The notes beneath the pieces were generated by a model. The model was not told the origin of the DNA, did no database searches, and saw only the letters and a program-made list of their open reading frames with translations. A stretch of 64,000 bases of DNA from Planctomycetota bacterium. GTDB taxonomy: Bacteria; Planctomycetota; UBA11346. Made by a program: the position numbers and the translations under genes. Location: assembly GCA_023150565.1 (NCBI GenBank), contig JAKLKR010000001.1:54804-118803 (forward strand), in the 5' to 3' direction. Shown one piece after another: positions 1-64,000 of the stretch. The first letter of the stretch is position 1. The number at the start of each line of letters is the position of its first letter.

Positions 1-1575
1 TGGTTCTACAAGGTACGGTTCCTGCAACTCCACCTCGCCGACGTGGAGGCCTTCGCCTTCCCCAGCACCGCCTTTCCCGATCTGGCGACCCCCGGCCGCC
101 ACCTGCCCCTGGAGGACTGGCGCGAGTTGGAGGCGTTCGCCGCCCGCCACCAGGTGGTGATCGTGCCGGAACTGGACGTGCCCGGCCACGCCAACCAGGC
201 CCTGCGCCGGCTGTGCCCCACCGATCCGCCCACCGGCGCGCCGGTGGTCAACCCGGTCAGCGAGCGCACCTTCGCGGTCCTGGCCACCCTGCTCGACGAG
301 ATCCTGGCGGTGTTCCCGCGCACGCCGTTCGTGCACATCGGCGCCGACGAGGTCGCCTATGACGGCTGGGCCAGGTGCCGGGACTGCGCCGCCTTCCTGC
401 GCGAGCGCGGCCTGACCTCCATCGAGGAGGCCTACCGCCATTTCATCGCCCGCATGCACGGCCTCGTCACCGCCCGCGGCCGGCGCATGATCGTGTGGGA
501 GGGCTTCGCCGCCGAAGGCGTCATCCCCATCCCGTTCGACGTCATCGTGCAGTTCTTCGACGTGGAATACCTCCAGCCCGAGCAGGCCATCGCGCGTGGC
601 CACCAGGTGATCAACTCGTCGTGGGGGCCGCTTTACGTGGTGCCCGGCAACGCCACCTGCCCGCTGCCGCTGGTCCATCAGTGGTATCCCGGGATCTTCG
701 GCGGCAACGCCCTCAGCTGCGTGCCCGACGCGCTGGCGCAGGCGCCGGCCTTCGCCGCCTGCGACCGCCTCGACCCCTTCTTCGCGCGCCCGCTGGCGGG
801 CAGGCGCCACCCCTTCGCCAAGGCCCTGCCGGCCGCCGACCCCGCCCTGCTCGGGGCCATGATGTGCTCCTGGGAGATGCTCGAGGGCGACCAGGTCCCG
901 GCCCTGCGCCGCCACCTGGCGGCGATGTCCGAGCGCTGCTGGAACCCGCAGGCCGGGCGTCCCTTCACCGACTTCCTGCTGCGCCTGGAGAGCACCGACT
1001 GGCGCCTGGCCGGCCTGCTGCGCGCGGTGGTGCTGGCCGACCGCAACCGCATCCCCGACTTCGGGCCATGCGGACCGGAATACGGCCCGTTCATCAACGA
1101 TCTCGAGGCGGGCATCCGCGACGACGGCCCGGTCGCGCGCATCGCCGCGCCTCCCGCCGGGCTGGCGCTGCCGCGGCGCGCCTTCGCCGGCGACTTCTGC
1201 GACCTGCATCGCGAACTGCAGGAGCGCGCCGCCGGCACCGCGTGGTTCGTGCACCGCTTCACCGCGGTCCATGCGGCCGAGCCGACCGTGCCGACCGCGT
1301 TGCTGGGCTATGACGGTCCGGTGCGGGTGTGGTTGAACGGCGTCGAGGTCTTCACCGACCGCAGTGGAGCCAATCCGGCGCTGCGCGACATGGCCGCCAT
1401 CCCGCTCGCGCCGCGTTCCGGCGCCAACGAACTGGCCATCGCACTCGACGCCGATGGCGGCAAGGCCTGGGGCATCTACCTACGGCTGCGCTCTGACATG
1501 CGCGCCAGCGGCACGCGCGGGCAGATCGCATCCAGTCCAGGCAGCCCGAGCGTGAAGGCCCAGCAACCAGCATAA
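1..1575 (+). CDS. Beta-N-acetylhexosaminidase, glycoside hydrolase family 20 (5' truncated by window edge)
   Basis: Frame is open from base 1 (WFYKVRFLQLHLADVEAFAFPS); GH20 H-x-G-x-D-E motif as HIGADEVAYDGW; the Met at 43 in the track is internal. Confidence 0.85.
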   Translation, partial: WFYKVRFLQLHLADVEAFAFPSTAFPDLATPGRHLPLEDWRELEAFAARHQVVIVPELDVPGHANQALRRLCPTDPPTGAPVVNPVSERTFAVLATLLDEILAVFPRTPFVHIGADEVAYDGWARCRDCAAFLRERGLTSIEEAYRHFIARMHGLVTARGRRMIVWEGFAAEGVIPIPFDVIVQFFDVEYLQPEQAIARGHQVINSSWGPLYVVPGNATCPLPLVHQWYPGIFGGNALSCVPDALAQAPAFAACDRLDPFFARPLAGRRHPFAKALPAADPALLGAMMCSWEMLEGDQVPALRRHLAAMSERCWNPQAGRPFTDFLLRLESTDWRLAGLLRAVVLADRNRIPDFGPCGPEYGPFINDLEAGIRDDGPVARIAAPPAGLALPRRAFAGDFCDLHRELQERAAGTAWFVHRFTAVHAAEPTVPTALLGYDGPVRVWLNGVEVFTDRSGANPALRDMAAIPLAPRSGANELAIALDADGGKAWGIYLRLRSDMRASGTRGQIASSPGSPSVKAQQPA

Positions 1576-1633
1576 CGCCGCTGGGTGGCGCGCGGCGCAT
1601 GGGGTTGCCCGCAAGGTGGACCAAAGAGTGTTA

Positions 1634-1647
1634 GACAACCGGTTGTC
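1634..1647. promoter_or_regulatory. Perfect 14-bp palindrome GACAACCGGTTGTC, candidate operator of a LacI-type repressor
   Basis: Exact inverted repeat with central CCGG in the intergenic region between the GH20 gene and the SSS transporter. Confidence 0.5.
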
Positions 1648-1947
1648 ATTTGGCCTGTCGACCATCAACTATGGCTCATCAACGGCTACTTCAGGGATTG
1701 ATCTGACGTCAAGTGGGCCTCGTTGTCAGGGGCTTGTGGCACGGCCATGCATGAATGGAGGGGGGAGCCCTGGAATGCTATGACAACGCGTATAGCCTCC
1801 CGCCCTCCCGTCGCCATCACCCCGACGATCGTCAAGGAGCAGGGTATCCTTTTTGCGGTAATTCCGCTGAAATAGCCGACGCGGCGCCGGCCGCCAAGCA
1901 TACCCCGCCCACCCCTCCCCACCAGAGAGCACAAGGAAGCAGACCAC

Positions 1948-4299
1948 ATGCAATGGATCGACTGGGCGATCGTCGCCTTTCCCGTCATATTCGTCCTTGG
2001 TCTGGCAATCTACTGCCGCAAATACATCCGAGGGGTGTCCGACTATGTCGCCGCAGGGCGCGTGGCTGGCCGTTATGTGATGTGCGTTGCCGGTCTGGAA
2101 TCGGGCCTGGGCATCATGTATCTGGTTAGTATGACTGAGGTAAAATACCAGGCCGGCTTCGCCATGGCGTTCTGGTACATGCTCGGTGCGCCGGTCGCCA
2201 TGATCCTCGGGCTCACCGGTTTCTGCATCTACCGCTTCCGCGAGACCAAGGCCCTCTCCCTGGGCCAGTTCCTGGAGATGCGCTACAGCCGCTCGTTCCG
2301 CATTTTCGCCGCCTCCGTGCGCACGCTTGCCGAGATGCTCTGCAACGGCATCGCGCCGGCCATCGCCGCCGGGTTCTTCATCTACTTCCTGGGACTGCCC
2401 CACAAGATCACGGTGCTGGGTTTCACCATCCCGACCTTCTCCATCGTGGTGGGTTCGGTGCTGACCATGTCGATCGTCATCATGTGGAACGGCGGCCGCC
2501 TGTCGCTGCTGGTCACGGACACCATCCAGGGCCTGCTGAGCTACCCGATCTTCGTCATCATCGTCGTCTTCGTCCTCTACCACTTCTCGTGGGATGTTCA
2601 GATCGCTCCCGTCATGGCCGATCGCGTGGCCGGGGAAAGCTTCCTCAACCCGTTCGATGCCAGCCAGTTGCGTGACTTCAACCTGTTCATGGTGATCGCC
2701 GGCATCGCGCTCAGCGTGATCAACCGCGGCAACTGGCTGGGCAATGACGGCACCAATGCCGGACGCACCCCGCACGAGCAGAAGATGGCCGGCGTGCTCG
2801 GCGCCTGGCGCGGCGGCTTCTCCGGCCTGATGGCCCTGGTGATCGCCCTGGCGGTGATCACCTTCATGTGCCACAAGGATTTCGCGGTCCAGTCCCGCGA
2901 GGCGCGCCTGGAACTGGCGGGCAAGGCGGCGGAGGCGGTGGTGCCGGATGTCGAGACCAGGCAGAAGCTGGCCGAGAACCTGGCCGCCATCCCGCCCTCG
3001 ACCCACACCATCGGCGTCGACGACCCCTATTCGCATAAGAAGAATGCCGACACGCCCTATATGCAGGCGGCCGGCGACACCTTCGGGCACGATCCCAAGG
3101 GCAATGACATCTTCCAGAGCTTCCGCACCGCCTACCACCAGATGATGATGCCGCTGGTGATGCGTCATCTGCTGCCCACCGGCATGCTCGGCATGTTCTG
3201 CCTGATGATGGTGACGATGATGCTGGCCACTGAGACCTCGCGCATGTTCAACAGCTCCTCCACCCTGATCCAGGACGTGGTGCTGCCCTTGCACAAGAAT
3301 CCGATGACGCCGGAGCGGCACATGACCTGGCTGCGCGCCGGGGGCGTGATCGTGGCCGTGCTCTTCTTCGTCTTCTCGCTCTTCTTCCGCTCGGTCGACT
3401 TCATCGTGATGTTCACCACCATCGTGCTCTCGATCTGGATGGGCGGCGCCGGCTCGGTGATCCTCGGCGGCCTGTACTCACGCTTCGGCAACACCGCCGG
3501 GGCTTACGCCTCGATCATCACCGGTGCGGTGATCTCGGTGGCGGCGATCATCGTGCAGCAGACCTGGGCGGCCCACGTCTATCCCTTCATCGATGCGCAT
3601 GGTTGGACGCAGGGCATCGGCGCCTTCCTCGAGGCGGCCACCAAGCACACCGCTCCCTATGTGCAGTGGAAGATGGATGCGGTGAAGTTCCCCATCAACT
3701 CCATCGAGATCTCGGTGATCGCCACCCTCTTCAGTATGGTGGCCTACGTCGCGGTCTCGCTGCTGACCTACCGCGGCGCCTACAACCTGGAGCGCATGCT
3801 GCACCGCGGCCAGTACAACACCGATGGCGACCAGCATGTCACCGAGGAGACGAAATCGTTCAAGACCTTCATGGCCAAGCTCATCGGACTCTCGCCCGAG
3901 TGCTCCAAGGGCGACAAGATCCTGATCTGGTCGGTGTTCATGTGGTCGTTCGTCTACCAGGTGATCATCTGCTTCGTGGTGGTGCTGATCTGGAACCTGA
4001 TCTGGCCCTGGCCGACCTCGTGGTGGACCCAGTACTTCTTCTACACCTCGATGGTGGTGGCGGGGATCGTCGGCATCATCACCACGGTGTGGTTCATGAT
4101 CGGCGGCTTCATCGACACCCGGCGGATGTTCAAGGACCTGGAGAACAGCGTGAACAACCCGCTGGATGACGGCTGGGTCAAGGGGCACGTGTCCCTGATG
4201 GACGTCGAGAAGCTCGGATCCGATGACGAGAGCTCCAGGCGCCTGGCGGTGCCCCCCAAGTCCGACAAGTCGGACAAATCGGACAAGCCGCAGCACTGA
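1948..4299 (+). CDS. Sodium:solute symporter (SSS) family transporter
   Basis: 783 aa with many hydrophobic helices; SSS-like MYLVSMTEVKYQAGF and TETSRMFNSSSTLIQDVVLPL segments. Confidence 0.8.
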   Translation: MQWIDWAIVAFPVIFVLGLAIYCRKYIRGVSDYVAAGRVAGRYVMCVAGLESGLGIMYLVSMTEVKYQAGFAMAFWYMLGAPVAMILGLTGFCIYRFRETKALSLGQFLEMRYSRSFRIFAASVRTLAEMLCNGIAPAIAAGFFIYFLGLPHKITVLGFTIPTFSIVVGSVLTMSIVIMWNGGRLSLLVTDTIQGLLSYPIFVIIVVFVLYHFSWDVQIAPVMADRVAGESFLNPFDASQLRDFNLFMVIAGIALSVINRGNWLGNDGTNAGRTPHEQKMAGVLGAWRGGFSGLMALVIALAVITFMCHKDFAVQSREARLELAGKAAEAVVPDVETRQKLAENLAAIPPSTHTIGVDDPYSHKKNADTPYMQAAGDTFGHDPKGNDIFQSFRTAYHQMMMPLVMRHLLPTGMLGMFCLMMVTMMLATETSRMFNSSSTLIQDVVLPLHKNPMTPERHMTWLRAGGVIVAVLFFVFSLFFRSVDFIVMFTTIVLSIWMGGAGSVILGGLYSRFGNTAGAYASIITGAVISVAAIIVQQTWAAHVYPFIDAHGWTQGIGAFLEAATKHTAPYVQWKMDAVKFPINSIEISVIATLFSMVAYVAVSLLTYRGAYNLERMLHRGQYNTDGDQHVTEETKSFKTFMAKLIGLSPECSKGDKILIWSVFMWSFVYQVIICFVVVLIWNLIWPWPTSWWTQYFFYTSMVVAGIVGIITTVWFMIGGFIDTRRMFKDLENSVNNPLDDGWVKGHVSLMDVEKLGSDDESSRRLAVPPKSDKSDKSDKPQH

Positions 4300-4313
4300 T
4301 CGCTGTGGCTCGA

Positions 4314-4346
4314 AGCCCGGCCGGCAGCCCGCCGGCCGGGCTTTTT
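4314..4346 (+). terminator. Rho-independent terminator after SSS transporter
   Basis: AGCCCGGCCGGC-agccc-GCCGGCCGGGCT followed by TTTT. Confidence 0.85.
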
Positions 4347-4421
4347 CGTGTCGTCCCCCCCCGGGCGGCCGCCGGCGCATTCCCGGTTGAGTCGAGGCGC
4401 GCCCGGCCACCGTGCCGCCCC

Positions 4422-5168
4422 ATGCCCGCGCCCGTCTCGGCGGTGATCATCGTCAAGGATGGCGAGCGGCACCTGGCCCAGGTGCTGGCGGCGGTGGCGT
4501 GGTGCGCCGAGGTGCTGGTGCTCGATTCCGGCAGCACCGATCGCACCCTGGAGATCTCCCGCGCCGCCGGGGCGCGGGTCGAGCACCAGGACTTCCTGGG
4601 CTATGGGCCGCAGAAGCGCGCGGCGGTGGCCATGGCCCGGCACGACTGGATCCTCTCCCTCGACGCCGACGAGGTGCTGGACGCCGAGGCGGCGGCGGCG
4701 ATCCGCGCCCTGGCGCTCGGCGATCCTGCGATCGGCTACCGCATCCGCCGGCGCAACCACATCGGGGCGCGCGAGGTGCGCCATGGCCTGTGGAGCCCCG
4801 ACCGCTGCCTGCGGCTGTTCAACCGCACCCGCGCCAACTTCAACGAGGTGCGCATCCACGAGGCGGTGGTGGCGGGCGGGCCGGTGCGCGACCTGCCCGG
4901 GTCGATCATCCACTATACCTTCCGCGACTGCGCCGACGTTTTCGGGCGCATGCCGCCCTATTCCCGCGCCAAGGCCGCGGCCTACCGCGCCCGCGGCCGG
5001 CGCGCCGGTGCCACGCTGCTGCTGGCGCGCGCGGCCTGGGGCTTCGTGCGCAGCTACGTGCTCAAACGCGGCTTCCTCGACGGCCGCCTGGGGGTGGTGG
5101 TGGCGCTCAGCGTGGCGGTCGACGCGGTGCTCGGCCTGGCCCTGGCGGGCGAGGACGAGGCGCCGTGA
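4422..5168 (+). CDS. Glycosyltransferase family 2 (WaaE/LPS-core type)
   Basis: MPAPVSAVIIVKDGERHL...VLVLDSGSTDRTLEISRAAGARV...ILSLDADEVL; ATG 4422 preferred over 4305. Confidence 0.85.
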   Translation: MPAPVSAVIIVKDGERHLAQVLAAVAWCAEVLVLDSGSTDRTLEISRAAGARVEHQDFLGYGPQKRAAVAMARHDWILSLDADEVLDAEAAAAIRALALGDPAIGYRIRRRNHIGAREVRHGLWSPDRCLRLFNRTRANFNEVRIHEAVVAGGPVRDLPGSIIHYTFRDCADVFGRMPPYSRAKAAAYRARGRRAGATLLLARAAWGFVRSYVLKRGFLDGRLGVVVALSVAVDAVLGLALAGEDEAP

Positions 5169-6244
5169 GGATCGCCTACGACGTCACCCCCACCTGCCAC
5201 CGCCACCGTTCCGGGGTGGCGCGCTATGCCGTGGACCTGGCCGAGTCCCTGGTCGCGGCCGGCGTGCAGGTCGAGCCGTGGTGCCGGCTGTCGCGCTGGC
5301 GCAAGCGCGGCTGGTGCCACCGCCCCGGCGGCGCCGCCATCCGCTGGTACCAGGAGGGCCTGTGGCCGTGGCGCTGCGGCGCCGAGGTGGTCCACGGCAC
5401 CGATGTGCGCGTGCCGGGCTGGGGTCCGTGCGCGCGGGTGGCGACCATCCACGACGTGTTCCACTGCCTGCCCATGGCGGTGGGCTGGTCGAGCCCGGCA
5501 TTCGCCGCGCGGGCGCGCGTCCACTATGCCCAGAGCGCGGCGCGCGCCCACCTGCTGGTGGCGGTGAGCGAGGCCACCCGCCAGGACGTGATCGCCCACC
5601 TCGGCGTCGATCCCGCGCGCATCGTCGCGGTGCCGCACGGCATCGACGGGCGGTTCGCCCCCCAGCCGCCGGCGGCGGTGGCGGCGGCGCGCTCGGCGCT
5701 GGGCCTGCCGGAGGGCTATCTGCTCTATGTCGGCGCCATCGCCATCCGCAAGAACCTGCCGGCGCTGGTGCGGGCCTATGCCGCCTCGACCCTGCGCGGG
5801 CGGCTGCCGCTGGTGCTGGCGGGCGGCGCCAGCGATGCCAGCGCGGCGGTGGCCGAGGCGGTGCGCGCCTGCGCCCTGGGCGACTGGGTGCGGGTGGTCG
5901 ACTTCGTGCCCGACGCCCACCTGCCGGGGCTGTACGCCGGCGCGGCGGCGGTGTGCCTGCCCAGCCTGTATGAGGGCTTCGGGCTGCCGGTGCTCGAGGC
6001 CATGGCCTGCGGTGCGCCGGTGTTCACCAGCGACCGCGGCGCGTTGGCGGAGGTCGCCGGCGGCCATGCCGTCACCGCCGATCCGGATTCGGTCGAGGCC
6101 ATGGCCGCGGCCCTGCCTCGCGCCCTCGACCTGTCGGCCGAGGCGCGCGCGCGCGCCCGCGACCACGCCCGCACCTTCACCTGGGCGCGCTGCGCCCAGG
6201 GTCATCTCGCCGCCTACCGCCGCGCCATCGAATTGCGCGGATAA
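5165..6244 (+). CDS. Glycosyltransferase family 1 (GT4-like)
   Basis: GTG start overlapping the upstream stop; ...LPEGYLLYVGAIAIRKNLPALVRAY...LPSLYEGFGLPVLEAMACGAPVFTSDRGALAEVAG. Confidence 0.88.
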   Translation: MRIAYDVTPTCHRHRSGVARYAVDLAESLVAAGVQVEPWCRLSRWRKRGWCHRPGGAAIRWYQEGLWPWRCGAEVVHGTDVRVPGWGPCARVATIHDVFHCLPMAVGWSSPAFAARARVHYAQSAARAHLLVAVSEATRQDVIAHLGVDPARIVAVPHGIDGRFAPQPPAAVAAARSALGLPEGYLLYVGAIAIRKNLPALVRAYAASTLRGRLPLVLAGGASDASAAVAEAVRACALGDWVRVVDFVPDAHLPGLYAGAAAVCLPSLYEGFGLPVLEAMACGAPVFTSDRGALAEVAGGHAVTADPDSVEAMAAALPRALDLSAEARARARDHARTFTWARCAQGHLAAYRRAIELRG

Positions 6245-6255
6245 CCAGGAAAAAC

Positions 6256-6939
6256 ATGCGTCCCATCTCCTTCCAGCGCTCCTTCGTCAAGCATCCCGCC
6301 GGCTCCTGCCTGGTCTCGTTCGGCGACACCCGGGTGCTGTGCACGGTGTCGATCGAGAAGGAGGTGCCGCCCCACCGCAAGGCCAGCGGCGCCGGCTGGC
6401 TGACCGCCGAATACGCCATGCTGCCCGGCTCCACCAGCCCGCGGAAGCGCCGTGACGGGGTCAAGCAGGACGGGCGCAGCGTCGAGATCCAGCGCCTGGT
6501 CGGGCGCAGCCTGCGCGCCGCGGTCGACCTCGACAAGCTGCCGCCGGTGACCATCGCCATCGACTGCGACGTGCTCCAGGCCGACGGTGGCACCCGCACC
6601 GCCGCCATCACCGGCGCCTGGGTGGCGCTCCATGACGCCCTCGGCCGGCTGGCGCGCGACCACAAGCGCGAGGGCACCGGCGGCTGGCTGCTCGGCCAGG
6701 TGGCGGCCCTGAGCGTGGGGGTGGTCGAGGGCAAGGTCGAGGTCGACCTCGACTACATCAAGGACAGCCGGGCCGAGGTAGACATGAACGTGGTGATGCG
6801 CGGCGGCGATTTCATCGAGGTGCAGGGCACCGGCGAGCACGGGGTGTTCGACCGCGCCCGCCTTGATGAACTGCTCGACGCCGCCGCTGGCGGCATCGCC
6901 CAGGTGATGGCCGAGCAGCGTCGGGCGCTGGGGATCTGA
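6256..6939 (+). CDS. rph: Ribonuclease PH
   Basis: FVKHPAGSCLVSFGDTRVLCTVSIEKEVPP...GWLTAEYAMLPGST...RSVEIQRLVGRSLRA...DCDVLQADGGTRTAAITGAWVAL. Confidence 0.95.
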   Translation: MRPISFQRSFVKHPAGSCLVSFGDTRVLCTVSIEKEVPPHRKASGAGWLTAEYAMLPGSTSPRKRRDGVKQDGRSVEIQRLVGRSLRAAVDLDKLPPVTIAIDCDVLQADGGTRTAAITGAWVALHDALGRLARDHKREGTGGWLLGQVAALSVGVVEGKVEVDLDYIKDSRAEVDMNVVMRGGDFIEVQGTGEHGVFDRARLDELLDAAAGGIAQVMAEQRRALGI

Positions 6940-6941
6940 CC

Positions 6942-7151
6942 ATGGCGGCGCTCAAGCTCACCATGGGCGAGCGCGAGCAGCTTTCGGACTGCCGGCTGCT
7001 CTTCGCCGCCGCCGAACACGACATCCAGGTGGTGGTGCGCGGCCAGAGCCCGGATTGTGGCGAAGCCCTGGAGCATGCCTTGGAACAGGCTGAACAGGCC
7101 CTGGCGGGGTTGCGTCGGGTGCGTGCCGCGGTTGCTGCACGCCGCAACTGA
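6942..7151 (+). CDS. Small hypothetical protein downstream of rph
   Basis: 69-aa ORF starting 2 nt after the rph stop; no family recognised. Confidence 0.5.
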   Translation: MAALKLTMGEREQLSDCRLLFAAAEHDIQVVVRGQSPDCGEALEHALEQAEQALAGLRRVRAAVAARRN

Positions 7152-7324
7152 ACGGCGGTCGGGGGTATTGCCCCTCAACGTTCGCGGTCCATCCAGGTAC
7201 AATCATCGGGCCTCGATGCTCCGCCGTCCGCTCGTGGGACGGCGCTATGCAACCGGTGCCATCTCGCCTTGATCGTCCTTTTTAGACCTTAGTCTCCGTT
7301 TCCCCTCGTTTGGGGCCGGAATTC

Positions 7325-8293
7325 ATGACCAACCCGTCCATACATCCTGCCCGTCGTCTCCTCGCCCCGGCGCTGCTGGTTGTTGCCGCTGCCGTCATTG
7401 CCGGCTGCGGCGTCGGTGGGGCCTCCGTCAACAAGACCCCAGAGCAATTGGTCGAGCAGGGGTTGGACGAGTTGGGCCGATACGAATTTGCAGAGGCATA
7501 CGAGACCTTCGCCTTGGTGCGAGCCAAGGCGCCAGCGGGCAGCGAGGTCCGTCGGAAAGCCACCTTCGCCCAGGCGGTGGCCTGCCATCAATGGCAGCCG
7601 GCCAGTGAGGCACGCATCAGCGAGGCTGAGAGCCTTTATCTTCAGTTGGCGGATGCAGGCGAGGGAGAAGAGGCGGTCCAATCCTTGCTTCGGCTTGGTC
7701 GCTTGGCCGAACTGAGCGATTATTTCGGTGACAAGGAGGATCTGGCCAAGGCACGCGAGGTCTATCAGCAGGTGATGACGCGTTGGCCGCAGCGCCCCGA
7801 AGCGGGCGAAGCGTGCCTGCGCCTGGCTGCCGCCTGGGCTCAGACCCTGGATCCGGCGGATGTGCGCAAGGGCATCGCGGTGATCGATGCCTGGCTCAAG
7901 GCCCACCCGGACGAGCCCAAGGCGGCGATCATGTTGCAGTACCTGAGCGAACTGCATTGGACCTTCCTCAAGGATGCCAAGAACTCGGTAGCCTGCCTGG
8001 TCGAGGCGGATCGGCGCGGGTTTGACTGCGATGGACGGGAATGGCAGTATTGCTGGCGCATCGCCCGCCTGGCCGAGGAGCAGCTCAAGGACCGCGATCT
8101 GGCCATCCGCTACTACCGCAAGATCATCATCGACTACCCCAAGAGCGGGTCGGCCTGGGAATCCCAGCAGGAGCTCAAGCGTCTGGGCGTCGAGCCGCCC
8201 CCCATCCGTCTCTTCGATCCTACGGCCGTGGCGCGCAAGAGCGCCGCTCGGCCGGGTGCCACCGTCGCCCCCGTCAAGGAGGCAAAGCCGTGA
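7325..8293 (+). CDS. TPR-like lipoprotein preceding the sugar ABC operon
   Basis: Lipobox VIAGC; helical repeat composition; start 7310 or 7325. Confidence 0.65.
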   Translation: MTNPSIHPARRLLAPALLVVAAAVIAGCGVGGASVNKTPEQLVEQGLDELGRYEFAEAYETFALVRAKAPAGSEVRRKATFAQAVACHQWQPASEARISEAESLYLQLADAGEGEEAVQSLLRLGRLAELSDYFGDKEDLAKAREVYQQVMTRWPQRPEAGEACLRLAAAWAQTLDPADVRKGIAVIDAWLKAHPDEPKAAIMLQYLSELHWTFLKDAKNSVACLVEADRRGFDCDGREWQYCWRIARLAEEQLKDRDLAIRYYRKIIIDYPKSGSAWESQQELKRLGVEPPPIRLFDPTAVARKSAARPGATVAPVKEAKP

Positions 8294-10047
8294 GCGAACC
8301 CGCCGAGAGCGAGTACCGCCCGCCGTCAACCTGGCGCAAGCTGCTCAATTGGAACACCCTCGGGGTGCTGGTGGTGATCAGCGCGGTATCGGTCAGCCTG
8401 TGGAAGGTCGCTTCGATCCAGCGCAACTACTACAGCGGCGCCCGCACCATCGTGCGCATGGCCCACTGGCAGCTCGAGGGCGGCTACCGCGAAGCCCTGC
8501 AGATCGTCATCGACGATTACAACAAGCTGATGGCGGAACGCTTCAAGCGGGGCGAGATCGCCAAGCCGGTGGAGGTGGTGCAGGTGCCTGTGACCGAGAA
8601 GGTCTATGGCCAGCTGATCAATACCAACCTGCTGGCGCGCTCCGCCCCTGACATCATTTCGATGGGCTTCGCCAACAAGATCAACGGGGCGCAGAAGGCG
8701 CAGTTCTTCCTCTCGCTCGACGAGCAGGTGCGCGAACCGAACCCCTACAATTCCCCTGAATTCCTCGCTGGCGCCGAGATCGACCCTGAACTGGCGCGGG
8801 CCCTGCCGGCGCTGCCCTGGCGCGACACCGCCATGGACGGCATGCGCAGCACCTTCGACATCGACCTGCAGGGCATCTACGCCATCCCCACCAACTTCGT
8901 CAACGCGGGCCGCCTGTCCTACAACAAGGACCTGTTCAAGGCCGCCACCGGCAGCGACGAGCCGCCGCGCACCCTCGGGCAGCTGCTCGACATCTGCGCC
9001 AAGATCAAGGCCTACGGCGACAAGCAGGGCAGGCGCATCACCCCCATCGCCGGCACCCGCTACAACGTCAACCACTTCGACAGCTACAACTTGCCGTTCT
9101 TCGCCTGCTACCGCGATCAGCTCGACCTCAACCGTGATGGCATCGTGGGCGCGATGGAGGGCTGGGGCGCCTTCGGCAGCGGGGTGTTCAACCTCGAGGA
9201 CAAGCCCTTCGTCGAGCTGACCGAGGCCTGCCAGGCGATCTCCAACCAGTTCCCGCCCGGATTCCTGGCCCTCGAGCGCGATTCCGCCACCTACCTGTTC
9301 ACCCAGGGTGAGGCGGCGATGCACCTCACCGGTTCGTGGGATGCCGGCACCCTCTTCCGCCTCACCGCGGGCAAGTTCCGCATGGGCATCACCGACTTCC
9401 CGCTGCCGGCTCCCGGCGAGAGATGGGGAGACCCGGTCAAGCACCCCGCCAGCGAGGCGAGCAAGACCGGCGGCAACTCCTTCGGCGTCTACAAGTTCGG
9501 CAACGTCCCCGAATCCATAGACTTCCTGCGCTACCTGACCAGCTACGTGCAGAACCAGCGCTACAACCGCGCCGCCGACTGGGTGCCCAACATCATCGGC
9601 ACCTCGCCCGATGCGCGCATGGCGGCCTACGTCCCGCGCCTGGATGGCATCCAGCCCACCACCTGGGTGCCTGATGGCGCCGAGGGCAAGCAGGTGGCAT
9701 CGATCTTCAATGGCCAGATGCAGTCGCTGCTGAGCGGCGAGGCTGATGCCGCCCAGGTGATCGCCAAGGTCAAGAATGCCTACGCCGATCCCGCAATCGG
9801 CGAACCGGTGATCTGGTCGGAATTCTACGACAATCAGAAGGTCTACCTGCGCACGCTCGAGCGCACCCTGGCTGTCCAGAGCGCGATCTCGCAGATCGCC
9901 GGCGCCGATCAGGCCGAGGCCGACCGGCGATACCGCACCCTGCTCGCCACCCAGGTGGTGCGGACCAACGCCGAGGATCTGCGCCTGATCTGGTTGCAGA
10001 CCATCGGAGCCAAGACCAACAAGCCCTTCCCGGAGCCGAACCGATGA
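8290..10047 (+). CDS. Membrane-anchored ABC transporter sugar-binding protein (family 1 extracellular SBP)
   Basis: GTG start overlapping upstream TGA; N-terminal TM segment (LGVLVVISAVSVSLW) then SBP features (YAIPTNFVNAGRLSYNKDLFKAA, YLFTQGEAAMHLTGSWD). Confidence 0.8.
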   Translation: MSEPAESEYRPPSTWRKLLNWNTLGVLVVISAVSVSLWKVASIQRNYYSGARTIVRMAHWQLEGGYREALQIVIDDYNKLMAERFKRGEIAKPVEVVQVPVTEKVYGQLINTNLLARSAPDIISMGFANKINGAQKAQFFLSLDEQVREPNPYNSPEFLAGAEIDPELARALPALPWRDTAMDGMRSTFDIDLQGIYAIPTNFVNAGRLSYNKDLFKAATGSDEPPRTLGQLLDICAKIKAYGDKQGRRITPIAGTRYNVNHFDSYNLPFFACYRDQLDLNRDGIVGAMEGWGAFGSGVFNLEDKPFVELTEACQAISNQFPPGFLALERDSATYLFTQGEAAMHLTGSWDAGTLFRLTAGKFRMGITDFPLPAPGERWGDPVKHPASEASKTGGNSFGVYKFGNVPESIDFLRYLTSYVQNQRYNRAADWVPNIIGTSPDARMAAYVPRLDGIQPTTWVPDGAEGKQVASIFNGQMQSLLSGEADAAQVIAKVKNAYADPAIGEPVIWSEFYDNQKVYLRTLERTLAVQSAISQIAGADQAEADRRYRTLLATQVVRTNAEDLRLIWLQTIGAKTNKPFPEPNR

Positions 10048-11498
10048 GCGGCGATAGCACCCCCCGTACCGGGGAGACCCGGCGCGCCGCCGCCGCCGGG
10101 ACGATCGAGATCCCGGTCGACGGTGCCGGCTCGATGGCGCGCTGGTGGCCGCGCGCCCGTTTCGTCGCCATGCTCTGGCTGATGATGCTGCCCACCATCG
10201 CCGGGCTGGCGATCTTCACCTACTTCCCCAATCTCGAGACGGTCAAGTATTCGCTCTACAAGTGGGATGGCGGCGCGGTCGAGGAATTCCGCCTCTTCTA
10301 CAACTTCAAGCAGATCTTCGGCGGCGGGGATCCGCGCTACTGGGCGGCGTTCTCGCTCATCGGCGTGCTGCTGGCGGCCAACCTGGTGAAGATGTGGCCG
10401 TCGATCTTCACCGCTATCGTGCTGCACCGGCTCAAGAGCGAGCGCTGGCAGTTCTTCTACCGCGTGCTGTTCGTGGTGCCGATGGTGATCCCCGGCCTGG
10501 TCGGGCTGCTGCTGTGGAAGGGCTATTACGATCCCAACGTGGGTTTGTTCAACAAGCTGCTCAACGGCATCGGGCTGATGCCGGTCCTCAACAGCCTCGA
10601 CACCGCCATGCCGGCCCTAGCCGCCTTCGTGAACGGCAACCTGCTGGTGTGGAATTCCGCCAACCCGCTGTGGTCGATCCTTCTGCTTCCCACCCAGATC
10701 ATCACCCCGCTCTTCGGCGGGCTGTGGGGCATGCTGGTGTTCGGCTTCGTCCTGCTGCTGCTGCGCGATGGCGTGCAGACCATACCCGGGCGCTGGATGC
10801 TGTGGGTGATGGTGATGGCCTTCGCGGTGCTCACCTGGGGCCCCAATCCCTTCGAGAATCCCCTGCCCTTCCTCGCCCGTGGGCTCATCCTGCTCGGCGG
10901 CGGCGCGCTGCTGGTGGAATGGCTGCGCAAGCGCGACTCGATCGAAGGCAAGGACGTGGTCGCCCGCATCGCCGCCGGGGTGCTGATCACCGCCGGCCTG
11001 CTGGTGCTGCTGTCCAAGATCTGGGTCGATCCCACCAACGCCTTCATCAACGGCAACCCGTCGTGGCTCGGCCACAGCAAGCTGGTGGTGCCGGCGGTGA
11101 TCGTGTGGGGCTTCCCCTGGATCGGCACCGTCGGCGTGCTGATCTACCTCGCCGGCCTGGCCAACATCAGCAAGGAGGTCTATGAGGCCGCCGAACTCGA
11201 TGGCATCGGCTTCTGGGGCAAGATCTTCCGCATCGAGATCCCGCTCATCCTGACCCAGGTGCGTATCAACCTCATCTTCCTCACCATCGGCACCCTCAAC
11301 GAATACGGCTTCTTCCTCATCCTGCTCGGTCCCGACGGGGGACCCGACAACGCCGGCCTCACCCCCGGGTTGTACATGTACCAGAAGGCCTTCATCCAGA
11401 GCGAGATGGGCTATGCCTGCGCGCTCGGCATGGTGATGTTCACCCTCATCCTGTTCCTGACCATCGTGTACCAGAGGCACCTCAAGGTGGACAAGTGA
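10044..11498 (+). CDS. Sugar ABC transporter permease, MalF/UgpA type, with internal hydrophobic insertion
   Basis: EAA loop YEAAELDGIGFWGKIFRIEIPLI; WGFPWIGTVGVLIYLAGLANISKEVYEAAELDG; ATGA overlap with upstream gene. Confidence 0.88.
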   Translation: MSGDSTPRTGETRRAAAAGTIEIPVDGAGSMARWWPRARFVAMLWLMMLPTIAGLAIFTYFPNLETVKYSLYKWDGGAVEEFRLFYNFKQIFGGGDPRYWAAFSLIGVLLAANLVKMWPSIFTAIVLHRLKSERWQFFYRVLFVVPMVIPGLVGLLLWKGYYDPNVGLFNKLLNGIGLMPVLNSLDTAMPALAAFVNGNLLVWNSANPLWSILLLPTQIITPLFGGLWGMLVFGFVLLLLRDGVQTIPGRWMLWVMVMAFAVLTWGPNPFENPLPFLARGLILLGGGALLVEWLRKRDSIEGKDVVARIAAGVLITAGLLVLLSKIWVDPTNAFINGNPSWLGHSKLVVPAVIVWGFPWIGTVGVLIYLAGLANISKEVYEAAELDGIGFWGKIFRIEIPLILTQVRINLIFLTIGTLNEYGFFLILLGPDGGPDNAGLTPGLYMYQKAFIQSEMGYACALGMVMFTLILFLTIVYQRHLKVDK

Positions 11499-11499
11499 C

Positions 11500-12339
11500 A
11501 TGACCCACCAGTCCCACCTCCGTTTCAAGGAATGGTGCAAGCACGCCCTGCTGTGCTGCGTGCTGTTCTTCGCCTTCGTGCCGTTCTTCCTGATGCTGAT
11601 GATCAGCCTCAAGACCAACGACCAGTACACCACCAACCCCTGGTGGTTCGATGCGCCCTCGCAATGGTGCTGGGCCAACTGGACCAAGGGCTGGAACACC
11701 GTCGGCCACTACATCACCAATTCGATCGTGGTGGCGGTGGGCTCGGTGCTGCTGTGCCTGACCATCAGCATCCCCACCAGCTATGTCATCGCCCGCTACC
11801 GCTTCCCGGGGCGCGAACTGGTCTACTACGCGCTGATGGCCACCATGTTCCTGCCCGGCGGTGCCGCCGCGCTGGTGACCACCTTCAAGCTGATCAGCTC
11901 GATGGGCCTGGTGAACAACCTCGCCGCGCTGGTGCTGCTCTCGGGCATCGGCGGCCAGGTGAGCTGCGTGTTCATCCTGCGCCAGTTCATCGAGGAGATC
12001 CCCAAGGAGCTGTTCGAATCGGCCTCGATCGACGGCGCCGGCCATCTGCGCCAGATGTGGTCGATCATGCTGCCGCTGTCCGGGCCGGTGATCGGCACCC
12101 TGGCGATCATGAACTTCCTCGGCGCCTGGAACGACCTGATCATGCCGCTGATCCTCCTGCGCGACGACCAGATGCTCACCATCCCGGTCGGCCTGATGCG
12201 CCTCGACGGCGAGTACGTCAAGATGTGGGGCGAGCTGATGGCCGGCTATTCGATCGCCGCCATCCCCCTGGTCATCCTCTTCCTGTTCACCATTCGTCTC
12301 TTCGTCCGCGGCCTCACCGCGGGCGCGGTCAAGGGCTGA
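11500..12339 (+). CDS. Sugar ABC transporter permease, MalG/UgpE type
   Basis: EAA loop LFESASIDGAGHLRQMWSIMLPLSGPVIGTLAIMNFLGAWNDLIMPLIL; C-terminal FVRGLTAGAVKG. Confidence 0.92.
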   Translation: MTHQSHLRFKEWCKHALLCCVLFFAFVPFFLMLMISLKTNDQYTTNPWWFDAPSQWCWANWTKGWNTVGHYITNSIVVAVGSVLLCLTISIPTSYVIARYRFPGRELVYYALMATMFLPGGAAALVTTFKLISSMGLVNNLAALVLLSGIGGQVSCVFILRQFIEEIPKELFESASIDGAGHLRQMWSIMLPLSGPVIGTLAIMNFLGAWNDLIMPLILLRDDQMLTIPVGLMRLDGEYVKMWGELMAGYSIAAIPLVILFLFTIRLFVRGLTAGAVKG

Positions 12340-12342
12340 GCC

Positions 12343-13482
12343 ATGGCAGGCATCCTCATCAAGGATCTCCAGAAGATCTACGACAACGGCTATCACGCGG
12401 TCAAGGACGCCAACCTCGAGATTCGCGACAGGGAGTTCATGGTCCTGGTCGGGCCCTCGGGTTGCGGCAAGACCACCACCCTGCGCATGATCGCCGGGCT
12501 GGAGGACATCAGCGGCGGCGAGATCCGCATCGGTGAGCGCCGGCTCAACGAGGTGGCGCCCAAGGACCGCGACATCGCCATGGTGTTCCAGAGCTACGCG
12601 CTCTACCCGCACATGTCGGTGTACGAGAACATGGCCTTCGCCCTGCGTCTGCGCAAGATGCCCAAGCCCGAGATCCATGCCAAGGTGATGGAAGCGGCCA
12701 AGATGCTCAGCCTGGGCAACCAGCTCGAGAAGCTGCCCAAGCAGCTTTCCGGCGGCCAGCGCCAGCGCGTCGCCCTCGGGCGTGCGATCGTGCGCCAGCC
12801 CAAGGCATTCCTCTTCGATGAGCCGCTCTCGAACCTCGACGCCAAGCTGCGCGGCGAGATGCGCTATGAGCTCAAGTCGCTGCAGACCCGCCTGGCCACC
12901 ACCGCGGTGTACGTGACCCACGACCAGATCGAGGCCATGACCCTGGGCGACCGCATCACGGTGATGAGCGTGGGCGAGATCCAGCAGGTGGCCCCGCCCA
13001 CGGTGGTCTACGAGTTCCCCTACAACCGCTTCGTGGCCAGCTTCATCGGCACCCCGCCGATGAATTTCGTGACCGGCAAGCTGGTGCGCGAAGGCGACAC
13101 CTGGTCGTGCGAGATGGCCAAGGGCCAGCGCTTCACCCTGGGCATGAAGGAGCGCGGCAAGCTGGCCGAGAACCTGGGCAAGGACGTGGTCCTGGGCGTC
13201 CGTCCGGAGCACCTGCATGCGCCCCAGGTGGCGCCGGCGGGCTGCGCCGTCTGCCCGATGAAGGTCGACGTGGTCGAGCACATGGGCGACCACCAGTACA
13301 TCTACCTGCTCCTCGATGGCGTCGAGGACACCGTGATCATGAAGGCGCCGCCCCAGGTGAAGGCCGCCCCCGGCGACATCATGCCGGTGCATCTCGACAC
13401 CGCTGCCGGCCACTTGTTCGCCGGTACCCACGAGCACGCCCCCAACATCACCCTGCCGGCGGGATTCCCGCGCCAGCAGTGA
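12343..13482 (+). CDS. Sugar ABC transporter ATP-binding protein, MalK/UgpC type
   Basis: Walker [10 protein letters not shown], signature [15 protein letters not shown], Walker [17 protein letters not shown], regulatory C-terminal domain. Confidence 0.95.
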
Positions 13483-13507
13483 CCGTGGTTTGCTGAGGGA
13501 AACGGCA

Positions 13508-13541
13508 CAGCCGCGGCCCAAAGGTCGCGGCTGGCTTGTTT
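13508..13541 (+). terminator. Terminator after ABC operon
   Basis: CAGCCGCGGCC-caaa-GGTCGCGGCTG then GCTTGTTTT. Confidence 0.6.
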
Positions 13542-13636
13542 TCCGGGATCAGGCGCTACTCGGCCCTTGCCCGAGGGGGGGTGTCGTCCATGATCCCGCC
13601 CCCCATAAACGAGAACAGAACGTTCGCGGAGCAGTC

Positions 13637-15736
13637 ATGGCCCTGAACCTCGCCAAGATGCGCAATTTCGGCATCGTCGCCCACATCGACTCGGGCAAGA
13701 CCACGGTGTCCGAGCGCATTCTCTACTACACCGGCAAGAAGCACAAGATCGGCGAGGTGCACGAGGGTGCCACCACCACCGACTGGATGAAGGAGGAGCA
13801 GGAGCGCGGCATCACCATCACGGCCGCGGCCGTGTTCTGCTCGTGGCGCGACCACTACATCAACCTCATCGACACCCCCGGACACGTGGACTTCACCGCC
13901 GAGGTGGAACGCTCCTGCCGCGTCCTCGATGGCGCGGTGGTGGTGTTCTGCGCAGTCGCCGGGGTGCAGGCCCAGTCCGAGACGGTGTGGCGCCAGGCCA
14001 ACAAGTACTCGGTGCCCCGTCTGGTGTTCGTCAACAAGATGGATCGCATGGGCGCCAACTTCGAGCGCGTGGTCGGCCAGGTGAAGGAGCGCCTGGGCGG
14101 CAACCCGGTGCCCATCCAGATGCCGATCGGCGCTGGCGACGAATACATCGGCCTGATCGACCTGCTGACCATGAAGGCCTACTACTATGAAGGCGATAAG
14201 GGTGAGGACCAGGTCGAGCGCGACATCCCCGCCGAGCTCAAGGCCGAGGCCGAGAAGCGCCGCCACGCGATGATGGATGCCATCGCCTCGAATTGCGGCG
14301 AGGAGGAGATCGAGATGGCCTATCTCGACAAGGGCGAGCTGACCAACGACCAGATCATGGCTGGTCTTCGCGCCGGCTGCCGCACCTTCAAGCTCCAGCC
14401 CATGCTCCAGGGGTCGGCCCTGCGCAACAAGGGCGTGCAGAAGCTGCTCGACGCGGTGATCGACATCCTGCCCAACCCCAAGGATGCGCATTCGATCAAG
14501 CAGTTCGAACTCGAGGACATCACCAAGTCCAATCCGTCGCCGACCGCCTGCGATCCCAAGGCGCCGCTGCGCGCCATGGTGTTCAAGATCATGAACATGC
14601 CCAACCTCGGCGACGTGTCGTTCGTGCGCGTCTACCAGGGCCTGCTCCAGGAAGGCGACCAGCTGGTGTGCCAGCCCTCAGGCAAGACCGAGCGCGCCGG
14701 GCGCCTGGTCAAGCTGGTGGGTTCCGCCCCGCACAAGATCGAGGATTCGCCCGCCGGCGACATCTGCGCCATCGTCGGGCTCAAGAACACCCAGACCGGC
14801 GACACCCTCTGCCACCAGAGCGACAACAAGCCGATGATGCTCGAAGGCATCACCTTCGCCAAGCCGGTCATCACCATGGCCATCGAGCCCAAGTCCAACC
14901 AGGACAAGGAGAAGATGGCCTACGCCCTGCAGCGCCTGGAGCGCGAGGACCCCACCTTCAAGAAGTGGACCGACCCCGAGACCTCGCAGCTGATCATCGC
15001 CGGCATGGGCGAGCTGCACCTCGAGGTGCTCAGCCACCGTATCCGCGACGAATACAAGGTCGACGCGGTGGTCGGCAAGCCCAAGGTGAGCTACCGCGAG
15101 ACCATCTCCAAGTCGCTCGAGATCCGCGGCAAGCACGTCAAGCAGTCGGGTGGACGCGGCCAGTACGGCGATTGCGTGGTCAAGATCCGCCCGCTCACCG
15201 ACGAGGAGAAGGCGGCCGGCAACGAGTTCATCTGGCTCGACTCGATCAGCCAGGGCCGCGTGCCGCGCGAATACCGCCCGGCGATCGAGGAGGGCGTGCG
15301 CTACGAGCTGCAGCGCGGCTACCTCGCCGGCTTCCCCTGCATCAACGTGCACGTCGAGCTGATCGACGGTTCCTACCATGATGTCGACTCCAGCCAGGAG
15401 GCCTTCATCGCCGCCGGCCGCCTCGCCATCCGTGAAGCCTACCCCAAGCTCGGCATGCAGCTGCTCGAGCCGTGGATGAAGGTCGAGGTCGAGACCCCCG
15501 ACCAGTTCACCGGCACCATCATGGGCTCGTTGCAGTCCAAGCGTGCGATGATCACCGAGACCCTCGACCGCGGCACCAACAAGATCATCCGCTGCGAGGT
15601 CCCCCTCGGCGAGATGTTCGGCTACACCACCGAGCTGCGCTCGATGTCGCAGGGCCGCGCCGGCTTCTCGATGGAGCCGAGCGAGTACAAGACCGTGCCC
15701 CAGTCGATGGTCGAGAAGGTCGCCAAGAAGGGCTGA
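13637..15736 (+). CDS. fusA: Elongation factor G
   Basis: [44 protein letters not shown]...[12 protein letters not shown]...[15 protein letters not shown]...[11 protein letters not shown]. Confidence 0.95.
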
Positions 15737-15763
15737 TCCCCCTCGGAGCGGACTCGGACCACG

Positions 15764-15798
15764 GGGGTCGCGCCATCGGCGCGGCCCCTGTCCTTTTT
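15764..15798 (+). terminator. Terminator after fusA
   Basis: GGGGTCGCGCC-atc-GGCGCGGCCCC then TGTCCTTTTT; sits between convergent genes. Confidence 0.7.
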
Positions 15799-16775
15799 CA
15801 GCCGCCGCCCATCGCCTCGTCGGCCATCGCCATCGCACCGCCCATCGCCTGGCTCCACATCATCAGCACGGTGCAGGCGGCGGTGATCATGGCGATCGCG
15901 TAGACGATCCCGGTGGCGATCTTGGCGGTCCAGCGCAGGCGCGAGGCGAAGCGCTCCTCGGCCAGGGTGGCGACCTGGGCGAGGGCGCGGTCGAGGCGTC
16001 CGCCGGCTTCGCCGGTCTGGACCAACGCCAGGAGGTCGCCGCCGATCCCGCCGTGGGCGAGGCCCTCGGCGACGCTGCCCAGGCGCCGTTCCTCGATGCT
16101 CACCCCGGCCTCCGCCAGGCGGGCGCCCATCGCCTGGTTGCCGCAGGCGCCGGCGGCGAGCGCGAACGCCGCCTGGACGCGCATGCCGGCCGAGAACGCC
16201 GCCTCCAGCACCGCGGCGGTATTCGCGGTCAGCATCGGCATGGCCAGGAACGTGAACGGCCGGCGCAGCATCAGCCGGCCGAACAGGCCGCTGCGTCCGG
16301 TGGCCCAGCCGGCTGCCGCCAGTGCGGCGATGATGCCCCACAGGCAGGCCGGTCCGGCCAGCAGCCAGAGGGGGTCGCTGCGTCCGAGCACCGCCCCTGG
16401 CACCGCCGGGGCGATCAGCGCCGCATGCAGCAGCAGGGCCGGGTAGATCAGGCGCCCTACCGCTTCATCGCGGGTGCGGGCCAGGCGTTCGCAGATGCCG
16501 GCGATGCGGCGGCAGCAGTCCGGCAGGCGGCCGCTCTCCTCGCCGGCGCGCACCAGCGCCACCACCAGCGGGGCTTCGCCCGAGGCCTCCAGGACCGTCC
16601 ACAGATGGGTGCCGGCTTCGCAGGATGCCGACCAGGAGGCGCTGGTCGTGGTCATCGCTCCGCCGGCGGTGGCTCCGGCCAGCACCAGCGAGCGTCCGAT
16701 CGGCAGGCCCGCATCGAGGAGGCCGGCGAGCTGGCCATGGAACAGCGCCGTGCGCCGCCAGCCGGCCAGGGTCAT
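15798..16775 (-). CDS. Type II secretion/type IV pilus inner-membrane protein, GspF/PilC family
   Basis: Two GspF-like halves, e.g. LAGLLDAGLPIGRSLVLAG...ALVRAGEESGRLPD and LALVQTGEAGGRLDRALAQVATLAEERFASRL; C-terminal TM. Confidence 0.8.
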   Translation of the reverse strand: MTLAGWRRTALFHGQLAGLLDAGLPIGRSLVLAGATAGGAMTTTSASWSASCEAGTHLWTVLEASGEAPLVVALVRAGEESGRLPDCCRRIAGICERLARTRDEAVGRLIYPALLLHAALIAPAVPGAVLGRSDPLWLLAGPACLWGIIAALAAAGWATGRSGLFGRLMLRRPFTFLAMPMLTANTAAVLEAAFSAGMRVQAAFALAAGACGNQAMGARLAEAGVSIEERRLGSVAEGLAHGGIGGDLLALVQTGEAGGRLDRALAQVATLAEERFASRLRWTAKIATGIVYAIAMITAACTVLMMWSQAMGGAMAMADEAMGGG

Positions 16776-17239
16776 GGCGGGGGGGCGGTCAGGGCGGCGG
16801 CGACCGCGGGCGGCACCAGCGCCTCGATGCCCAGGCCGGCGGCATGGACCTGGCGCACGAAGCTGGAACTGAGGTGCGCGAGCGCCCCCGGGGCGAGCAG
16901 CAGGATGGTGTCGAGGCCGAGCTGGCGGTGGTGCTCGGCCATCGCCCGCTCGTGGTCGAGGTCGGCGGCCGAGCGCACTCCGCGCAGCAGGGCATCGAGA
17001 TGCCGCTCGCGGGCGAAATGCAGGGTCGCCCCCTGGTAGGTGGCGACCTCGACCCGGGCGAGGTGGGCGCAGCAGGCGCGCAGCAATGAGACCCGGTGCT
17101 CGACCGGCAGCCATCCGCGCTTGTCCGGATGCACGGCCACCGCCACCACAAGCCGGCCGCCCAGGGCCGCCCCGCGGGTGATCAGGTCGAGATGCCCGAG
17201 GTGGGGCGGATCGAAGGACCCGGGAAACAGCAGGTTCAT
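16772..17239 (-). CDS. coaD: Phosphopantetheine adenylyltransferase (CoaD-like)
   Basis: MNLLFPGSFDPPHLGHLDLITRGAALGGRLVVAVAVHPDKRGWLPVEHRVSLL...HLSSSFVRQV. Confidence 0.82.
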   Translation of the reverse strand: MNLLFPGSFDPPHLGHLDLITRGAALGGRLVVAVAVHPDKRGWLPVEHRVSLLRACCAHLARVEVATYQGATLHFARERHLDALLRGVRSAADLDHERAMAEHHRQLGLDTILLLAPGALAHLSSSFVRQVHAAGLGIEALVPPAVAAALTAPPP

Positions 17240-17273
17240 GATGTGGAGGTCTACGGTGTGGACGTACGCGCGG

Positions 17274-17963
17274 TTACTGCGCGTCTTCCTGGATGCGCGC
17301 GATGAGGTCGGCGGCCAGGGTCTCTTCGCCGCCACCATCGGTATGCGCCACCCGTACCGACACCAAGGTGCCGTCGGCGTCGACCCGGCGCGAGATCAGG
17401 TAGTACATCTTGGTGCCGCCCTGGCGGAAATAGATGCGCACCGGCTTGCCGAGATCGTCGGGGGCCTGGCGCTTTTCCGCCCTGGCCTCAGCCGCGGTGG
17501 CCGGGGTGGCGGGGTTGCCGTCCGGCTTGGCGATCTCTGACTCGACCTTCTTGATCTCCTTCTCGACCTTGGCCAATGCCTGCTTGGTCTTCTGCTGTTC
17601 CTGCCACTTGCCGTACCACGCCTGCCAGTCCGCCGGCCGCTTGGGGCGGTCGGCGCTGCCATCCCCGGGACCTCCGGCCTGCAGGCCGGTGCGCGTGCGC
17701 AGGGCCGACATCACCGCCTCGGCGGCCTGGCGGTCGTCGACCTTGGCCATCAGGATGGGCACGATGTCGGCATCGTCGCCGCTCGATTTCGCGGCCAGTG
17801 CCGCCACCGCCGCCTTCTTGGCGCTGGCATCGTCGCCGGCGAAGGCCTTGTTGAAGGCCTCGACCGCCTTGGCGTTCACCGGCGTCTTCTTGGGGGCATC
17901 GGCGGCGGCGGCTCCGGCGCACAGGGCCAGGGCCAGGAAGAGGGCAGGGGCGCGGTGGGTCAT
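17274..17963 (-). CDS. Secreted hypothetical protein with HEAT-like/charged coiled-coil composition
   Basis: Signal peptide MTHRAPALFLALALCAGAAAA; no family assigned. Confidence 0.55.
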   Translation of the reverse strand: MTHRAPALFLALALCAGAAAADAPKKTPVNAKAVEAFNKAFAGDDASAKKAAVAALAAKSSGDDADIVPILMAKVDDRQAAEAVMSALRTRTGLQAGGPGDGSADRPKRPADWQAWYGKWQEQQKTKQALAKVEKEIKKVESEIAKPDGNPATPATAAEARAEKRQAPDDLGKPVRIYFRQGGTKMYYLISRRVDADGTLVSVRVAHTDGGGEETLAADLIARIQEDAQ

Positions 17964-18532
17964 GGCGTCGGCGGGGCAGGGGGGATGACGAGGGCTTGGG
18001 CGACGGTGCGGGCGGTGGCTTCGCCGGCGAGCAGGCGCACCAGCGACAGCCCCAGGTGCAGGGCGGTGCCGGCGCTCTGGCTGGTGACGAGATTGCCGTC
18101 CACCACCACCGGTTGATCGAGCCAGGCGGCGGCGTGGGGTTCCACCGCCACGCGCGAAGCAGGGTACGAGGTCACCCGCCGTCCGGCGCACAGCCCTCGC
18201 GGCACCAGGGCGATGGGGCAGGCGCAGATCGCCGCCAGCAGGCGGCCGGAGCGGAGCTGGCGTTCGGCCAGATCCTGCACCGCCGCATCGTCACGGCAGA
18301 ATTCCGCCGAGCCCTTGCCGCCGGGCAGGTAGACGAGGTCGAAGGGGCGCGCGGCCACCGAGGCCAGGCTGGTGTGGGCGCACAGGGGCAGGCCGCGGCT
18401 GCCGCGTACCACCGGCAGGTCGACCGCGCTCGCCACCAGCACCTCGGCACCGCCGCGCACCAGCAGGTCGGCCACCGCGATGGTCTCGATCTCCTCGGCG
18501 CCGGGGGCAAGGACGATGCAGCAGGACGGCAT
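17960..18532 (-). CDS. DJ-1/PfpI family protein
   Basis: CIVLAPGAEEIETIAVADLLVRGGAEVLVAS...FDLVYLPGGKGSAEF...LLAAICACPIAL (nucleophile elbow AICAC). Confidence 0.88.
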   Translation of the reverse strand: MPSCCIVLAPGAEEIETIAVADLLVRGGAEVLVASAVDLPVVRGSRGLPLCAHTSLASVAARPFDLVYLPGGKGSAEFCRDDAAVQDLAERQLRSGRLLAAICACPIALVPRGLCAGRRVTSYPASRVAVEPHAAAWLDQPVVVDGNLVTSQSAGTALHLGLSLVRLLAGEATARTVAQALVIPPAPPTP

Positions 18533-18579
18533 GCAGGCTCCGGGTTGCCAGGGGGGAAGGTGCCCCGATCCTGGCGCTG

Positions 18580-19269
18580 ATGACCACCGGTGCAATCCGT
18601 GCCTGCCTGTGCCTCTGCCTGTGCGCCTTCGGGTTGGCGCTGTCCGCCCAGGATGGCGCGGTGGCGGATAAGCCGCCGGCCGAGGTCGCGGCCCTGGCGG
18701 AGCGCCACCAGCGCTCGCGCACCCTGCGCGGCTCATTCTCCTGGCTGGTGCGCCCGATCCTGGGGCCGGTCGACCCGGCCAGGCGGGCGCGCAGCGGCGA
18801 TTTCGCCTTCGCGGTGCCGGCCAGCTACAACATCGTCGTGCGCGACGGGGCCGATGGGCCGGTCGACCGCTGGTGTTCCGACGGCAAGGCCCGTTGGGAG
18901 GTCTCCCGTCTCAGCCCGGGTGACCCCGCCGATGTGCGGGGGCCGCTGGCGGTCGATGGCGGGGATGCCGACTACCGCCGGGTGATCGCCTGCCTGCGCC
19001 TGGATCTTGACCAGTTGGTCAGGGACCACATTCCCACCTGGCGTGGCCAGGAACGGGTGCTGGAACTGCGCCCGAGGGAGAAGGATGCGGGTGCGCGCGG
19101 CCCCCAGGTTGCCGCCATCGCCATCCAACTGGGCCCAGAAGGGGATCCTCAGCGGGTTGATATAGACCATACCGATGGCAATCGCTGGGCGGTGGAGGTG
19201 ACGCGCCTGGAGCGCGATGTCGCGCTGCCGCCGGAGCTGTTCTCCCCCCCGCTCGCCCAGCCGCGCTGA
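18580..19269 (+). CDS. Secreted hypothetical protein, possibly LolA-like outer-membrane carrier fold
   Basis: Signal peptide; GSFSWLVRPILGPVDPARRARSGDFAFAVPASYNIVVRDGADGPVDRWCSDGKARWEV resembles LolA-type layout. Confidence 0.45.
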   Translation: MTTGAIRACLCLCLCAFGLALSAQDGAVADKPPAEVAALAERHQRSRTLRGSFSWLVRPILGPVDPARRARSGDFAFAVPASYNIVVRDGADGPVDRWCSDGKARWEVSRLSPGDPADVRGPLAVDGGDADYRRVIACLRLDLDQLVRDHIPTWRGQERVLELRPREKDAGARGPQVAAIAIQLGPEGDPQRVDIDHTDGNRWAVEVTRLERDVALPPELFSPPLAQPR

Positions 19270-19326
19270 GCGCTGGGGAGACGAGGGGGAGTGCCACACC
19301 CTCGCGGCGGTTCGCTGTTCCAGCCT

Positions 19327-19355
19327 TTGACCCGCTTCCTGCCCGCACTTAGGTT
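19327..19355 (+). promoter_or_regulatory. Candidate sigma-70-like promoter of the PilM/secretin cluster
   Basis: TTGACC-N17-TAGGTT about 55 nt upstream of the PilM-like ATG; weak -10. Confidence 0.3.
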
Positions 19356-19409
19356 GCCCACCCTCGCTCCGGCGGTGCCGGGGCCGCCACGCCAGAGGGA
19401 CTTCGCGTC

Positions 19410-21245
19410 ATGCATAGATATCCGGTCGCCTGGGGCTTGGACATCGGTCACGCCAGCATCAAGGCGGTCAAGGTCCAACGGCTGAAGGACCAGGTCTCGG
19501 TCCTCGCCTACACCATCGAGCCGATCGCGATTCCCGAAGGCGGGGATCGTGACGAAGCCCTGATCACCGCCCTGCAGCAGATGGCGGCGCGCGAGGAATT
19601 CGGCGACACCCCGGTGGTGGCGGCGCTGTCCGGCCGCCAGGTGTGGACCAAGACGGTCAACATCCCGCTGGTGGGCACCAAGAACGTCGAGCGCATGGTC
19701 GAACTCGAGGCGCGCCAGCAGGTGCCCGGCGACTTCGACGATGTCGAGTGGGGCTACCACACCACCCCGGCGGCCGACGGCTCCAGCCTCGACGTGGCGT
19801 TGTTCGCGGTGAAGCGCGAGATCGCGCAGGACCTGGTGGCCAAGACCAAGCGCACCGGCCTCAATCTGGTGGGCATCTCGGTGTCCAGCCTGGGTCTGTA
19901 CAACTTCGTGCGCTACGACCAGGAGTTCCCCGAGGAGGAGACGGTCATCATCCTCGATGTCGGGGCCGAGAACACCGACCTGGTGCTCTACCAGGGCGAA
20001 GGCCTGTGGATGCGCACCCTGGCGGTGTCCGGCAACGACATCACCAAGGCGTTCATGAAGAAGTTCCGCGTCTCCTTCGAGGAGGCGGAACAGCTCAAGC
20101 GCCAGGCGGTCGACAGCCGCCAGGCCGACAAGATCATCAAGGTGATCGAGGCCAGCCTGGGCGAGCTGGCGAGCGAGGTGCAGCGCAGCCTGGGCTTCTA
20201 CAAGCAGCAGAACAAGGAGGCCAAGCTCGAGAACCTGGTGATCAGCGGCAGCACCTTCCGCCTGCCCGGCCTGCCCGAATACATGGCCGAGCGCCTGCGC
20301 TACCAGGTCAACATCCTCGAAGATCTCGACAAGATCAAGGTTGCCAACGGACTCGAGCGCGACCACTTCATGCACGACCTGCAGTCGCTGGGCGTGGCCA
20401 TGGGTCTGGCCCTGCAGGGCACCGGGGCGGCGCGCGCCAACGTCGACCTGATGCCGGCCGATCTCCAGCTTGAGCGTGTGCTGCGCAGCAAGCGCTGGGC
20501 GGGGGTGCTGGTGGCGGGCGCCCTGGCGGCGACCCTGGTGGTCGACCTCTCGGTCGCCGGTTCGGTGTTCGAGCAGAACAACGCCCTGGTCGAGCGCGCC
20601 AAGAAGAACTTCAAGGAGTTCACCGGGCGCCAGAGCGAGGCCCGTACCGCCCTCGATGAGGTCCCCAAGAAGGCGCAGGAGCTCAAGGCTTTCGACCCCT
20701 ACGGCGCCCACCAGGGGGTGATCTACGGCATCGCCGCCTCGGTGGTGGGCGTGCTGCAGGATGTGGTCAAGGAGCGCGGCAAGATCGAGGTCGACCTCAA
20801 GGACCGGGATCGCACCAACGCGCCGATGGTGCAGGCCGCCTATCTGCGCTCCCTGACCATTCCCGAGGTGCCATGGTTCGAGGACAGCGGCCCCTTCCGC
20901 CCCCTGGCCAAGAAGCGCGACCTCATCCTTGAGGTCAGCATCCCGCGCGACGCCAAGCCCGACGAGATCAGCCGCCAGGTGATCGATCGCCTCAAGGCGC
21001 TGCCGGTACCGGGCATGGTGGCTGATCCCGCCGCCCGGCTGTTCAGCGACGTGCAGGCGCGCGGCACCCGGCTCGAGGACGAGACCTACTGGGTGATCGA
21101 CCGCAACCATGTCGATCCAGAGACCAAGAACCCCAAGCCGCTGGAGGAGGAACGCAAGGTGAAGGCCTCGGTGTTCACCTTCGTCTGCACCCTCAACGTC
21201 CCGGCCTCGGCATCCGCTCCGGCGGCCCCGGAGGTGAAGCCATGA
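19410..21245 (+). CDS. PilM-like (FtsA/actin-fold) protein with C-terminal TM/PilN-like extension
   Basis: WGLDIGHASIKAVKVQRLKDQVSVLAYTIEPI; TVIILDVGAENTDLVLYQG; LVISGSTFRLPGLPEYMAERL; TM near RSKRWAGVLVAGALAATLVVDLSVAG then coiled coil. Confidence 0.8.
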   Translation: MHRYPVAWGLDIGHASIKAVKVQRLKDQVSVLAYTIEPIAIPEGGDRDEALITALQQMAAREEFGDTPVVAALSGRQVWTKTVNIPLVGTKNVERMVELEARQQVPGDFDDVEWGYHTTPAADGSSLDVALFAVKREIAQDLVAKTKRTGLNLVGISVSSLGLYNFVRYDQEFPEEETVIILDVGAENTDLVLYQGEGLWMRTLAVSGNDITKAFMKKFRVSFEEAEQLKRQAVDSRQADKIIKVIEASLGELASEVQRSLGFYKQQNKEAKLENLVISGSTFRLPGLPEYMAERLRYQVNILEDLDKIKVANGLERDHFMHDLQSLGVAMGLALQGTGAARANVDLMPADLQLERVLRSKRWAGVLVAGALAATLVVDLSVAGSVFEQNNALVERAKKNFKEFTGRQSEARTALDEVPKKAQELKAFDPYGAHQGVIYGIAASVVGVLQDVVKERGKIEVDLKDRDRTNAPMVQAAYLRSLTIPEVPWFEDSGPFRPLAKKRDLILEVSIPRDAKPDEISRQVIDRLKALPVPGMVADPAARLFSDVQARGTRLEDETYWVIDRNHVDPETKNPKPLEEERKVKASVFTFVCTLNVPASASAPAAPEVKP

Positions 21246-22525
21246 GCAAGCTCAAGCCCTACCTGTTCTGGGTGGTGATAGGCGCGGTGGTGCTGGTCGA
21301 GGTGGTGGTATTCGTGCTTGCCCTGCCGGATGTCGACGTGATTGGCAGCCTCAACGGCGCCCGCGAGACGAAGAACACGCTCGACAAGGACTACAAGCAG
21401 CTCGAAGAGTTGGCGGTGCGCGCCAAAGAGGGCATCCCCCCCGGCCAGTTCGATGCCGAGCAGCCGGCCGAGATCGACAACCTGGTGAAGAAGTACCTCA
21501 TCACCCCGGCTTGGAAGCCGGTGCTGGAACGCCAGGTCGAGGATTACCGCAAGACCTCGGCCGCCATTCAGCGCTACCTGGCCCAGCGCAGCAAGCCGTT
21601 GCTGCGCCACGTCGCCGACACCGAGGACAAGCTCGAATGGTACACCGCCTACCAGAAGGAGACGGTCGAGTTGCTGCGCACCCTGCACGCCGAGCGTCGC
21701 CTGCAGCTGCCCGAGGTCCCGGTCGCCGAAGGAGTGGCCGCCGAACCTGATTTCACTGATGATGCCCGCATGCGTGAAGTGATCGGGCTCTATACCAAGC
21801 CCGGCGACTTTCCGGATCCGAAGGAGCATCCGCTGATCACTGGCCGCCTGCGCGCGGTGGAGCAGATCGCGGCCGCCCTGCGCCGGGCCAAGGCCCAGGT
21901 GGTGGTCAACCCGGTGGCGGCTGTCGGCGGCGAGGGTCTGCGTCCGGCGCGGGTCAGCGCCCTGCGCTGGGAGGGCATGGAGGCGGCCAAGGCCGCCGCC
22001 GCCGCCCTTGCGGCCAAGGCGGCCGCGGCCGCAGCTGCGGCTGCGGGCCCTGCCGGTGGCCCGGGCATGATGATCCCCGGCATGAACTTTCCCGGCATGG
22101 AGGCCCCCATGGGTCCCACTGCCGCGGTGACGGTCGCCAAGCCGGTCAGCGATCGTGGCGATGTTGAGATGCCCGGCCAGCTGGCGGGGCTGGCTACCGG
22201 TTGGCGTGCGGTGATCGACCTGGTCGGTCCGTTGCCGTCGGTGATGGCGGCAGAGGCTGCGCTGGAGCATGGCGACCCCCAGGGTCCGGTGCTGGTGGTG
22301 ACCGCCTTCGAGATCAAGCGCAAGGAATCCTTCCGCCAGGCTGAGCGCAAGGATGTTGCCGCTGAGGATATCCGCGCCCAGGTTGCGGTGCTGGTGCTCG
22401 ACTTCACCAAGGCCGGCGAACTGGCGGTGGGGGCTGAGAAGAAGGCGCAGGAGGATGCCGCTGCAGCCGCCGCTGCCGCGGCAGCCGAGCGTCCGAAATC
22501 GAAATCCAAGAAGGCGAAGGATTGA
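21242..22525 (+). CDS. Membrane scaffold-like protein (PilO-like position) with Ala-rich linker
   Basis: ATGA overlap with PilM-like gene; single N-terminal TM (YLFWVVIGAVVLVEVVVFVLAL); Ala/Lys and GPGMMIPGMNFPGM low-complexity linker. Confidence 0.5.
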   Translation: MSKLKPYLFWVVIGAVVLVEVVVFVLALPDVDVIGSLNGARETKNTLDKDYKQLEELAVRAKEGIPPGQFDAEQPAEIDNLVKKYLITPAWKPVLERQVEDYRKTSAAIQRYLAQRSKPLLRHVADTEDKLEWYTAYQKETVELLRTLHAERRLQLPEVPVAEGVAAEPDFTDDARMREVIGLYTKPGDFPDPKEHPLITGRLRAVEQIAAALRRAKAQVVVNPVAAVGGEGLRPARVSALRWEGMEAAKAAAAALAAKAAAAAAAAAGPAGGPGMMIPGMNFPGMEAPMGPTAAVTVAKPVSDRGDVEMPGQLAGLATGWRAVIDLVGPLPSVMAAEAALEHGDPQGPVLVVTAFEIKRKESFRQAERKDVAAEDIRAQVAVLVLDFTKAGELAVGAEKKAQEDAAAAAAAAAAERPKSKSKKAKD

Positions 22526-22534
22526 GGATCAGCC

Positions 22535-24475
22535 ATGGCCATGAAACCCCTGTTGATTGCTCACGGCGAGAAGGCCCTGGTGGTGGTGGTGGTGGGCCTG
22601 TGCGCCCTCGAGGTGTGGACCACCCTCGATGATCCCAGCATCCGTCCCGACAAGGCCAGCCCGGCCGAGATCGAACTCAAGGTCGCGCTCATCGACAAGG
22701 CTCTGCGTGGTGGCGGTGCCCCCCAGCTCAAGCCGGTTCCGGCCTATCTCGAGAACCTCCAGCAGCGTTTCCGCGCCGAATTCGCCCAGCCGGGGCAGAT
22801 GCCCTGGCTGACCGCGATGCCCGACCGCGGACCGAGCGACACCATCCTGCTTTACGTCTACGAACTGGCGGCTCCGACCATCGAGGCGCGCGATCTGTCC
22901 GGTAGCGTCGAGTTGGCCATCTCGCTGCCGCAAGCGGTGCGGCAGGGTGATCGCCGGGTGTCGGATGCGGCGCAGGTGGTGTGGAGCACCCCCGCTGGGG
23001 TGAAGAATTCGGCGCGCATGGTCGGGGTGCTGGTCGAGACCCGGCCCGGCGCCGACAAGCCCTGGGCCCCGGTGAAGACCAAGGATGCGCCCAACGGCAT
23101 CCTGGCCCTGCCTGGCGCCGGGGTGCCCCCACGCGCAGCTGTGCCCGAACCGCGGCCGGCAGCGCCGGGCCCCGCCCTTGGCGCCATGCCTGGTGCCGCC
23201 GCCGGCCCTGGCCCCGGCATGGACATGATGGGGGGGCCTCCGGCTCCGGTCGCGGTGGCGGAACCGGCACGCGGTGCCCTGTCGCTGCGCATCGACGGAC
23301 TGGAATCCTGGACCCTGCACGAGTTCCGCGCCACCCTGGTGGCGGTGGCCACCGGCGCCACCTTGGGCAAGGAGGCGAGCAAGAGCGGATACGGCGTGCT
23401 GGTCACCGCGGGACGGGTGGTGCCCGAAAACGCCTCGATCGACGAGTTGCCCTGGGACCAGTGGCGCAAGGGGCTGGAAGGCAATGTGCCCGAGGTGGTT
23501 GGCCGCTTCCTGACCGGCCGCGCTGGGCCGCTGCCGGCGGGAATGGAATTAACCCCCGGCGAGCAGGCCTACCTTGGCCAGCCGATGGCCAAGGGGGTTC
23601 CGGTCCAGGTCACCTCCGACGTGCGGTTTGCACTCGAGCGCATCGTCAATGACCCCAACGGGGTGGCCCAGGCCCAGGTGCTGGTGACCAAGCAGTTCTC
23701 GATCCCGGGCGGCGGGGTGGTGTGGCTCAAGGAGCCACGTGGCTTCAAGGTCGCCGTGGGCAGCCGCCTGGGCGGTCCGGTGCAGGTTCCGGATCCCCGC
23801 CCTGGCCGCAATGGCATCGTCAATGCCGACCTCTCGACCCCGTTCGTGGTCGCGGAGATCCGCCGTGGGGTCGAGCGGGTCTATTACCATGAACTGCGCG
23901 AGGTGCCGCGTCAGGGTGCCAAGGGCCGTGACCTCCAGGTGGTGCCCAAGAAGGGTCTGACCGACGTGGTGGTCCTGCGCAACGAGCGCAGCGGCTCGAC
24001 CTTCGAGCTGGTGCGCTTGGGCAAGGTGCCAGCGCCGGCAAAGGCGGGCACGGTCACCTATCCCACCCTCAAGGGCGAGATCGACGAGCGCGGCGAATTC
24101 GTCGCCGACCCGCTCGCCTTCCAGGTGCCGCCGTTGGAGCAACCGGCCCCGGTGCGCTGGGAGGCCGACAAGGGCCCGCTCGCCAAGCTGCGCGAGGAGC
24201 ATCCCGAGGATCGGGATCTCTATACCACCGACACCGCCTACTTCGCGTTTGCGGACGGGCGGCTGGTGTGGTGGGAGAAGCTCAACAAGGTGGTGCGGCA
24301 GTGGCCGGAGCCGGCCCCTGGTGCGGTCACGGCTCCTGTTTCTGGGCCCGAGACCGCTCCACCGGTGGAGCCGCATGCCCCGCTCCCTCCCCATCCGGGT
24401 GCCAAGCCGCCCAGGGGTGCGCCGGTCGAGCCGATGCCGCCCGGTCCCGGCCCGGTCGGGCCCAAGACGCGCTGA
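22535..24475 (+). CDS. Hypothetical periplasmic/membrane protein of the pilus-like cluster
   Basis: 646 aa; N-terminal hydrophobic segment ALVVVVVGLCALEVW; Pro/Ala/Met-rich linker and Pro-rich C-terminus. Confidence 0.5.
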   Translation: MAMKPLLIAHGEKALVVVVVGLCALEVWTTLDDPSIRPDKASPAEIELKVALIDKALRGGGAPQLKPVPAYLENLQQRFRAEFAQPGQMPWLTAMPDRGPSDTILLYVYELAAPTIEARDLSGSVELAISLPQAVRQGDRRVSDAAQVVWSTPAGVKNSARMVGVLVETRPGADKPWAPVKTKDAPNGILALPGAGVPPRAAVPEPRPAAPGPALGAMPGAAAGPGPGMDMMGGPPAPVAVAEPARGALSLRIDGLESWTLHEFRATLVAVATGATLGKEASKSGYGVLVTAGRVVPENASIDELPWDQWRKGLEGNVPEVVGRFLTGRAGPLPAGMELTPGEQAYLGQPMAKGVPVQVTSDVRFALERIVNDPNGVAQAQVLVTKQFSIPGGGVVWLKEPRGFKVAVGSRLGGPVQVPDPRPGRNGIVNADLSTPFVVAEIRRGVERVYYHELREVPRQGAKGRDLQVVPKKGLTDVVVLRNERSGSTFELVRLGKVPAPAKAGTVTYPTLKGEIDERGEFVADPLAFQVPPLEQPAPVRWEADKGPLAKLREEHPEDRDLYTTDTAYFAFADGRLVWWEKLNKVVRQWPEPAPGAVTAPVSGPETAPPVEPHAPLPPHPGAKPPRGAPVEPMPPGPGPVGPKTR

Positions 24476-24611
24476 CTGCACCACACACGCGCATACCGTG
24501 AGTGACACGAACTGCGGCGCCGACCCGGCGCCGGTTTCTTCCGGGGGTTCCACCATACGGTGCGACCGTTCCCGGGCGGGCGGCCCTGCCCGCGACCACC
24601 AAGATCAAGGC

Positions 24612-24668
24612 GGGACGGCATTTCCCGCATCGTCCGGCATCCTTGCGATGCCGGACCGCAGCCGTCCC
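24612..24668 (+). promoter_or_regulatory. Nested hairpin in the leader of secretin 1
   Basis: Inner perfect 10-bp stem GTCCGGCATC-cttgc-GATGCCGGAC inside outer GGGACGGC...GCCGTCCC; 24 nt before the ATG. Confidence 0.45.
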
Positions 24669-24691
24669 CTGCCACCGCGAGGAGCTGAACG

Positions 24692-27151
24692 ATGACCCGT
24701 CGGAACCTGCCCCTGACCCCGCTGATGTTGGCGTTGGCAGTGGCCCTCCCGCTCGATGTCTCCGCTGCCGAGCCGGGTCCTGGGCCCGACGCCGGTCAGG
24801 CGACGGGTACCCAGATGGCCGCCGCCGATGCCGCCTACGGGCAGGCGGTCGCCGCCTTCCGGGACGCGCGTTTCGCCGAGGCCTCGACCAAGGTGGATGA
24901 GGCCCTGCGCCTCATGCCCAGCCACCCTCAGGCGCTCGCCCTGCGCAAGGATGTGCAGGCGGTGCTCGGCCAGCGCGACGACCGGCTGGAAATGGCCGCC
25001 ACCTGGTTCAAGAGCATCCAGGACGTGCAGATGCAGGAGACCGCCATCCGCATCCGCGCCCTGGTCGAGGGCGGCGACCGCAAGTTCGCCGCCGGCGACT
25101 ATGCCGGTGCCGAGTTGGACTACGACCGTGCCGAGGTCAGCCTGCGTGCGGTGCCCTACCGCTTCGACTGGGGCGGCCTGCCGGCGCAGATCGGCGGCAA
25201 GCGCGCCGAGGCGCGGGCGGCGGCGCGCAAGCAGTCGATCGACCGCGACGCCCAGGCGCGCGACCTCGCCCAGGCCCGCGCCAAGGAGCAGAACGAACTG
25301 CAGGAGCAGGCGCTCAAGGCCAAGGTCGACGAACTGCTGCGCCGCGCCAAGGAGGCCTACGGGCGCAAGGACTACCGCCGCGCCGAGGTCGATTCCTGGA
25401 ACGCCTACGAACTCGACCGCCGCCGCGAGGACGCCCGCGACCTCTATCTCAAATCCCGCCGCGAAGGCCATGTGTTCTTCGACCAGCGCTACGAGGACGA
25501 GCGCCTTGAGCGCCTGGCCCGGCTGAACGAAGAGATCTACCGCTCGATGATCCCGCAGAGCGAGGTGCTGGTCTATCCTGAGGACTGGCAGCGCCGTTCG
25601 CTGCGCAAGCCGCGCGAGATCGGTTCCAAGAAGGAGGAGCCGTGGCTGGCCCAGCTGCGCGACAAGCTCGAGCAGCGGGTGACCTTCGAGTTCACCGAGG
25701 CGCCCTTCGAGGACGTGATCGCCTTCCTGCGTTCGGTCACCCAGGTCAACATCGTGGTCGCGCCGAGCGTGATCGCCAGGGCCGGCGGCGGCACCGTCAC
25801 CCTGCGCGTCAAGGACATGCGCTTCGGTGACGCCCTCAAGTGGGTGCTGCAGATCACCAGCCTGCGCATGGCGCTGCAGGACCAGGCGATCTTCATCAGC
25901 GACCAGCCGATCGCCGGCGCGGTGGTGCTGCGCATGTACGACGTCGCCGACATCATCAGCGTGCGCAAGAACTTCCCCGGCCGCGAGCTGGCGTTCTCGT
26001 CGGCCGGTGGCGGCGGGGCCTCGGGCAGCCTGTTCACCGCTCCGGCCGCCACCGATGACGCCAACAAGGCGATCTCGGTCGACGACCTGGTCGAACTGAT
26101 CAAGAAGAACGTCGACGCCAAGAGCTGGGAGGGCAACACCAAGGTCGGCATCGAGCAGCGCGCCGGCTCGACCCTGTTCATCACCCACACCCCCGAGATC
26201 CAGGACCAGATCAACGAACTGCTGACCAACCTGCGCAACCAGGATGCGTTGCAGGTCAAGATCGACATGCGCCTGCTCAATGTGCGCAAGAACTACTTCG
26301 AGGAGATCGGCTTCGACTGGATCTCGCAGAGCGGCGGCCGGCCGGTGCTGTTCGCCATCCCGCCGGGCGGGTCGGGCTACATGCGCGAGAACTCCAATTC
26401 GCAGATCCTCGGCAACGTCACCAACACCCAGGCCCTGCCCGCCAATGCGGTCAACTTCTCCCAGGCCCAGGGCGGCACCACCCGCGGCCTGCTGCTGCAG
26501 GGGGTCAACAACTACGGCAACTTCCTCTCGTCCGACCAGATCAGCGTGATCTTCAGCGCGGTCGAGAACGAGAGCGACCTCCAGCAGGTGTCGCGCCCGC
26601 AGATCACCTGCTTCAATGGCCAGCAGGCCAACGCCTCCTTCATCACCCAGTTCGCCTACATCAAGAGCTACGAGGTGGTGAGCCAGAACCTCGACCCCAA
26701 GATGGAGGTGCTGGTGTTCGGCGACCTCATCGACATCAAGCCGGTGGTGAGTTCCGACCGCAAGTACGTGATGATGGAGGTCAAGCCGACCTCGGTCGAC
26801 CTGGTGGGGGTGTTCACCGAGCAGATCGTCGCCCCGCGCGTGGTCGGCACCGGTGGCACCACCGGTGGTGTGGTACTGCCGCCGATCTTCACCTATCCGC
26901 TCGAACTGCCCAACTTCGAGGTCAAGGGCCTGCGCTCGACCGTGATGCTGCCGGACAAGGGCAGCCTGCTGCTGGGCGGATTCCAGTCGAGCGTGCGCCA
27001 GCGCACCCACACCGGCATCCCCTTCCTGAGCCACATCCCGTTCCTCGGCCGCCTGTTCAGCCGCAACGGCAGCTACGACGACAACCGCAAGCTCTACTAC
27101 CTGCTCGGCGCCGAGATCATCCATCTCAAAGAGAAAGAAGATCTGCAGTGA
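24692..27151 (+). CDS. Secretin 1 (GspD/PilQ family) with N-terminal TPR/coiled-coil region
   Basis: FEFTEAPFEDVIAFLRSVTQVNIVVAPSVIARAGGGTVTLRVKDMRFGDALKWVLQIT; MLPDKGSLLLGGFQSSVRQRTHTGIPFLSHIPFLGRLFSRNG. Confidence 0.88.
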   Translation: MTRRNLPLTPLMLALAVALPLDVSAAEPGPGPDAGQATGTQMAAADAAYGQAVAAFRDARFAEASTKVDEALRLMPSHPQALALRKDVQAVLGQRDDRLEMAATWFKSIQDVQMQETAIRIRALVEGGDRKFAAGDYAGAELDYDRAEVSLRAVPYRFDWGGLPAQIGGKRAEARAAARKQSIDRDAQARDLAQARAKEQNELQEQALKAKVDELLRRAKEAYGRKDYRRAEVDSWNAYELDRRREDARDLYLKSRREGHVFFDQRYEDERLERLARLNEEIYRSMIPQSEVLVYPEDWQRRSLRKPREIGSKKEEPWLAQLRDKLEQRVTFEFTEAPFEDVIAFLRSVTQVNIVVAPSVIARAGGGTVTLRVKDMRFGDALKWVLQITSLRMALQDQAIFISDQPIAGAVVLRMYDVADIISVRKNFPGRELAFSSAGGGGASGSLFTAPAATDDANKAISVDDLVELIKKNVDAKSWEGNTKVGIEQRAGSTLFITHTPEIQDQINELLTNLRNQDALQVKIDMRLLNVRKNYFEEIGFDWISQSGGRPVLFAIPPGGSGYMRENSNSQILGNVTNTQALPANAVNFSQAQGGTTRGLLLQGVNNYGNFLSSDQISVIFSAVENESDLQQVSRPQITCFNGQQANASFITQFAYIKSYEVVSQNLDPKMEVLVFGDLIDIKPVVSSDRKYVMMEVKPTSVDLVGVFTEQIVAPRVVGTGGTTGGVVLPPIFTYPLELPNFEVKGLRSTVMLPDKGSLLLGGFQSSVRQRTHTGIPFLSHIPFLGRLFSRNGSYDDNRKLYYLLGAEIIHLKEKEDLQ

Positions 27152-29385
27152 CCGGTGGGCACCCGCCCTGCTCGTGCGGAGCGGGACCGCGGCCGGTGGC
27201 CGCGGTCGCTCGGGTGCCGTCGCGTCTGATCGCCTTCCCGGTCGCAGCCATGCTCGCCGCCGGGTGCGCGGCTGCAGAGCCGGCCGCTGGTGCCGACCGG
27301 GTGGCGGTCGCCCAGGCCGAACAAGCCGCCGACCGGGCCGCCGCCGCCGGCCGCCCGGCAGACGGCATCGCCGGGCTCGAGGCCGCGCTGGTGGTGGCGC
27401 GGGACCAGGGTTACGAGGCCGCGGTCATCGCCCGCATCCAGGCCCGCCTGACCGAATTGCGCCGGCAGTCGGCTGCCGCTGCGGCCGCTGCCGATGACCG
27501 GGACCGGCACGAATCCCTGGCCACCGCCATCGGCACCGCCGACGAGACCGCCGGGCGTGGGCGCGGGGTGCGTGGCGAACGCCTGGCACGGGTGCGCGAG
27601 GCCCAGGCCCGCGGCCATCTTGAAGCCGCGATGGGCGACTGCCGTCGTCTGGCCGACGATCATCCCGGGGACGAGGAGATCGAGCGGCTCTATGCCCGCA
27701 TCCTCGCCGACCTGCATGACCGCCGCCGCCTCGATCATCGCGCGGCACTCGATGAACTGCGCCAGGAGATCGCGCTGCGCACCGAGATGGACATGCTGCC
27801 GATGGGCAGCGATGGCTGGCCGCGCTTCCCCTCCGATTGGCAGGCACGCTCGGCCCGCCGCCAGGAGGCGCGCTCGTCCGAGGTCCGCCCGGCCTGGCGC
27901 GAAGTGCTGGACGACCGTCTGGCCGAACGGGTGTCGCTGTCGGTCGACAACGTCAGCGGGGTCGAGGTCCTGCAGAACCTGGCCAGGATGCACCGGTTCA
28001 GCCTGGTGATCGATCCGGCGGTGGTGGCGGGCAAGGACGTGGCGGTGACCCTGCGGGTGCCGGCCATGCGCCTCGACCACCTGCTGTCGTGGGTGACCCG
28101 CTCGATGGGCACCAGCTGGTCGTTGTCCAAGGGTGCGGTGTGGATCGGTGATGGCTCCGAGCAGGAACTGGTGCTGGGCGTGCATGATGTGGGTGCGCTG
28201 CTGTCCCAGGCGGTCGACATGCCCGAACGCCAAGTGTCCCTGACCACCACCGGTGCCAGCGGCGCCAGCCTGTTCACCACCCAGCAGGATACCGCCGGCA
28301 AGGCGATGACCGCCGAGGAGGTCGCCGATCTGATCAAGGCGGGGGTGGGGGCGGCGCTGTGGGATCGCCCGGGCTACGGCATCACCATCCGTGGCCATAC
28401 CCTGTTGGTGGCGGCGCCGGCCGAGATCCACAAACTCATCGGCGAGTTCATCCGCGCCCAGGAGCGCCAGGCTAATCTACAAGTGCGCATCGAGTCGCGC
28501 TGGCTCGAGGTGCAGGACCGCTTCATGGAGGAGATCGGCGTCGATTGGACCACCAACCGTTCCCAGACCCCGTTCCAGGGCGGCTGGGCCGGTCATGGCT
28601 TCTACCGCCAGAGCCCCAACGCCCAGACCTCCGCCGATGTCACCAACCTGCTGCCGGCCACCGCCATGGCGATCAATCCCGCCATCGGCGGTACCGGCCT
28701 GACCCTGGGCACGGTGCTGCTCGACCAGATCCAGGCTTCCGCGGTGCTGGTGGCGGTCGAGCGTTCGAGCAAGGCGCGGGTGGTCGAAGGTTCCTCGGTG
28801 GTCACCCTCAATGGCATCCGCGCCAACATCTTCACCGGCGACCAGGTGGCCTACATCTCGACCTACGAGGTGGTGAGCGGCAACCTCGACCCCAAGATCC
28901 AGACCATCACCACCGGGCTCAACCTGGATGTGCGGCCGATCATCTCCTCCGACCGCCGCTATGTGACCCTGGAGTTCCGCCCCTCGGTATCGACCCTCAG
29001 GTTCTTCACCGAGACGGTCCAGGCGGCGCGCTCGCTCCCTTCCGGTCGGATCAATGTCTTTCTCGGCGATTTCATCACTCCCATCGACCCGATCAGACCG
29101 CCCCCTGGACTCTTGTACCAGGCGACCTATCCGATCGAACTGCCGCATGTGCAACTGCGCGAGGCGAGCACCACCGCCACCCTGCCCGACCGCGGCTCGC
29201 TGCTGGCCGGTGGCTTCAATTCCTCGCTCGATCAGGCCACCCGCGCCCAGGTGCCTTACCTGGGCAGCATCCCTTGGCTCGGCCGTCTGTTCGGACGGCG
29301 GGGCCGCTATTCGCAGCACGACCGCCTGTTCCTGCTCACGTCCGCCACCATCATCGCCTACGACGAACTGGAGACGAAACTGTGA
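27148..29385 (+). CDS. Secretin 2 (GspD/PilQ family), candidate lipoprotein
   Basis: VLQNLARMHRFSLVIDPAVVAGKDVAVTLRVPAMRLDHLLSWVTRSMG; LPDRGSLLAGGFNSSLDQATRAQVPYLGSIPWLGRLFGRRG; AMLAAGC lipobox-like; ATGA overlap. Confidence 0.85.
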   Translation: MTGGHPPCSCGAGPRPVAAVARVPSRLIAFPVAAMLAAGCAAAEPAAGADRVAVAQAEQAADRAAAAGRPADGIAGLEAALVVARDQGYEAAVIARIQARLTELRRQSAAAAAAADDRDRHESLATAIGTADETAGRGRGVRGERLARVREAQARGHLEAAMGDCRRLADDHPGDEEIERLYARILADLHDRRRLDHRAALDELRQEIALRTEMDMLPMGSDGWPRFPSDWQARSARRQEARSSEVRPAWREVLDDRLAERVSLSVDNVSGVEVLQNLARMHRFSLVIDPAVVAGKDVAVTLRVPAMRLDHLLSWVTRSMGTSWSLSKGAVWIGDGSEQELVLGVHDVGALLSQAVDMPERQVSLTTTGASGASLFTTQQDTAGKAMTAEEVADLIKAGVGAALWDRPGYGITIRGHTLLVAAPAEIHKLIGEFIRAQERQANLQVRIESRWLEVQDRFMEEIGVDWTTNRSQTPFQGGWAGHGFYRQSPNAQTSADVTNLLPATAMAINPAIGGTGLTLGTVLLDQIQASAVLVAVERSSKARVVEGSSVVTLNGIRANIFTGDQVAYISTYEVVSGNLDPKIQTITTGLNLDVRPIISSDRRYVTLEFRPSVSTLRFFTETVQAARSLPSGRINVFLGDFITPIDPIRPPPGLLYQATYPIELPHVQLREASTTATLPDRGSLLAGGFNSSLDQATRAQVPYLGSIPWLGRLFGRRGRYSQHDRLFLLTSATIIAYDELETKL

Positions 29386-32006
29386 CCTCCCCGACGACCC
29401 TCCGGCACCCCATCCACCTGCGCGCTCTCACCTTGGGCATGCTTGCGGTCTGCGGCCTGGCCGGCGTCGCCCGTGCCGAGGAGGCCGGCGGTGCTCCCCA
29501 GGACGGAACCCAGCCAGCGGGCGCGGCCACCGAGGCCCAGACCGCCCCTGCGGCGGTAGCGCCGGCCCAGGAAGGCCCCGGCGCCCAGGCCGCGGCCGAG
29601 GAACGCCGGCTTGCTGCCGGCGCCGCCCTCTACCAGGAGGGCGTGCGCGCACGCGACCAGGGGCGCATCGACGAGGCGCTGCGTGCGCTCACCGCCGCGG
29701 TCGAACGCGACTCCGCCAATGCCCTCTACCGCAAGACCCTCGATGGGGTGCGGGCGATGGCCGGCGCCGATGGCGGCGCGCGCGGGGCGGCGGTCGACCG
29801 GGTCACCGACGAACTGATGGTGCGCCAGCAGCAGCTGCTGATCGAGGCCACCGCCAAGCTCGAAGACGCCGAGAAGCTGATCGCCTCCGGCCGCTACGGC
29901 GATGCCGAGCGGGAACTGCAGATGGCACGCGCCCGCCTCGAAGGCCTGCCCTTCGCGGATGGCCGGCGCGAGCAGGGCCTGCGTCGGGCCGACAGCCTGC
30001 TGGCCGAGGCCGCCGCCCGTCGCGCGGCGCAGGATCGCAGCGAGTCCGCCGCCCGTGCCCAGGCCGCCCTCGACCAGCAGGCCGCCCTGCGCGATATGAG
30101 CCTCAAGATCGAACGCGACCGCATCGAGGCGATGATCTCCCGCGCCCAGCGCGCGCGCGATCGCCGCGACTTCGACGAGGCGATCCTGCTCTGCGAGCAG
30201 GTGCTCAAGCTCAACCGCGCCGAGGACCGCGCCGCCAGCCTGCTGGCCAAGTGCCGCCGCGAGCGCCACGCCTACCTGCGCCAGATCACCGCCGACCGCT
30301 GGGATGAGGAGCATCAGCTGCTCTCGGAGCAGATCCGCACCGCCCTGCTGCCCCAGCTGGAGATCATCAAGTACTCCAGCGACTGGCCCGAGATCGACTT
30401 CCGCCGCACCGCGCCCTCGCGTGCGGGCGCCAAGGACGCCTCCTCGGAGGCCTGGCGCAAGGACATCGACAACAAGCTGGAACAGGAGGTCTCGCTCGAC
30501 TTCCAGGACCAGGACCTGGCCGAAGTGGTGGGTTTCCTGCAACAGGTGACCAACGCCAACATCGTGCTCGATCCCCAGGTGATCGCCGCCAGCCCGCCGC
30601 CGATCACCCTGCGCGTCGACAAGATGAAGCTGCGCTACGTGCTCGACTTCATCATGAAGATCACCAGCCTGACCTACGCGCTCAAGGACGAGGCGATCTT
30701 CATCAGCAGCGCGGCCGGCGTGCGCGGCGACGCGTTCATGAAGATCTACGACATCCGCGACCTCACCCACGCGCCCAAGAGCTTCCCCGGCCCGGAGATG
30801 GACATCCCCCAGCCGGGCGGCACCGGCGCCACCTTGCTGCCGGCGATCGAGGCGGAGCAGCAGCCCGAGGCCAACGAGTTCATCGACATCATCAAGAAGG
30901 TGGTCGCCCCCGACACCTGGCTGCCCGAGAACGGCACCGACATCGGCGAGTTCAACGGCAACATGGTGGTGACCCAGACCGCCGACGTGCACCGCCTGGT
31001 CGAGGAGATGCTGCGCGCCCTGCGCAACCAGAAGGGCACCCAGATCCACGTGAAGTGCAAGTTCCTCAATATCGAGAACGCCGCGGTCGAGGAGATCGGG
31101 GTCAACTGGCGCAACTTCACCGGGCCCATCGGTGGCAGCATCACCGGTGGCCAGCAGCTCGGTCCCGGCACCGCCAACAATGGCGGCGGCGTACTGCTGC
31201 CGGGCACGGTCAACCCGGTGGGCGCCTACTGGGCCGATCCCGCCAACCAGATCGCCGGCGCCGGCACCCTCAACAATCCCTTGCCCGCCTTCACCACCGC
31301 GCGCGGCGTCACCACCGGGGTCAACGAAGGCCTGGTGCTGAACACCCAGATGTGGCAGGTGGCCAACAACCTGTATGCCTCGGCGGTGATCAACGCGGTC
31401 GAGAAGGAACGCAAGGGCAACATCATCCTGGAACCCGATCTGACCATGTTCAACGGTCAGCAGGCGCACCTGGTCCAGCTCAACCAGCAGTCCTACATCT
31501 CGGACTACGACGTGGTCCAGTCGCAGTACCAGCCGGTGATCGCCACCCTTGCCTACGGCACCGTGCTCGACGTGATGGCGATCGCCTCGGCCGACAAGAA
31601 GTACATCACCCTCACCCTGCGCCCCACCAGCGCGCGGGTCGACAGCTGGCGCCGCTTCGGCCCACCGGTCGGCGCCGGCACCTTCCCGGGCGGTAACGTC
31701 AATCAGGCTGGTTCTGCCATCGGTTCCGGCGGCGCCGGCTTCGGCCTCAACCCCATCCTGGTGCCGGCGATCAAGTATGAAGCCGTACGCACCTCGGTCA
31801 CCATCCCCGATGGCGGCTCGCTGGTGATCGGCGGCATGACCAATGGCGACAGCGAGCGCACCCATGCCGGGGTGCCCTTCCTCAGCCACATCCCCTTCCT
31901 CGGCCGCCTGTTCTCCAGCAACGGCCGCAAGGAGACCCAGCTCCAGACCATGATCGTGGTCCAGGCCGACGTGGTGCTGTTCGAGGAGATCGAGAAGAAC
32001 CTCTGA
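29382..32006 (+). CDS. Secretin 3 (GspD/PilQ family)
   Basis: GTGA overlap start; DFQDQDLAEVVGFLQQVTNANIVLDPQVIAASPPPITLRVDKMKLRYVLDFIMKIT; IPDGGSLVIGGMTNGDSERTHAGVPFLSHIPFLGRLFSSNG. Confidence 0.87.
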   Translation: MTSPTTLRHPIHLRALTLGMLAVCGLAGVARAEEAGGAPQDGTQPAGAATEAQTAPAAVAPAQEGPGAQAAAEERRLAAGAALYQEGVRARDQGRIDEALRALTAAVERDSANALYRKTLDGVRAMAGADGGARGAAVDRVTDELMVRQQQLLIEATAKLEDAEKLIASGRYGDAERELQMARARLEGLPFADGRREQGLRRADSLLAEAAARRAAQDRSESAARAQAALDQQAALRDMSLKIERDRIEAMISRAQRARDRRDFDEAILLCEQVLKLNRAEDRAASLLAKCRRERHAYLRQITADRWDEEHQLLSEQIRTALLPQLEIIKYSSDWPEIDFRRTAPSRAGAKDASSEAWRKDIDNKLEQEVSLDFQDQDLAEVVGFLQQVTNANIVLDPQVIAASPPPITLRVDKMKLRYVLDFIMKITSLTYALKDEAIFISSAAGVRGDAFMKIYDIRDLTHAPKSFPGPEMDIPQPGGTGATLLPAIEAEQQPEANEFIDIIKKVVAPDTWLPENGTDIGEFNGNMVVTQTADVHRLVEEMLRALRNQKGTQIHVKCKFLNIENAAVEEIGVNWRNFTGPIGGSITGGQQLGPGTANNGGGVLLPGTVNPVGAYWADPANQIAGAGTLNNPLPAFTTARGVTTGVNEGLVLNTQMWQVANNLYASAVINAVEKERKGNIILEPDLTMFNGQQAHLVQLNQQSYISDYDVVQSQYQPVIATLAYGTVLDVMAIASADKKYITLTLRPTSARVDSWRRFGPPVGAGTFPGGNVNQAGSAIGSGGAGFGLNPILVPAIKYEAVRTSVTIPDGGSLVIGGMTNGDSERTHAGVPFLSHIPFLGRLFSSNGRKETQLQTMIVVQADVVLFEEIEKNL

Positions 32007-32086
32007 GGTTCGGCTGATCTCCGAGAGTCGATCGCGGGCGCGCCTTGCCAGGTGCGCCCGCAATCGTTATGCCCTGGCCCATCATG

Positions 32087-33571
32087 CGTCCGATCCCCTC
32101 CTCGCCCCGCATCCTGTTCTGGGGATGCTGGATCGCCCTGGTCACCACCTCGTTCGGCTTCCTGCTGCGCGTCCTGCTGATGGACGACTGGGCCCGGCAG
32201 TTCCATCTCACCGAGACGCAGAAGGGCGAGTTGTTCGGGGTCGGGTTGTGGCCCTTCGCCATCTCGATCGTGGTGTTCAGCCTGGTGATCGACCGCATCG
32301 GCTACAAGACCGCGATGCTGTTCGGCTTCGCCTGCCATCTCGCCTCGCTGCTCATGACCGTGAACGCCACCAGCTACGAGGGCCTCTACTGGGCCAACTT
32401 CGTGGTCGCGCTCGGCAACGGCACCGTCGAGGCGTACATCAACCCGGTGGTGGCGACGCAGTTCCGCGAGCAGAAGACGGTGTGGCTGAACCGCCTGCAT
32501 GCCGGCTGGCCGGCCGGCTTCGTGATCGCCGGGCTGCTCGCCCTGCTGCTGGGCTCGGACTGGAGCTGGCAGTCGCGCATGTGGCTGCTGCTGGCGCCGG
32601 CGCTGGCCTATGCCGCCATCCTGCTGTTCCAGGAGTTCCCGGTGAACGAGCGCGTCGCCGCCGGGGTGCCCTACCGCGCCATGCTCGCCGAGGTGGGCGC
32701 GGTGGGCGCGTTCCTCATCACCTGGCTGGTGGCGGCCGAGCTGCTGCGCTCGCTCGCCCTGGGTGCCAACCCGCTCCTGCACGGTGCGGTGGCGGCGGCG
32801 GTGGTGGCGGCGGGGGTGTTCGCGGCGGTGCGCAGCCTCGGCCGGCCGTTCTTCATCCTCATGCTGCTGGTGATGCTGCCGCTGGCGACCACCGAGCTGG
32901 GGGTCGACTCCTGGGTCTCCGACCTGCTCGGGCCGGTGCTGGGCGGCAAGGGCATCTGGGTGCTGCTCTACACCGCCAGCCTGATGATGGTGCTGCGCTT
33001 CTGCGCCGGCGCGGTGGTGCACCGGCTGTCGCCGCTCGGGCTGCTGGCGCTGTGCTCGGCGGTGGCGGCGGCCGGCCTGGTGGCGCTGTCCTCGGCGGCG
33101 GGCGCGGTGGCGGTGTTCGCCGCCGCCACCCTCTATGCCGCCGGCAAGGCCTTCTTCTGGCCGACCATGCTCGGGGTGGTGGCCGAGCAGTGTCCGCGCG
33201 GTGGGGCGCTGACCCTCAATGCCACTGGCGGGGTGGGCATGCTCGGGGTCGGCGTGCTGGGGGCGATGCTGCTGGGCAACATCCAGGACCGCGGGCTCGA
33301 CCGTGCCCTCGCCGAGCGTGCGCCCCAGGTCCACCAGGCGGTGATGGTCGAGCAGCAGGGCCTGCTCGGGACCTATCGCGCGGTCGATGACCGGCGCCTG
33401 GCCGCCGCGCCGCCGGAAGCGGCCCAGGAGGTCGAGCGCACCCGCGCCGAAGTGAAGCGGCAGGCCTTGTTCCAGGTCGCGGCGCTGCCGCTGCTGATGC
33501 TGGCGGTCTACCTCGCCCTGGCCTGGTGGTTCCGCCGGCGCGGCGGCTACCGGCCGGTGGCGGTGGGCTGA
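32087..33571 (+). CDS. Major facilitator superfamily transporter
   Basis: About 12 hydrophobic helices; VINRIGY-like loop VIDRIGYKTAMLFGFACHLAS; start 32045/32069/32087 uncertain. Confidence 0.8.
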   Translation, partial: RPIPSSPRILFWGCWIALVTTSFGFLLRVLLMDDWARQFHLTETQKGELFGVGLWPFAISIVVFSLVIDRIGYKTAMLFGFACHLASLLMTVNATSYEGLYWANFVVALGNGTVEAYINPVVATQFREQKTVWLNRLHAGWPAGFVIAGLLALLLGSDWSWQSRMWLLLAPALAYAAILLFQEFPVNERVAAGVPYRAMLAEVGAVGAFLITWLVAAELLRSLALGANPLLHGAVAAAVVAAGVFAAVRSLGRPFFILMLLVMLPLATTELGVDSWVSDLLGPVLGGKGIWVLLYTASLMMVLRFCAGAVVHRLSPLGLLALCSAVAAAGLVALSSAAGAVAVFAAATLYAAGKAFFWPTMLGVVAEQCPRGGALTLNATGGVGMLGVGVLGAMLLGNIQDRGLDRALAERAPQVHQAVMVEQQGLLGTYRAVDDRRLAAAPPEAAQEVERTRAEVKRQALFQVAALPLLMLAVYLALAWWFRRRGGYRPVAVG

Positions 33572-33576
33572 ACGGA

Positions 33577-33605
33577 AACGGCGGCGGGCATCGCCCGCCG
33601 CCGTT
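33577..33605. terminator. Bidirectional terminator-like hairpin between convergent genes
   Basis: Perfect 13-bp stem AACGGCGGCGGGC-atc-GCCCGCCGCCGTT; no long T-tract. Confidence 0.65.
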
Positions 33606-33634
33606 GGTCCGCACCCCTTGGGGGGTCCTGGCGC

Positions 33635-34984
33635 CTACTTGATCTCGACGTCGTCGGCCTGGATCTGGGTCTGGATGGCGAACGACTCGGTGGCCACCGC
33701 CTCGCCGACGTTGCCGGCGGCGTCGACCGCGGTCACCTTGATGCGCGCCTGCTTGGTCTCGACGTTGGGGATCTCGAAGCGGAAGGCGACGTCGGCCGGC
33801 AGCTTGCTGCCCAGCTCCTGCCAGGGCTTGGCGGGATCGGGCTGGAACAACACGGTGACGGTGTTGGGCGAGAGGTTGGCGTCCTTGACCGAGAACGGCA
33901 CCTGCACGCGGTCGCCGGGCTTGAAGTCGCGCTTCACCCCGGGGTTGGCCTGGTCGGCGGGCTGGATGCCGATCGCCGAGGAGAGCTGGATGGTGGGCGC
34001 GGTGGTGTCGGCGATGAGCTGGAACTGGTCGTCGGTCTTGCCCTTGGGGATCGAGCTCTTGTTGGCGGCCTTGTCCTCGGCGACCACCGCCAGGCGGTAG
34101 CGGCCGTCGGCAGGGGCCTTCCAGCCCACCTGCTTGTAGTCCTGCACCACCGGGCCCTGGGTCCACGAGCCGCCGTCGTCCTGGCTGACCCACACCTGGG
34201 CGTTGGCCAGGCCGGCCGGGCCCTCGTCCTTGATGTCGAGTTCGAGCGCCACGTCGTGGCGGGCGGCGATCGCCGGGCCCACCACCTTGCCGCGCGGCTT
34301 GATGCTGTCGACGGTGATGCCGGTGGATTCGGCGCCGCCCACGTTGCCGGCCTTGTCGGTGGCCTCGATGCGCAGCACCCCGCTGGTGGTCATGTCCTTG
34401 GGCACGGTCCATTCATAGGAGCCGTTGTTGGGGATGTTGGCGGCAACCACCTCGCCCTGGCTCTTGCCGTCGCGCGACCAGGTGATGGTCACCGGGCCCG
34501 AGCGCAGGTAGCGGTCGTTGGCGTCCCAGGTCACGATGTACTTCTGGCCGCCGGCGAGGATGGCCTTGTTGGCGGGGAACTTCACCGCCACCTGCGGTGC
34601 GCTGCGGTCGATGATGAACTCGCCGTGCGGCCTGGTGTCGGCCGCCGGCTCGGACATCGACAGTCCACTGGTGAGGATCTTGCGCACGTAGACCTGCCAG
34701 TGGCCTTCTGGCGGGGCCCAGGTGATCGGCGCCTCCTTGCTGAAGGCCTGGCCGTGCTTCTGCCAGGCGCCCCAGGCCTTGCCGTCGAAGCTGCGGTACC
34801 ACAGCTCGCGCGAGGACACGTCGGGGTCCTGCTTGACGTTGAGGTTGACCTCCTTCTTGGGCCACACCGGCACCTGGCGGTTGTCGACCGTCTCCTTCTC
34901 GTCGGGGAGGACGTCCGCCGCGCAGGCGGTGGCGGCGAGGAGGGCGGCTGACAACGTGGAGGGGAGGGAGCGGAAGTGGCGCAT
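33635..34984 (-). CDS. Secreted protein with repeated Ig-like domains
   Basis: Signal peptide; repeated VEATDKAGNVG / VTAVDAAGNVGEA / VVAEDKAANKS motifs. Confidence 0.65.
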   Translation of the reverse strand: MRHFRSLPSTLSAALLAATACAADVLPDEKETVDNRQVPVWPKKEVNLNVKQDPDVSSRELWYRSFDGKAWGAWQKHGQAFSKEAPITWAPPEGHWQVYVRKILTSGLSMSEPAADTRPHGEFIIDRSAPQVAVKFPANKAILAGGQKYIVTWDANDRYLRSGPVTITWSRDGKSQGEVVAANIPNNGSYEWTVPKDMTTSGVLRIEATDKAGNVGGAESTGITVDSIKPRGKVVGPAIAARHDVALELDIKDEGPAGLANAQVWVSQDDGGSWTQGPVVQDYKQVGWKAPADGRYRLAVVAEDKAANKSSIPKGKTDDQFQLIADTTAPTIQLSSAIGIQPADQANPGVKRDFKPGDRVQVPFSVKDANLSPNTVTVLFQPDPAKPWQELGSKLPADVAFRFEIPNVETKQARIKVTAVDAAGNVGEAVATESFAIQTQIQADDVEIK

Positions 34985-34993
34985 AGCGTTCTC

Positions 34994-35749
34994 TCAGGCG
35001 GCCGTGAGGTGCCGGATGGCGGTGCGGAAGAAGCGGACCCCGTCGCCCTCGGGCTTGCGGGCTTCGCGGGTCCAGCGGGGGTGGTTTTCCCAGCGCAGGA
35101 AGCGCTCGGGGTGGGGCATGAGGCCGAAGACGCGGCCGGTGGGGTCGCAGATCCCGGCGACGTCGCCCTGGGAGCCGTTGGGATTGGTGCCGCCGGAGTA
35201 GCGGATCGCCACCTGGCCGGCGGCCTCGAGCCGCGCCAGCAGCGCGGGCGGGGCGGCGAAGCGGCCTTCGGCGTGCGCCACCGGCAGTTCGACCTCGTCG
35301 CGGTCGGCGATCCACTTGCACAGGCGCGGATCGCCGGCGGCGCGCACCCAGCAGTCGCGGTACACGCCCGAGGTGTTGTCGGTGAGGGTGGCGGTCTGGG
35401 CGGTGCCGGCGGCGGCGTCGCTGGGCAGCAGGCCGGATTTGACCAGCACCTGGAAGCCGTTGCAGATGCCGATGGCGAAGCCGCCACGGGCGACGAAGCC
35501 GAGCAGTTCGTCGCGCAGGCGGGTGGTCAGCTCGTTGGCGAAGATGCGCCCGCTGGCGACGTCGTCGCCATAGCTGAAGCCGCCGGGGATGGCCAGGACC
35601 TGGAACTCGCGCAGGAGGGCGGGACGTTCGCGCAGGCGGTTGACATGTAGCACGGTGGGCTTGGCCCCCACCAGCTCGAACGCGTACGCGGTCTCGACAT
35701 CGCAGTTGGTGCCTGCAGCGCGCAGCACGCATACCGCCGGTATGGCCAT
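34994..35749 (-). CDS. purQ: Phosphoribosylformylglycinamidine synthase subunit PurQ
   Basis: VCVLRAAGTNCDVETAYAFELVGAKPTVLHVN...LAIPGGFSYGDDVASGRIFANEL...GICNGFQVLVKSGLLP; PHPERFL. Confidence 0.95.
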   Translation of the reverse strand: MAIPAVCVLRAAGTNCDVETAYAFELVGAKPTVLHVNRLRERPALLREFQVLAIPGGFSYGDDVASGRIFANELTTRLRDELLGFVARGGFAIGICNGFQVLVKSGLLPSDAAAGTAQTATLTDNTSGVYRDCWVRAAGDPRLCKWIADRDEVELPVAHAEGRFAAPPALLARLEAAGQVAIRYSGGTNPNGSQGDVAGICDPTGRVFGLMPHPERFLRWENHPRWTREARKPEGDGVRFFRTAIRHLTAA

Positions 35750-35885
35750 CGTTCCTCCGTCCCGCGAGGGACGTCGGATCAGAACGGTCCCGGGCCACGG
35801 GTCAACCTGGGGTACGCGGTCCCTACTTGCGCCCGCGCCCGGCGCGCGCTTCCCTGGCGGGGGCATCGGGCCAGGGTGCGGCGCC

Positions 35886-36419
35886 ATGGCCGCCCGCCGC
35901 GAGGTCGTGACCTCCATCCTGCTGTTCCTGGGCGTGGCCGGCGGCCTCGCCGGGCTCGGCCTTGTGCTGCGCCTGGCGGTGGGATCGCCGCCGGCGGCGG
36001 CGCTGGCGGTGCCGGCGGGCGGCGACGCCGCCTTCCACCTCGACCCCGCCGACCCCCAGCTCGGCCGGCGCGCCTACGCCTTCTGCCAGGGCTGCCACCA
36101 GCCCGACGGGGCGGGCATCGCCGGCACCTATCCGCCCCTGGCCGGCCATCCCCGCGTGCTGGGATCGGCGGGGGACCTCATCCGGGTCACCTTGCACGGC
36201 TACGATGCGCGCAGCGGGCTGTGGAACGGCGCCATGCCGGGCTTCGGCGAGCGCCTGGCCGACCACGAGCTGGCGGGGGCTCTGAGCTGGATCCGCGGCC
36301 AGTGGGGCAACCAGGCTGCGGCCGTGACCGCGGCCGAGGTGGCGGCGGTGCGCCGCGCCGAGGCGGCGCGCACCCGGCCCTGGACCCCGGCCGAGCTGGG
36401 CCATCCTGGGCCGCCCTGA
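35886..36419 (+). CDS. Membrane-anchored c-type cytochrome
   Basis: N-terminal TM; haem motif CQGCH with downstream Met (GAMPGFGERL). Confidence 0.85.
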   Translation: MAARREVVTSILLFLGVAGGLAGLGLVLRLAVGSPPAAALAVPAGGDAAFHLDPADPQLGRRAYAFCQGCHQPDGAGIAGTYPPLAGHPRVLGSAGDLIRVTLHGYDARSGLWNGAMPGFGERLADHELAGALSWIRGQWGNQAAAVTAAEVAAVRRAEAARTRPWTPAELGHPGPP

Positions 36420-36997
36420 TGCGCCGCCTTCCCCTCATCGTCACCGTCCTGGTCCTGGCCGCCGCCGGGGTGCTGCTGGCGCTGGTGGCGCGGCGCGAGC
36501 CCGCCCCGGTCGCCGCCCCGGTGCATTTCGCCCTCACCGGCCACCACGGCCGGCCGGTGACCGAGGCCGATCTCGCCGGCCGGCCGGTGCTGCTCTACTT
36601 CGGCTACACCTTCTGCCCCGATGTGTGCCCCACCGAGCTGGGTTACGTCGCGCGCGTGCTGCGCGCCCTCGGCCCCGAGGCGGCGCAGGTCCAGCCGGTG
36701 ATGGTCACCATCGATCCCGCGCGCGACACCGCGGCCAAGCTCGCCGACTATGTGCCGCTGTACCATGAGCGCCTGCTCGGCCTCACCGGCACCCCGGAGC
36801 AGGTGGCGGCACTCGCCGACCAGTTCGGGGTGCACTACCAGCGCGCCAACGTGGCCACCGCCAAGCCCGGCTATTACCTGATGGACCACACCGCCACCAC
36901 CTTCCTGCTCGACCGCCAGGGCCGCCTGGCGCTGAAGATCGACAGCCACACCGTGCCGGTGGAAACCGCCGCCGCCGAGATCCGGAGCCGCCTGTGA
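36419..36997 (+). CDS. SCO1/SenC family copper chaperone
   Basis: GRPVLLYFGYTFCPDVCPTELGYVARVLRALG (CxxxC) and conserved YLMDHTATTFLLDRQGRL. Confidence 0.92.
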   Translation: MRRLPLIVTVLVLAAAGVLLALVARREPAPVAAPVHFALTGHHGRPVTEADLAGRPVLLYFGYTFCPDVCPTELGYVARVLRALGPEAAQVQPVMVTIDPARDTAAKLADYVPLYHERLLGLTGTPEQVAALADQFGVHYQRANVATAKPGYYLMDHTATTFLLDRQGRLALKIDSHTVPVETAAAEIRSRL

Positions 36998-37479
36998 AGA
37001 CCGCCATCCTGCTCGCCGCCTGCCTGTCCGCCCCCCTGGCCGCCTCCGAGGCGGTGCTGGAGGGGGCGTGGGCGCGCGCCACCGCGCCCGGTGCCCAGGC
37101 CGGGGCGGTGTTCGGCACCCTGCGCGGCGGTGATGGCGACGACCGCCTGGTGCGCGCCGCCTGCGCGGTGGCCGACGTGGTCGAGCTGCACACCCACCTG
37201 CGCGGCGAGGACGGCGTCATGCGCATGCGTCCGGTCGAGGCCATGGCGGTGCCGGCCGGCGGCACGGTGCTGCTCAAGCCCGGAGCCGAGCACATCATGC
37301 TCATCGGCCTCAAGCGCGCGCTGGCGGCGGGCGAGCGCCTGCCGCTGCAGCTGACCTTCGCCCGCGCCGGTCAGGTCGAGGTGGTCGCCCTGGTGGGCGA
37401 GGCCACCGCCTCCGCCGCCCCCGCTCCGGCCGGTGCCGCGAGCGGCGCCGCCGCCGGCGGCTGCTGCGGTCATCGCTGA
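36994..37479 (+). CDS. PCu(A)C-type periplasmic copper chaperone
   Basis: LHTHLRGEDGVMRMRPVEAMAVPAGGTVLLKPGAEHIMLIGLKRAL matches H-(M)-x-M-H-x-M Cu site; C-terminal GGCCGHR. Confidence 0.9.
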   Translation: MKTAILLAACLSAPLAASEAVLEGAWARATAPGAQAGAVFGTLRGGDGDDRLVRAACAVADVVELHTHLRGEDGVMRMRPVEAMAVPAGGTVLLKPGAEHIMLIGLKRALAAGERLPLQLTFARAGQVEVVALVGEATASAAPAPAGAASGAAAGGCCGHR

Positions 37480-37546
37480 GACGGCGCTTCCTGGCCGGGC
37501 AACCTCGCTGGTGATTTTTCCGACGGGGGTGCTAGCTTGGGCCCCC

Positions 37547-38590
37547 ATGCGCCCCATCCATGCCCTGCTCGCTTTCGCAACCGTCCTCCTTTGCGCCGGC
37601 TGCAGCCTGCCAGGCGGATCCGGGGGTGGCTCCGGCAGCGCGGTCCTGCCCTCCACCGGCGCCCTGACCACCGACTACAACCAGGCGCTGTCGGACGAGG
37701 CCTCCGCCACCAGTTCCGGCGGTTCGCTGATGGGGCGCCTGTCGCAGGCGGCGAGCGAGGCGGTGCTGGGCACCGCCGGCAGCTCCACCGCCGCGACCGC
37801 GGCCGCGGTCGCACCCGCCCTCGATCGTGCGGTCGCCGGCAGCATGGTGATCGACCTCGCCACTCTCAAGACCGGGTCGCGCGCGGTGTTTCCGGATGCC
37901 ACCGGCACCGTCACCGTGACCTGGACCGGCACCGTGGTCACCAGCTGGCCGGTGGGGACCACCACCGTGGCCGGGGCCGACCTCACCCTGGCCTTCAACC
38001 AGGTGGTGCTGACCACCGCCAGCGGCAACAAGCTCACCATCCCCTCGGGTGCCGCGGCGGTGCGGCTGGAAGCCCAGGCTTCGGTGGTCGACGCCGGCAA
38101 CTGGGTGCTGACCTGCACCACCACCACCACCGTGCCGGCGGCGGCGGCGATCACCGGCAACCTGATCGCCGGCGGTCGCACCACCACCCTCAGCCTGTCC
38201 GGCCAGCGCCAGGCCATCTGGGTGATCACCCGCACCCGCACCCCCGACCCCGACAACGCCGGTAGCTACCTGGTCGACCGCCGTGACGTCTCGGTGACGG
38301 TGGGCGGTCCGGCCAGCATCGGCAATGTCGGCGGCTTCTCGACCTGGACCATCAGCCGCGGCTCGCTGCCGGTGGTGTGGAACCGCAAGGCCCGGGTGTC
38401 GTGGCGTGAGGACCTGCTGGTGCCGGTGGCGGTGCCGCCGGTGACCGTGAGCGAGGATGCCATCTACATCAGCGCCACCATCCCCATCATCAACGCCACC
38501 GTCCGGCTCGGGCCTTACTCCATCGCCGAACTGGCGGCCAAGGTCAGGCTGGCCGCGGCGGAGCAGGGCCTGCTCGCGGCTTATTTGTGA
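37547..38590 (+). CDS. Hypothetical lipoprotein
   Basis: Lipobox LLCAGC; Thr/Val-rich beta-type composition. Confidence 0.6.
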   Translation: MRPIHALLAFATVLLCAGCSLPGGSGGGSGSAVLPSTGALTTDYNQALSDEASATSSGGSLMGRLSQAASEAVLGTAGSSTAATAAAVAPALDRAVAGSMVIDLATLKTGSRAVFPDATGTVTVTWTGTVVTSWPVGTTTVAGADLTLAFNQVVLTTASGNKLTIPSGAAAVRLEAQASVVDAGNWVLTCTTTTTVPAAAAITGNLIAGGRTTTLSLSGQRQAIWVITRTRTPDPDNAGSYLVDRRDVSVTVGGPASIGNVGGFSTWTISRGSLPVVWNRKARVSWREDLLVPVAVPPVTVSEDAIYISATIPIINATVRLGPYSIAELAAKVRLAAAEQGLLAAYL

Positions 38591-38615
38591 ATTGCGATTC
38601 AGGTGACGGGGATTG

Positions 38616-38641
38616 CGTTTCAGGCCGGTAGGCCTGAAACG
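38616..38641. terminator. Terminator-like hairpin
   Basis: Perfect 11-bp stem CGTTTCAGGCC-ggta-GGCCTGAAACG. Confidence 0.5.
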
Positions 38642-38787
38642 ACCCGGCTGCGCCGGGTGCCGCGCTACGCGCAGCCAATCCCCTGCCGACGCGGTGCTCG
38701 CAGGCTCCGCCCCGGTCGGCGCTGTTCGCGGGGCGCTGCCCCGCTACGCCCCGCCAGGGAGGTGCCCTCCCTGGACCCTCCCGTGGT

Positions 38788-38893
38788 CCAGCTCGCTTCG
38801 CTCGCTGCCAGGGGTTTGCACCCCTGGACCCCGGGGATCCAGGATCCAGCTCGCTGCGCTCGCTGCCGAGGTTTGCCCCTGGACCCCGGGGAT
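38788..38893. repeat. Two imperfect tandem copies of a ~50-nt GC-rich unit
   Basis: CCAGCTCGCTtCGCTCGCTGCCaGgGGTTTGCaCCCCTGGACCCCGGGGAT at 38788-38838 and CCAGCTCGCTgCGCTCGCTGCCgAGGTTTGCCCCTGGACCCCGGGGAT at 38846-38893. Confidence 0.8.
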
Positions 38894-38964
38894 GCTCTTC
38901 CCTGGGACCGCCGGGCTCCAGCCCGGCAATTCCTTCTTCTCCCCGGCCTTCCGGGCAGGCCGAC

Positions 38965-39756
38965 TCAGGCGCCGAGGCTCACCCGCACCGTCAGCCTTCG
39001 GCGCACCTCGGCCAGGGTGGCTTCGCCTTCGTCGCTGGTGGCGCTGGCCAGGCCGGGGAAGCGGGCGGACATGCGGCCGGCGTTGATCTTGTCGGCGATG
39101 CCCCACCACAGCCGCTCGCGCGCCGCCAGCGAACGCAGGCAGCCCGCGCGGATCAGCGCCTGGTTGCGCTCGCCCTCGGCCAGCCGCTGCAGGGCCTCCT
39201 CCAGCCAGGCGCCGTGGTCCTTGTCCTGCTCCACGTGCAGGGTGAAATAGCCGATCTCGTGCTCGCCGAAGCCGGCCGCGCGCAGGCCCTTGAGCACTTC
39301 GTGGAACATCGCCGGGATGGCCCATTCGTGGCCGGGGCCGACCGCGCCCAGGCCGAGCAGGAACTCGTCCTGGCTGCACATGCGCAGGTGCTCCTCGAGG
39401 AACTGCGGCACCGCCGGGTGCAGGCGGATGGCCTCCATGCCGGCGTCGTCCCAGCCGCAGGCGCGCATGAAGATGCGGTAGTGGGCGGCGTGGTCGGCGC
39501 CCTCGCTGCGCTCGCCGTACTCGTCCACCAGCACCTTGGCCAGCCACACCTTCTCGTCGCTGGCGGGGGCGTTGAGCAGCAGCAGTTCGAGGTAGCGGGT
39601 GAAGGTCCCCACCAGCGGGTAGTGCTGGCCGGAGAAGATGCGGAAGTCGGCGCGCGCGCGCGGGTCGATGCTCATGCGCCCGAGCAGGCTGTGGCCGACC
39701 CCGGGGTGGTGTTCGACCTCGGTGCGCAGTTCGCGGAGGAAGGTGCGTGCGTCCAT
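38965..39756 (-). CDS. Haem-oxygenase-like / PqqC-TenA-like iron-containing redox protein
   Basis: Helical protein with DEYGERSEGADHAAHYRIFM, HEWAIPAMFHEVLKGL, HVEQDKDHGAWL His/Glu motifs of this superfamily. Confidence 0.65.
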   Translation of the reverse strand: MDARTFLRELRTEVEHHPGVGHSLLGRMSIDPRARADFRIFSGQHYPLVGTFTRYLELLLLNAPASDEKVWLAKVLVDEYGERSEGADHAAHYRIFMRACGWDDAGMEAIRLHPAVPQFLEEHLRMCSQDEFLLGLGAVGPGHEWAIPAMFHEVLKGLRAAGFGEHEIGYFTLHVEQDKDHGAWLEEALQRLAEGERNQALIRAGCLRSLAARERLWWGIADKINAGRMSARFPGLASATSDEGEATLAEVRRRLTVRVSLGA

Positions 39757-39836
39757 GGCCGGGCCATTCCAGCGCGCGGGCGCTGCCGGTCGAGAGCGGG
39801 AATGCGTATGGCGGGGACGATCCCGGCGGCGCCCGG

Positions 39837-41933
39837 TCAGCCCGGCCGGGGATCGGCGCCGGGCCGCATCGCCGCCTGCACGGCGGCGGCCAGCGCCTCC
39901 TGGGTGTAGGGCTTCTGCAGGAAACCGTCGGGCGGGCCGTCGCCGAAGCGCAGGCCGATCTCCTGGGCGGTATAGCCGCTGGTCACCACCACCCGCACCG
40001 CCGGGTCGATGGCGCGCAGCCGGCGCAGGGTGTCGACCCCGCCCAGGCGCGGCATGGTGAGGTCGAGCAGCACCAGGTCGATGCGCCGGCGCTCGGCCAG
40101 GAAGGCCTCGACCGCCGCCAGCCCGTCGCCGGCCTCGAGGGTCTCGATCGCGAGCCCGGCCAGCATCTCGCGCGCGAGGTCGCGCAGCGGGGCCTCGTCG
40201 TCGACCACCAGCACCCGTCCGGTCAGGGCGGCGGGCGGGCGTGGCGGCCCGCCGGCCGGGATCGGCCGTTCGCTGGGCGGCAGCAGCACGCGGAAGGTGG
40301 TGCCGCCGCCCGGCCGCGAATCGATGGCGATGGTGCCGTGGTGGCCGCGCACGATGCCCTGCACCGCCGCCAGCCCGAGCCCGCGGCCGGTGGCCTTGGT
40401 GGTGAAGAAGGGCTCGAAGACGCGCGCGATGGTGGCCTGGTCCATGCCGCAGCCGGTGTCGCTGACCGCCAGCTCGAGCTGGCGCCCGGGCGCCGGCGCG
40501 TCGCATCCGGGCGCGGCCGGCGCCTCGGCGCGGCACCAGCGCAGCGCGGTCGACACCCGGATGGTGCCGGGTGCGCCGCCGAGGGCGTCTGAGGCGTTGG
40601 TGATCAGGTTCATCACCACCTGGCGCAGCTGGGTGGCGTCGCCCTCGACCGGCGGCAGCCCGGGCGCGAGGTCGAGGTCGAGCACCGCGGTCCGGGCGAC
40701 GGTGGCCCCGAGCAGGTCGGCCATCTCGGCGACCAGGGCGCCGAGGTCGAGCGGGGCGGTGATGAAGCGCCCCTTGCCGGCATAGGCGAGCATCTGCCGG
40801 CAGAGGTCGGCGGCGCGGCTGCTCGCGGTCTCGATGCGCGCGAGCGCGGCGGCGGCGGGATCGCCGGCGGCCAGCCGCCGCCGCGCCAGCTCGGCGTTGC
40901 CCTGGATCACCCCCAGCAGGTTGTTGAAGTCGTGGGCCAGGCCGCCGGCGAGCAGGCCCAGGCTCTCGAGCTTCTGCAGCTCGAGCATGCCGCGCTCCAG
41001 CTCGCGGCGGGCGGCCTCGGCGCGGTGGCGTTCGCGGTTGCTCAGCGCCAGGGCGACCTGGTCGGCGAGCTGGCAGACGAAGGCGATCTCGTCGTCGCTC
41101 CAGCGGTGCGGCCGGCCGACATGCTCGCAGCAGAGGGTGCCGACGCTGCGCCCGTCCAGGCGGATGACGCCGTCGAGCATGGCGCTGATGCCGAGCGGGC
41201 GCAGGTAGCCGTCGACATAGCCGGCGGTGCGCGGATCGCTGAGCGGGTCGTCGGCGGCGACGAACTTGCTCCGGCGCAGGTGGGCGAACTCCTCGCGGTA
41301 CTGCGCCTCGTACAGCACCCCGCCGCCGGAGTGCCGGCGCGGCCCGCATTCGTACAGGTCGAGGCAGCGCAGCTCGCTGCCGTCGGCGTCGAACAGCCAC
41401 ACCCCCACCCGGGCGATGGCGAAGGAGTCCCCCACCGCGGCGCAGATCACCTCGGCCTGGCGTTCGACCTCGCCGGCGAGGGTGGCGGGGTCGAGCGAGA
41501 TGCGGTGCAGGATCTCGTTCTGGCGGCGGATGCGCTCGGCGGTCTCGGCCGCGGACTGCTCAGCCTGGCGGCTGGCGGTGAGGTCGACCACCATGCCGTC
41601 GCAGCGGCAGCCGTCGGCCGACGTCGTCGCGCTCAACGCCAGCAGCAGCCTTCGGCCGTCGGCGAACAGCAGGTGGTGGACGAGGTCGCGTCCGCGCCGG
41701 GCCGCCTGCAGGGCGCCGGCGGCGGCGGCGCGCTGGCCGGGGTCGAGGCGGTCGAGCAGGCGATCGCCCCAGGTGGCGGCCGGTTCGTCGGCGATCCCCA
41801 GCAGGGCGGTGGCGGCGGGCGACATCCACGTCGAGCGGCAGGCGCCGTCGGCAGCGAACTCCAGCACGAACACCGGCAGCCGTTGCACCAGTGCGGGAGC
41901 GGTGTCGGGAAGGAGGTCGGGAACGTGCACCAT
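39837..41933 (-). CDS. Hybrid sensor histidine kinase (PAS-GAF-HisKA-HATPase-receiver)
   Basis: H-box GLLAGGLAHDFNNLLGVIQGN; VSDTGCGMDQATIARVFEPFFTTKATGRGLGLA; receiver VLVVDDEAPLRDLARE...DLVLLDLTMPRLGG. Confidence 0.93.
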   Translation of the reverse strand: MVHVPDLLPDTAPALVQRLPVFVLEFAADGACRSTWMSPAATALLGIADEPAATWGDRLLDRLDPGQRAAAAGALQAARRGRDLVHHLLFADGRRLLLALSATTSADGCRCDGMVVDLTASRQAEQSAAETAERIRRQNEILHRISLDPATLAGEVERQAEVICAAVGDSFAIARVGVWLFDADGSELRCLDLYECGPRRHSGGGVLYEAQYREEFAHLRRSKFVAADDPLSDPRTAGYVDGYLRPLGISAMLDGVIRLDGRSVGTLCCEHVGRPHRWSDDEIAFVCQLADQVALALSNRERHRAEAARRELERGMLELQKLESLGLLAGGLAHDFNNLLGVIQGNAELARRRLAAGDPAAAALARIETASSRAADLCRQMLAYAGKGRFITAPLDLGALVAEMADLLGATVARTAVLDLDLAPGLPPVEGDATQLRQVVMNLITNASDALGGAPGTIRVSTALRWCRAEAPAAPGCDAPAPGRQLELAVSDTGCGMDQATIARVFEPFFTTKATGRGLGLAAVQGIVRGHHGTIAIDSRPGGGTTFRVLLPPSERPIPAGGPPRPPAALTGRVLVVDDEAPLRDLAREMLAGLAIETLEAGDGLAAVEAFLAERRRIDLVLLDLTMPRLGGVDTLRRLRAIDPAVRVVVTSGYTAQEIGLRFGDGPPDGFLQKPYTQEALAAAVQAAMRPGADPRPG

Positions 41934-42121
41934 CAGAATCGCTCTATAGGGGTGCTAAGGCGATACGCAAATTAAGATTCAGTAGGTATTTACGACATCA
42001 GTGGAGAACCTAGTCGGAATTCCGGGGCGGCGGCGGCCGAGACCGCAACCAATGCCCCGGCGACAGGATCAACCAGGGTGCCGCCGTCCCTGCCGGAGCC
42101 GCCCCAGCTATCCTGGCGGCC

Positions 42122-44215
42122 ATGCCCGTTCCCACCCGCGTCTGGCCGCTGCTGTTCCTGCTGCTGGCGGCCTGCGGCACCAAGCCCCAGGCGCCGGTGC
42201 CAGTGCCGGTGCCGCCCGCCCTGCCGGCCACCGCCGCGGCGGTGCCGCCGACCGGCGACGACCCCACCGCCCTGCCCGGACCCGACGGCCGCCTCTACCC
42301 CGACTGGCGCTGGGCGGGGGTGCCGGGCGGCATCCCCGCCCCGGCGGTGGTGGCCACGGTGGCGGCCTGCGGCGGGGTGCCCGACGACGGCCAGGACGAC
42401 AGCGCCGCCTTCCGCCAGGCCATCGCCCGCGCCGCCGCCGCCGGCGGCGGCGCGGTGGCGGTGGGCCCCGGCACCTGGCACCTCGAGCGCAGCCTGGCCA
42501 TCGAGGATCACGGGGTGGTGCTGCGCGGCGCCGGCGCCGACCGCACCGTGCTGGTGGTGCGCCACGGCGAGCCGCCAGCCGGGCGCCTGCGCGTGATCGC
42601 CCCCGACGACGGGGCGGCGGTGGGGCCGGGCGACCGCTGCGAGGTCCACGCCCACCCCGACGGCCTCGCCGAGCTGGTGCTGACCGTGGCCGGCGCCGAG
42701 GTGGCGCGCTGCGGCGCCGATACCTCCGGCGGGGGCGCCACCTGGCTGGTCGAACGCTGGAGCCGTCTGGCCGCCGGGCGCGCGCCCGGACCGCTGGCGG
42801 TGGAGGCGCGGGCGCGCTGGCAGGACGGGCGCGAGGACCGTGCCGCCTGGACGGTGCGCTGGGATCCCGCCCGCGCCGCCCCCGCCGGCGGTTGGAGCGG
42901 CGCCGACGCCCGCCACGCCATCCACCTCGCCGGGCGCACCGCCGGCGCCCCGGTGGCGCTGGCCGCCGACGCCCGCCGCGGCGGGCGCGTGCTGACCCTG
43001 GCCGCGCCCATCCCCGCCCTGGCGGTCGGCGACGTGCTCCAGCTCGGCGCCCCTGCCACCCCGCGCTGGAACCAGGAGATCGGCTCGCGGCTGGAGGGCG
43101 CGCGCGCCCAGCGCCTGGTGCGCGCGGTGGTGGCGGCGGTGGACGGTGCGCGGGTGGAGCTCGACCGCCCGCTGCGCTGCGACCTGCTGGTGGCCGACGG
43201 CGCCACCGCCCTGCGCGCGGCCCCGCTGCGCGGCGCCGGGGTCGAGGCCCTGGCCATCCGCCAGGAGGTGCGCAGCTACACCGACGCCATCGCCCTGCAG
43301 GACGTCTACGCCTGCTTCGTGCGCGAGGTGCGCATCGAGCGCGCCGGCCGCCATCCGGTGTGGGTGAACAAGGCCCTGCGCTGCGAGCTGCGCGGGCTCG
43401 ACCTCGACGGCGCCTGGTATGTCAAGGGCGGCGGCACCGCCTACCTCGGGCTGGAGTTCGCCCACGACTGCCTGGTCGACGGCGCCCGCGTGCGCGGCCT
43501 GCGCCACGCCCCCAACGTGCAGTGGTCGTCATTCGCCAACGTCTTCCGCCAGGTCGCGAGCGTGGGCGCCGACATGCAGTGGCACGCCGGCTACACCACC
43601 GACAACCTCTTCGAACAGTGCGTGGTCGACGCCCGCCGCGGCCAGGGCGGCGGCAGCTATGGCCATGCCGCCTTCGCCAGCGGCCCCGACTGCCTGTCGC
43701 ACGGGCCCCAGGGCCCGCGCAACGTGGTGTGGTACTGCGACGCCCAGTGCGACCTCGACGCGCTCATGCTGCGCGGCGGCGAGGCCTGCCGCGGCTGGGT
43801 GGTGGCCCACAGCCGCTTCCTCATCCGCCAGGGCGGGCCGGCGCTGTCGCTCCAGCTCGGCGGCGGCGACCACCTGCTGCTGGGCAACGTTGTCGCCACC
43901 GCCGACCCGGTCGGCCGGCCCGACTACTGGGCCAAGCCGGCGCTCAAGGTGCCTTACAACCAGGAGGGCGCGGCGGTGTGGTTCCAGCGCGGTTCGCGCA
44001 TCGACGGCGAGGCCAGCTTCCCCCACCGCCCGGTGGCCGGGGTGCAACTGGTGGGCAACCGCTTCCATGGCTTCCGTACCCTCGCGGCCGGCGCCGGCGC
44101 GCTCGGCGGCGAGCAGGGCAACCAGCTGCTGCCGGCCACCACCGCCGATCCGCCGCGCCCGCAGCCGCCGGTGGAATCCCTGTTCCTGTGGCAGCGCCAG
44201 CGCTGGCCGCGCTGA
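42122..44215 (+). CDS. Lipoprotein with pectate-lyase-superfamily (parallel beta-helix) domain
   Basis: Lipobox LLLAAC; VAACGGVPDDGQDDSAAFRQAIARAAAAGGGAVAVGPGTWHLERSLAIEDHGVVLRGAGADRTVLVV. Confidence 0.8.
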   Translation: MPVPTRVWPLLFLLLAACGTKPQAPVPVPVPPALPATAAAVPPTGDDPTALPGPDGRLYPDWRWAGVPGGIPAPAVVATVAACGGVPDDGQDDSAAFRQAIARAAAAGGGAVAVGPGTWHLERSLAIEDHGVVLRGAGADRTVLVVRHGEPPAGRLRVIAPDDGAAVGPGDRCEVHAHPDGLAELVLTVAGAEVARCGADTSGGGATWLVERWSRLAAGRAPGPLAVEARARWQDGREDRAAWTVRWDPARAAPAGGWSGADARHAIHLAGRTAGAPVALAADARRGGRVLTLAAPIPALAVGDVLQLGAPATPRWNQEIGSRLEGARAQRLVRAVVAAVDGARVELDRPLRCDLLVADGATALRAAPLRGAGVEALAIRQEVRSYTDAIALQDVYACFVREVRIERAGRHPVWVNKALRCELRGLDLDGAWYVKGGGTAYLGLEFAHDCLVDGARVRGLRHAPNVQWSSFANVFRQVASVGADMQWHAGYTTDNLFEQCVVDARRGQGGGSYGHAAFASGPDCLSHGPQGPRNVVWYCDAQCDLDALMLRGGEACRGWVVAHSRFLIRQGGPALSLQLGGGDHLLLGNVVATADPVGRPDYWAKPALKVPYNQEGAAVWFQRGSRIDGEASFPHRPVAGVQLVGNRFHGFRTLAAGAGALGGEQGNQLLPATTADPPRPQPPVESLFLWQRQRWPR

Positions 44216-44219
44216 CCGG

Positions 44220-45893
44220 CTAGGGCTGGCTGGCCACCACCACCCAGCGGTCGGAGCTGATCTGCCAGCGCTGCACGATCGTCGAACGCTCGACCAGGGT
44301 GGCGCGGTATTCATCGCTCAGCACCAGCCGCCCGGGCGCGGTCTCCAGCCAGGCCGTGACCTCGGTGGGCTGGCGCAGGAAGACCAGCCGACGGCCGCCC
44401 AGGTGGCAGAGCCAGGCGGGGCGCTTGCTGGATTCGCGGCCGGGTACGAAGAAGCCGACCGCCGCATCCGGGGCCAGCCGTGCGTCCAGCCAGGCGGCCG
44501 CCGGCTGGTAGCTGCGTTGGCGGTCGATGGCGGGCAGCACCAGCCACATCACCCCCGACCAGGCCACCACCATGGTGAGCGCGATCGCCGCCCACGCCTG
44601 CACCCGCGCGCGCCAGGCCTGGTGCAGGGCGATTCCGCCCCCCGCCAGCAGGAGCGTCCCCAGCACCAGCGCCGCCGGGCGCAAGGCGGTGAAGGTCTCT
44701 GCCGCGACCGGGCCGGGGACCGGCAGCCGCGGCCAGGCGAGGCCCGCGGCCAGGGCGGCCGCCCCGGCCAGGACCAGGCCGCCGGCGCAGATGCGCCCGG
44801 CCCAGGTGCGCCAGCGCTCCTCCCAGCCGGCGCGGTCGCCCAGCAGCCATCCCGCCACCAGCAGGGCGATGGCGGGATAGATCGGCACCAGGTACACGTT
44901 GCGCTTGGTCGAGGCCAGGGTGAAGAACAGCAGCGGGGCGAGGCACCAGACCGCCAGCAGCCGCCAGCTGCGCTGGTCGCGCCGGTGGCGGAAGCCGCTG
45001 ACCAGGGCGGGGACGAGCAGGGCGAACCAGGGCGCCGCGTCGGCCGGCAGCCGGGTCAGATGGTAGAGGACGCCCTTGCCGCCATGGCCGCGCTGGGTCT
45101 GGCCGAAGCGGTCGAGGTTCTGCAGGTACAGCTCGCGCAGTACGGTCTCGCTGCCGAGCCGTTCGCAGAGCAGGAGGTACCAGGGCAGCGCCACCGCCAG
45201 CGCGACCAGGGCGAGCGGCGCCAGCTGCACCAGCCGGCGCCATTCCCGGTTCCACAGGTGCCAGAGGGTGAGGATGAGACCGGGCAGGAGCAGGCCCAGG
45301 GGGCCCTTGCCGAGCATGGCCAGGCCGAAGGCGGCGAAGCCGGCCGCCCGCCAGGCCCAGCCCGAGGCCCCGCTGCGCCGGTCCCCGGCCAGGTAGAGCG
45401 CGATCCCGCCGGCTATGGCGGCGGCGAAGCCGAGATCGACCTGGAGGTTGCCAGCCTGGAACCACAGCAGCGGCATCGCCAGCAGGCACAGCCCGGCGTA
45501 GAGGGCGGTGCGGGCATCGCCCAGCCGGCGGGCGATGGCCACCGTGACCGCCACCAGGACGGCGAAGAACAGCACCATCGGCAGGCGGGTGGCGAACGGG
45601 GTGACCCCGCCCAGCAGCACCCCCGCCAGCCGGGCGCCCCAGTAGGCGAGCGGGGGATAGTCCAGCCAGGCCTGGCCGTTGTGGGTGGGGACCAGCCAGT
45701 CCCCGCGGGCCGCCATCTCGATCACCGGCAACGCCACATCGGGTTCGTCGGGATACCACCAGTCGCGCAGCCCGAGCGGGGGGATGAACAGCGCGCCCAC
45801 CGCGAGCACCAGGAGGGGGATGGCGAAGCGCGCGATCAGCGCGCCCGCCGGTCCGGCCGCCGGCCCGGCGACCGGGTCACTCGGGGCGGGCAT
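44220..45893 (-). CDS. Glycosyltransferase family 39 (ArnT/PMT-like)
   Basis: LRDWWYPDEPDVALPVIEMAARGDWLVPTHNGQAWLDYPPLAYWGARLA; KRNVYLVPIYPAIALL; many TMs. Confidence 0.9.
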   Translation of the reverse strand: MPAPSDPVAGPAAGPAGALIARFAIPLLVLAVGALFIPPLGLRDWWYPDEPDVALPVIEMAARGDWLVPTHNGQAWLDYPPLAYWGARLAGVLLGGVTPFATRLPMVLFFAVLVAVTVAIARRLGDARTALYAGLCLLAMPLLWFQAGNLQVDLGFAAAIAGGIALYLAGDRRSGASGWAWRAAGFAAFGLAMLGKGPLGLLLPGLILTLWHLWNREWRRLVQLAPLALVALAVALPWYLLLCERLGSETVLRELYLQNLDRFGQTQRGHGGKGVLYHLTRLPADAAPWFALLVPALVSGFRHRRDQRSWRLLAVWCLAPLLFFTLASTKRNVYLVPIYPAIALLVAGWLLGDRAGWEERWRTWAGRICAGGLVLAGAAALAAGLAWPRLPVPGPVAAETFTALRPAALVLGTLLLAGGGIALHQAWRARVQAWAAIALTMVVAWSGVMWLVLPAIDRQRSYQPAAAWLDARLAPDAAVGFFVPGRESSKRPAWLCHLGGRRLVFLRQPTEVTAWLETAPGRLVLSDEYRATLVERSTIVQRWQISSDRWVVVASQP

Positions 45894-46965
45894 GGCCGCT
45901 CCAGGACAGGTCGCGGTTGAGGAAGTAGTTCCAGGCGGTGGAGATGGCGATCCCTCCCGCCATGGCCAGCCACAGCGGGGCGGCGAACTGCTCGTGGTAG
46001 TAGAAGGTCAGGGCATGGTTGATCATCGCCCCGGTGCCCGAGACGAGCAGGAACAAGCCCAGGCCGCGCATCACGTTTCCCACACCGGAATGGGCGCGGT
46101 CGCGGAAGGTCCACAGGTTGTTGATGACATAGTTGGACACCGCCGCGGTGGCGATGGCGCAGGCGGTGGCGGCGTGCTCGCTGGCCAGGCGGTCCCACAG
46201 CAGGAAGAAGCTGGCGAACTGGACCACCACCCCGCTGCCTCCGACCAGGCCATACTTGAGGAAGCGGGCGCTGACCAGGCGGCGGGTGGCGAGTTCGGCC
46301 AGCGACAGGGCGAAGTCCCACACCACCTGGCCGGAGAGCTTGCTCTCACCGGCCGAGCGCGGGGCGAAATGGTAGGGCACCTCGCCGATGCGGGCCGGAC
46401 GGAGCACATGCAGCAGCTCCATCAGGATCTTGTAGCCGCGCGGATTCAGCCGGGGGACGATGGCCAGGAAGTCGGGGCGGCGCAGGGCGAAGAAGCCGCT
46501 CATGGGATCGGTGGTGCGCACCCCCAGCACCAGGTTGCAGGCGGCGGTGGCCAGGGTCGAGGCCAGCCGGCGGCGTTTCGACCACCGGCCGGTGCCGCCT
46601 CCGGGTGCATAGCGGGTGGCGACCGCGACCGGGGCGTCGTCGAGGGCCTGGAGCAGCTGGGGGACCACCGCGGTGTCGTGCTGGAGGTCGGCATCCATGA
46701 CCACCAGGAGCCTGCCGGTGGCCAGGCTCAGGCCATCGACGATGGCCGACGACAGCCCGCGGCGATCGGTGCGGCGATAGCAGCGGATGCGCGGATCGGC
46801 CTCGCCCAGGGCCTGGGCCAGCTCCCAGGTCCGGTCCGGGGAGTCGTCGTCGACCACCACGATCTCGTAGGGGCCGCAGGCGGCCAGCGCCTGGTGCAGC
46901 CGCGCCACCGCGGTGGGCAGGTTCTCGCGCTCGTTGTAGGTCGGCAGGATGACGGAGACGTTCAT
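45877..46965 (-). CDS. Family 2 glycosyltransferase (DPM1-like) fused to GtrA membrane domain
   Basis: MNVSVILPTYNERENLPTAVARLHQAL...EIVVVDDDSPDRTWELAQ...VMDADLQHD; C-terminal KYGLVGGSGVVVQFASFFLLW...NYVINNLWTFRDR. Confidence 0.92.
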   Translation of the reverse strand: MNVSVILPTYNERENLPTAVARLHQALAACGPYEIVVVDDDSPDRTWELAQALGEADPRIRCYRRTDRRGLSSAIVDGLSLATGRLLVVMDADLQHDTAVVPQLLQALDDAPVAVATRYAPGGGTGRWSKRRRLASTLATAACNLVLGVRTTDPMSGFFALRRPDFLAIVPRLNPRGYKILMELLHVLRPARIGEVPYHFAPRSAGESKLSGQVVWDFALSLAELATRRLVSARFLKYGLVGGSGVVVQFASFFLLWDRLASEHAATACAIATAAVSNYVINNLWTFRDRAHSGVGNVMRGLGLFLLVSGTGAMINHALTFYYHEQFAAPLWLAMAGGIAISTAWNYFLNRDLSWSGHARPE

Positions 46966-47067
46966 GGGCGACCTGCTTCCGGGAGGCTCTGTGCTGGTCA
47001 AGCGGATTTCGGACTCGGGTTGCTGAAGACATAGGAGCGCGATGGTCAACGCGTTGGTCGCCCGACC

Positions 47068-47193
47068 CCCTTGACGCCGAGCACGGCGGGCCTGATCGCC
47101 GAGGGCGAAGGGACCGGTGCATGGTTGGTGGCCACGAGGGTCCTTGGTCCCTTCGCCCACGTCGAGCATGCCCACCGTGCTCGGCGTCAAGGG
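47068..47193. repeat. Long imperfect hairpin repeat, copy A
   Basis: CCCTTGACGCCGAGCACGGCGGGC...GCGAAGGGACC...GGTCCCTTCGC...GCCCACCGTGCTCGGCGTCAAGGG; flank GCGGCGCTTGCCGCCTGCGGCGGGGCCTC. Confidence 0.85.
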
Positions 47194-47249
47194 CTGCGCG
47201 CCGGCGCGGCGCTTGCCGCCTGCGGCGGGGCCTCGCTGGTTGCCAGGCG

Positions 47250-48337
47250 AGGCGGTCATCCGCAGGGCTCAGCTAACCGCTGCATGATCAGTGGCCGGTC
47301 ATGCGGCGGTCTGGGCTTTCCAGTAGGCTCGACGTTTGGCGTCGGCTTCATCGAAGGTGGCTTTGCGTTGGGCGAGTTTGGCGGCGATGTGGGCGGGGCC
47401 GCGCAGGGCGTCAGCCGGGGTCAGGTAGTGGATGGCGCTGTGCAGTCGGACGGTGTTGTAGTGGAGGACGTAGGCGGCAACGACAACTCGAGCTTCTTCG
47501 AGATCGCCGAGGGCGGTGCGTCGGATGCACTCGGTCTTGATGCTCTTGTGCCAGCGTTCGATTTTTCCATTCGACTGGGGATGGCGGACCCGGGCTTTGG
47601 AGTGGGCGCAGCCGGCGTCACGCAGGAAGACCTTGAACTGGGCCGACACGTATTGGCTGCCGTTGTCGCTGATGATCCGTGGCCGAGGCGTGCCCTTGGG
47701 CAGCGTGTCGAGGGCGCGTTGCATGACGATCTCGACGTCTGCGGTCTCCATGCGCAGACGGATCTCGTGATGGATGATCGCGCGGGAAAAGCCGTCCAGC
47801 ACGCTGATCAGGAAATACTGGGTTCCCAGGATGTTCAGGTAGGCGATGTCGGTGTGCCACTGCTCGTGCGGGCCTTCGGGTTGGTCGAAGCCCTTCTTGT
47901 GCGCCCCGGAGGTCGGTTGCTTCCAGCGACCGATCAGACCCGCGTCCTTCAGGATCAGGTACACCGTGCTCGGACGGACCGCCGCCACGCCCGCATCCGC
48001 GATCATGAACGCCAGACGCCGGTACCCCTCCTCCGGATGTTCGCGGGAAAACGCGATCACCGCCGCCTGCTCCTCAGGCGTGAGGTGATGCGACTGAGGC
48101 ACCAGCACCACCGGACGCGCTGACTTCCCGCCACTGCGAGCCCAGTCGAAATACGTCGAACGCGGCAACGCCAATACCGTCAACGCCTGCTTCACCGGAA
48201 ACTCGGACCGCTCCTGCAGACGCTGCACCACCGCCACCACCTCGGCACTGACCTGGGGCGAAACCTGACGCACGGTCAGGTCGCCCCACGTGCTTTTTTT
48301 GGGTCTTCCGGCGAATTCGTGGGTCGGATGACCGCCT
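47250..48337 (-). mobile_element. IS3-like insertion sequence (ends tentative)
   Basis: Transposase ORF 47299-48273 enclosed by a perfect 13-bp inverted repeat AGGCGGTCATCCG (47250-47262) / CGGATGACCGCCT (48325-48337). Confidence 0.5.
47299..48273 (-). CDS. IS3-type (rve/DDE integrase core) transposase
   Basis: HTDIAYLNILGTQYFLISVLDGFSRAIIHHEI...IISDNGSQYVSAQFKVFL...RVRHPQSNGKIERWHKSIKTECIR. Confidence 0.92.
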   Translation of the reverse strand: MRQVSPQVSAEVVAVVQRLQERSEFPVKQALTVLALPRSTYFDWARSGGKSARPVVLVPQSHHLTPEEQAAVIAFSREHPEEGYRRLAFMIADAGVAAVRPSTVYLILKDAGLIGRWKQPTSGAHKKGFDQPEGPHEQWHTDIAYLNILGTQYFLISVLDGFSRAIIHHEIRLRMETADVEIVMQRALDTLPKGTPRPRIISDNGSQYVSAQFKVFLRDAGCAHSKARVRHPQSNGKIERWHKSIKTECIRRTALGDLEEARVVVAAYVLHYNTVRLHSAIHYLTPADALRGPAHIAAKLAQRKATFDEADAKRRAYWKAQTAA

Positions 48338-48373
48338 GACGGCGGCTTGAGCGGCCGTCCGTATGCGCCGGCA

Positions 48374-48497
48374 CCCTTGACCGCTTGCGCGCGGCAGGCG
48401 TGTCGCCGTGGGCGAAGGGACCGATGGATGTCAGCGAGCGCGGCGTCTTCGGCCCTTCGCCCCCGTCGAGCGTGCCCGCCGTGCTCGCGGTCAAGGG
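48374..48497. repeat. Long imperfect hairpin repeat, copy B
   Basis: CCCTTGACCGC...GGGCGAAGGG...CCCTTCGCCC..GCCCGCCGTGCTCGCGGTCAAGGG; same flank GGCGCTTGCCGCCTGCGGCGGTGCCTC as copy A. Confidence 0.85.
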
Positions 48498-48616
48498 CAT
48501 CGCGCCGGAGTCGGCGCTTGCCGCCTGCGGCGGTGCCTCAATGCAGGCGGGGTCGTGGTCGGTCGCGGCCTCCGGCGGGGGCTCAGCTACCCGCTGGATG
48601 GAGGCAGCAGAAGAAC

Positions 48617-48679
48617 GTGCATCGCTTCGGCTGACCGGTGAATCCGGCCCTGTGAAGAGGGGAGGCCGGAGCGATGCAC
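48617..48679 (+). promoter_or_regulatory. Fold-back hairpin enclosing the ISL3 transposase start codon
   Basis: GTGCATCGCTTCGGC (48617-48631) pairs with GCCGGAGCGATGCAC (48665-48679), one mismatch; ATG 48674 lies in the 3' arm. Confidence 0.7.
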
Positions 48680-49942
48680 ATTGAGACTCTGCTGCGCCAT
48701 GTCCATCCGATCAAGGGATTCAGCTACGAGACCATGCGCCTGTCCGGCGAGCGCGGCAGCGAACGGCTGTGCTGTCCGATCCGGCCGCACCGCCGCAATC
48801 AGGCGATCTGCTCGGCCTGCGGGACGGCAGGACCGACCTACGACCACTTGCCGCCAAGGACCTTCCAGATGGTGCCGCTGTGGGGCATCCCGGTGCTCCT
48901 GCTGTACGCCATGCGGCGCGTGTCCTGTCCCCAGTGCCAGCGCATCGTGGTCGAGCGGGTGCCGTGGGCGGAGGGCAAGAGCCCGATGACCACTGTCTTC
49001 CTGGTCTTCCTGGCGAGTTGGGCGAAGGTGACCACCTGGAAGGAGGTCGGCAGCCGCTTCTACGTCGGCTGGGACGCCGTGTATCGGGCCGTTGCCTGGG
49101 TGGTCGCCTACGGCAAGGAGCACCGCGTTCTGGACAACGTCACCGCCATCGGCGTCGACGAGATCCAGCGCTCCCACGGGCAGCGCTACCTGACCATGGT
49201 CTATCAGATCGACCGGGGATGTCGGCGGCTGCTGTGGATCGGTCGAGGGCGCACCAAGAAGTCCTTCAAGCCGTTCTTCACGTGGTTCGGGCCAGAGCGC
49301 TGCGCCAGGATCCGCTTCTTCTGCACCGACATGTGGAAGCCCTACCTCGACCTCATCGCCAAGAACGCCCCCAACGCCATCAACGTCCTCGATCGCTTCC
49401 ACCTGGTGGCCAAGCTCGGCCTGGCTGTCGACGAGGTCCGCCGCAAGGAGATGGCCAAACTGCGCGCGATGGGCAAGGCGGTCCTGGTGCGCACCCGGTG
49501 GATCTGGCTCAAGCGTCCGGCGAACCTCACCCGCAAGCAGCGGCGGCACCGACAGGACCTCTTCGCCAATCCGGTCAACCTCAACCTCAAGACCATCAAG
49601 GCCTACTTCTTCCGCCTCGACCTCGACCGCCTGTGGACCTTCTCCATCCCCGAGCACGCCGGGGCCTTCCTCGACGACTGGTGCCGACGCGTCATGCGCT
49701 CGCGCATCAAGCCCATGATGGCCATGGCCAGGACCTTCCGCGTCCATCGCCACCTGATCCTCAACTACTTCCGCGCCTGCAAGGTGTTCTCCTCCGGCGT
49801 CGTCGAAGGGCTCAACAACAAGGCCAAGGTCGGCATGCGGCGCGCATACGGGAATCGCAGCGACGACGTGCTGGAAATCGCGCTATTTCACCAGCTTGGA
49901 GCACTGCCTGAGCCGCCGGTGACCCACAGATTCTGCGGATGA
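48674..49942 (+). CDS. ISL3-family transposase
   Basis: Zn-finger-like CSACGTAGP..CPQCQR; IGVDEIQRSHGQRYLTMVYQID; VLDRFHLVAKLGLAVDEVRRKEM; VEGLNNKAKVGMRRAYGNR. Confidence 0.9.
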   Translation: MHIETLLRHVHPIKGFSYETMRLSGERGSERLCCPIRPHRRNQAICSACGTAGPTYDHLPPRTFQMVPLWGIPVLLLYAMRRVSCPQCQRIVVERVPWAEGKSPMTTVFLVFLASWAKVTTWKEVGSRFYVGWDAVYRAVAWVVAYGKEHRVLDNVTAIGVDEIQRSHGQRYLTMVYQIDRGCRRLLWIGRGRTKKSFKPFFTWFGPERCARIRFFCTDMWKPYLDLIAKNAPNAINVLDRFHLVAKLGLAVDEVRRKEMAKLRAMGKAVLVRTRWIWLKRPANLTRKQRRHRQDLFANPVNLNLKTIKAYFFRLDLDRLWTFSIPEHAGAFLDDWCRRVMRSRIKPMMAMARTFRVHRHLILNYFRACKVFSSGVVEGLNNKAKVGMRRAYGNRSDDVLEIALFHQLGALPEPPVTHRFCG

Positions 49943-50023
49943 GGCAGAAAAGGTGAGTTTACGAAATATCATCTTTGATGATACCGACCCGTCGCCTGCC
50001 GCGTTGACCGCGTCGGGCACGGT

Positions 50024-50779
50024 TCAGGGCAGCTTCTGGGGATTGCGCAGGGCGGTGATGGCGTCGGTGGCGGTGCGGTTGGCGACGTGGCCGTCGAAGA
50101 ACAGCACGTTGACCCGGTTGCCGCGATGGCGCGGCCCGCCCAGGTATTGGGTGATGGTCGGATCGCTGGTGCGCGAGGCGAACATCACCGGGCTGTAGGT
50201 CTTGAGATGCCAGTCGTTGCTGTCGGCGATCAGCAGCCGGCTGCTGGTGAAGGTGATGGTGCCCAGGGCGAAGGTCCGCTTCACCGGGCCGTTCCAGAAG
50301 GCGATGCCTTCGTTGTTCTGGTCGTCGCTGCCCGGCACCAGGTTGCCGGCCGCGTCCAGGGCCAGGGCGGGCTGGTCGTTGAGGCCGTAGCTGAATTTGG
50401 AGGGTTCCAGCGATCCCGTCACCTTGGGGATGCCCTGGAAGCTCGGACAGCCCCACAGCACGGTGCCGCGACTGCGCATGCCGATGGCGGTGATGTTGTA
50501 GGAGTGGTCGGCATCGACATAGGTGCGCAGCCGGCCGTACCAGCTGTAGGACTCGGGGTTGATGGCGCTGTAGTTCGACGCCATCGCCACCAGCAGGCCG
50601 TCGTTGTCCTCGGCATAGGCCTGCACCGCCAGGCCGAGCTGGCGCTGCGACGACTGGCAGCGGGTCGACTGCGCGGCCTCGCGCACCACGTTGACCGCCG
50701 GCAGCAGCATGCCGGCGAGGATCGCCACGATGGCGATCACCACCAGCAGCTCGATGAGGGTGAATGCGCAGGCCCGCAT
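50024..50779 (-). CDS. Prepilin-like protein with N-terminal methylation motif (H-X9-DG/DUF1559-like)
   Basis: [62 protein letters not shown]-terminal [15 protein letters not shown]. Confidence 0.92.
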
Positions 50780-50858
50780 CGCTGCATCATGTCCCCTGCC
50801 GAGCCTCACGCACCGCCCGGATTGTGACATCGCGGACGGTCCTGTGATCAGACCCCGC

Positions 50859-51641
50859 CTACAGCCAGACCCAGGCCGGCTCGGGGTCGTAGCGCACCCG
50901 CTCCAGGCACAGGCCCTCGGGCGGGGCGATGTTGCCGATGCGCGCCACCCCTTCGGCGCCGGCGACCAGGGCGTGGAACTCGGCGGCGCTGCGCCGGCCC
51001 TGGGCCACGTGCACCATCGCCCCCACCAGCCCGCGCACCTGCTTGTAGAGGAAGCCGGTGGCGCTGATGCGCAGCTCGTGGCAGGTGCCGCAGGCGTCGT
51101 CGCGGCGCGCCCATTCCGCCGCCAGGATCTCGCGCGTGCCGTCGTCGTCGTCGCTGTCGTCGTGGCGCAGGCAGGCGAAGGCGCGCAGGTCGCGCCGGCC
51201 GGTGAGCGCGCCCGCCAGCTCGCGCAGCAGGTGCGGGTGGTCGAGCCGGCGCAGCCACCAGGCGCGCGGGTCCAGCACCGGGCGGCTGTCGCGCACCCGC
51301 ACCCGGTAGCGGTAGCACTTCGAGCGCGCGCTGCGGATGCTGTGGAATCCCGCCTCGACCGCGGCCGCGGCGCGCACCGCCACCCCGGCGCCGAGGTGGC
51401 CCTGCAGCGCCTGGGCCAGGCGGTAGGGCGGCCAGGCGCGCGGCAGCAGGCAGTCGCAGGGCAGCAGCTCGGCGCCGACCCCGGCGTCGAGCCGGCTGGC
51501 CAGACGCACCCCCACCGCGGCGCCGTCGCCGAGGTGCAGCAGGGCGCGCTCGAGCTCGTCCTGGAGCGCGGGGGCGTTGATCTGGCTCTGGGTGCCGCTG
51601 AAGGCGGCGCCGTCGAGCTCGAGCAGGAAGGCGTAGCGCAT
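50859..51641 (-). CDS. truA: tRNA pseudouridine synthase A-like
   Basis: [28 protein letters not shown]...[11 protein letters not shown]...[17 protein letters not shown]...[25 protein letters not shown]. Confidence 0.85.
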
Positions 51642-51656
51642 GGCCCGCCCGGGCGG

Positions 51657-53021
51657 TCAGGTTTCGGCGGGGTCGGAGGAGTCGGTGGTGCCCGCCAGCA
51701 GCGGGTCCTCCTCCCACGGCGCGTCGTCCTCGGGCGGATCCTGGTCGCGGCCGAAGCCGCGCTGGCGCCCCTCGTGGCGGCCGCCGCCGGTCTTGCCACG
51801 GAAGCTGAACACGTCGCGGCGGTCGGGCGCGGGCACGGTGCCCGACACCGGCCGGCGCAGGTGGGCGCGCGCGCCCGCCCACACCGCCTGCACCGCCTCG
51901 AGCTCGGGCATGCGCCCGAAGGCGAGCTGGTGCACGTGCCAGGTGGGGTCGAACCACGGCGATTCGACGAAGCGGCGCACGCGCTTGTGCAGGTGGTGGA
52001 AGAACAGCAGGTAGAGCTGGCCGCGCAGCAGCTCGACCACGGCGTTGATCAGGCGCTTGGGCAGGTCCATGCGCAGGCCGAGCGAGCGGATCTCCTCGGT
52101 CAGGCGCGCGCAGGCGCGGTTGTACTGGTCGCGTTCCAGGTCGACCTGGCCGAGCAGGGGCACGAACAGGCCGGCGCAGAGGATCTCGAGCGGGAAGTAG
52201 CGCTCCTCCTCGGCGGCCTGGTCGACCGCGCGGAAGTACTCGCACACCTGCTCGAGGCCCTCGTCGCCGATGGTCTGCAGCCATTCCGGGAACAGCGCCT
52301 GGAGCAGCCCGTAGCGCTGGAGCAGACGCAGGCCGGTTTCGCGGTTGGCCTGGCTGAGGATGCGGAACACCTCCTCGGTGACGCGGAAGCGGCTGGCCTT
52401 GAGGATCTCGGGCGCGCGCGCGCTGATCGCCCTGTCGGTGGCGTCCTCGACGGTGAAGCCGAAGCGGGCGGCGAACTTGACCGCGCGCAGCATGCGCACC
52501 GGGTCCTCGCCGAAGCGCACCATGGGGTCGCCGATGGTGCGCACCCGGCGCGCCTCGAGGTCCTCGAGGCCGCCGACGTGGTCGATCACCGCGAAGTCGC
52601 GGATGTCGTAGAACAGCGCATTGATGGTGAAGTCGCGGCGGAAGGCGTCGCTTTCCAGGTCGCCGTACTGGTTGTCGTCGTCGATGTAGAGGTCGTCGGG
52701 ATCGTCCTTGGGCTCGACCGCGCTGCGCAGGGTGGCGACCTCGACGTTCTTGGGCCCGAAGAACACGTGCACCAGCTTGAAGCGCCGGCCCACCACCCGG
52801 CTGTTGCGGAACAGCCGGCGCAGCTCGTTGGGGCGGGCGTCGGTGGCGACGTCGAAGTCCTTGGGCCGGCGGCCCATCAGCAGGTCGCGCACCGCGCCGC
52901 CGACCAGGTAGGCCTCGTGGCCGTGGTCCTTGAGCTTGTACAGCACGTTGACCGTGTCGCGGTCGACGTCCTTGCGCGAGATGGGATGGTCGGGGCGGGG
53001 GATGATGCGGGGTTCGGTCAT
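51657..53021 (-). CDS. pcnB: Poly(A) polymerase / CCA-adding nucleotidyltransferase family (PcnB-like)
   Basis: [52 protein letters not shown]...[12 protein letters not shown]; basic tail. Confidence 0.9.
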
Positions 53022-53101
53022 CGGGGGGCTCCTCGTCGCCGGGCGCCTGCCGTCATGAGGGCGGGTGGCGGCTCCGGGCGGGCCATGGGTGGGTTCGGCG
53101 G

Positions 53102-54055
53102 TCAGTGGTCGCGGGCGACCAGGAACTCGGCGAGCTCGGCCAGCCGCTCGCGGCCGGGCCCGGGTGGAAGGGGAGCCAGCACCGCGCGCGCCTGGGCGGC
53201 GAGCCGCTGCGCGCTGGCGAGCGCGCTGGCGAGGGCGCCGCCGGCGACCACCTCGGCGCGCATCGATTCGACCGCCTCGGCCGAGACCGCGCCCAGCAGG
53301 CGGCGTTCGGCGGCGGCGCGGTCGGGGGCGGCGGCGAGGTGGCGCAGGATGGGCAGGGTCATGCGCCCGCGCTCGAGGTCGGTGGCCAGGGTCTTGCCGA
53401 CCTTGAGCGCGTCGCCGCCCAGGTCGAGGCAGTCGTCGGCGATCTGGAAGGCCATGCCGCACAGGCGGCCGAATTCCGCCGCCGCCGCACGCTGGCCGGC
53501 GTCGCCGTCGAGGGCGCCGTATTCCGCCGCCAGCTCGGTCAGGCAGGCGGTCTTGGCGTAGATGATGCGCTCGTACTCGGCCTCGCTGAGCGAGGTGTCG
53601 CGCGCCACCACCTGCTGGTGCAGCTCGCCGCGGCAGATCACCCCGGTGACCTCGGTGATGCGCTTGATGCGCCCGATGTCGCCGAGCCCGGCCACCAGCG
53701 CGAAGGCGCGGGTATAGAAGTAGTCGCCCAGCAGCACCGCGGTGGTGTTGCCCAGGCGCACGTGCGCGGTGGGCACCCCGCGGCGCACGGTGCCGTCGTC
53801 GATGAGGTCGTCGTGGATGAGGGTGGCGGTGTGGATCAGCTCGAGCGCGGCGCCCAGGCGGTGATGCTCGGGACCGACCCGGCCGAGGCTCTCGGCCACC
53901 AGCAGCAGCAGGGCCGGGCGCAGCATCTTGCCGTGGAAGCGGCCGAGGTCGGCGATGAGGGCGGCGACGCGCGGCTCGGGATCGGCCAGGGCCGCGGCCA
54001 TCTCCCGCTCCACCGCCGCCAGATGCGGGGCCAGCCCCGCGAGGGCGGCGATCAT
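53102..54055 (-). CDS. Long-chain polyprenyl diphosphate synthase (IspB-like)
   Basis: GKMLRPALLLL; LIHTATLIHDDLIDDGTVRRGVPTAH; GMAFQIADDCLDLGGD. Confidence 0.93.
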   Translation of the reverse strand: MIAALAGLAPHLAAVEREMAAALADPEPRVAALIADLGRFHGKMLRPALLLLVAESLGRVGPEHHRLGAALELIHTATLIHDDLIDDGTVRRGVPTAHVRLGNTTAVLLGDYFYTRAFALVAGLGDIGRIKRITEVTGVICRGELHQQVVARDTSLSEAEYERIIYAKTACLTELAAEYGALDGDAGQRAAAAEFGRLCGMAFQIADDCLDLGGDALKVGKTLATDLERGRMTLPILRHLAAAPDRAAAERRLLGAVSAEAVESMRAEVVAGGALASALASAQRLAAQARAVLAPLPPGPGRERLAELAEFLVARDH

Positions 54056-54717
54056 TCGTCGTCGCTCTCGCCCCCGTCGAGCACCGGCGCCGGACGCGGC
54101 GCCGAGGTATCGACCGAGCGGGCGATCTCCTGCAGGCTGCGGCCGAGGGATTCGACGCTCACCGGCTTGCGCAGGCAGGACACGATCTGGGGGTTGAGCC
54201 GGCCCATCTCCTCGACCCGGTCGAAGGGCTCATAGGCGCTCACCACCACCACCTTGCTGTCGGCCAGCTCGGGGCGGCGCAGCAGCTCCTGCAGCACCGC
54301 GAAGCCGTCCATGCCCGGCATCATGATGTCGAGCAGCATGATGTGCGGACGCACGGTGCCGACCGCGATGCAGGTGTCGACGCCGTTGACCGCCTCGTGG
54401 ATGGCGGCGCCGGGCAGGAAGCGTTCGGCCACCTTGCGCAGCAGCAGCACCACATCGGGGTGGTCGTCGGCGATGAGGACGTTGACCTTGCCCCCGACCG
54501 GGGCGCGCGAGGGGCCCTCGATGAGCACATCCGGCATCTGGAACGAGCGGCAGAACTCGCGCAGATCCTCGGGTTTGACGCGAAAATGCCCGCTTGGCAG
54601 GCTGTAGGCCTTGAGGTGGCCGGCGATGATCCAGCGATAGACGGTGGTGCGGCTGACATTGCAGCGCTTGGCGACCTTGCCGAGACTATAGTGGTCGTCG
54701 CTGGGCATGAGGAGCAT
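54052..54717 (-). CDS. DNA-binding protein with N-terminal excisionase/MerR-like HTH and C-terminal receiver domain
   Basis: YSLGKVAKRCNVSRTTVYRWIIAGHLKAYSLPSGHFRVKPEDLREF then KVNVLIADDHPDVVLLLRKVAE...PHIMLLDIMMPGMDGFAVLQEL...VVVSAY...CLRKPV. Confidence 0.88.
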   Translation of the reverse strand: MLLMPSDDHYSLGKVAKRCNVSRTTVYRWIIAGHLKAYSLPSGHFRVKPEDLREFCRSFQMPDVLIEGPSRAPVGGKVNVLIADDHPDVVLLLRKVAERFLPGAAIHEAVNGVDTCIAVGTVRPHIMLLDIMMPGMDGFAVLQELLRRPELADSKVVVVSAYEPFDRVEEMGRLNPQIVSCLRKPVSVESLGRSLQEIARSVDTSAPRPAPVLDGGESDDE

Positions 54718-54793
54718 CCGATGGGGGCAACGCTTGTAACGTTCGTGCAGGGCAGGGGCAAGGGGGGAGGGGAGGGGAAGAAAGGATGAAGGT

Positions 54794-54891
54794 AGAAGGA
54801 GGAAGGAGGAAGGGTTGCCGACCCCTATCCTGGGACGGGATCCATCCCCGGCTGGGGGCTGGATAGTCATTCCTTCCTCCTTCCTCCTTCT
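54794..54891. repeat. Polypurine/polypyrimidine inverted repeat
   Basis: AGAAGGAGGAAGGAGGAAGG (54794-54813) and its exact reverse complement CCTTCCTCCTTCCTCCTTCT (54872-54891). Confidence 0.85.
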
Positions 54892-54963
54892 GCCTTCCTC
54901 CTTTCTTCACGCCCTCCTTCCTCCTTCCTCCTTTCTCCTTTCTTCTAGCCTTCCCCCCCGCCC

Positions 54964-55974
54964 ATGAACGTCCTGATCCTCCGCCTTGGCGCCTTCGGCG
55001 ACATCGTCCACACCCTGCCCCTGGCCGCCGACCTGGCGGCCGCCGGGCATCGTGTCGGATGGGCATGCGAGGATCGTTGGAGCTGCCTGCTCATCGGCTC
55101 GGCCGCGGTGGCACGCATCCACCCCCTGCCGCGCGCAGAGCTGCGCGACCGCCGCCGCCCATGGGGTGAACGCCTGACCGCCCTGCGCCGCTTCGCCCGC
55201 GACCTGCGCGCAAGCGGCTATGATGCGGTGATCGACGCCCAGGGCCTGGCCAAGAGCGCCGCCCTGGCGGTGGTCGCCAACGCCCCCCAGACCGTCGGCC
55301 ACGCCCGCCCACGCGCGCGCGAGCTGTCCTGGCTGGCCACCCAGGTCCAGGTGCCGACCACCAGCGTGCACGTCATCGATCAGCAGCGCGCCCTGGGCGG
55401 CGCCCTCGGGGTGGCCGCCCAGGGCCCCTGGCACTTCCCCCTGCCAGCCTGGTCGGCGGAACGCCGCTGGGCGCTCGACTGGCTGGCCGGCCAGGGCCTG
55501 GTGCGGCCCTGGCTGTTGAATGTGGGGGCTGGCTGGCCGACCAAGGTGTGGCCGCAGGAACGCCAGATCGCCTTCGCCCGCCTGGCCGCGGAACGGCGCA
55601 TCCAGCTGGTGGTGGCCTGGGGCTCGCCGGCCGAACGCCAGGCCGCCGAGGCGGTGGTGGCGGCGGTGCCGGGCACGGTTCTGGCCCCCGACACCGCCAT
55701 CCCCCAGCTCGCCGGCCTGCTCGCTGCAGCGCGGGTGGTGGTGAGCGGCGACACCGGCCCGCTCCACCTCGCCCTCGCCCTCGGCACCCCGGCGGTGGGT
55801 CTGTTCGGCCCGGTGCCGGCCAGCCGCAATGGCCCGCGCGGGCGAGGCTACCGCACCCTGCAGGCCCCCGGCGCCCTGTGGGAACGCCGCGATGTCAGCC
55901 GGGTCGACATGGGTGCGATCAGCGCCGACGGGGTGTGGCAGGCGGCCGAGTCGGCGATCGCCGAGCGGCATTGA
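54964..55974 (+). CDS. Glycosyltransferase family 9 (heptosyltransferase-like)
   Basis: MNVLILRLGAFGDIVHTLPLAADL; LLNVGAGWPTKVWPQERQIAFARL; VVSGDTGPLHLALALGTPAVGLFGP. Confidence 0.93.
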   Translation: MNVLILRLGAFGDIVHTLPLAADLAAAGHRVGWACEDRWSCLLIGSAAVARIHPLPRAELRDRRRPWGERLTALRRFARDLRASGYDAVIDAQGLAKSAALAVVANAPQTVGHARPRARELSWLATQVQVPTTSVHVIDQQRALGGALGVAAQGPWHFPLPAWSAERRWALDWLAGQGLVRPWLLNVGAGWPTKVWPQERQIAFARLAAERRIQLVVAWGSPAERQAAEAVVAAVPGTVLAPDTAIPQLAGLLAAARVVVSGDTGPLHLALALGTPAVGLFGPVPASRNGPRGRGYRTLQAPGALWERRDVSRVDMGAISADGVWQAAESAIAERH

Positions 55975-56008
55975 CCGCCACCGCCCGGGTGGGCAGGATC
56001 GCCCCCCC

Positions 56009-56341
56009 ATGTGGCGCACCGACGATCATGAACGCATCCGGGTGCTGACCTGGAGCGGCCAGCGCCCCGGCGAACCGGTGGACTGGCGCCAGCTCGGCCA
56101 GCTGCTGGTGGACCAGCCGCAGGCGCGCTGGGTGGTCGATCTCAGCCCGATCCCGCTGGTGACCTCGGAAGGCCTGGCGCAGATCATGGGCGCGGTGCGG
56201 CGGGTGCGCGAAGCCGGCGGGCGGGTGGCGCTGTGCGGGCTGTCGCCGGCCCTGCGCCAGGTCGCCGCCTCGGTGCGTCTCGACCGCCTGGTCGAGATCC
56301 TGCCCGATGTCATCGCCGCGGTCGCCGCCCTGCGCACCTGA
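56009..56341 (+). CDS. STAS-domain protein (anti-sigma-factor antagonist-like)
   Basis: WVVDLSPIPLVTSEGLAQIMGAVRRVREAGGRVALCGLSPALRQVAASVRLDRLVEILPD. Confidence 0.85.
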   Translation: MWRTDDHERIRVLTWSGQRPGEPVDWRQLGQLLVDQPQARWVVDLSPIPLVTSEGLAQIMGAVRRVREAGGRVALCGLSPALRQVAASVRLDRLVEILPDVIAAVAALRT

Positions 56342-56347
56342 TCTGCG

Positions 56348-57484
56348 ATGACGGAGCCGCCGCTGCTCCAACGTGCCGCCACCGCCACCGACCGGCCACT
56401 GCGACGCCTGATCGCCATCATCCTCGCCGCCGGCGCCCTGCTCGCCCTCGGCTGGTGGGGTGGGCAGCGGCGGCCGCCGCCAGAACTGCTGACGACCCAC
56501 CCCGGCCATGCCGGTGAACTGGCGCGCAGCCTCGAACGCCTGATCGCCGGCGCCCGCACCCGGGCATGGTGCGCGGTCTACGTGGTGCGCCCGGACGGCG
56601 ACGGCCCGGTCCAGGGCCTGCTCGACGCCCTCGCCGCCGCCGCCGCGCGCGGCGTCGACGTGCGGGTGTGCCTGGATGCCGGCCCCGACCCGGTCACCGG
56701 CGCCGACGAGGACAAGAACCAGGCCGCAGCGGCCTGGCTGGCCGGGCACGGGGTGCGGGTGGTGCGCGACGAGGCGAAGGTCACCACCCACGCCAAGGTG
56801 GTGGTGGTGGACGGCCGCTGGCTGGTGGCCGGCAGCCACAACTGGACCCGGGCCGCGCTCACCACCAACCGCGAGATATCCCTGCTGGTCGACGATCCGC
56901 CGGCGGCCACCACCACCGCCATCGCCCTGCCCGCCGGGGTGGGGCGGGAGGTCATCATCGCCGCCGCCGATCCCGACAGCCCGCTGCTGACCTGGACGCT
57001 GGGCGCGGTGCCGGCCGGCATCCAGGCCGAGCTGCTGGACGCGGCCGGCGGCCGCCTGCGCCTCGCCGCCCCCGCCGGCAGCCACGGCCGGTACCGCCTG
57101 CCGCTGGCGGTGGGCGACGGCACCACCACCACCGCCGCCGACCTCGACCTGATGGTGACCGCGGCCGGGGATCCCCGGCCGCACCCCGCCGCCGACCTGC
57201 CGGCGCAGGTGTGGCGCGGCGACCGCCTGCAGGTCGACATCCCCTTCGACTGCAGCGAGGTGCCCGGCGCCGAACTCGACTTCTTCACCGCCGGCGCGGT
57301 GCCGGCCGGCCTCGACATCGCCCCGCTCAGCCCGCGCAGCGTGCGCCTGGTCTGGCAGGTCGCCGCCGACGAGCCGCTTGGGCACCGCTCCTTCGCGCTG
57401 GTCGCGGTGGTGCGAGGATCGCTGGTCAGCGGCGTGCTGCCGCTGCTGGTGCTGGTGCGGCCGCCGCCGCAGGGAGGCGGTTGA
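56348..57484 (+). CDS. Membrane-anchored phospholipase D-like protein with one visible HKD motif
   Basis: THAKVVVVDGRWLVAGSHNWTRAALTTNREISLLVDD; N-terminal TM; beta-rich C-terminal part. Confidence 0.88.
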   Translation: MTEPPLLQRAATATDRPLRRLIAIILAAGALLALGWWGGQRRPPPELLTTHPGHAGELARSLERLIAGARTRAWCAVYVVRPDGDGPVQGLLDALAAAAARGVDVRVCLDAGPDPVTGADEDKNQAAAAWLAGHGVRVVRDEAKVTTHAKVVVVDGRWLVAGSHNWTRAALTTNREISLLVDDPPAATTTAIALPAGVGREVIIAAADPDSPLLTWTLGAVPAGIQAELLDAAGGRLRLAAPAGSHGRYRLPLAVGDGTTTTAADLDLMVTAAGDPRPHPAADLPAQVWRGDRLQVDIPFDCSEVPGAELDFFTAGAVPAGLDIAPLSPRSVRLVWQVAADEPLGHRSFALVAVVRGSLVSGVLPLLVLVRPPPQGGG

Positions 57485-58315
57485 ATGCGCCGCCTGGCCC
57501 TGCCCTGCCTGCTGCTGCTGGCCGCGGCCTGCTCCTCCGGCCCGCAGTCGGCCCCCACCGCCGCCCTGTCGGCCTCGGTGACGCAGGTGCGCGCGGCCTG
57601 GCGCGTGCTCGATCTGCGCACCGGGGCGGTGGCGGCGATGGAGGCGGTGCCCGGCCTGGCCGCCGATCCCGCCTACCGCGACCACCTGGTCGCCTTCCGC
57701 CTGGTGCGCGACCTGACCGGCGCCACCGGCCAGGCGGCGGGCAGCTTCGCCCGCCAGGATGACGAGCCCGCCGCGGTCGCCGCCCCCGCCCCGCTGGCGA
57801 TCGCCGCCTTCGAGCTGACCCGCGCCCAGTGGCGCCGGCTGGCCGGGACCGCGCCCTGGCAGCAGCTCGTCCCCGCACCGGCCGCCGGCGGCGAGGACCT
57901 TCCCGCCACCGGCATCTCCTTCCTCGACGCCACCGCCGCCCTGGCGGCGTGGAACGCCGCGCATGGGCAGCGGCTCGAACTGCCGCCCGCCGACGCCTGG
58001 GAGATCGCCGCGCGCGCCGGCGTCGGCGGGCCATTCCCCTGGGGCGCCTCCACCGACGTCGGAGTCGCCGCCGCCTGGGCGGTGACCTGGGACACCGGCG
58101 GGGCGGCGGGTCCGCTGCCGGTGGGGCGGCGGACCGCCAACGCCCTCGGTCTGCATGATGTGGCCGGCAACGCCGCCGAGCTGACCGCAGATGGCTCAGC
58201 CCGCGGCGGCAGCTGGGCCGATGCCCTGGCCATGGCCAGGCCGGCCAACCGCCTGCTGCTGGCCGCCGACACCCGCCACGCCGGGGTCGGCCTGCGCCTC
58301 AGCTTCCGGCCCTGA
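57485..58315 (+). CDS. Lipoprotein with formylglycine-generating-enzyme-like (SUMF1/FGE) fold
   Basis: LLLAAAC lipobox; FELTRAQWRRLAG...LPPADAWEIAARAG...ANALGLHDVAGNAAELTADGSARGGSWAD. Confidence 0.8.
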   Translation: MRRLALPCLLLLAAACSSGPQSAPTAALSASVTQVRAAWRVLDLRTGAVAAMEAVPGLAADPAYRDHLVAFRLVRDLTGATGQAAGSFARQDDEPAAVAAPAPLAIAAFELTRAQWRRLAGTAPWQQLVPAPAAGGEDLPATGISFLDATAALAAWNAAHGQRLELPPADAWEIAARAGVGGPFPWGASTDVGVAAAWAVTWDTGGAAGPLPVGRRTANALGLHDVAGNAAELTADGSARGGSWADALAMARPANRLLLAADTRHAGVGLRLSFRP

Positions 58316-59531
58316 GCCCCAGCCGGCGCAGGTAGGCGAGCAGCAGCAGGGCGCGCGCGCGCGTCCCGGCGCAGGGATGGTGCAGCCACTGGGGCAGCAG
58401 GCCCAGGCCCCCGTCGACGGCGGGGTGGCCGGCGGCGGCGCGCCGGCGCAACCAGTCGCAGAGCAGGTCGGCGCCCAGGCGGGCGTCGCGCTTGACCGTG
58501 CGCAGACTCACCCCCAGGCGCTCGGCAATGGCCTCCTGGGCCAGGCCGGCGCCGAGCAGGAGGGCCAGCACCTCGGCGGCGCGGATCGCGGTGGGCGGCG
58601 CCTCGCGCACGAAGTCGTCGAGCTGCGCCTGCCAATCCTCGGCGTGGCGGAGCACCAGGGCCTCGGCGTCGGGCCCGTCGTCGGGGGCGCCGTCCGCGCA
58701 CCGGCGATCGCGCCGGCGCAGCCAGTCGCGGGCGAAATTGCCGATCACCCGGTGCAGATAGGGACGGAAGCGCCCGCGACCGGCGTCATAGCGTTCGCGC
58801 AGGCTGCTCTTCCAGGCGCGGCCCCGATGCTCGCCGCGCTCCAGCGGCTGCTCCATCTCGAGGAAGAACTGCTGCACCAGGTCCTCGGCCTGGTCGCGGT
58901 CGAGGCGGAACTGGCGCAGCACCAGGTCCAGGCAGGGGTCGGCGTAATAGTCGGCGAAGCGGACCGGCTTGGCGGCATCGGGTCCGCTGGGGACGAGGGC
59001 GACGCTGGCGCGGGTGTCGGCGTCATCCCAGCGGCGGGGGCGGGGGGCGTAGGCGAGCTCGAGGAAGGCCTCGGCCTCGGCCACCCCGTTGAGCGCGGCG
59101 GCGCGCATCCAGCGCCCGGCCTCGGCGCGCTCGCCAGCCTCGCCTGCGGCCAGGAGCAGGCCGAGGTTGTACTGCGCCACCCCCAGACCCTGCACCGCCG
59201 CGGCACGGCACCAGCGCAGCGCCTCGCCGCGGTCCTCCTTCACCAGCAGACCCAGGCGGAACTGCGCCTCCGGCACGCCCGCCTCCGCCGCCTGGCGCAG
59301 CAGCCGCGTCCCCTCCCCATCGCCGGCATCACGGGCCAGCAGCAGGTCGGCCAGCCGCCAGGCGGCGCGGCCATGCCCGGCGGCGGCGGCCTGCGCCAGC
59401 AGCGAGCCGGCCGCGTCGCCACCTTCGCCCTGGGCGAGCAGGCGCTTTCCCTCCTGGTACCAGACCTCGGCGTCGCCCGGCCCGGCCGGTCCAGCTGAGG
59501 TCGGGATGGTGGCCATGACGGTGCCGACCAT
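58299..59531 (-). CDS. Sel1-like repeat domain fused to ECF-type sigma-70 factor
   Basis: AEAGVPEAQFRLGLLVKEDRGEALRWCRAAAVQGLGVAQYNLGLLLAAGE (Sel1 repeats), then DQAEDLVQQFFLEM...RFRPYLHRVIGNFARDWLRRRDRR...IAERLGVSLRTVKRDARLGADLL. Confidence 0.85.
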   Translation of the reverse strand: MVGTVMATIPTSAGPAGPGDAEVWYQEGKRLLAQGEGGDAAGSLLAQAAAAGHGRAAWRLADLLLARDAGDGEGTRLLRQAAEAGVPEAQFRLGLLVKEDRGEALRWCRAAAVQGLGVAQYNLGLLLAAGEAGERAEAGRWMRAAALNGVAEAEAFLELAYAPRPRRWDDADTRASVALVPSGPDAAKPVRFADYYADPCLDLVLRQFRLDRDQAEDLVQQFFLEMEQPLERGEHRGRAWKSSLRERYDAGRGRFRPYLHRVIGNFARDWLRRRDRRCADGAPDDGPDAEALVLRHAEDWQAQLDDFVREAPPTAIRAAEVLALLLGAGLAQEAIAERLGVSLRTVKRDARLGADLLCDWLRRRAAAGHPAVDGGLGLLPQWLHHPCAGTRARALLLLAYLRRLGLRAGS

Positions 59532-59632
59532 GCCGCCGCCGCCGCCGGCCGCACGCGCCCGGATGCGCGGAGCAGGCCGGTGTCGGATACAGGGGATGGA
59601 CGCCGCCAGGCGCGCCAGCAGATGCCCGGCGC

Positions 59633-62600
59633 TCACCAGTTGTGATAGGCGTCGGGATCGTAGCCCGGGCGCCAGGGAACGTAGGGCGAGGCGGCGCCAG
59701 CGCCGCGCGGGGCGACCTCCAGGCGCACCGGCAGCTTGCGCAGGCCGCCCTCGCCGTGGTTGTCGTGCACCTGGATGGCGAACACCTGCGGCTGGCCGAA
59801 GCGGATGCGCTCCGGCGGCAGCAGGTACTCGCGGCGCGCCTCCCAATGCCTGGGCGTTCCGCTGCCGGTCTCGCCCACCAGCGCACCGTCGAGGAAGGTG
59901 CGGTCGGTGTCGTCGACCGTGCCCAGCACCAGGCGCACCTCGCCGTCGCGCCAGGCTTCGGGGATGGTCGCCGCGCAGCGGTACCAGGCGTGGCCGTCGT
60001 AGGGCGCATAGCGCCCGCCCGCCGGCCCCATGGCCGGATCGTGGTAGCGGTGGGAAGGCGCGGCGGGATCGGCCACTCCCTGCTGCTCCCACGACAGGCC
60101 CGCCTGCAGCCAGCGCCAGCCGCCGTCGTCGAAGCCGGCCGCCGCCCACCCCGCCGCCTCGCCCCGGCCGGCGGGGTCGGTGCTGAAGCGCCAGCGCGGC
60201 AGGTCGATGACCGCACGCAGGCCACCCAGGGTGCCGTCCTCGCCCTGGACGCCGGTGAACAACGGCTGCGCGGCGGGTACTGCGCCCATGGCGGTGAGGA
60301 TGCGTTCCACCACCCGCAGCGGTTTGCGCCGCTGCTCGATGTCGATGAACGAGGTGTACGGCTTGCCGGAGGTGAGCTGGTAGGGCCGCGGGACGAAGGC
60401 CGCCGGCGGCAGGCCCACCAGGGTCAGGCGTCCGCCGGCGGCCAGCACCGCCGGCTCGCACCACGGCTGGACGCCGCGGAAGGCGGCGAGCGGGCGCGGA
60501 TCGCGCCAGTGCAGTTCGGCGGGGGCGATCCCAGCCGGGAGCCCGGTCCCGGGCAGGGCGCGCCAGGCCTCCACCGCCGCGGCCGACACCCCGGGGGCCA
60601 GGCCGCCGAGGTCGGCGGATCCCCCCGGGTGCAGCCACACCACCGCCGCCCCGCGCGCCAGGGCGGCGCGTCCGGCTTCCTGCCAGACGGGATCGGCCGC
60701 CGCCGGGGCCAGCACCAGCAGGTCGGCCTCGGCAGGGATGGCGGCGGCGGGGCGGCGCTCCAGGGCGGGAAACAGGGCGGCGATCTCGTCGGCCCAGGCG
60801 CCGTCGCCGGCCAGCACCGCCCGCCGCGCCGGGGCGGCGGCGGGGGCGGGGGCGGCGGCCCAGCGCAGCAGGTTGTCGGCCAGCAGGGTGGCGGCGGGAT
60901 CGAGGCCGTAGCGCGCCACCAGCTCGAACTGGCACAGCAGCACCCGGCCGGCGCCGCGCCGCTGTTCGAGCAGCAGCGCCTCGCGCTGGTCGAATCCGGC
61001 GTCGGCCAGCACCCGGAAGCCGCCACGGTCGGGCTTGAGCAGGGTCCAGGGCGCGACCATGCCGGTGTCAGTCACCAGGTATTTCACATGCGGGTAGTGC
61101 GGGGTGGTCTCCATCTCGCGCGTCGCCGGCGAGGTCGCCGCCGCCATCGCCGAGGGGCCGCGCCAGTCGTGCAGGTCGGCATCCTCAAGCCCGGCGAGGA
61201 CGGCATGGCCGCGCTCGCGCACGAAGGCGGTGCGCTGGCGGGACGGCAGATGGACCAGGTTGGCGCACAGCGACGGGCCCTGGGCCAGCACCACCACGGT
61301 CAGCCCCTGCTCGATCAGACCGCTGCGCTCCGCCTCGGCCAGCACCGGGTCAGGGCGGTCGCCGAGCGCGCCCTCGCCAACCACCAGCACGCGCGCGGCG
61401 CGCACCGCCGCGAGGTCGTCGGCGGTGCTGAATGGCACCCCGGCCCGGCGCAGCAGGGCGGCGGTGCGGCCGAGGGGATCGCGCAGCGCCACCGCCACCC
61501 CCAGGTCGCCAGGCGGGCGGTGGGCGGGGAACAGGGTCACCGCCAGCTCGGCTGAACCCAGCAGGCGGCGGTCATCGCCGAGGGCCTGCAGGCGCAGAAC
61601 GGCATCGGTCCGCCCAGCCACCGCCGGGACCGGGAGCGCAAATGGCCGGCGCAGCACCTCGCCGGCGGCGACCGTGGCGGCGGCGTCCCAGGCCGCCAGT
61701 TCGCGCCCGGCGCGATCGAGCAGGCGTGCCGACAGGGTGAGCGCCAGCACCACCGGACCGTCGTTCACCACCACCGCCTCCTTGGCCAGCGCCTCGCCGG
61801 CGAACCAGGCGTGGACCTGGTCGGCGGGTCCTGCAGGGCCGCCGAGCTGCACCGACACCGGCGCCAGCACCAGGCGCAGGGCGTCGCGGTAGGGTGTGGG
61901 GCGGTCGACCAGCGGCCGACGGTGCTCCAGGTGCAGCAGCGCCGGCTTGATGCCCCAGGTGCGGTCCTCGTCCCAACGCAGTGGACTGCGCCGGGTCTGG
62001 TGGTCGGCCAGGTGGGTGAAGGTCTTTTCGCCGAACAGGCCGATGGCGGGCACGTCCCAGGCGCGCCAGGCGTCGAGGGTGCGCCGCGCCACCAGCTCCT
62101 TGACCGCCATCACCTCGGGCCGCGCCGCATCGCCGTCGTGCGGCTGGGCGATCACCGTGTCGCGCAGCGACGGCGTGCGCACCAGGGCGTAGGCGGCATC
62201 GCCCAGGAAGCGCGCGGCGTGCTCCACCGTCAGCAGCGGCCCGTGGTTGCGCTCGGGGAAGTCGAAGTCCTTGAACTGTTCGAAGTAGGGCAGGCCGAGC
62301 TCGGACGGGAAGAGGACGTTGGGACGCGCCGCGCTCCAGGCCGCGGGCCAGTCGGCGCGTTCCTGCAGGGGCATGCCCATGGACAGGTAATGCATGGTGG
62401 TGAAGAGCTGGGTGAGGTTGCCGGAGGCGTTGTGGTAGACCGGGCGCGCCGGGTCCTCGGCGTGCAGCGCCGCTTCGCAGGCCAGGGCGCGGGCCCGGGC
62501 ATCGTCCTTGCCCGGCGGCATGTAGTCCATCCGCATCGGCGCCTGGGGATGCTGCCCAAGCGGGTACCAGCAGGTGTTGAAGGTGGCCATGTACAGCGCC

Positions 62601-64000
62601 ACCGAGGGATGGTGGCCCCAGGCACGCACGAAGCCACGTACCAGCCGGCGGTGCGCCTGGGGATCATCACCCCGCTCCAGCGGCGGGGCGGTGAGCACCA
62701 CCAGCAGGCCCAGCTCGTCGGCCGCCGCCAGCACCTTCTCGACGTGGTACGGCGTACGCCCAAGCGAGCCCGCGCCCTCCCAATCGATGTCCAGGTTGAC
62801 GGTATTGAAGCCGATCGCCTTGAGCTCGGACAGCTGGGCGCGCACCAGCGCAGGATCGAGGGCGCAGGCCAGGGCGTAGCGCGACCACAGCATGGCGGCG
62901 TCGCTGTCGTAGATCAGCCGGCGGCGCACCCCGTCGAGATGGAAGCCGTCGCGCTCGAGGCTGAACCGGCGCAGGGCGCAGGTGCGCGGGAAGGTCTCGT
63001 CGACCACCGCCCCGCCCTCGCCGCGCAGCACCGCCTGCTGGTGGTAGAGCGCCGGGTCCTCGGGCGACCAGCGCCGCAGGCCATCCCAGGGCAGCGCCAG
63101 CCGCAGCTCGCGCTCGCGCTCGCCGGCGGCGAAGACCACCCGCCCGGCAGGGATCTCGCGCAGCACGATCCCTTTGGCGTCGAGCAATCGCACCGCGGCT
63201 GCCACGCTGCCGGGCCGCCCGTCCGGGTTGGCGACCGTCAGCAGCGCCTCGGCATCGCCGGTGGCATCCGGCCGCACCAGGGCCGCGACGGTCCGCCGCG
63301 CGCCGCGGCCCTCCAGCGCGAGATCCACCAGCGAGGCGTCGGTGGCGGTCCATTTGTCGGTGTACGGTCGAAAGCCCAGCTCCACCGCCAGCTCGAACTC
63401 CGCGCCGGGCACCACCGGCCCCAGGTCGACTTCGCAGCGTCCGACCGCGGCGCGCTCGGCGGGTCCGGCGGCGTGGAATCCGCCCATCTCCACCCCGTCG
63501 CGCAGGAAGCGCGCGCGGTCGGCCGCGACCAGATCGCAGGTCAGCAGCAGGCGCTCGCCGCGGAAGTCCGCCGGCACCCGCACCCGCCGCACCAGCCAGG
63601 CGTCGAAGGTCCGCGCCAGCAGCCGGCCATCCACCTCGGTCACCACTGCCCCGGCGGCATCCCACACCGGGAACAGCGGCCCGGACAGCCAGCGGCCGGG
63701 CAGGCGGGTGCGCAGCCATGGCCGGCCGGCAGGCGGGCGCTGCCCGGGGGCGGGAGCGGGCAGGAAGCGCCAGGTGCCGTTGAGGCAGATGCGGTCGCCG
63801 CTGGCGGTGCGCTCGCGCGCCGCCCCGGACAGGTCCCAGCGCCGCGCCTCCTCGGCATCAGGCGCCGCGGGGGACAGCGGTCCGGCGCCCTCGGCGGCGG
63901 CCGCGGCCGGTCCGGCGGCGGGCGCGGCGCTGGCCGCCGCCAGCGCCGCCGCATCCGCCCCGGGTACGATGCGCAGCCAGTCGAAGGCGCCCTCGGCGGC
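59633..64000 (-). CDS. Very large GH2-like glycoside hydrolase (5' end beyond window)
   Basis: Frame continues to the window edge (RICLNGTWRFLPAP upstream of the track Met at 63667); sugar-binding and TIM-barrel-like segments typical of GH2; C-terminal GEVRLVLGTVDDTDRTFLDGALVGETG beta-sandwich. Confidence 0.7.
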   Translation of the reverse strand, partial: AAEGAFDWLRIVPGADAAALAAASAAPAAGPAAAAAEGAGPLSPAAPDAEEARRWDLSGAARERTASGDRICLNGTWRFLPAPAPGQRPPAGRPWLRTRLPGRWLSGPLFPVWDAAGAVVTEVDGRLLARTFDAWLVRRVRVPADFRGERLLLTCDLVAADRARFLRDGVEMGGFHAAGPAERAAVGRCEVDLGPVVPGAEFELAVELGFRPYTDKWTATDASLVDLALEGRGARRTVAALVRPDATGDAEALLTVANPDGRPGSVAAAVRLLDAKGIVLREIPAGRVVFAAGERERELRLALPWDGLRRWSPEDPALYHQQAVLRGEGGAVVDETFPRTCALRRFSLERDGFHLDGVRRRLIYDSDAAMLWSRYALACALDPALVRAQLSELKAIGFNTVNLDIDWEGAGSLGRTPYHVEKVLAAADELGLLVVLTAPPLERGDDPQAHRRLVRGFVRAWGHHPSVALYMATFNTCWYPLGQHPQAPMRMDYMPPGKDDARARALACEAALHAEDPARPVYHNASGNLTQLFTTMHYLSMGMPLQERADWPAAWSAARPNVLFPSELGLPYFEQFKDFDFPERNHGPLLTVEHAARFLGDAAYALVRTPSLRDTVIAQPHDGDAARPEVMAVKELVARRTLDAWRAWDVPAIGLFGEKTFTHLADHQTRRSPLRWDEDRTWGIKPALLHLEHRRPLVDRPTPYRDALRLVLAPVSVQLGGPAGPADQVHAWFAGEALAKEAVVVNDGPVVLALTLSARLLDRAGRELAAWDAAATVAAGEVLRRPFALPVPAVAGRTDAVLRLQALGDDRRLLGSAELAVTLFPAHRPPGDLGVAVALRDPLGRTAALLRRAGVPFSTADDLAAVRAARVLVVGEGALGDRPDPVLAEAERSGLIEQGLTVVVLAQGPSLCANLVHLPSRQRTAFVRERGHAVLAGLEDADLHDWRGPSAMAAATSPATREMETTPHYPHVKYLVTDTGMVAPWTLLKPDRGGFRVLADAGFDQREALLLEQRRGAGRVLLCQFELVARYGLDPAATLLADNLLRWAAAPAPAAAPARRAVLAGDGAWADEIAALFPALERRPAAAIPAEADLLVLAPAAADPVWQEAGRAALARGAAVVWLHPGGSADLGGLAPGVSAAAVEAWRALPGTGLPAGIAPAELHWRDPRPLAAFRGVQPWCEPAVLAAGGRLTLVGLPPAAFVPRPYQLTSGKPYTSFIDIEQRRKPLRVVERILTAMGAVPAAQPLFTGVQGEDGTLGGLRAVIDLPRWRFSTDPAGRGEAAGWAAAGFDDGGWRWLQAGLSWEQQGVADPAAPSHRYHDPAMGPAGGRYAPYDGHAWYRCAATIPEAWRDGEVRLVLGTVDDTDRTFLDGALVGETGSGTPRHWEARREYLLPPERIRFGQPQVFAIQVHDNHGEGGLRKLPVRLEVAPRGAGAASPYVPWRPGYDPDAYHNW

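What the first reader, a model, noticed from the sequence alone, without database searches (positions are those of the whole stretch)
19410..32006. Pilus/T2SS-like locus with PilM-like protein and three tandem, translationally coupled secretins
Sequence: six same-strand ORFs, PilM-like, two single-TM linker-rich proteins, then three GspD/PilQ-family proteins in a row. Each secretin has its own N-domain block and terminal GSLL.GG..S/LGRLF signature. Secretin 1-2 and 2-3 overlap by 4 nt (ATGA, GTGA). Knowledge: canonical T4P and T2SS loci carry one secretin gene, and secretins are homo-oligomeric rings. The layout recalls the Akkermansia Amuc_1098-1102 pilus-like cluster of PVC bacteria. Inference: a PVC-specific envelope machine with either a hetero-oligomeric secretin or three alternative channels. 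No PilB/PilT-type ATPase is adjacent.
Basis: partly seen in the sequence, partly recalled or inferred. Interest (0 to 1): 0.85.

Follow-up and report, generated by a model that had tools for sequence, protein, structure and literature searches.

The report
Three-secretin variant of planctomycete envelope machine
A planctomycete genome carries, in one operon with a pilus-type inner-membrane platform, three different outer-membrane channel (secretin) genes in a row; the trio is conserved across its whole class and is the extreme form of a phylum-wide locus that joins several secretins to a proton-driven ExbB/ExbD motor instead of a pilus ATPase, which suggests an undescribed way of building and powering such a channel.

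Summary
Six + strand genes (19410-32006) encode a PilM/PilN-type protein, two single-TM proteins and three full secretins. It is not an assembly quirk: 23 of 24 genomes of the class (13 genera) carry all three. Each of S1, S2 and S3 is its own fully supported clade, and the S2-S3 junction is a GTGA overlap in 18 of 18 loci. S2, the most divergent, still folds as a secretin.

The wider context changes the reading. This secretin type is in 118 of 120 Planctomycetota genomes, usually twice. The usual locus is PilM-B-C-secretinA-TPR-TPR-ExbB-ExbD-ExbD-(sulfatase)-secretinB (motor present in 31 of 40 loci read, at least 23 families). The window's class has a tandem trio instead. ExbB-ExbD-ExbD follows the trio in at least four of its genomes; in the window's own genome it sits on another contig. 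No PilB-type ATPase is linked, although PilT-PilB-PilC exists elsewhere.

Best reading: a proton-motive-force-linked, multi-secretin envelope machine related to the Akkermansia MUL2 locus, probably for binding or importing macromolecules. Whether S1-S3 form one mixed channel or three alternative ones is undecided. Novelty: new variant of a known kind; no description found in the papers searched.

The parts
19410..21245 (+). PilM-like protein with a C-terminal extension (PilM-PilN/GspL-like layout), 611 aa
   Evidence: PilM_2 E 1.2e-38 over 9-337; NCBIfam Amuc_1101_fam 215 bits, cut-off 650; profile matches solved PilM 3jc8, 2ych and 5eou
21242..22525 (+). B: protein with one N-terminal hydrophobic segment, 427 aa; position suggests PilO/GspM (weak)
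   Evidence: orthologs in the complete loci of the class; one ortholog matches GspM_XpsM at E 2.8e-4; overlaps PilM by ATGA
22535..24475 (+). C: protein with one N-terminal helix and a beta-rich remainder, 646 aa, fold not assigned
   Evidence: conserved in the class; AlphaFold pLDDT 76; no PDB fold match at E<1e-3
24692..27151 (+). secretin S1, 819 aa: helical/TPR block, N0/N1, secretin barrel
   Evidence: PF00263 1.6e-19; own clade 100/99 in tree
27148..29385 (+). secretin S2, 745 aa, fastest evolving of the three
   Evidence: PF00263 4.2e-24; own clade 100/99; AlphaFold model best matches BfpB, PilQ, InvG, GspD, E down to 6.9e-15
29382..32006 (+). secretin S3, 874 aa, branches outside S1+S2
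   Evidence: PF00263 1.6e-23; own clade 100/100; GTG start inside GTGA
27148..27151 (+). GTGA stop/start overlap S1-S2
   Evidence: GTGA at 13 of 18 class loci
29382..29385 (+). GTGA stop/start overlap S2-S3
   Evidence: GTGA at 18 of 18 class loci

Best explanation
This is the class-specific form of a Planctomycetota-wide trans-envelope machine of type IV pilus/MUL2 ancestry. The PilM/PilN-type protein with B and C forms an inner-membrane platform. Two or more non-identical secretins (here S1, S2, S3) together form its outer-membrane part. An ExbB-ExbD-ExbD proton channel, rather than a PilB/GspE ATPase, probably supplies energy. The most likely job is to hold, open or move substrate through an outer-membrane channel for binding or importing large molecules such as polysaccharides, as for the related Akkermansia locus. 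Shown by sequence: identity of the secretins, conservation, ancient duplications, conserved gene coupling, linkage to ExbB-ExbD in most lineages. Inferred: that ExbB-ExbD drives this machine, that the secretins act in one machine, and the uptake function.
For: Three secretins. All three in 23 of 24 class genomes, 13 genera sampled; the exception G007 has its PilM-B-C on a 4.9 kb contig that ends after C. S1, S2, S3 each monophyletic, support 100, so two duplications predate the class and all copies were kept. GTGA coupling at S2-S3 18/18, S1-S2 13/18. In G015 the trio stays together although PilM-B-C is on another contig. Phylum: 118 of 120 genomes have this secretin type, mostly two; 31 of 40 further loci carry ExbB-ExbD behind the secretin, mostly with two TPR proteins between and a second secretin after. 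ExbB-ExbD-ExbD behind S3 in G005, G011, G012, G016. No PilB/GspE in these loci. Akkermansia PilQ is its most abundant OM protein (PMC4960237) and MUL genes incl. pili are needed for mucin accumulation (PMC12418764, PMC13174399).
Against: In the window's own genome the ExbB-ExbD cassette lies on a different contig (C512), so its link to this machine there is by analogy. The two TPR proteins of the usual locus were not found beside the trio in the class. The genome also encodes PilT-PilB-PilC (C552), which could drive the platform in trans. No biochemical or imaging data exist for this class that I could find; the records seen are metagenome bins. The 40 loci were chosen for visible pairs and long contigs, not at random.
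Confidence: 0.5

Rival explanations
1. Three alternative homo-oligomeric channels: S1, S2 and S3 each form their own ring and share one inner-membrane platform, used at different places, times or for different substrates.
For: From general knowledge, secretins of known structure are homo-oligomers (relatives listed). N-terminal blocks differ strongly between paralogs of one genome (17-23% identity) while barrels stay more alike (32-46%), as expected if each binds different partners. P. limnophila has two kinds of crateriform structure (PMC5394234).
Against: Strict retention, fixed order and GTGA coupling across the class suggest matched amounts rather than alternative use; only one PilM-B-C set per trio.
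Confidence: 0.3
2. An ordinary type IVa pilus whose PilQ gene was triplicated; PilB/PilT/PilC elsewhere in the genome drive it.
For: PilM-first operon order as in pilMNOPQ; a PilT-PilB-PilC cluster exists (C552); PilQ is among the best solved relatives of all three.
Against: No recognisable PilP, pilin or ATPase in the locus; phylum-wide linkage is to ExbB-ExbD, not PilB; a second PilM of a different lineage exists in most genomes of the class (C118 in this genome) and could serve the pilus.
Confidence: 0.17
3. Redundant or decaying tandem duplicates, or an assembly artefact.
For: S2 evolves faster than S1 and S3.
Against: Orthologous and full-length in most of 23 genomes from independent assemblies; secretin motifs kept in all three.
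Confidence: 0.03

Closest known systems
Akkermansia Amuc_1098-1102 / MUL2 locus (Verrucomicrobiota)
   Same: TPR-bearing secretin, PilM-like protein and uncharacterised proteins side by side; no ATPase named in the locus descriptions I read
   Different: One secretin described there, three here; below NCBIfam equivalog cut-offs; a pilin-like Amuc_1102 was not identified here; ExbB-ExbD linkage in Akkermansia not tested
Type IVa pilus pilMNOPQ operon
   Same: PilM-first order, single-TM proteins, PilQ-family secretin
   Different: Three PilQ-like genes, no recognisable PilP or pilins in the locus, ExbB-ExbD linkage in the phylum
Type II secretion system (GspL/GspM/GspD)
   Same: PilM-type protein with extension resembles GspL in layout; B weakly GspM-like; secretin
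   Different: No GspE/GspF in the operon; three secretins; other secretins with GspD-type N0/Secretin_N domains exist elsewhere in the genome
ExbB-ExbD/TolQ-TolR proton-motive-force motors
   Same: ExbB followed by two (here three) ExbD genes
   Different: Linked to secretins and PilM in this phylum rather than to TonB-dependent receptors or Pal

Membership tests
Secretin superfamily (PF00263) | C-terminal secretin barrel domain in each of the three ORFs | tested here: met
   full-length PF00263 matches; S2 fold matches secretin structures
Secretin superfamily (PF00263) | periplasmic N-domains | tested here: met
   N-domain matches to PilQ 4ar0 for S1 and S3; N0/N1-like elements in the S2 model with EscC/InvG/XcpQ N-domain matches
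Type IVa pilus | PilM homolog | tested here: met
   PilM_2 E 1.2e-38; PilM structures
Type IVa pilus | PilN/PilO/PilP | tested here: inconclusive
   PilM carries an extension in the PilN position; B weakly GspM-like in one ortholog; C matches nothing convincing
Type IVa pilus | PilB/PilT ATPase encoded with the system | tested here: not met
   none in the locus or in the related secretin loci, one PilT-like gene beyond the G005 locus apart; present elsewhere in the genome. Many true T4aP operons also keep pilB apart, so this alone does not exclude membership
Type IVa pilus | a single PilQ gene | tested here: not met
   three paralogous genes; oligomeric state not testable here
Akkermansia MUL2 locus | PilM-like MUL2B (Amuc_1101) and secretin (Amuc_1098) families | tested here: inconclusive
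   among the best NCBIfam hits but far below equivalog cut-offs
Akkermansia MUL2 locus | pilin-like MUL2A (Amuc_1102) | not tested
   no search for it was made
PMF-driven ExbB/ExbD system | ExbB and ExbD genes with the machine | tested here: inconclusive
   contiguous in four class genomes and 31 of 40 phylum loci; on another contig in this genome

The most novel reading that the evidence does not exclude
Planctomycetota build a core envelope machine, possibly the unidentified crateriform structure, in which two or three different secretins assemble into one hetero-oligomeric or stacked outer-membrane channel that is opened or driven by an ExbB-ExbD proton motor and used to import macromolecules.
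Probability: 0.25. Interest if true: 0.95.

Novelty: new variant of a known kind. Interest (0 to 1): 0.8.

Why it matters
Well-studied secretins are homo-oligomers served by cytoplasmic ATPase-driven machines (general knowledge). A near-universal planctomycete locus with two or three retained secretin paralogs and an ExbB-ExbD motor would be a new way to build and energise such a channel. It also gives concrete genes to test for two open planctomycete puzzles: what crateriform structures are made of, and how intact large molecules enter the periplasm (both stated as open in PMC5394234).

Tried and rejected
Assembly artefact or recent duplication: rejected by orthology in 23 genomes. S2 as a non-secretin ring protein: rejected by Pfam and fold match. 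A conserved downstream partner: the window's MFS gene (32045-33571) has no relative in the loci fetched by then, so it is local. The gene upstream (18580-19269), the GspF-like gene (15798-16847) and the other neighbours likewise had no phmmer match among those loci. Fold of protein C: no PDB match. B and C against NCBIfam and B against the PDB: nothing convincing. Lipobox as a shared feature: frequent in phylum secretins by a crude pattern (48 of 70) but rare in S1-S3, so not used. Davey 2023 (Akkermansia MUL genes) and Mahajan 2020 (planctomycete envelope), recalled from memory, are not in the library. Promoter/terminator scan: no more hits than shuffles.

Full report
Observation. The six ORFs are present as described on the + strand, 19410-32006. 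Pfam gives PilM_2 for the first and full-length Secretin domains for the last three. NCBIfam's nearest special families are Amuc_1101_fam for the PilM-like protein and Amuc_1098_fam among the hits of the secretins, far below their equivalog cut-offs.

Genome and relatives. The genome is a 6.05 Mb draft in 558 contigs with seven secretins, of which these are three. Named relatives found with the PilM alignment are nearly all Planctomycetota MAGs. Order and class searches return the same 24 genomes as the family search, so in the held set the class is one family of 13 genera. In 23 of 24 all three secretins are found; the exception, G007, is 77% complete and its PilM-B-C contig ends after C. The order PilM-B-C-S1-S2-S3 is kept where the contig is long enough, except in G015, where PilM-B-C lies on another contig but S1-S2-S3 stay together. 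The PilM ORF is split in two in G013 and the S1 frame is broken in G005, possibly sequencing errors. GTGA overlaps occur at S2-S3 in 18 of 18 loci and at S1-S2 in 13 of 18 (the window and one named-record locus included).

Three old paralogs. A maximum-likelihood tree of 88 secretin C-terminal regions places S1, S2 and S3 each as one clade with bootstrap 100; S3 branches outside S1+S2. S2 evolves fastest: mean ortholog identity in the helical N-terminal block is 0.30 against 0.53 for S1 and S3, and in the barrel 0.45 against 0.57 and 0.61; paralogs of one genome share 0.32-0.46 in the barrel and 0.17-0.23 in the N-terminal block. S2 is still a secretin: its AlphaFold model (pLDDT 70.5, 17 sequences) best matches BfpB, V. 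cholerae PilQ, InvG and GspD in the PDB. TM-scores are low because the model is one subunit with loosely placed domains, so the match shows domain identity, not ring geometry.

Wider locus. Neighbours of related single-secretin loci turned out to be TPR proteins and MotA/TolQ/ExbB and ExbD genes. A phylum search with a profile of secretins from outside the class found matches in 118 of 120 genomes, mostly two per genome. Of 40 further loci read, chosen for visible pairs or long contigs, 31 carry ExbB and ExbD downstream of the secretin, in at least 23 families by the handles. The usual order is PilM-B-C-secretinA-TPR(about 950-1340 aa)-TPR(about 340-470 aa)-ExbB-ExbD-ExbD, often a gene of about 550-650 aa (Sulfatase in the two tested), then secretinB. 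MotA/ExbB genes number 1-12 per genome, so finding one within 10 kb by chance should happen in roughly 1% of loci (my estimate); the observed linkage is far above that.

In the class of the window, ExbB-ExbD-ExbD follows S3 in G011, G012, G016 and G005, with a lysyl-tRNA-synthetase-type gene between where checked. In the window's genome that cassette (LysRS, ExbB, three ExbD) is on contig C512, and an MFS gene follows S3. No PilB/GspE-type ATPase was found in the secretin loci of this type; one PilT-like gene lies on the opposite strand beyond the ExbD genes in G005. PilT-PilB-PilC is elsewhere in the genome (C552).

Evolution of several secretins. A second, quicker tree of 108 sequences separates secretinA and secretinB into two main clades plus smaller A and B sets, keeps S1, S2, S3 as separate clades, and gives lineage-own pairs in f5, in f17 and in f47 together with one named lineage; the tandem pair of G129 is one A plus one B without the motor between them. 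Several independent duplications, or an old pair repeatedly homogenised by gene conversion, would both give this picture; I did not separate them.

Mechanism. Shown: identity, conservation, order, coupling and linkage. Inferred: that the secretins work in one machine and that ExbB-ExbD energises it. Function is inferred from relatives: in Akkermansia the Amuc_1098 secretin is the most abundant outer-membrane protein (PMC4960237), amuc_1099-1102 is called MUL2 (PMC13174399), and MUL genes are needed for mucin accumulation (PMC12418764). Planctomycetes take up dextran and have crateriform contacts between outer and inner membrane with pili-like fibres whose components are not identified (PMC5394234). 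Linking this locus to crateriform structures is my hypothesis.

Known or new. Searches of the held papers for multiple secretins, for secretin with ExbB and PilM, and for planctomycete secretins found no description of this locus. Most subscription papers are not held, so this is weak evidence of novelty.

Noticed in passing
window 15798-16847 (-): GspF/PilC-family gene (T2SSF E 1.9e-24) upstream of the locus, apart from any ATPase; similar short GspF-like ORFs appear in the T2SSF hit lists of several relatives.
   Followed up: partly
L152 (G000:C512) 6335-10841: LysRS-ExbB-ExbD-ExbD-ExbD cassette of this genome, next to another PilM-like ORF of 663 aa.
   Followed up: partly
G016:C91:22337-24670: A fourth, stand-alone S2-like secretin in one genome.
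   Followed up: no
G016:C24:136996-137466, G005:C223:4835-5308, G031:C21:1042-1530 and others: Several class genomes carry a separate stretch similar only to the N0/N1 region of S1, about 160 aa.
   Followed up: no
L049 (G000:C122) 7059-11649: A different secretin (866 aa) followed by a PilM-like protein (661 aa), also seen in relatives L177 and L178.
   Followed up: no
L042:9049-10878, L047:13121-14749: Sulfatase-family gene between ExbD and the second secretin in two phylum loci, possibly a hint at sulfated polysaccharides.
   Followed up: partly
phylum loci L181-L220: A crude lipobox pattern fits 48 of 70 secretins, so many may be lipoprotein secretins; rare in S1-S3.
   Followed up: partly
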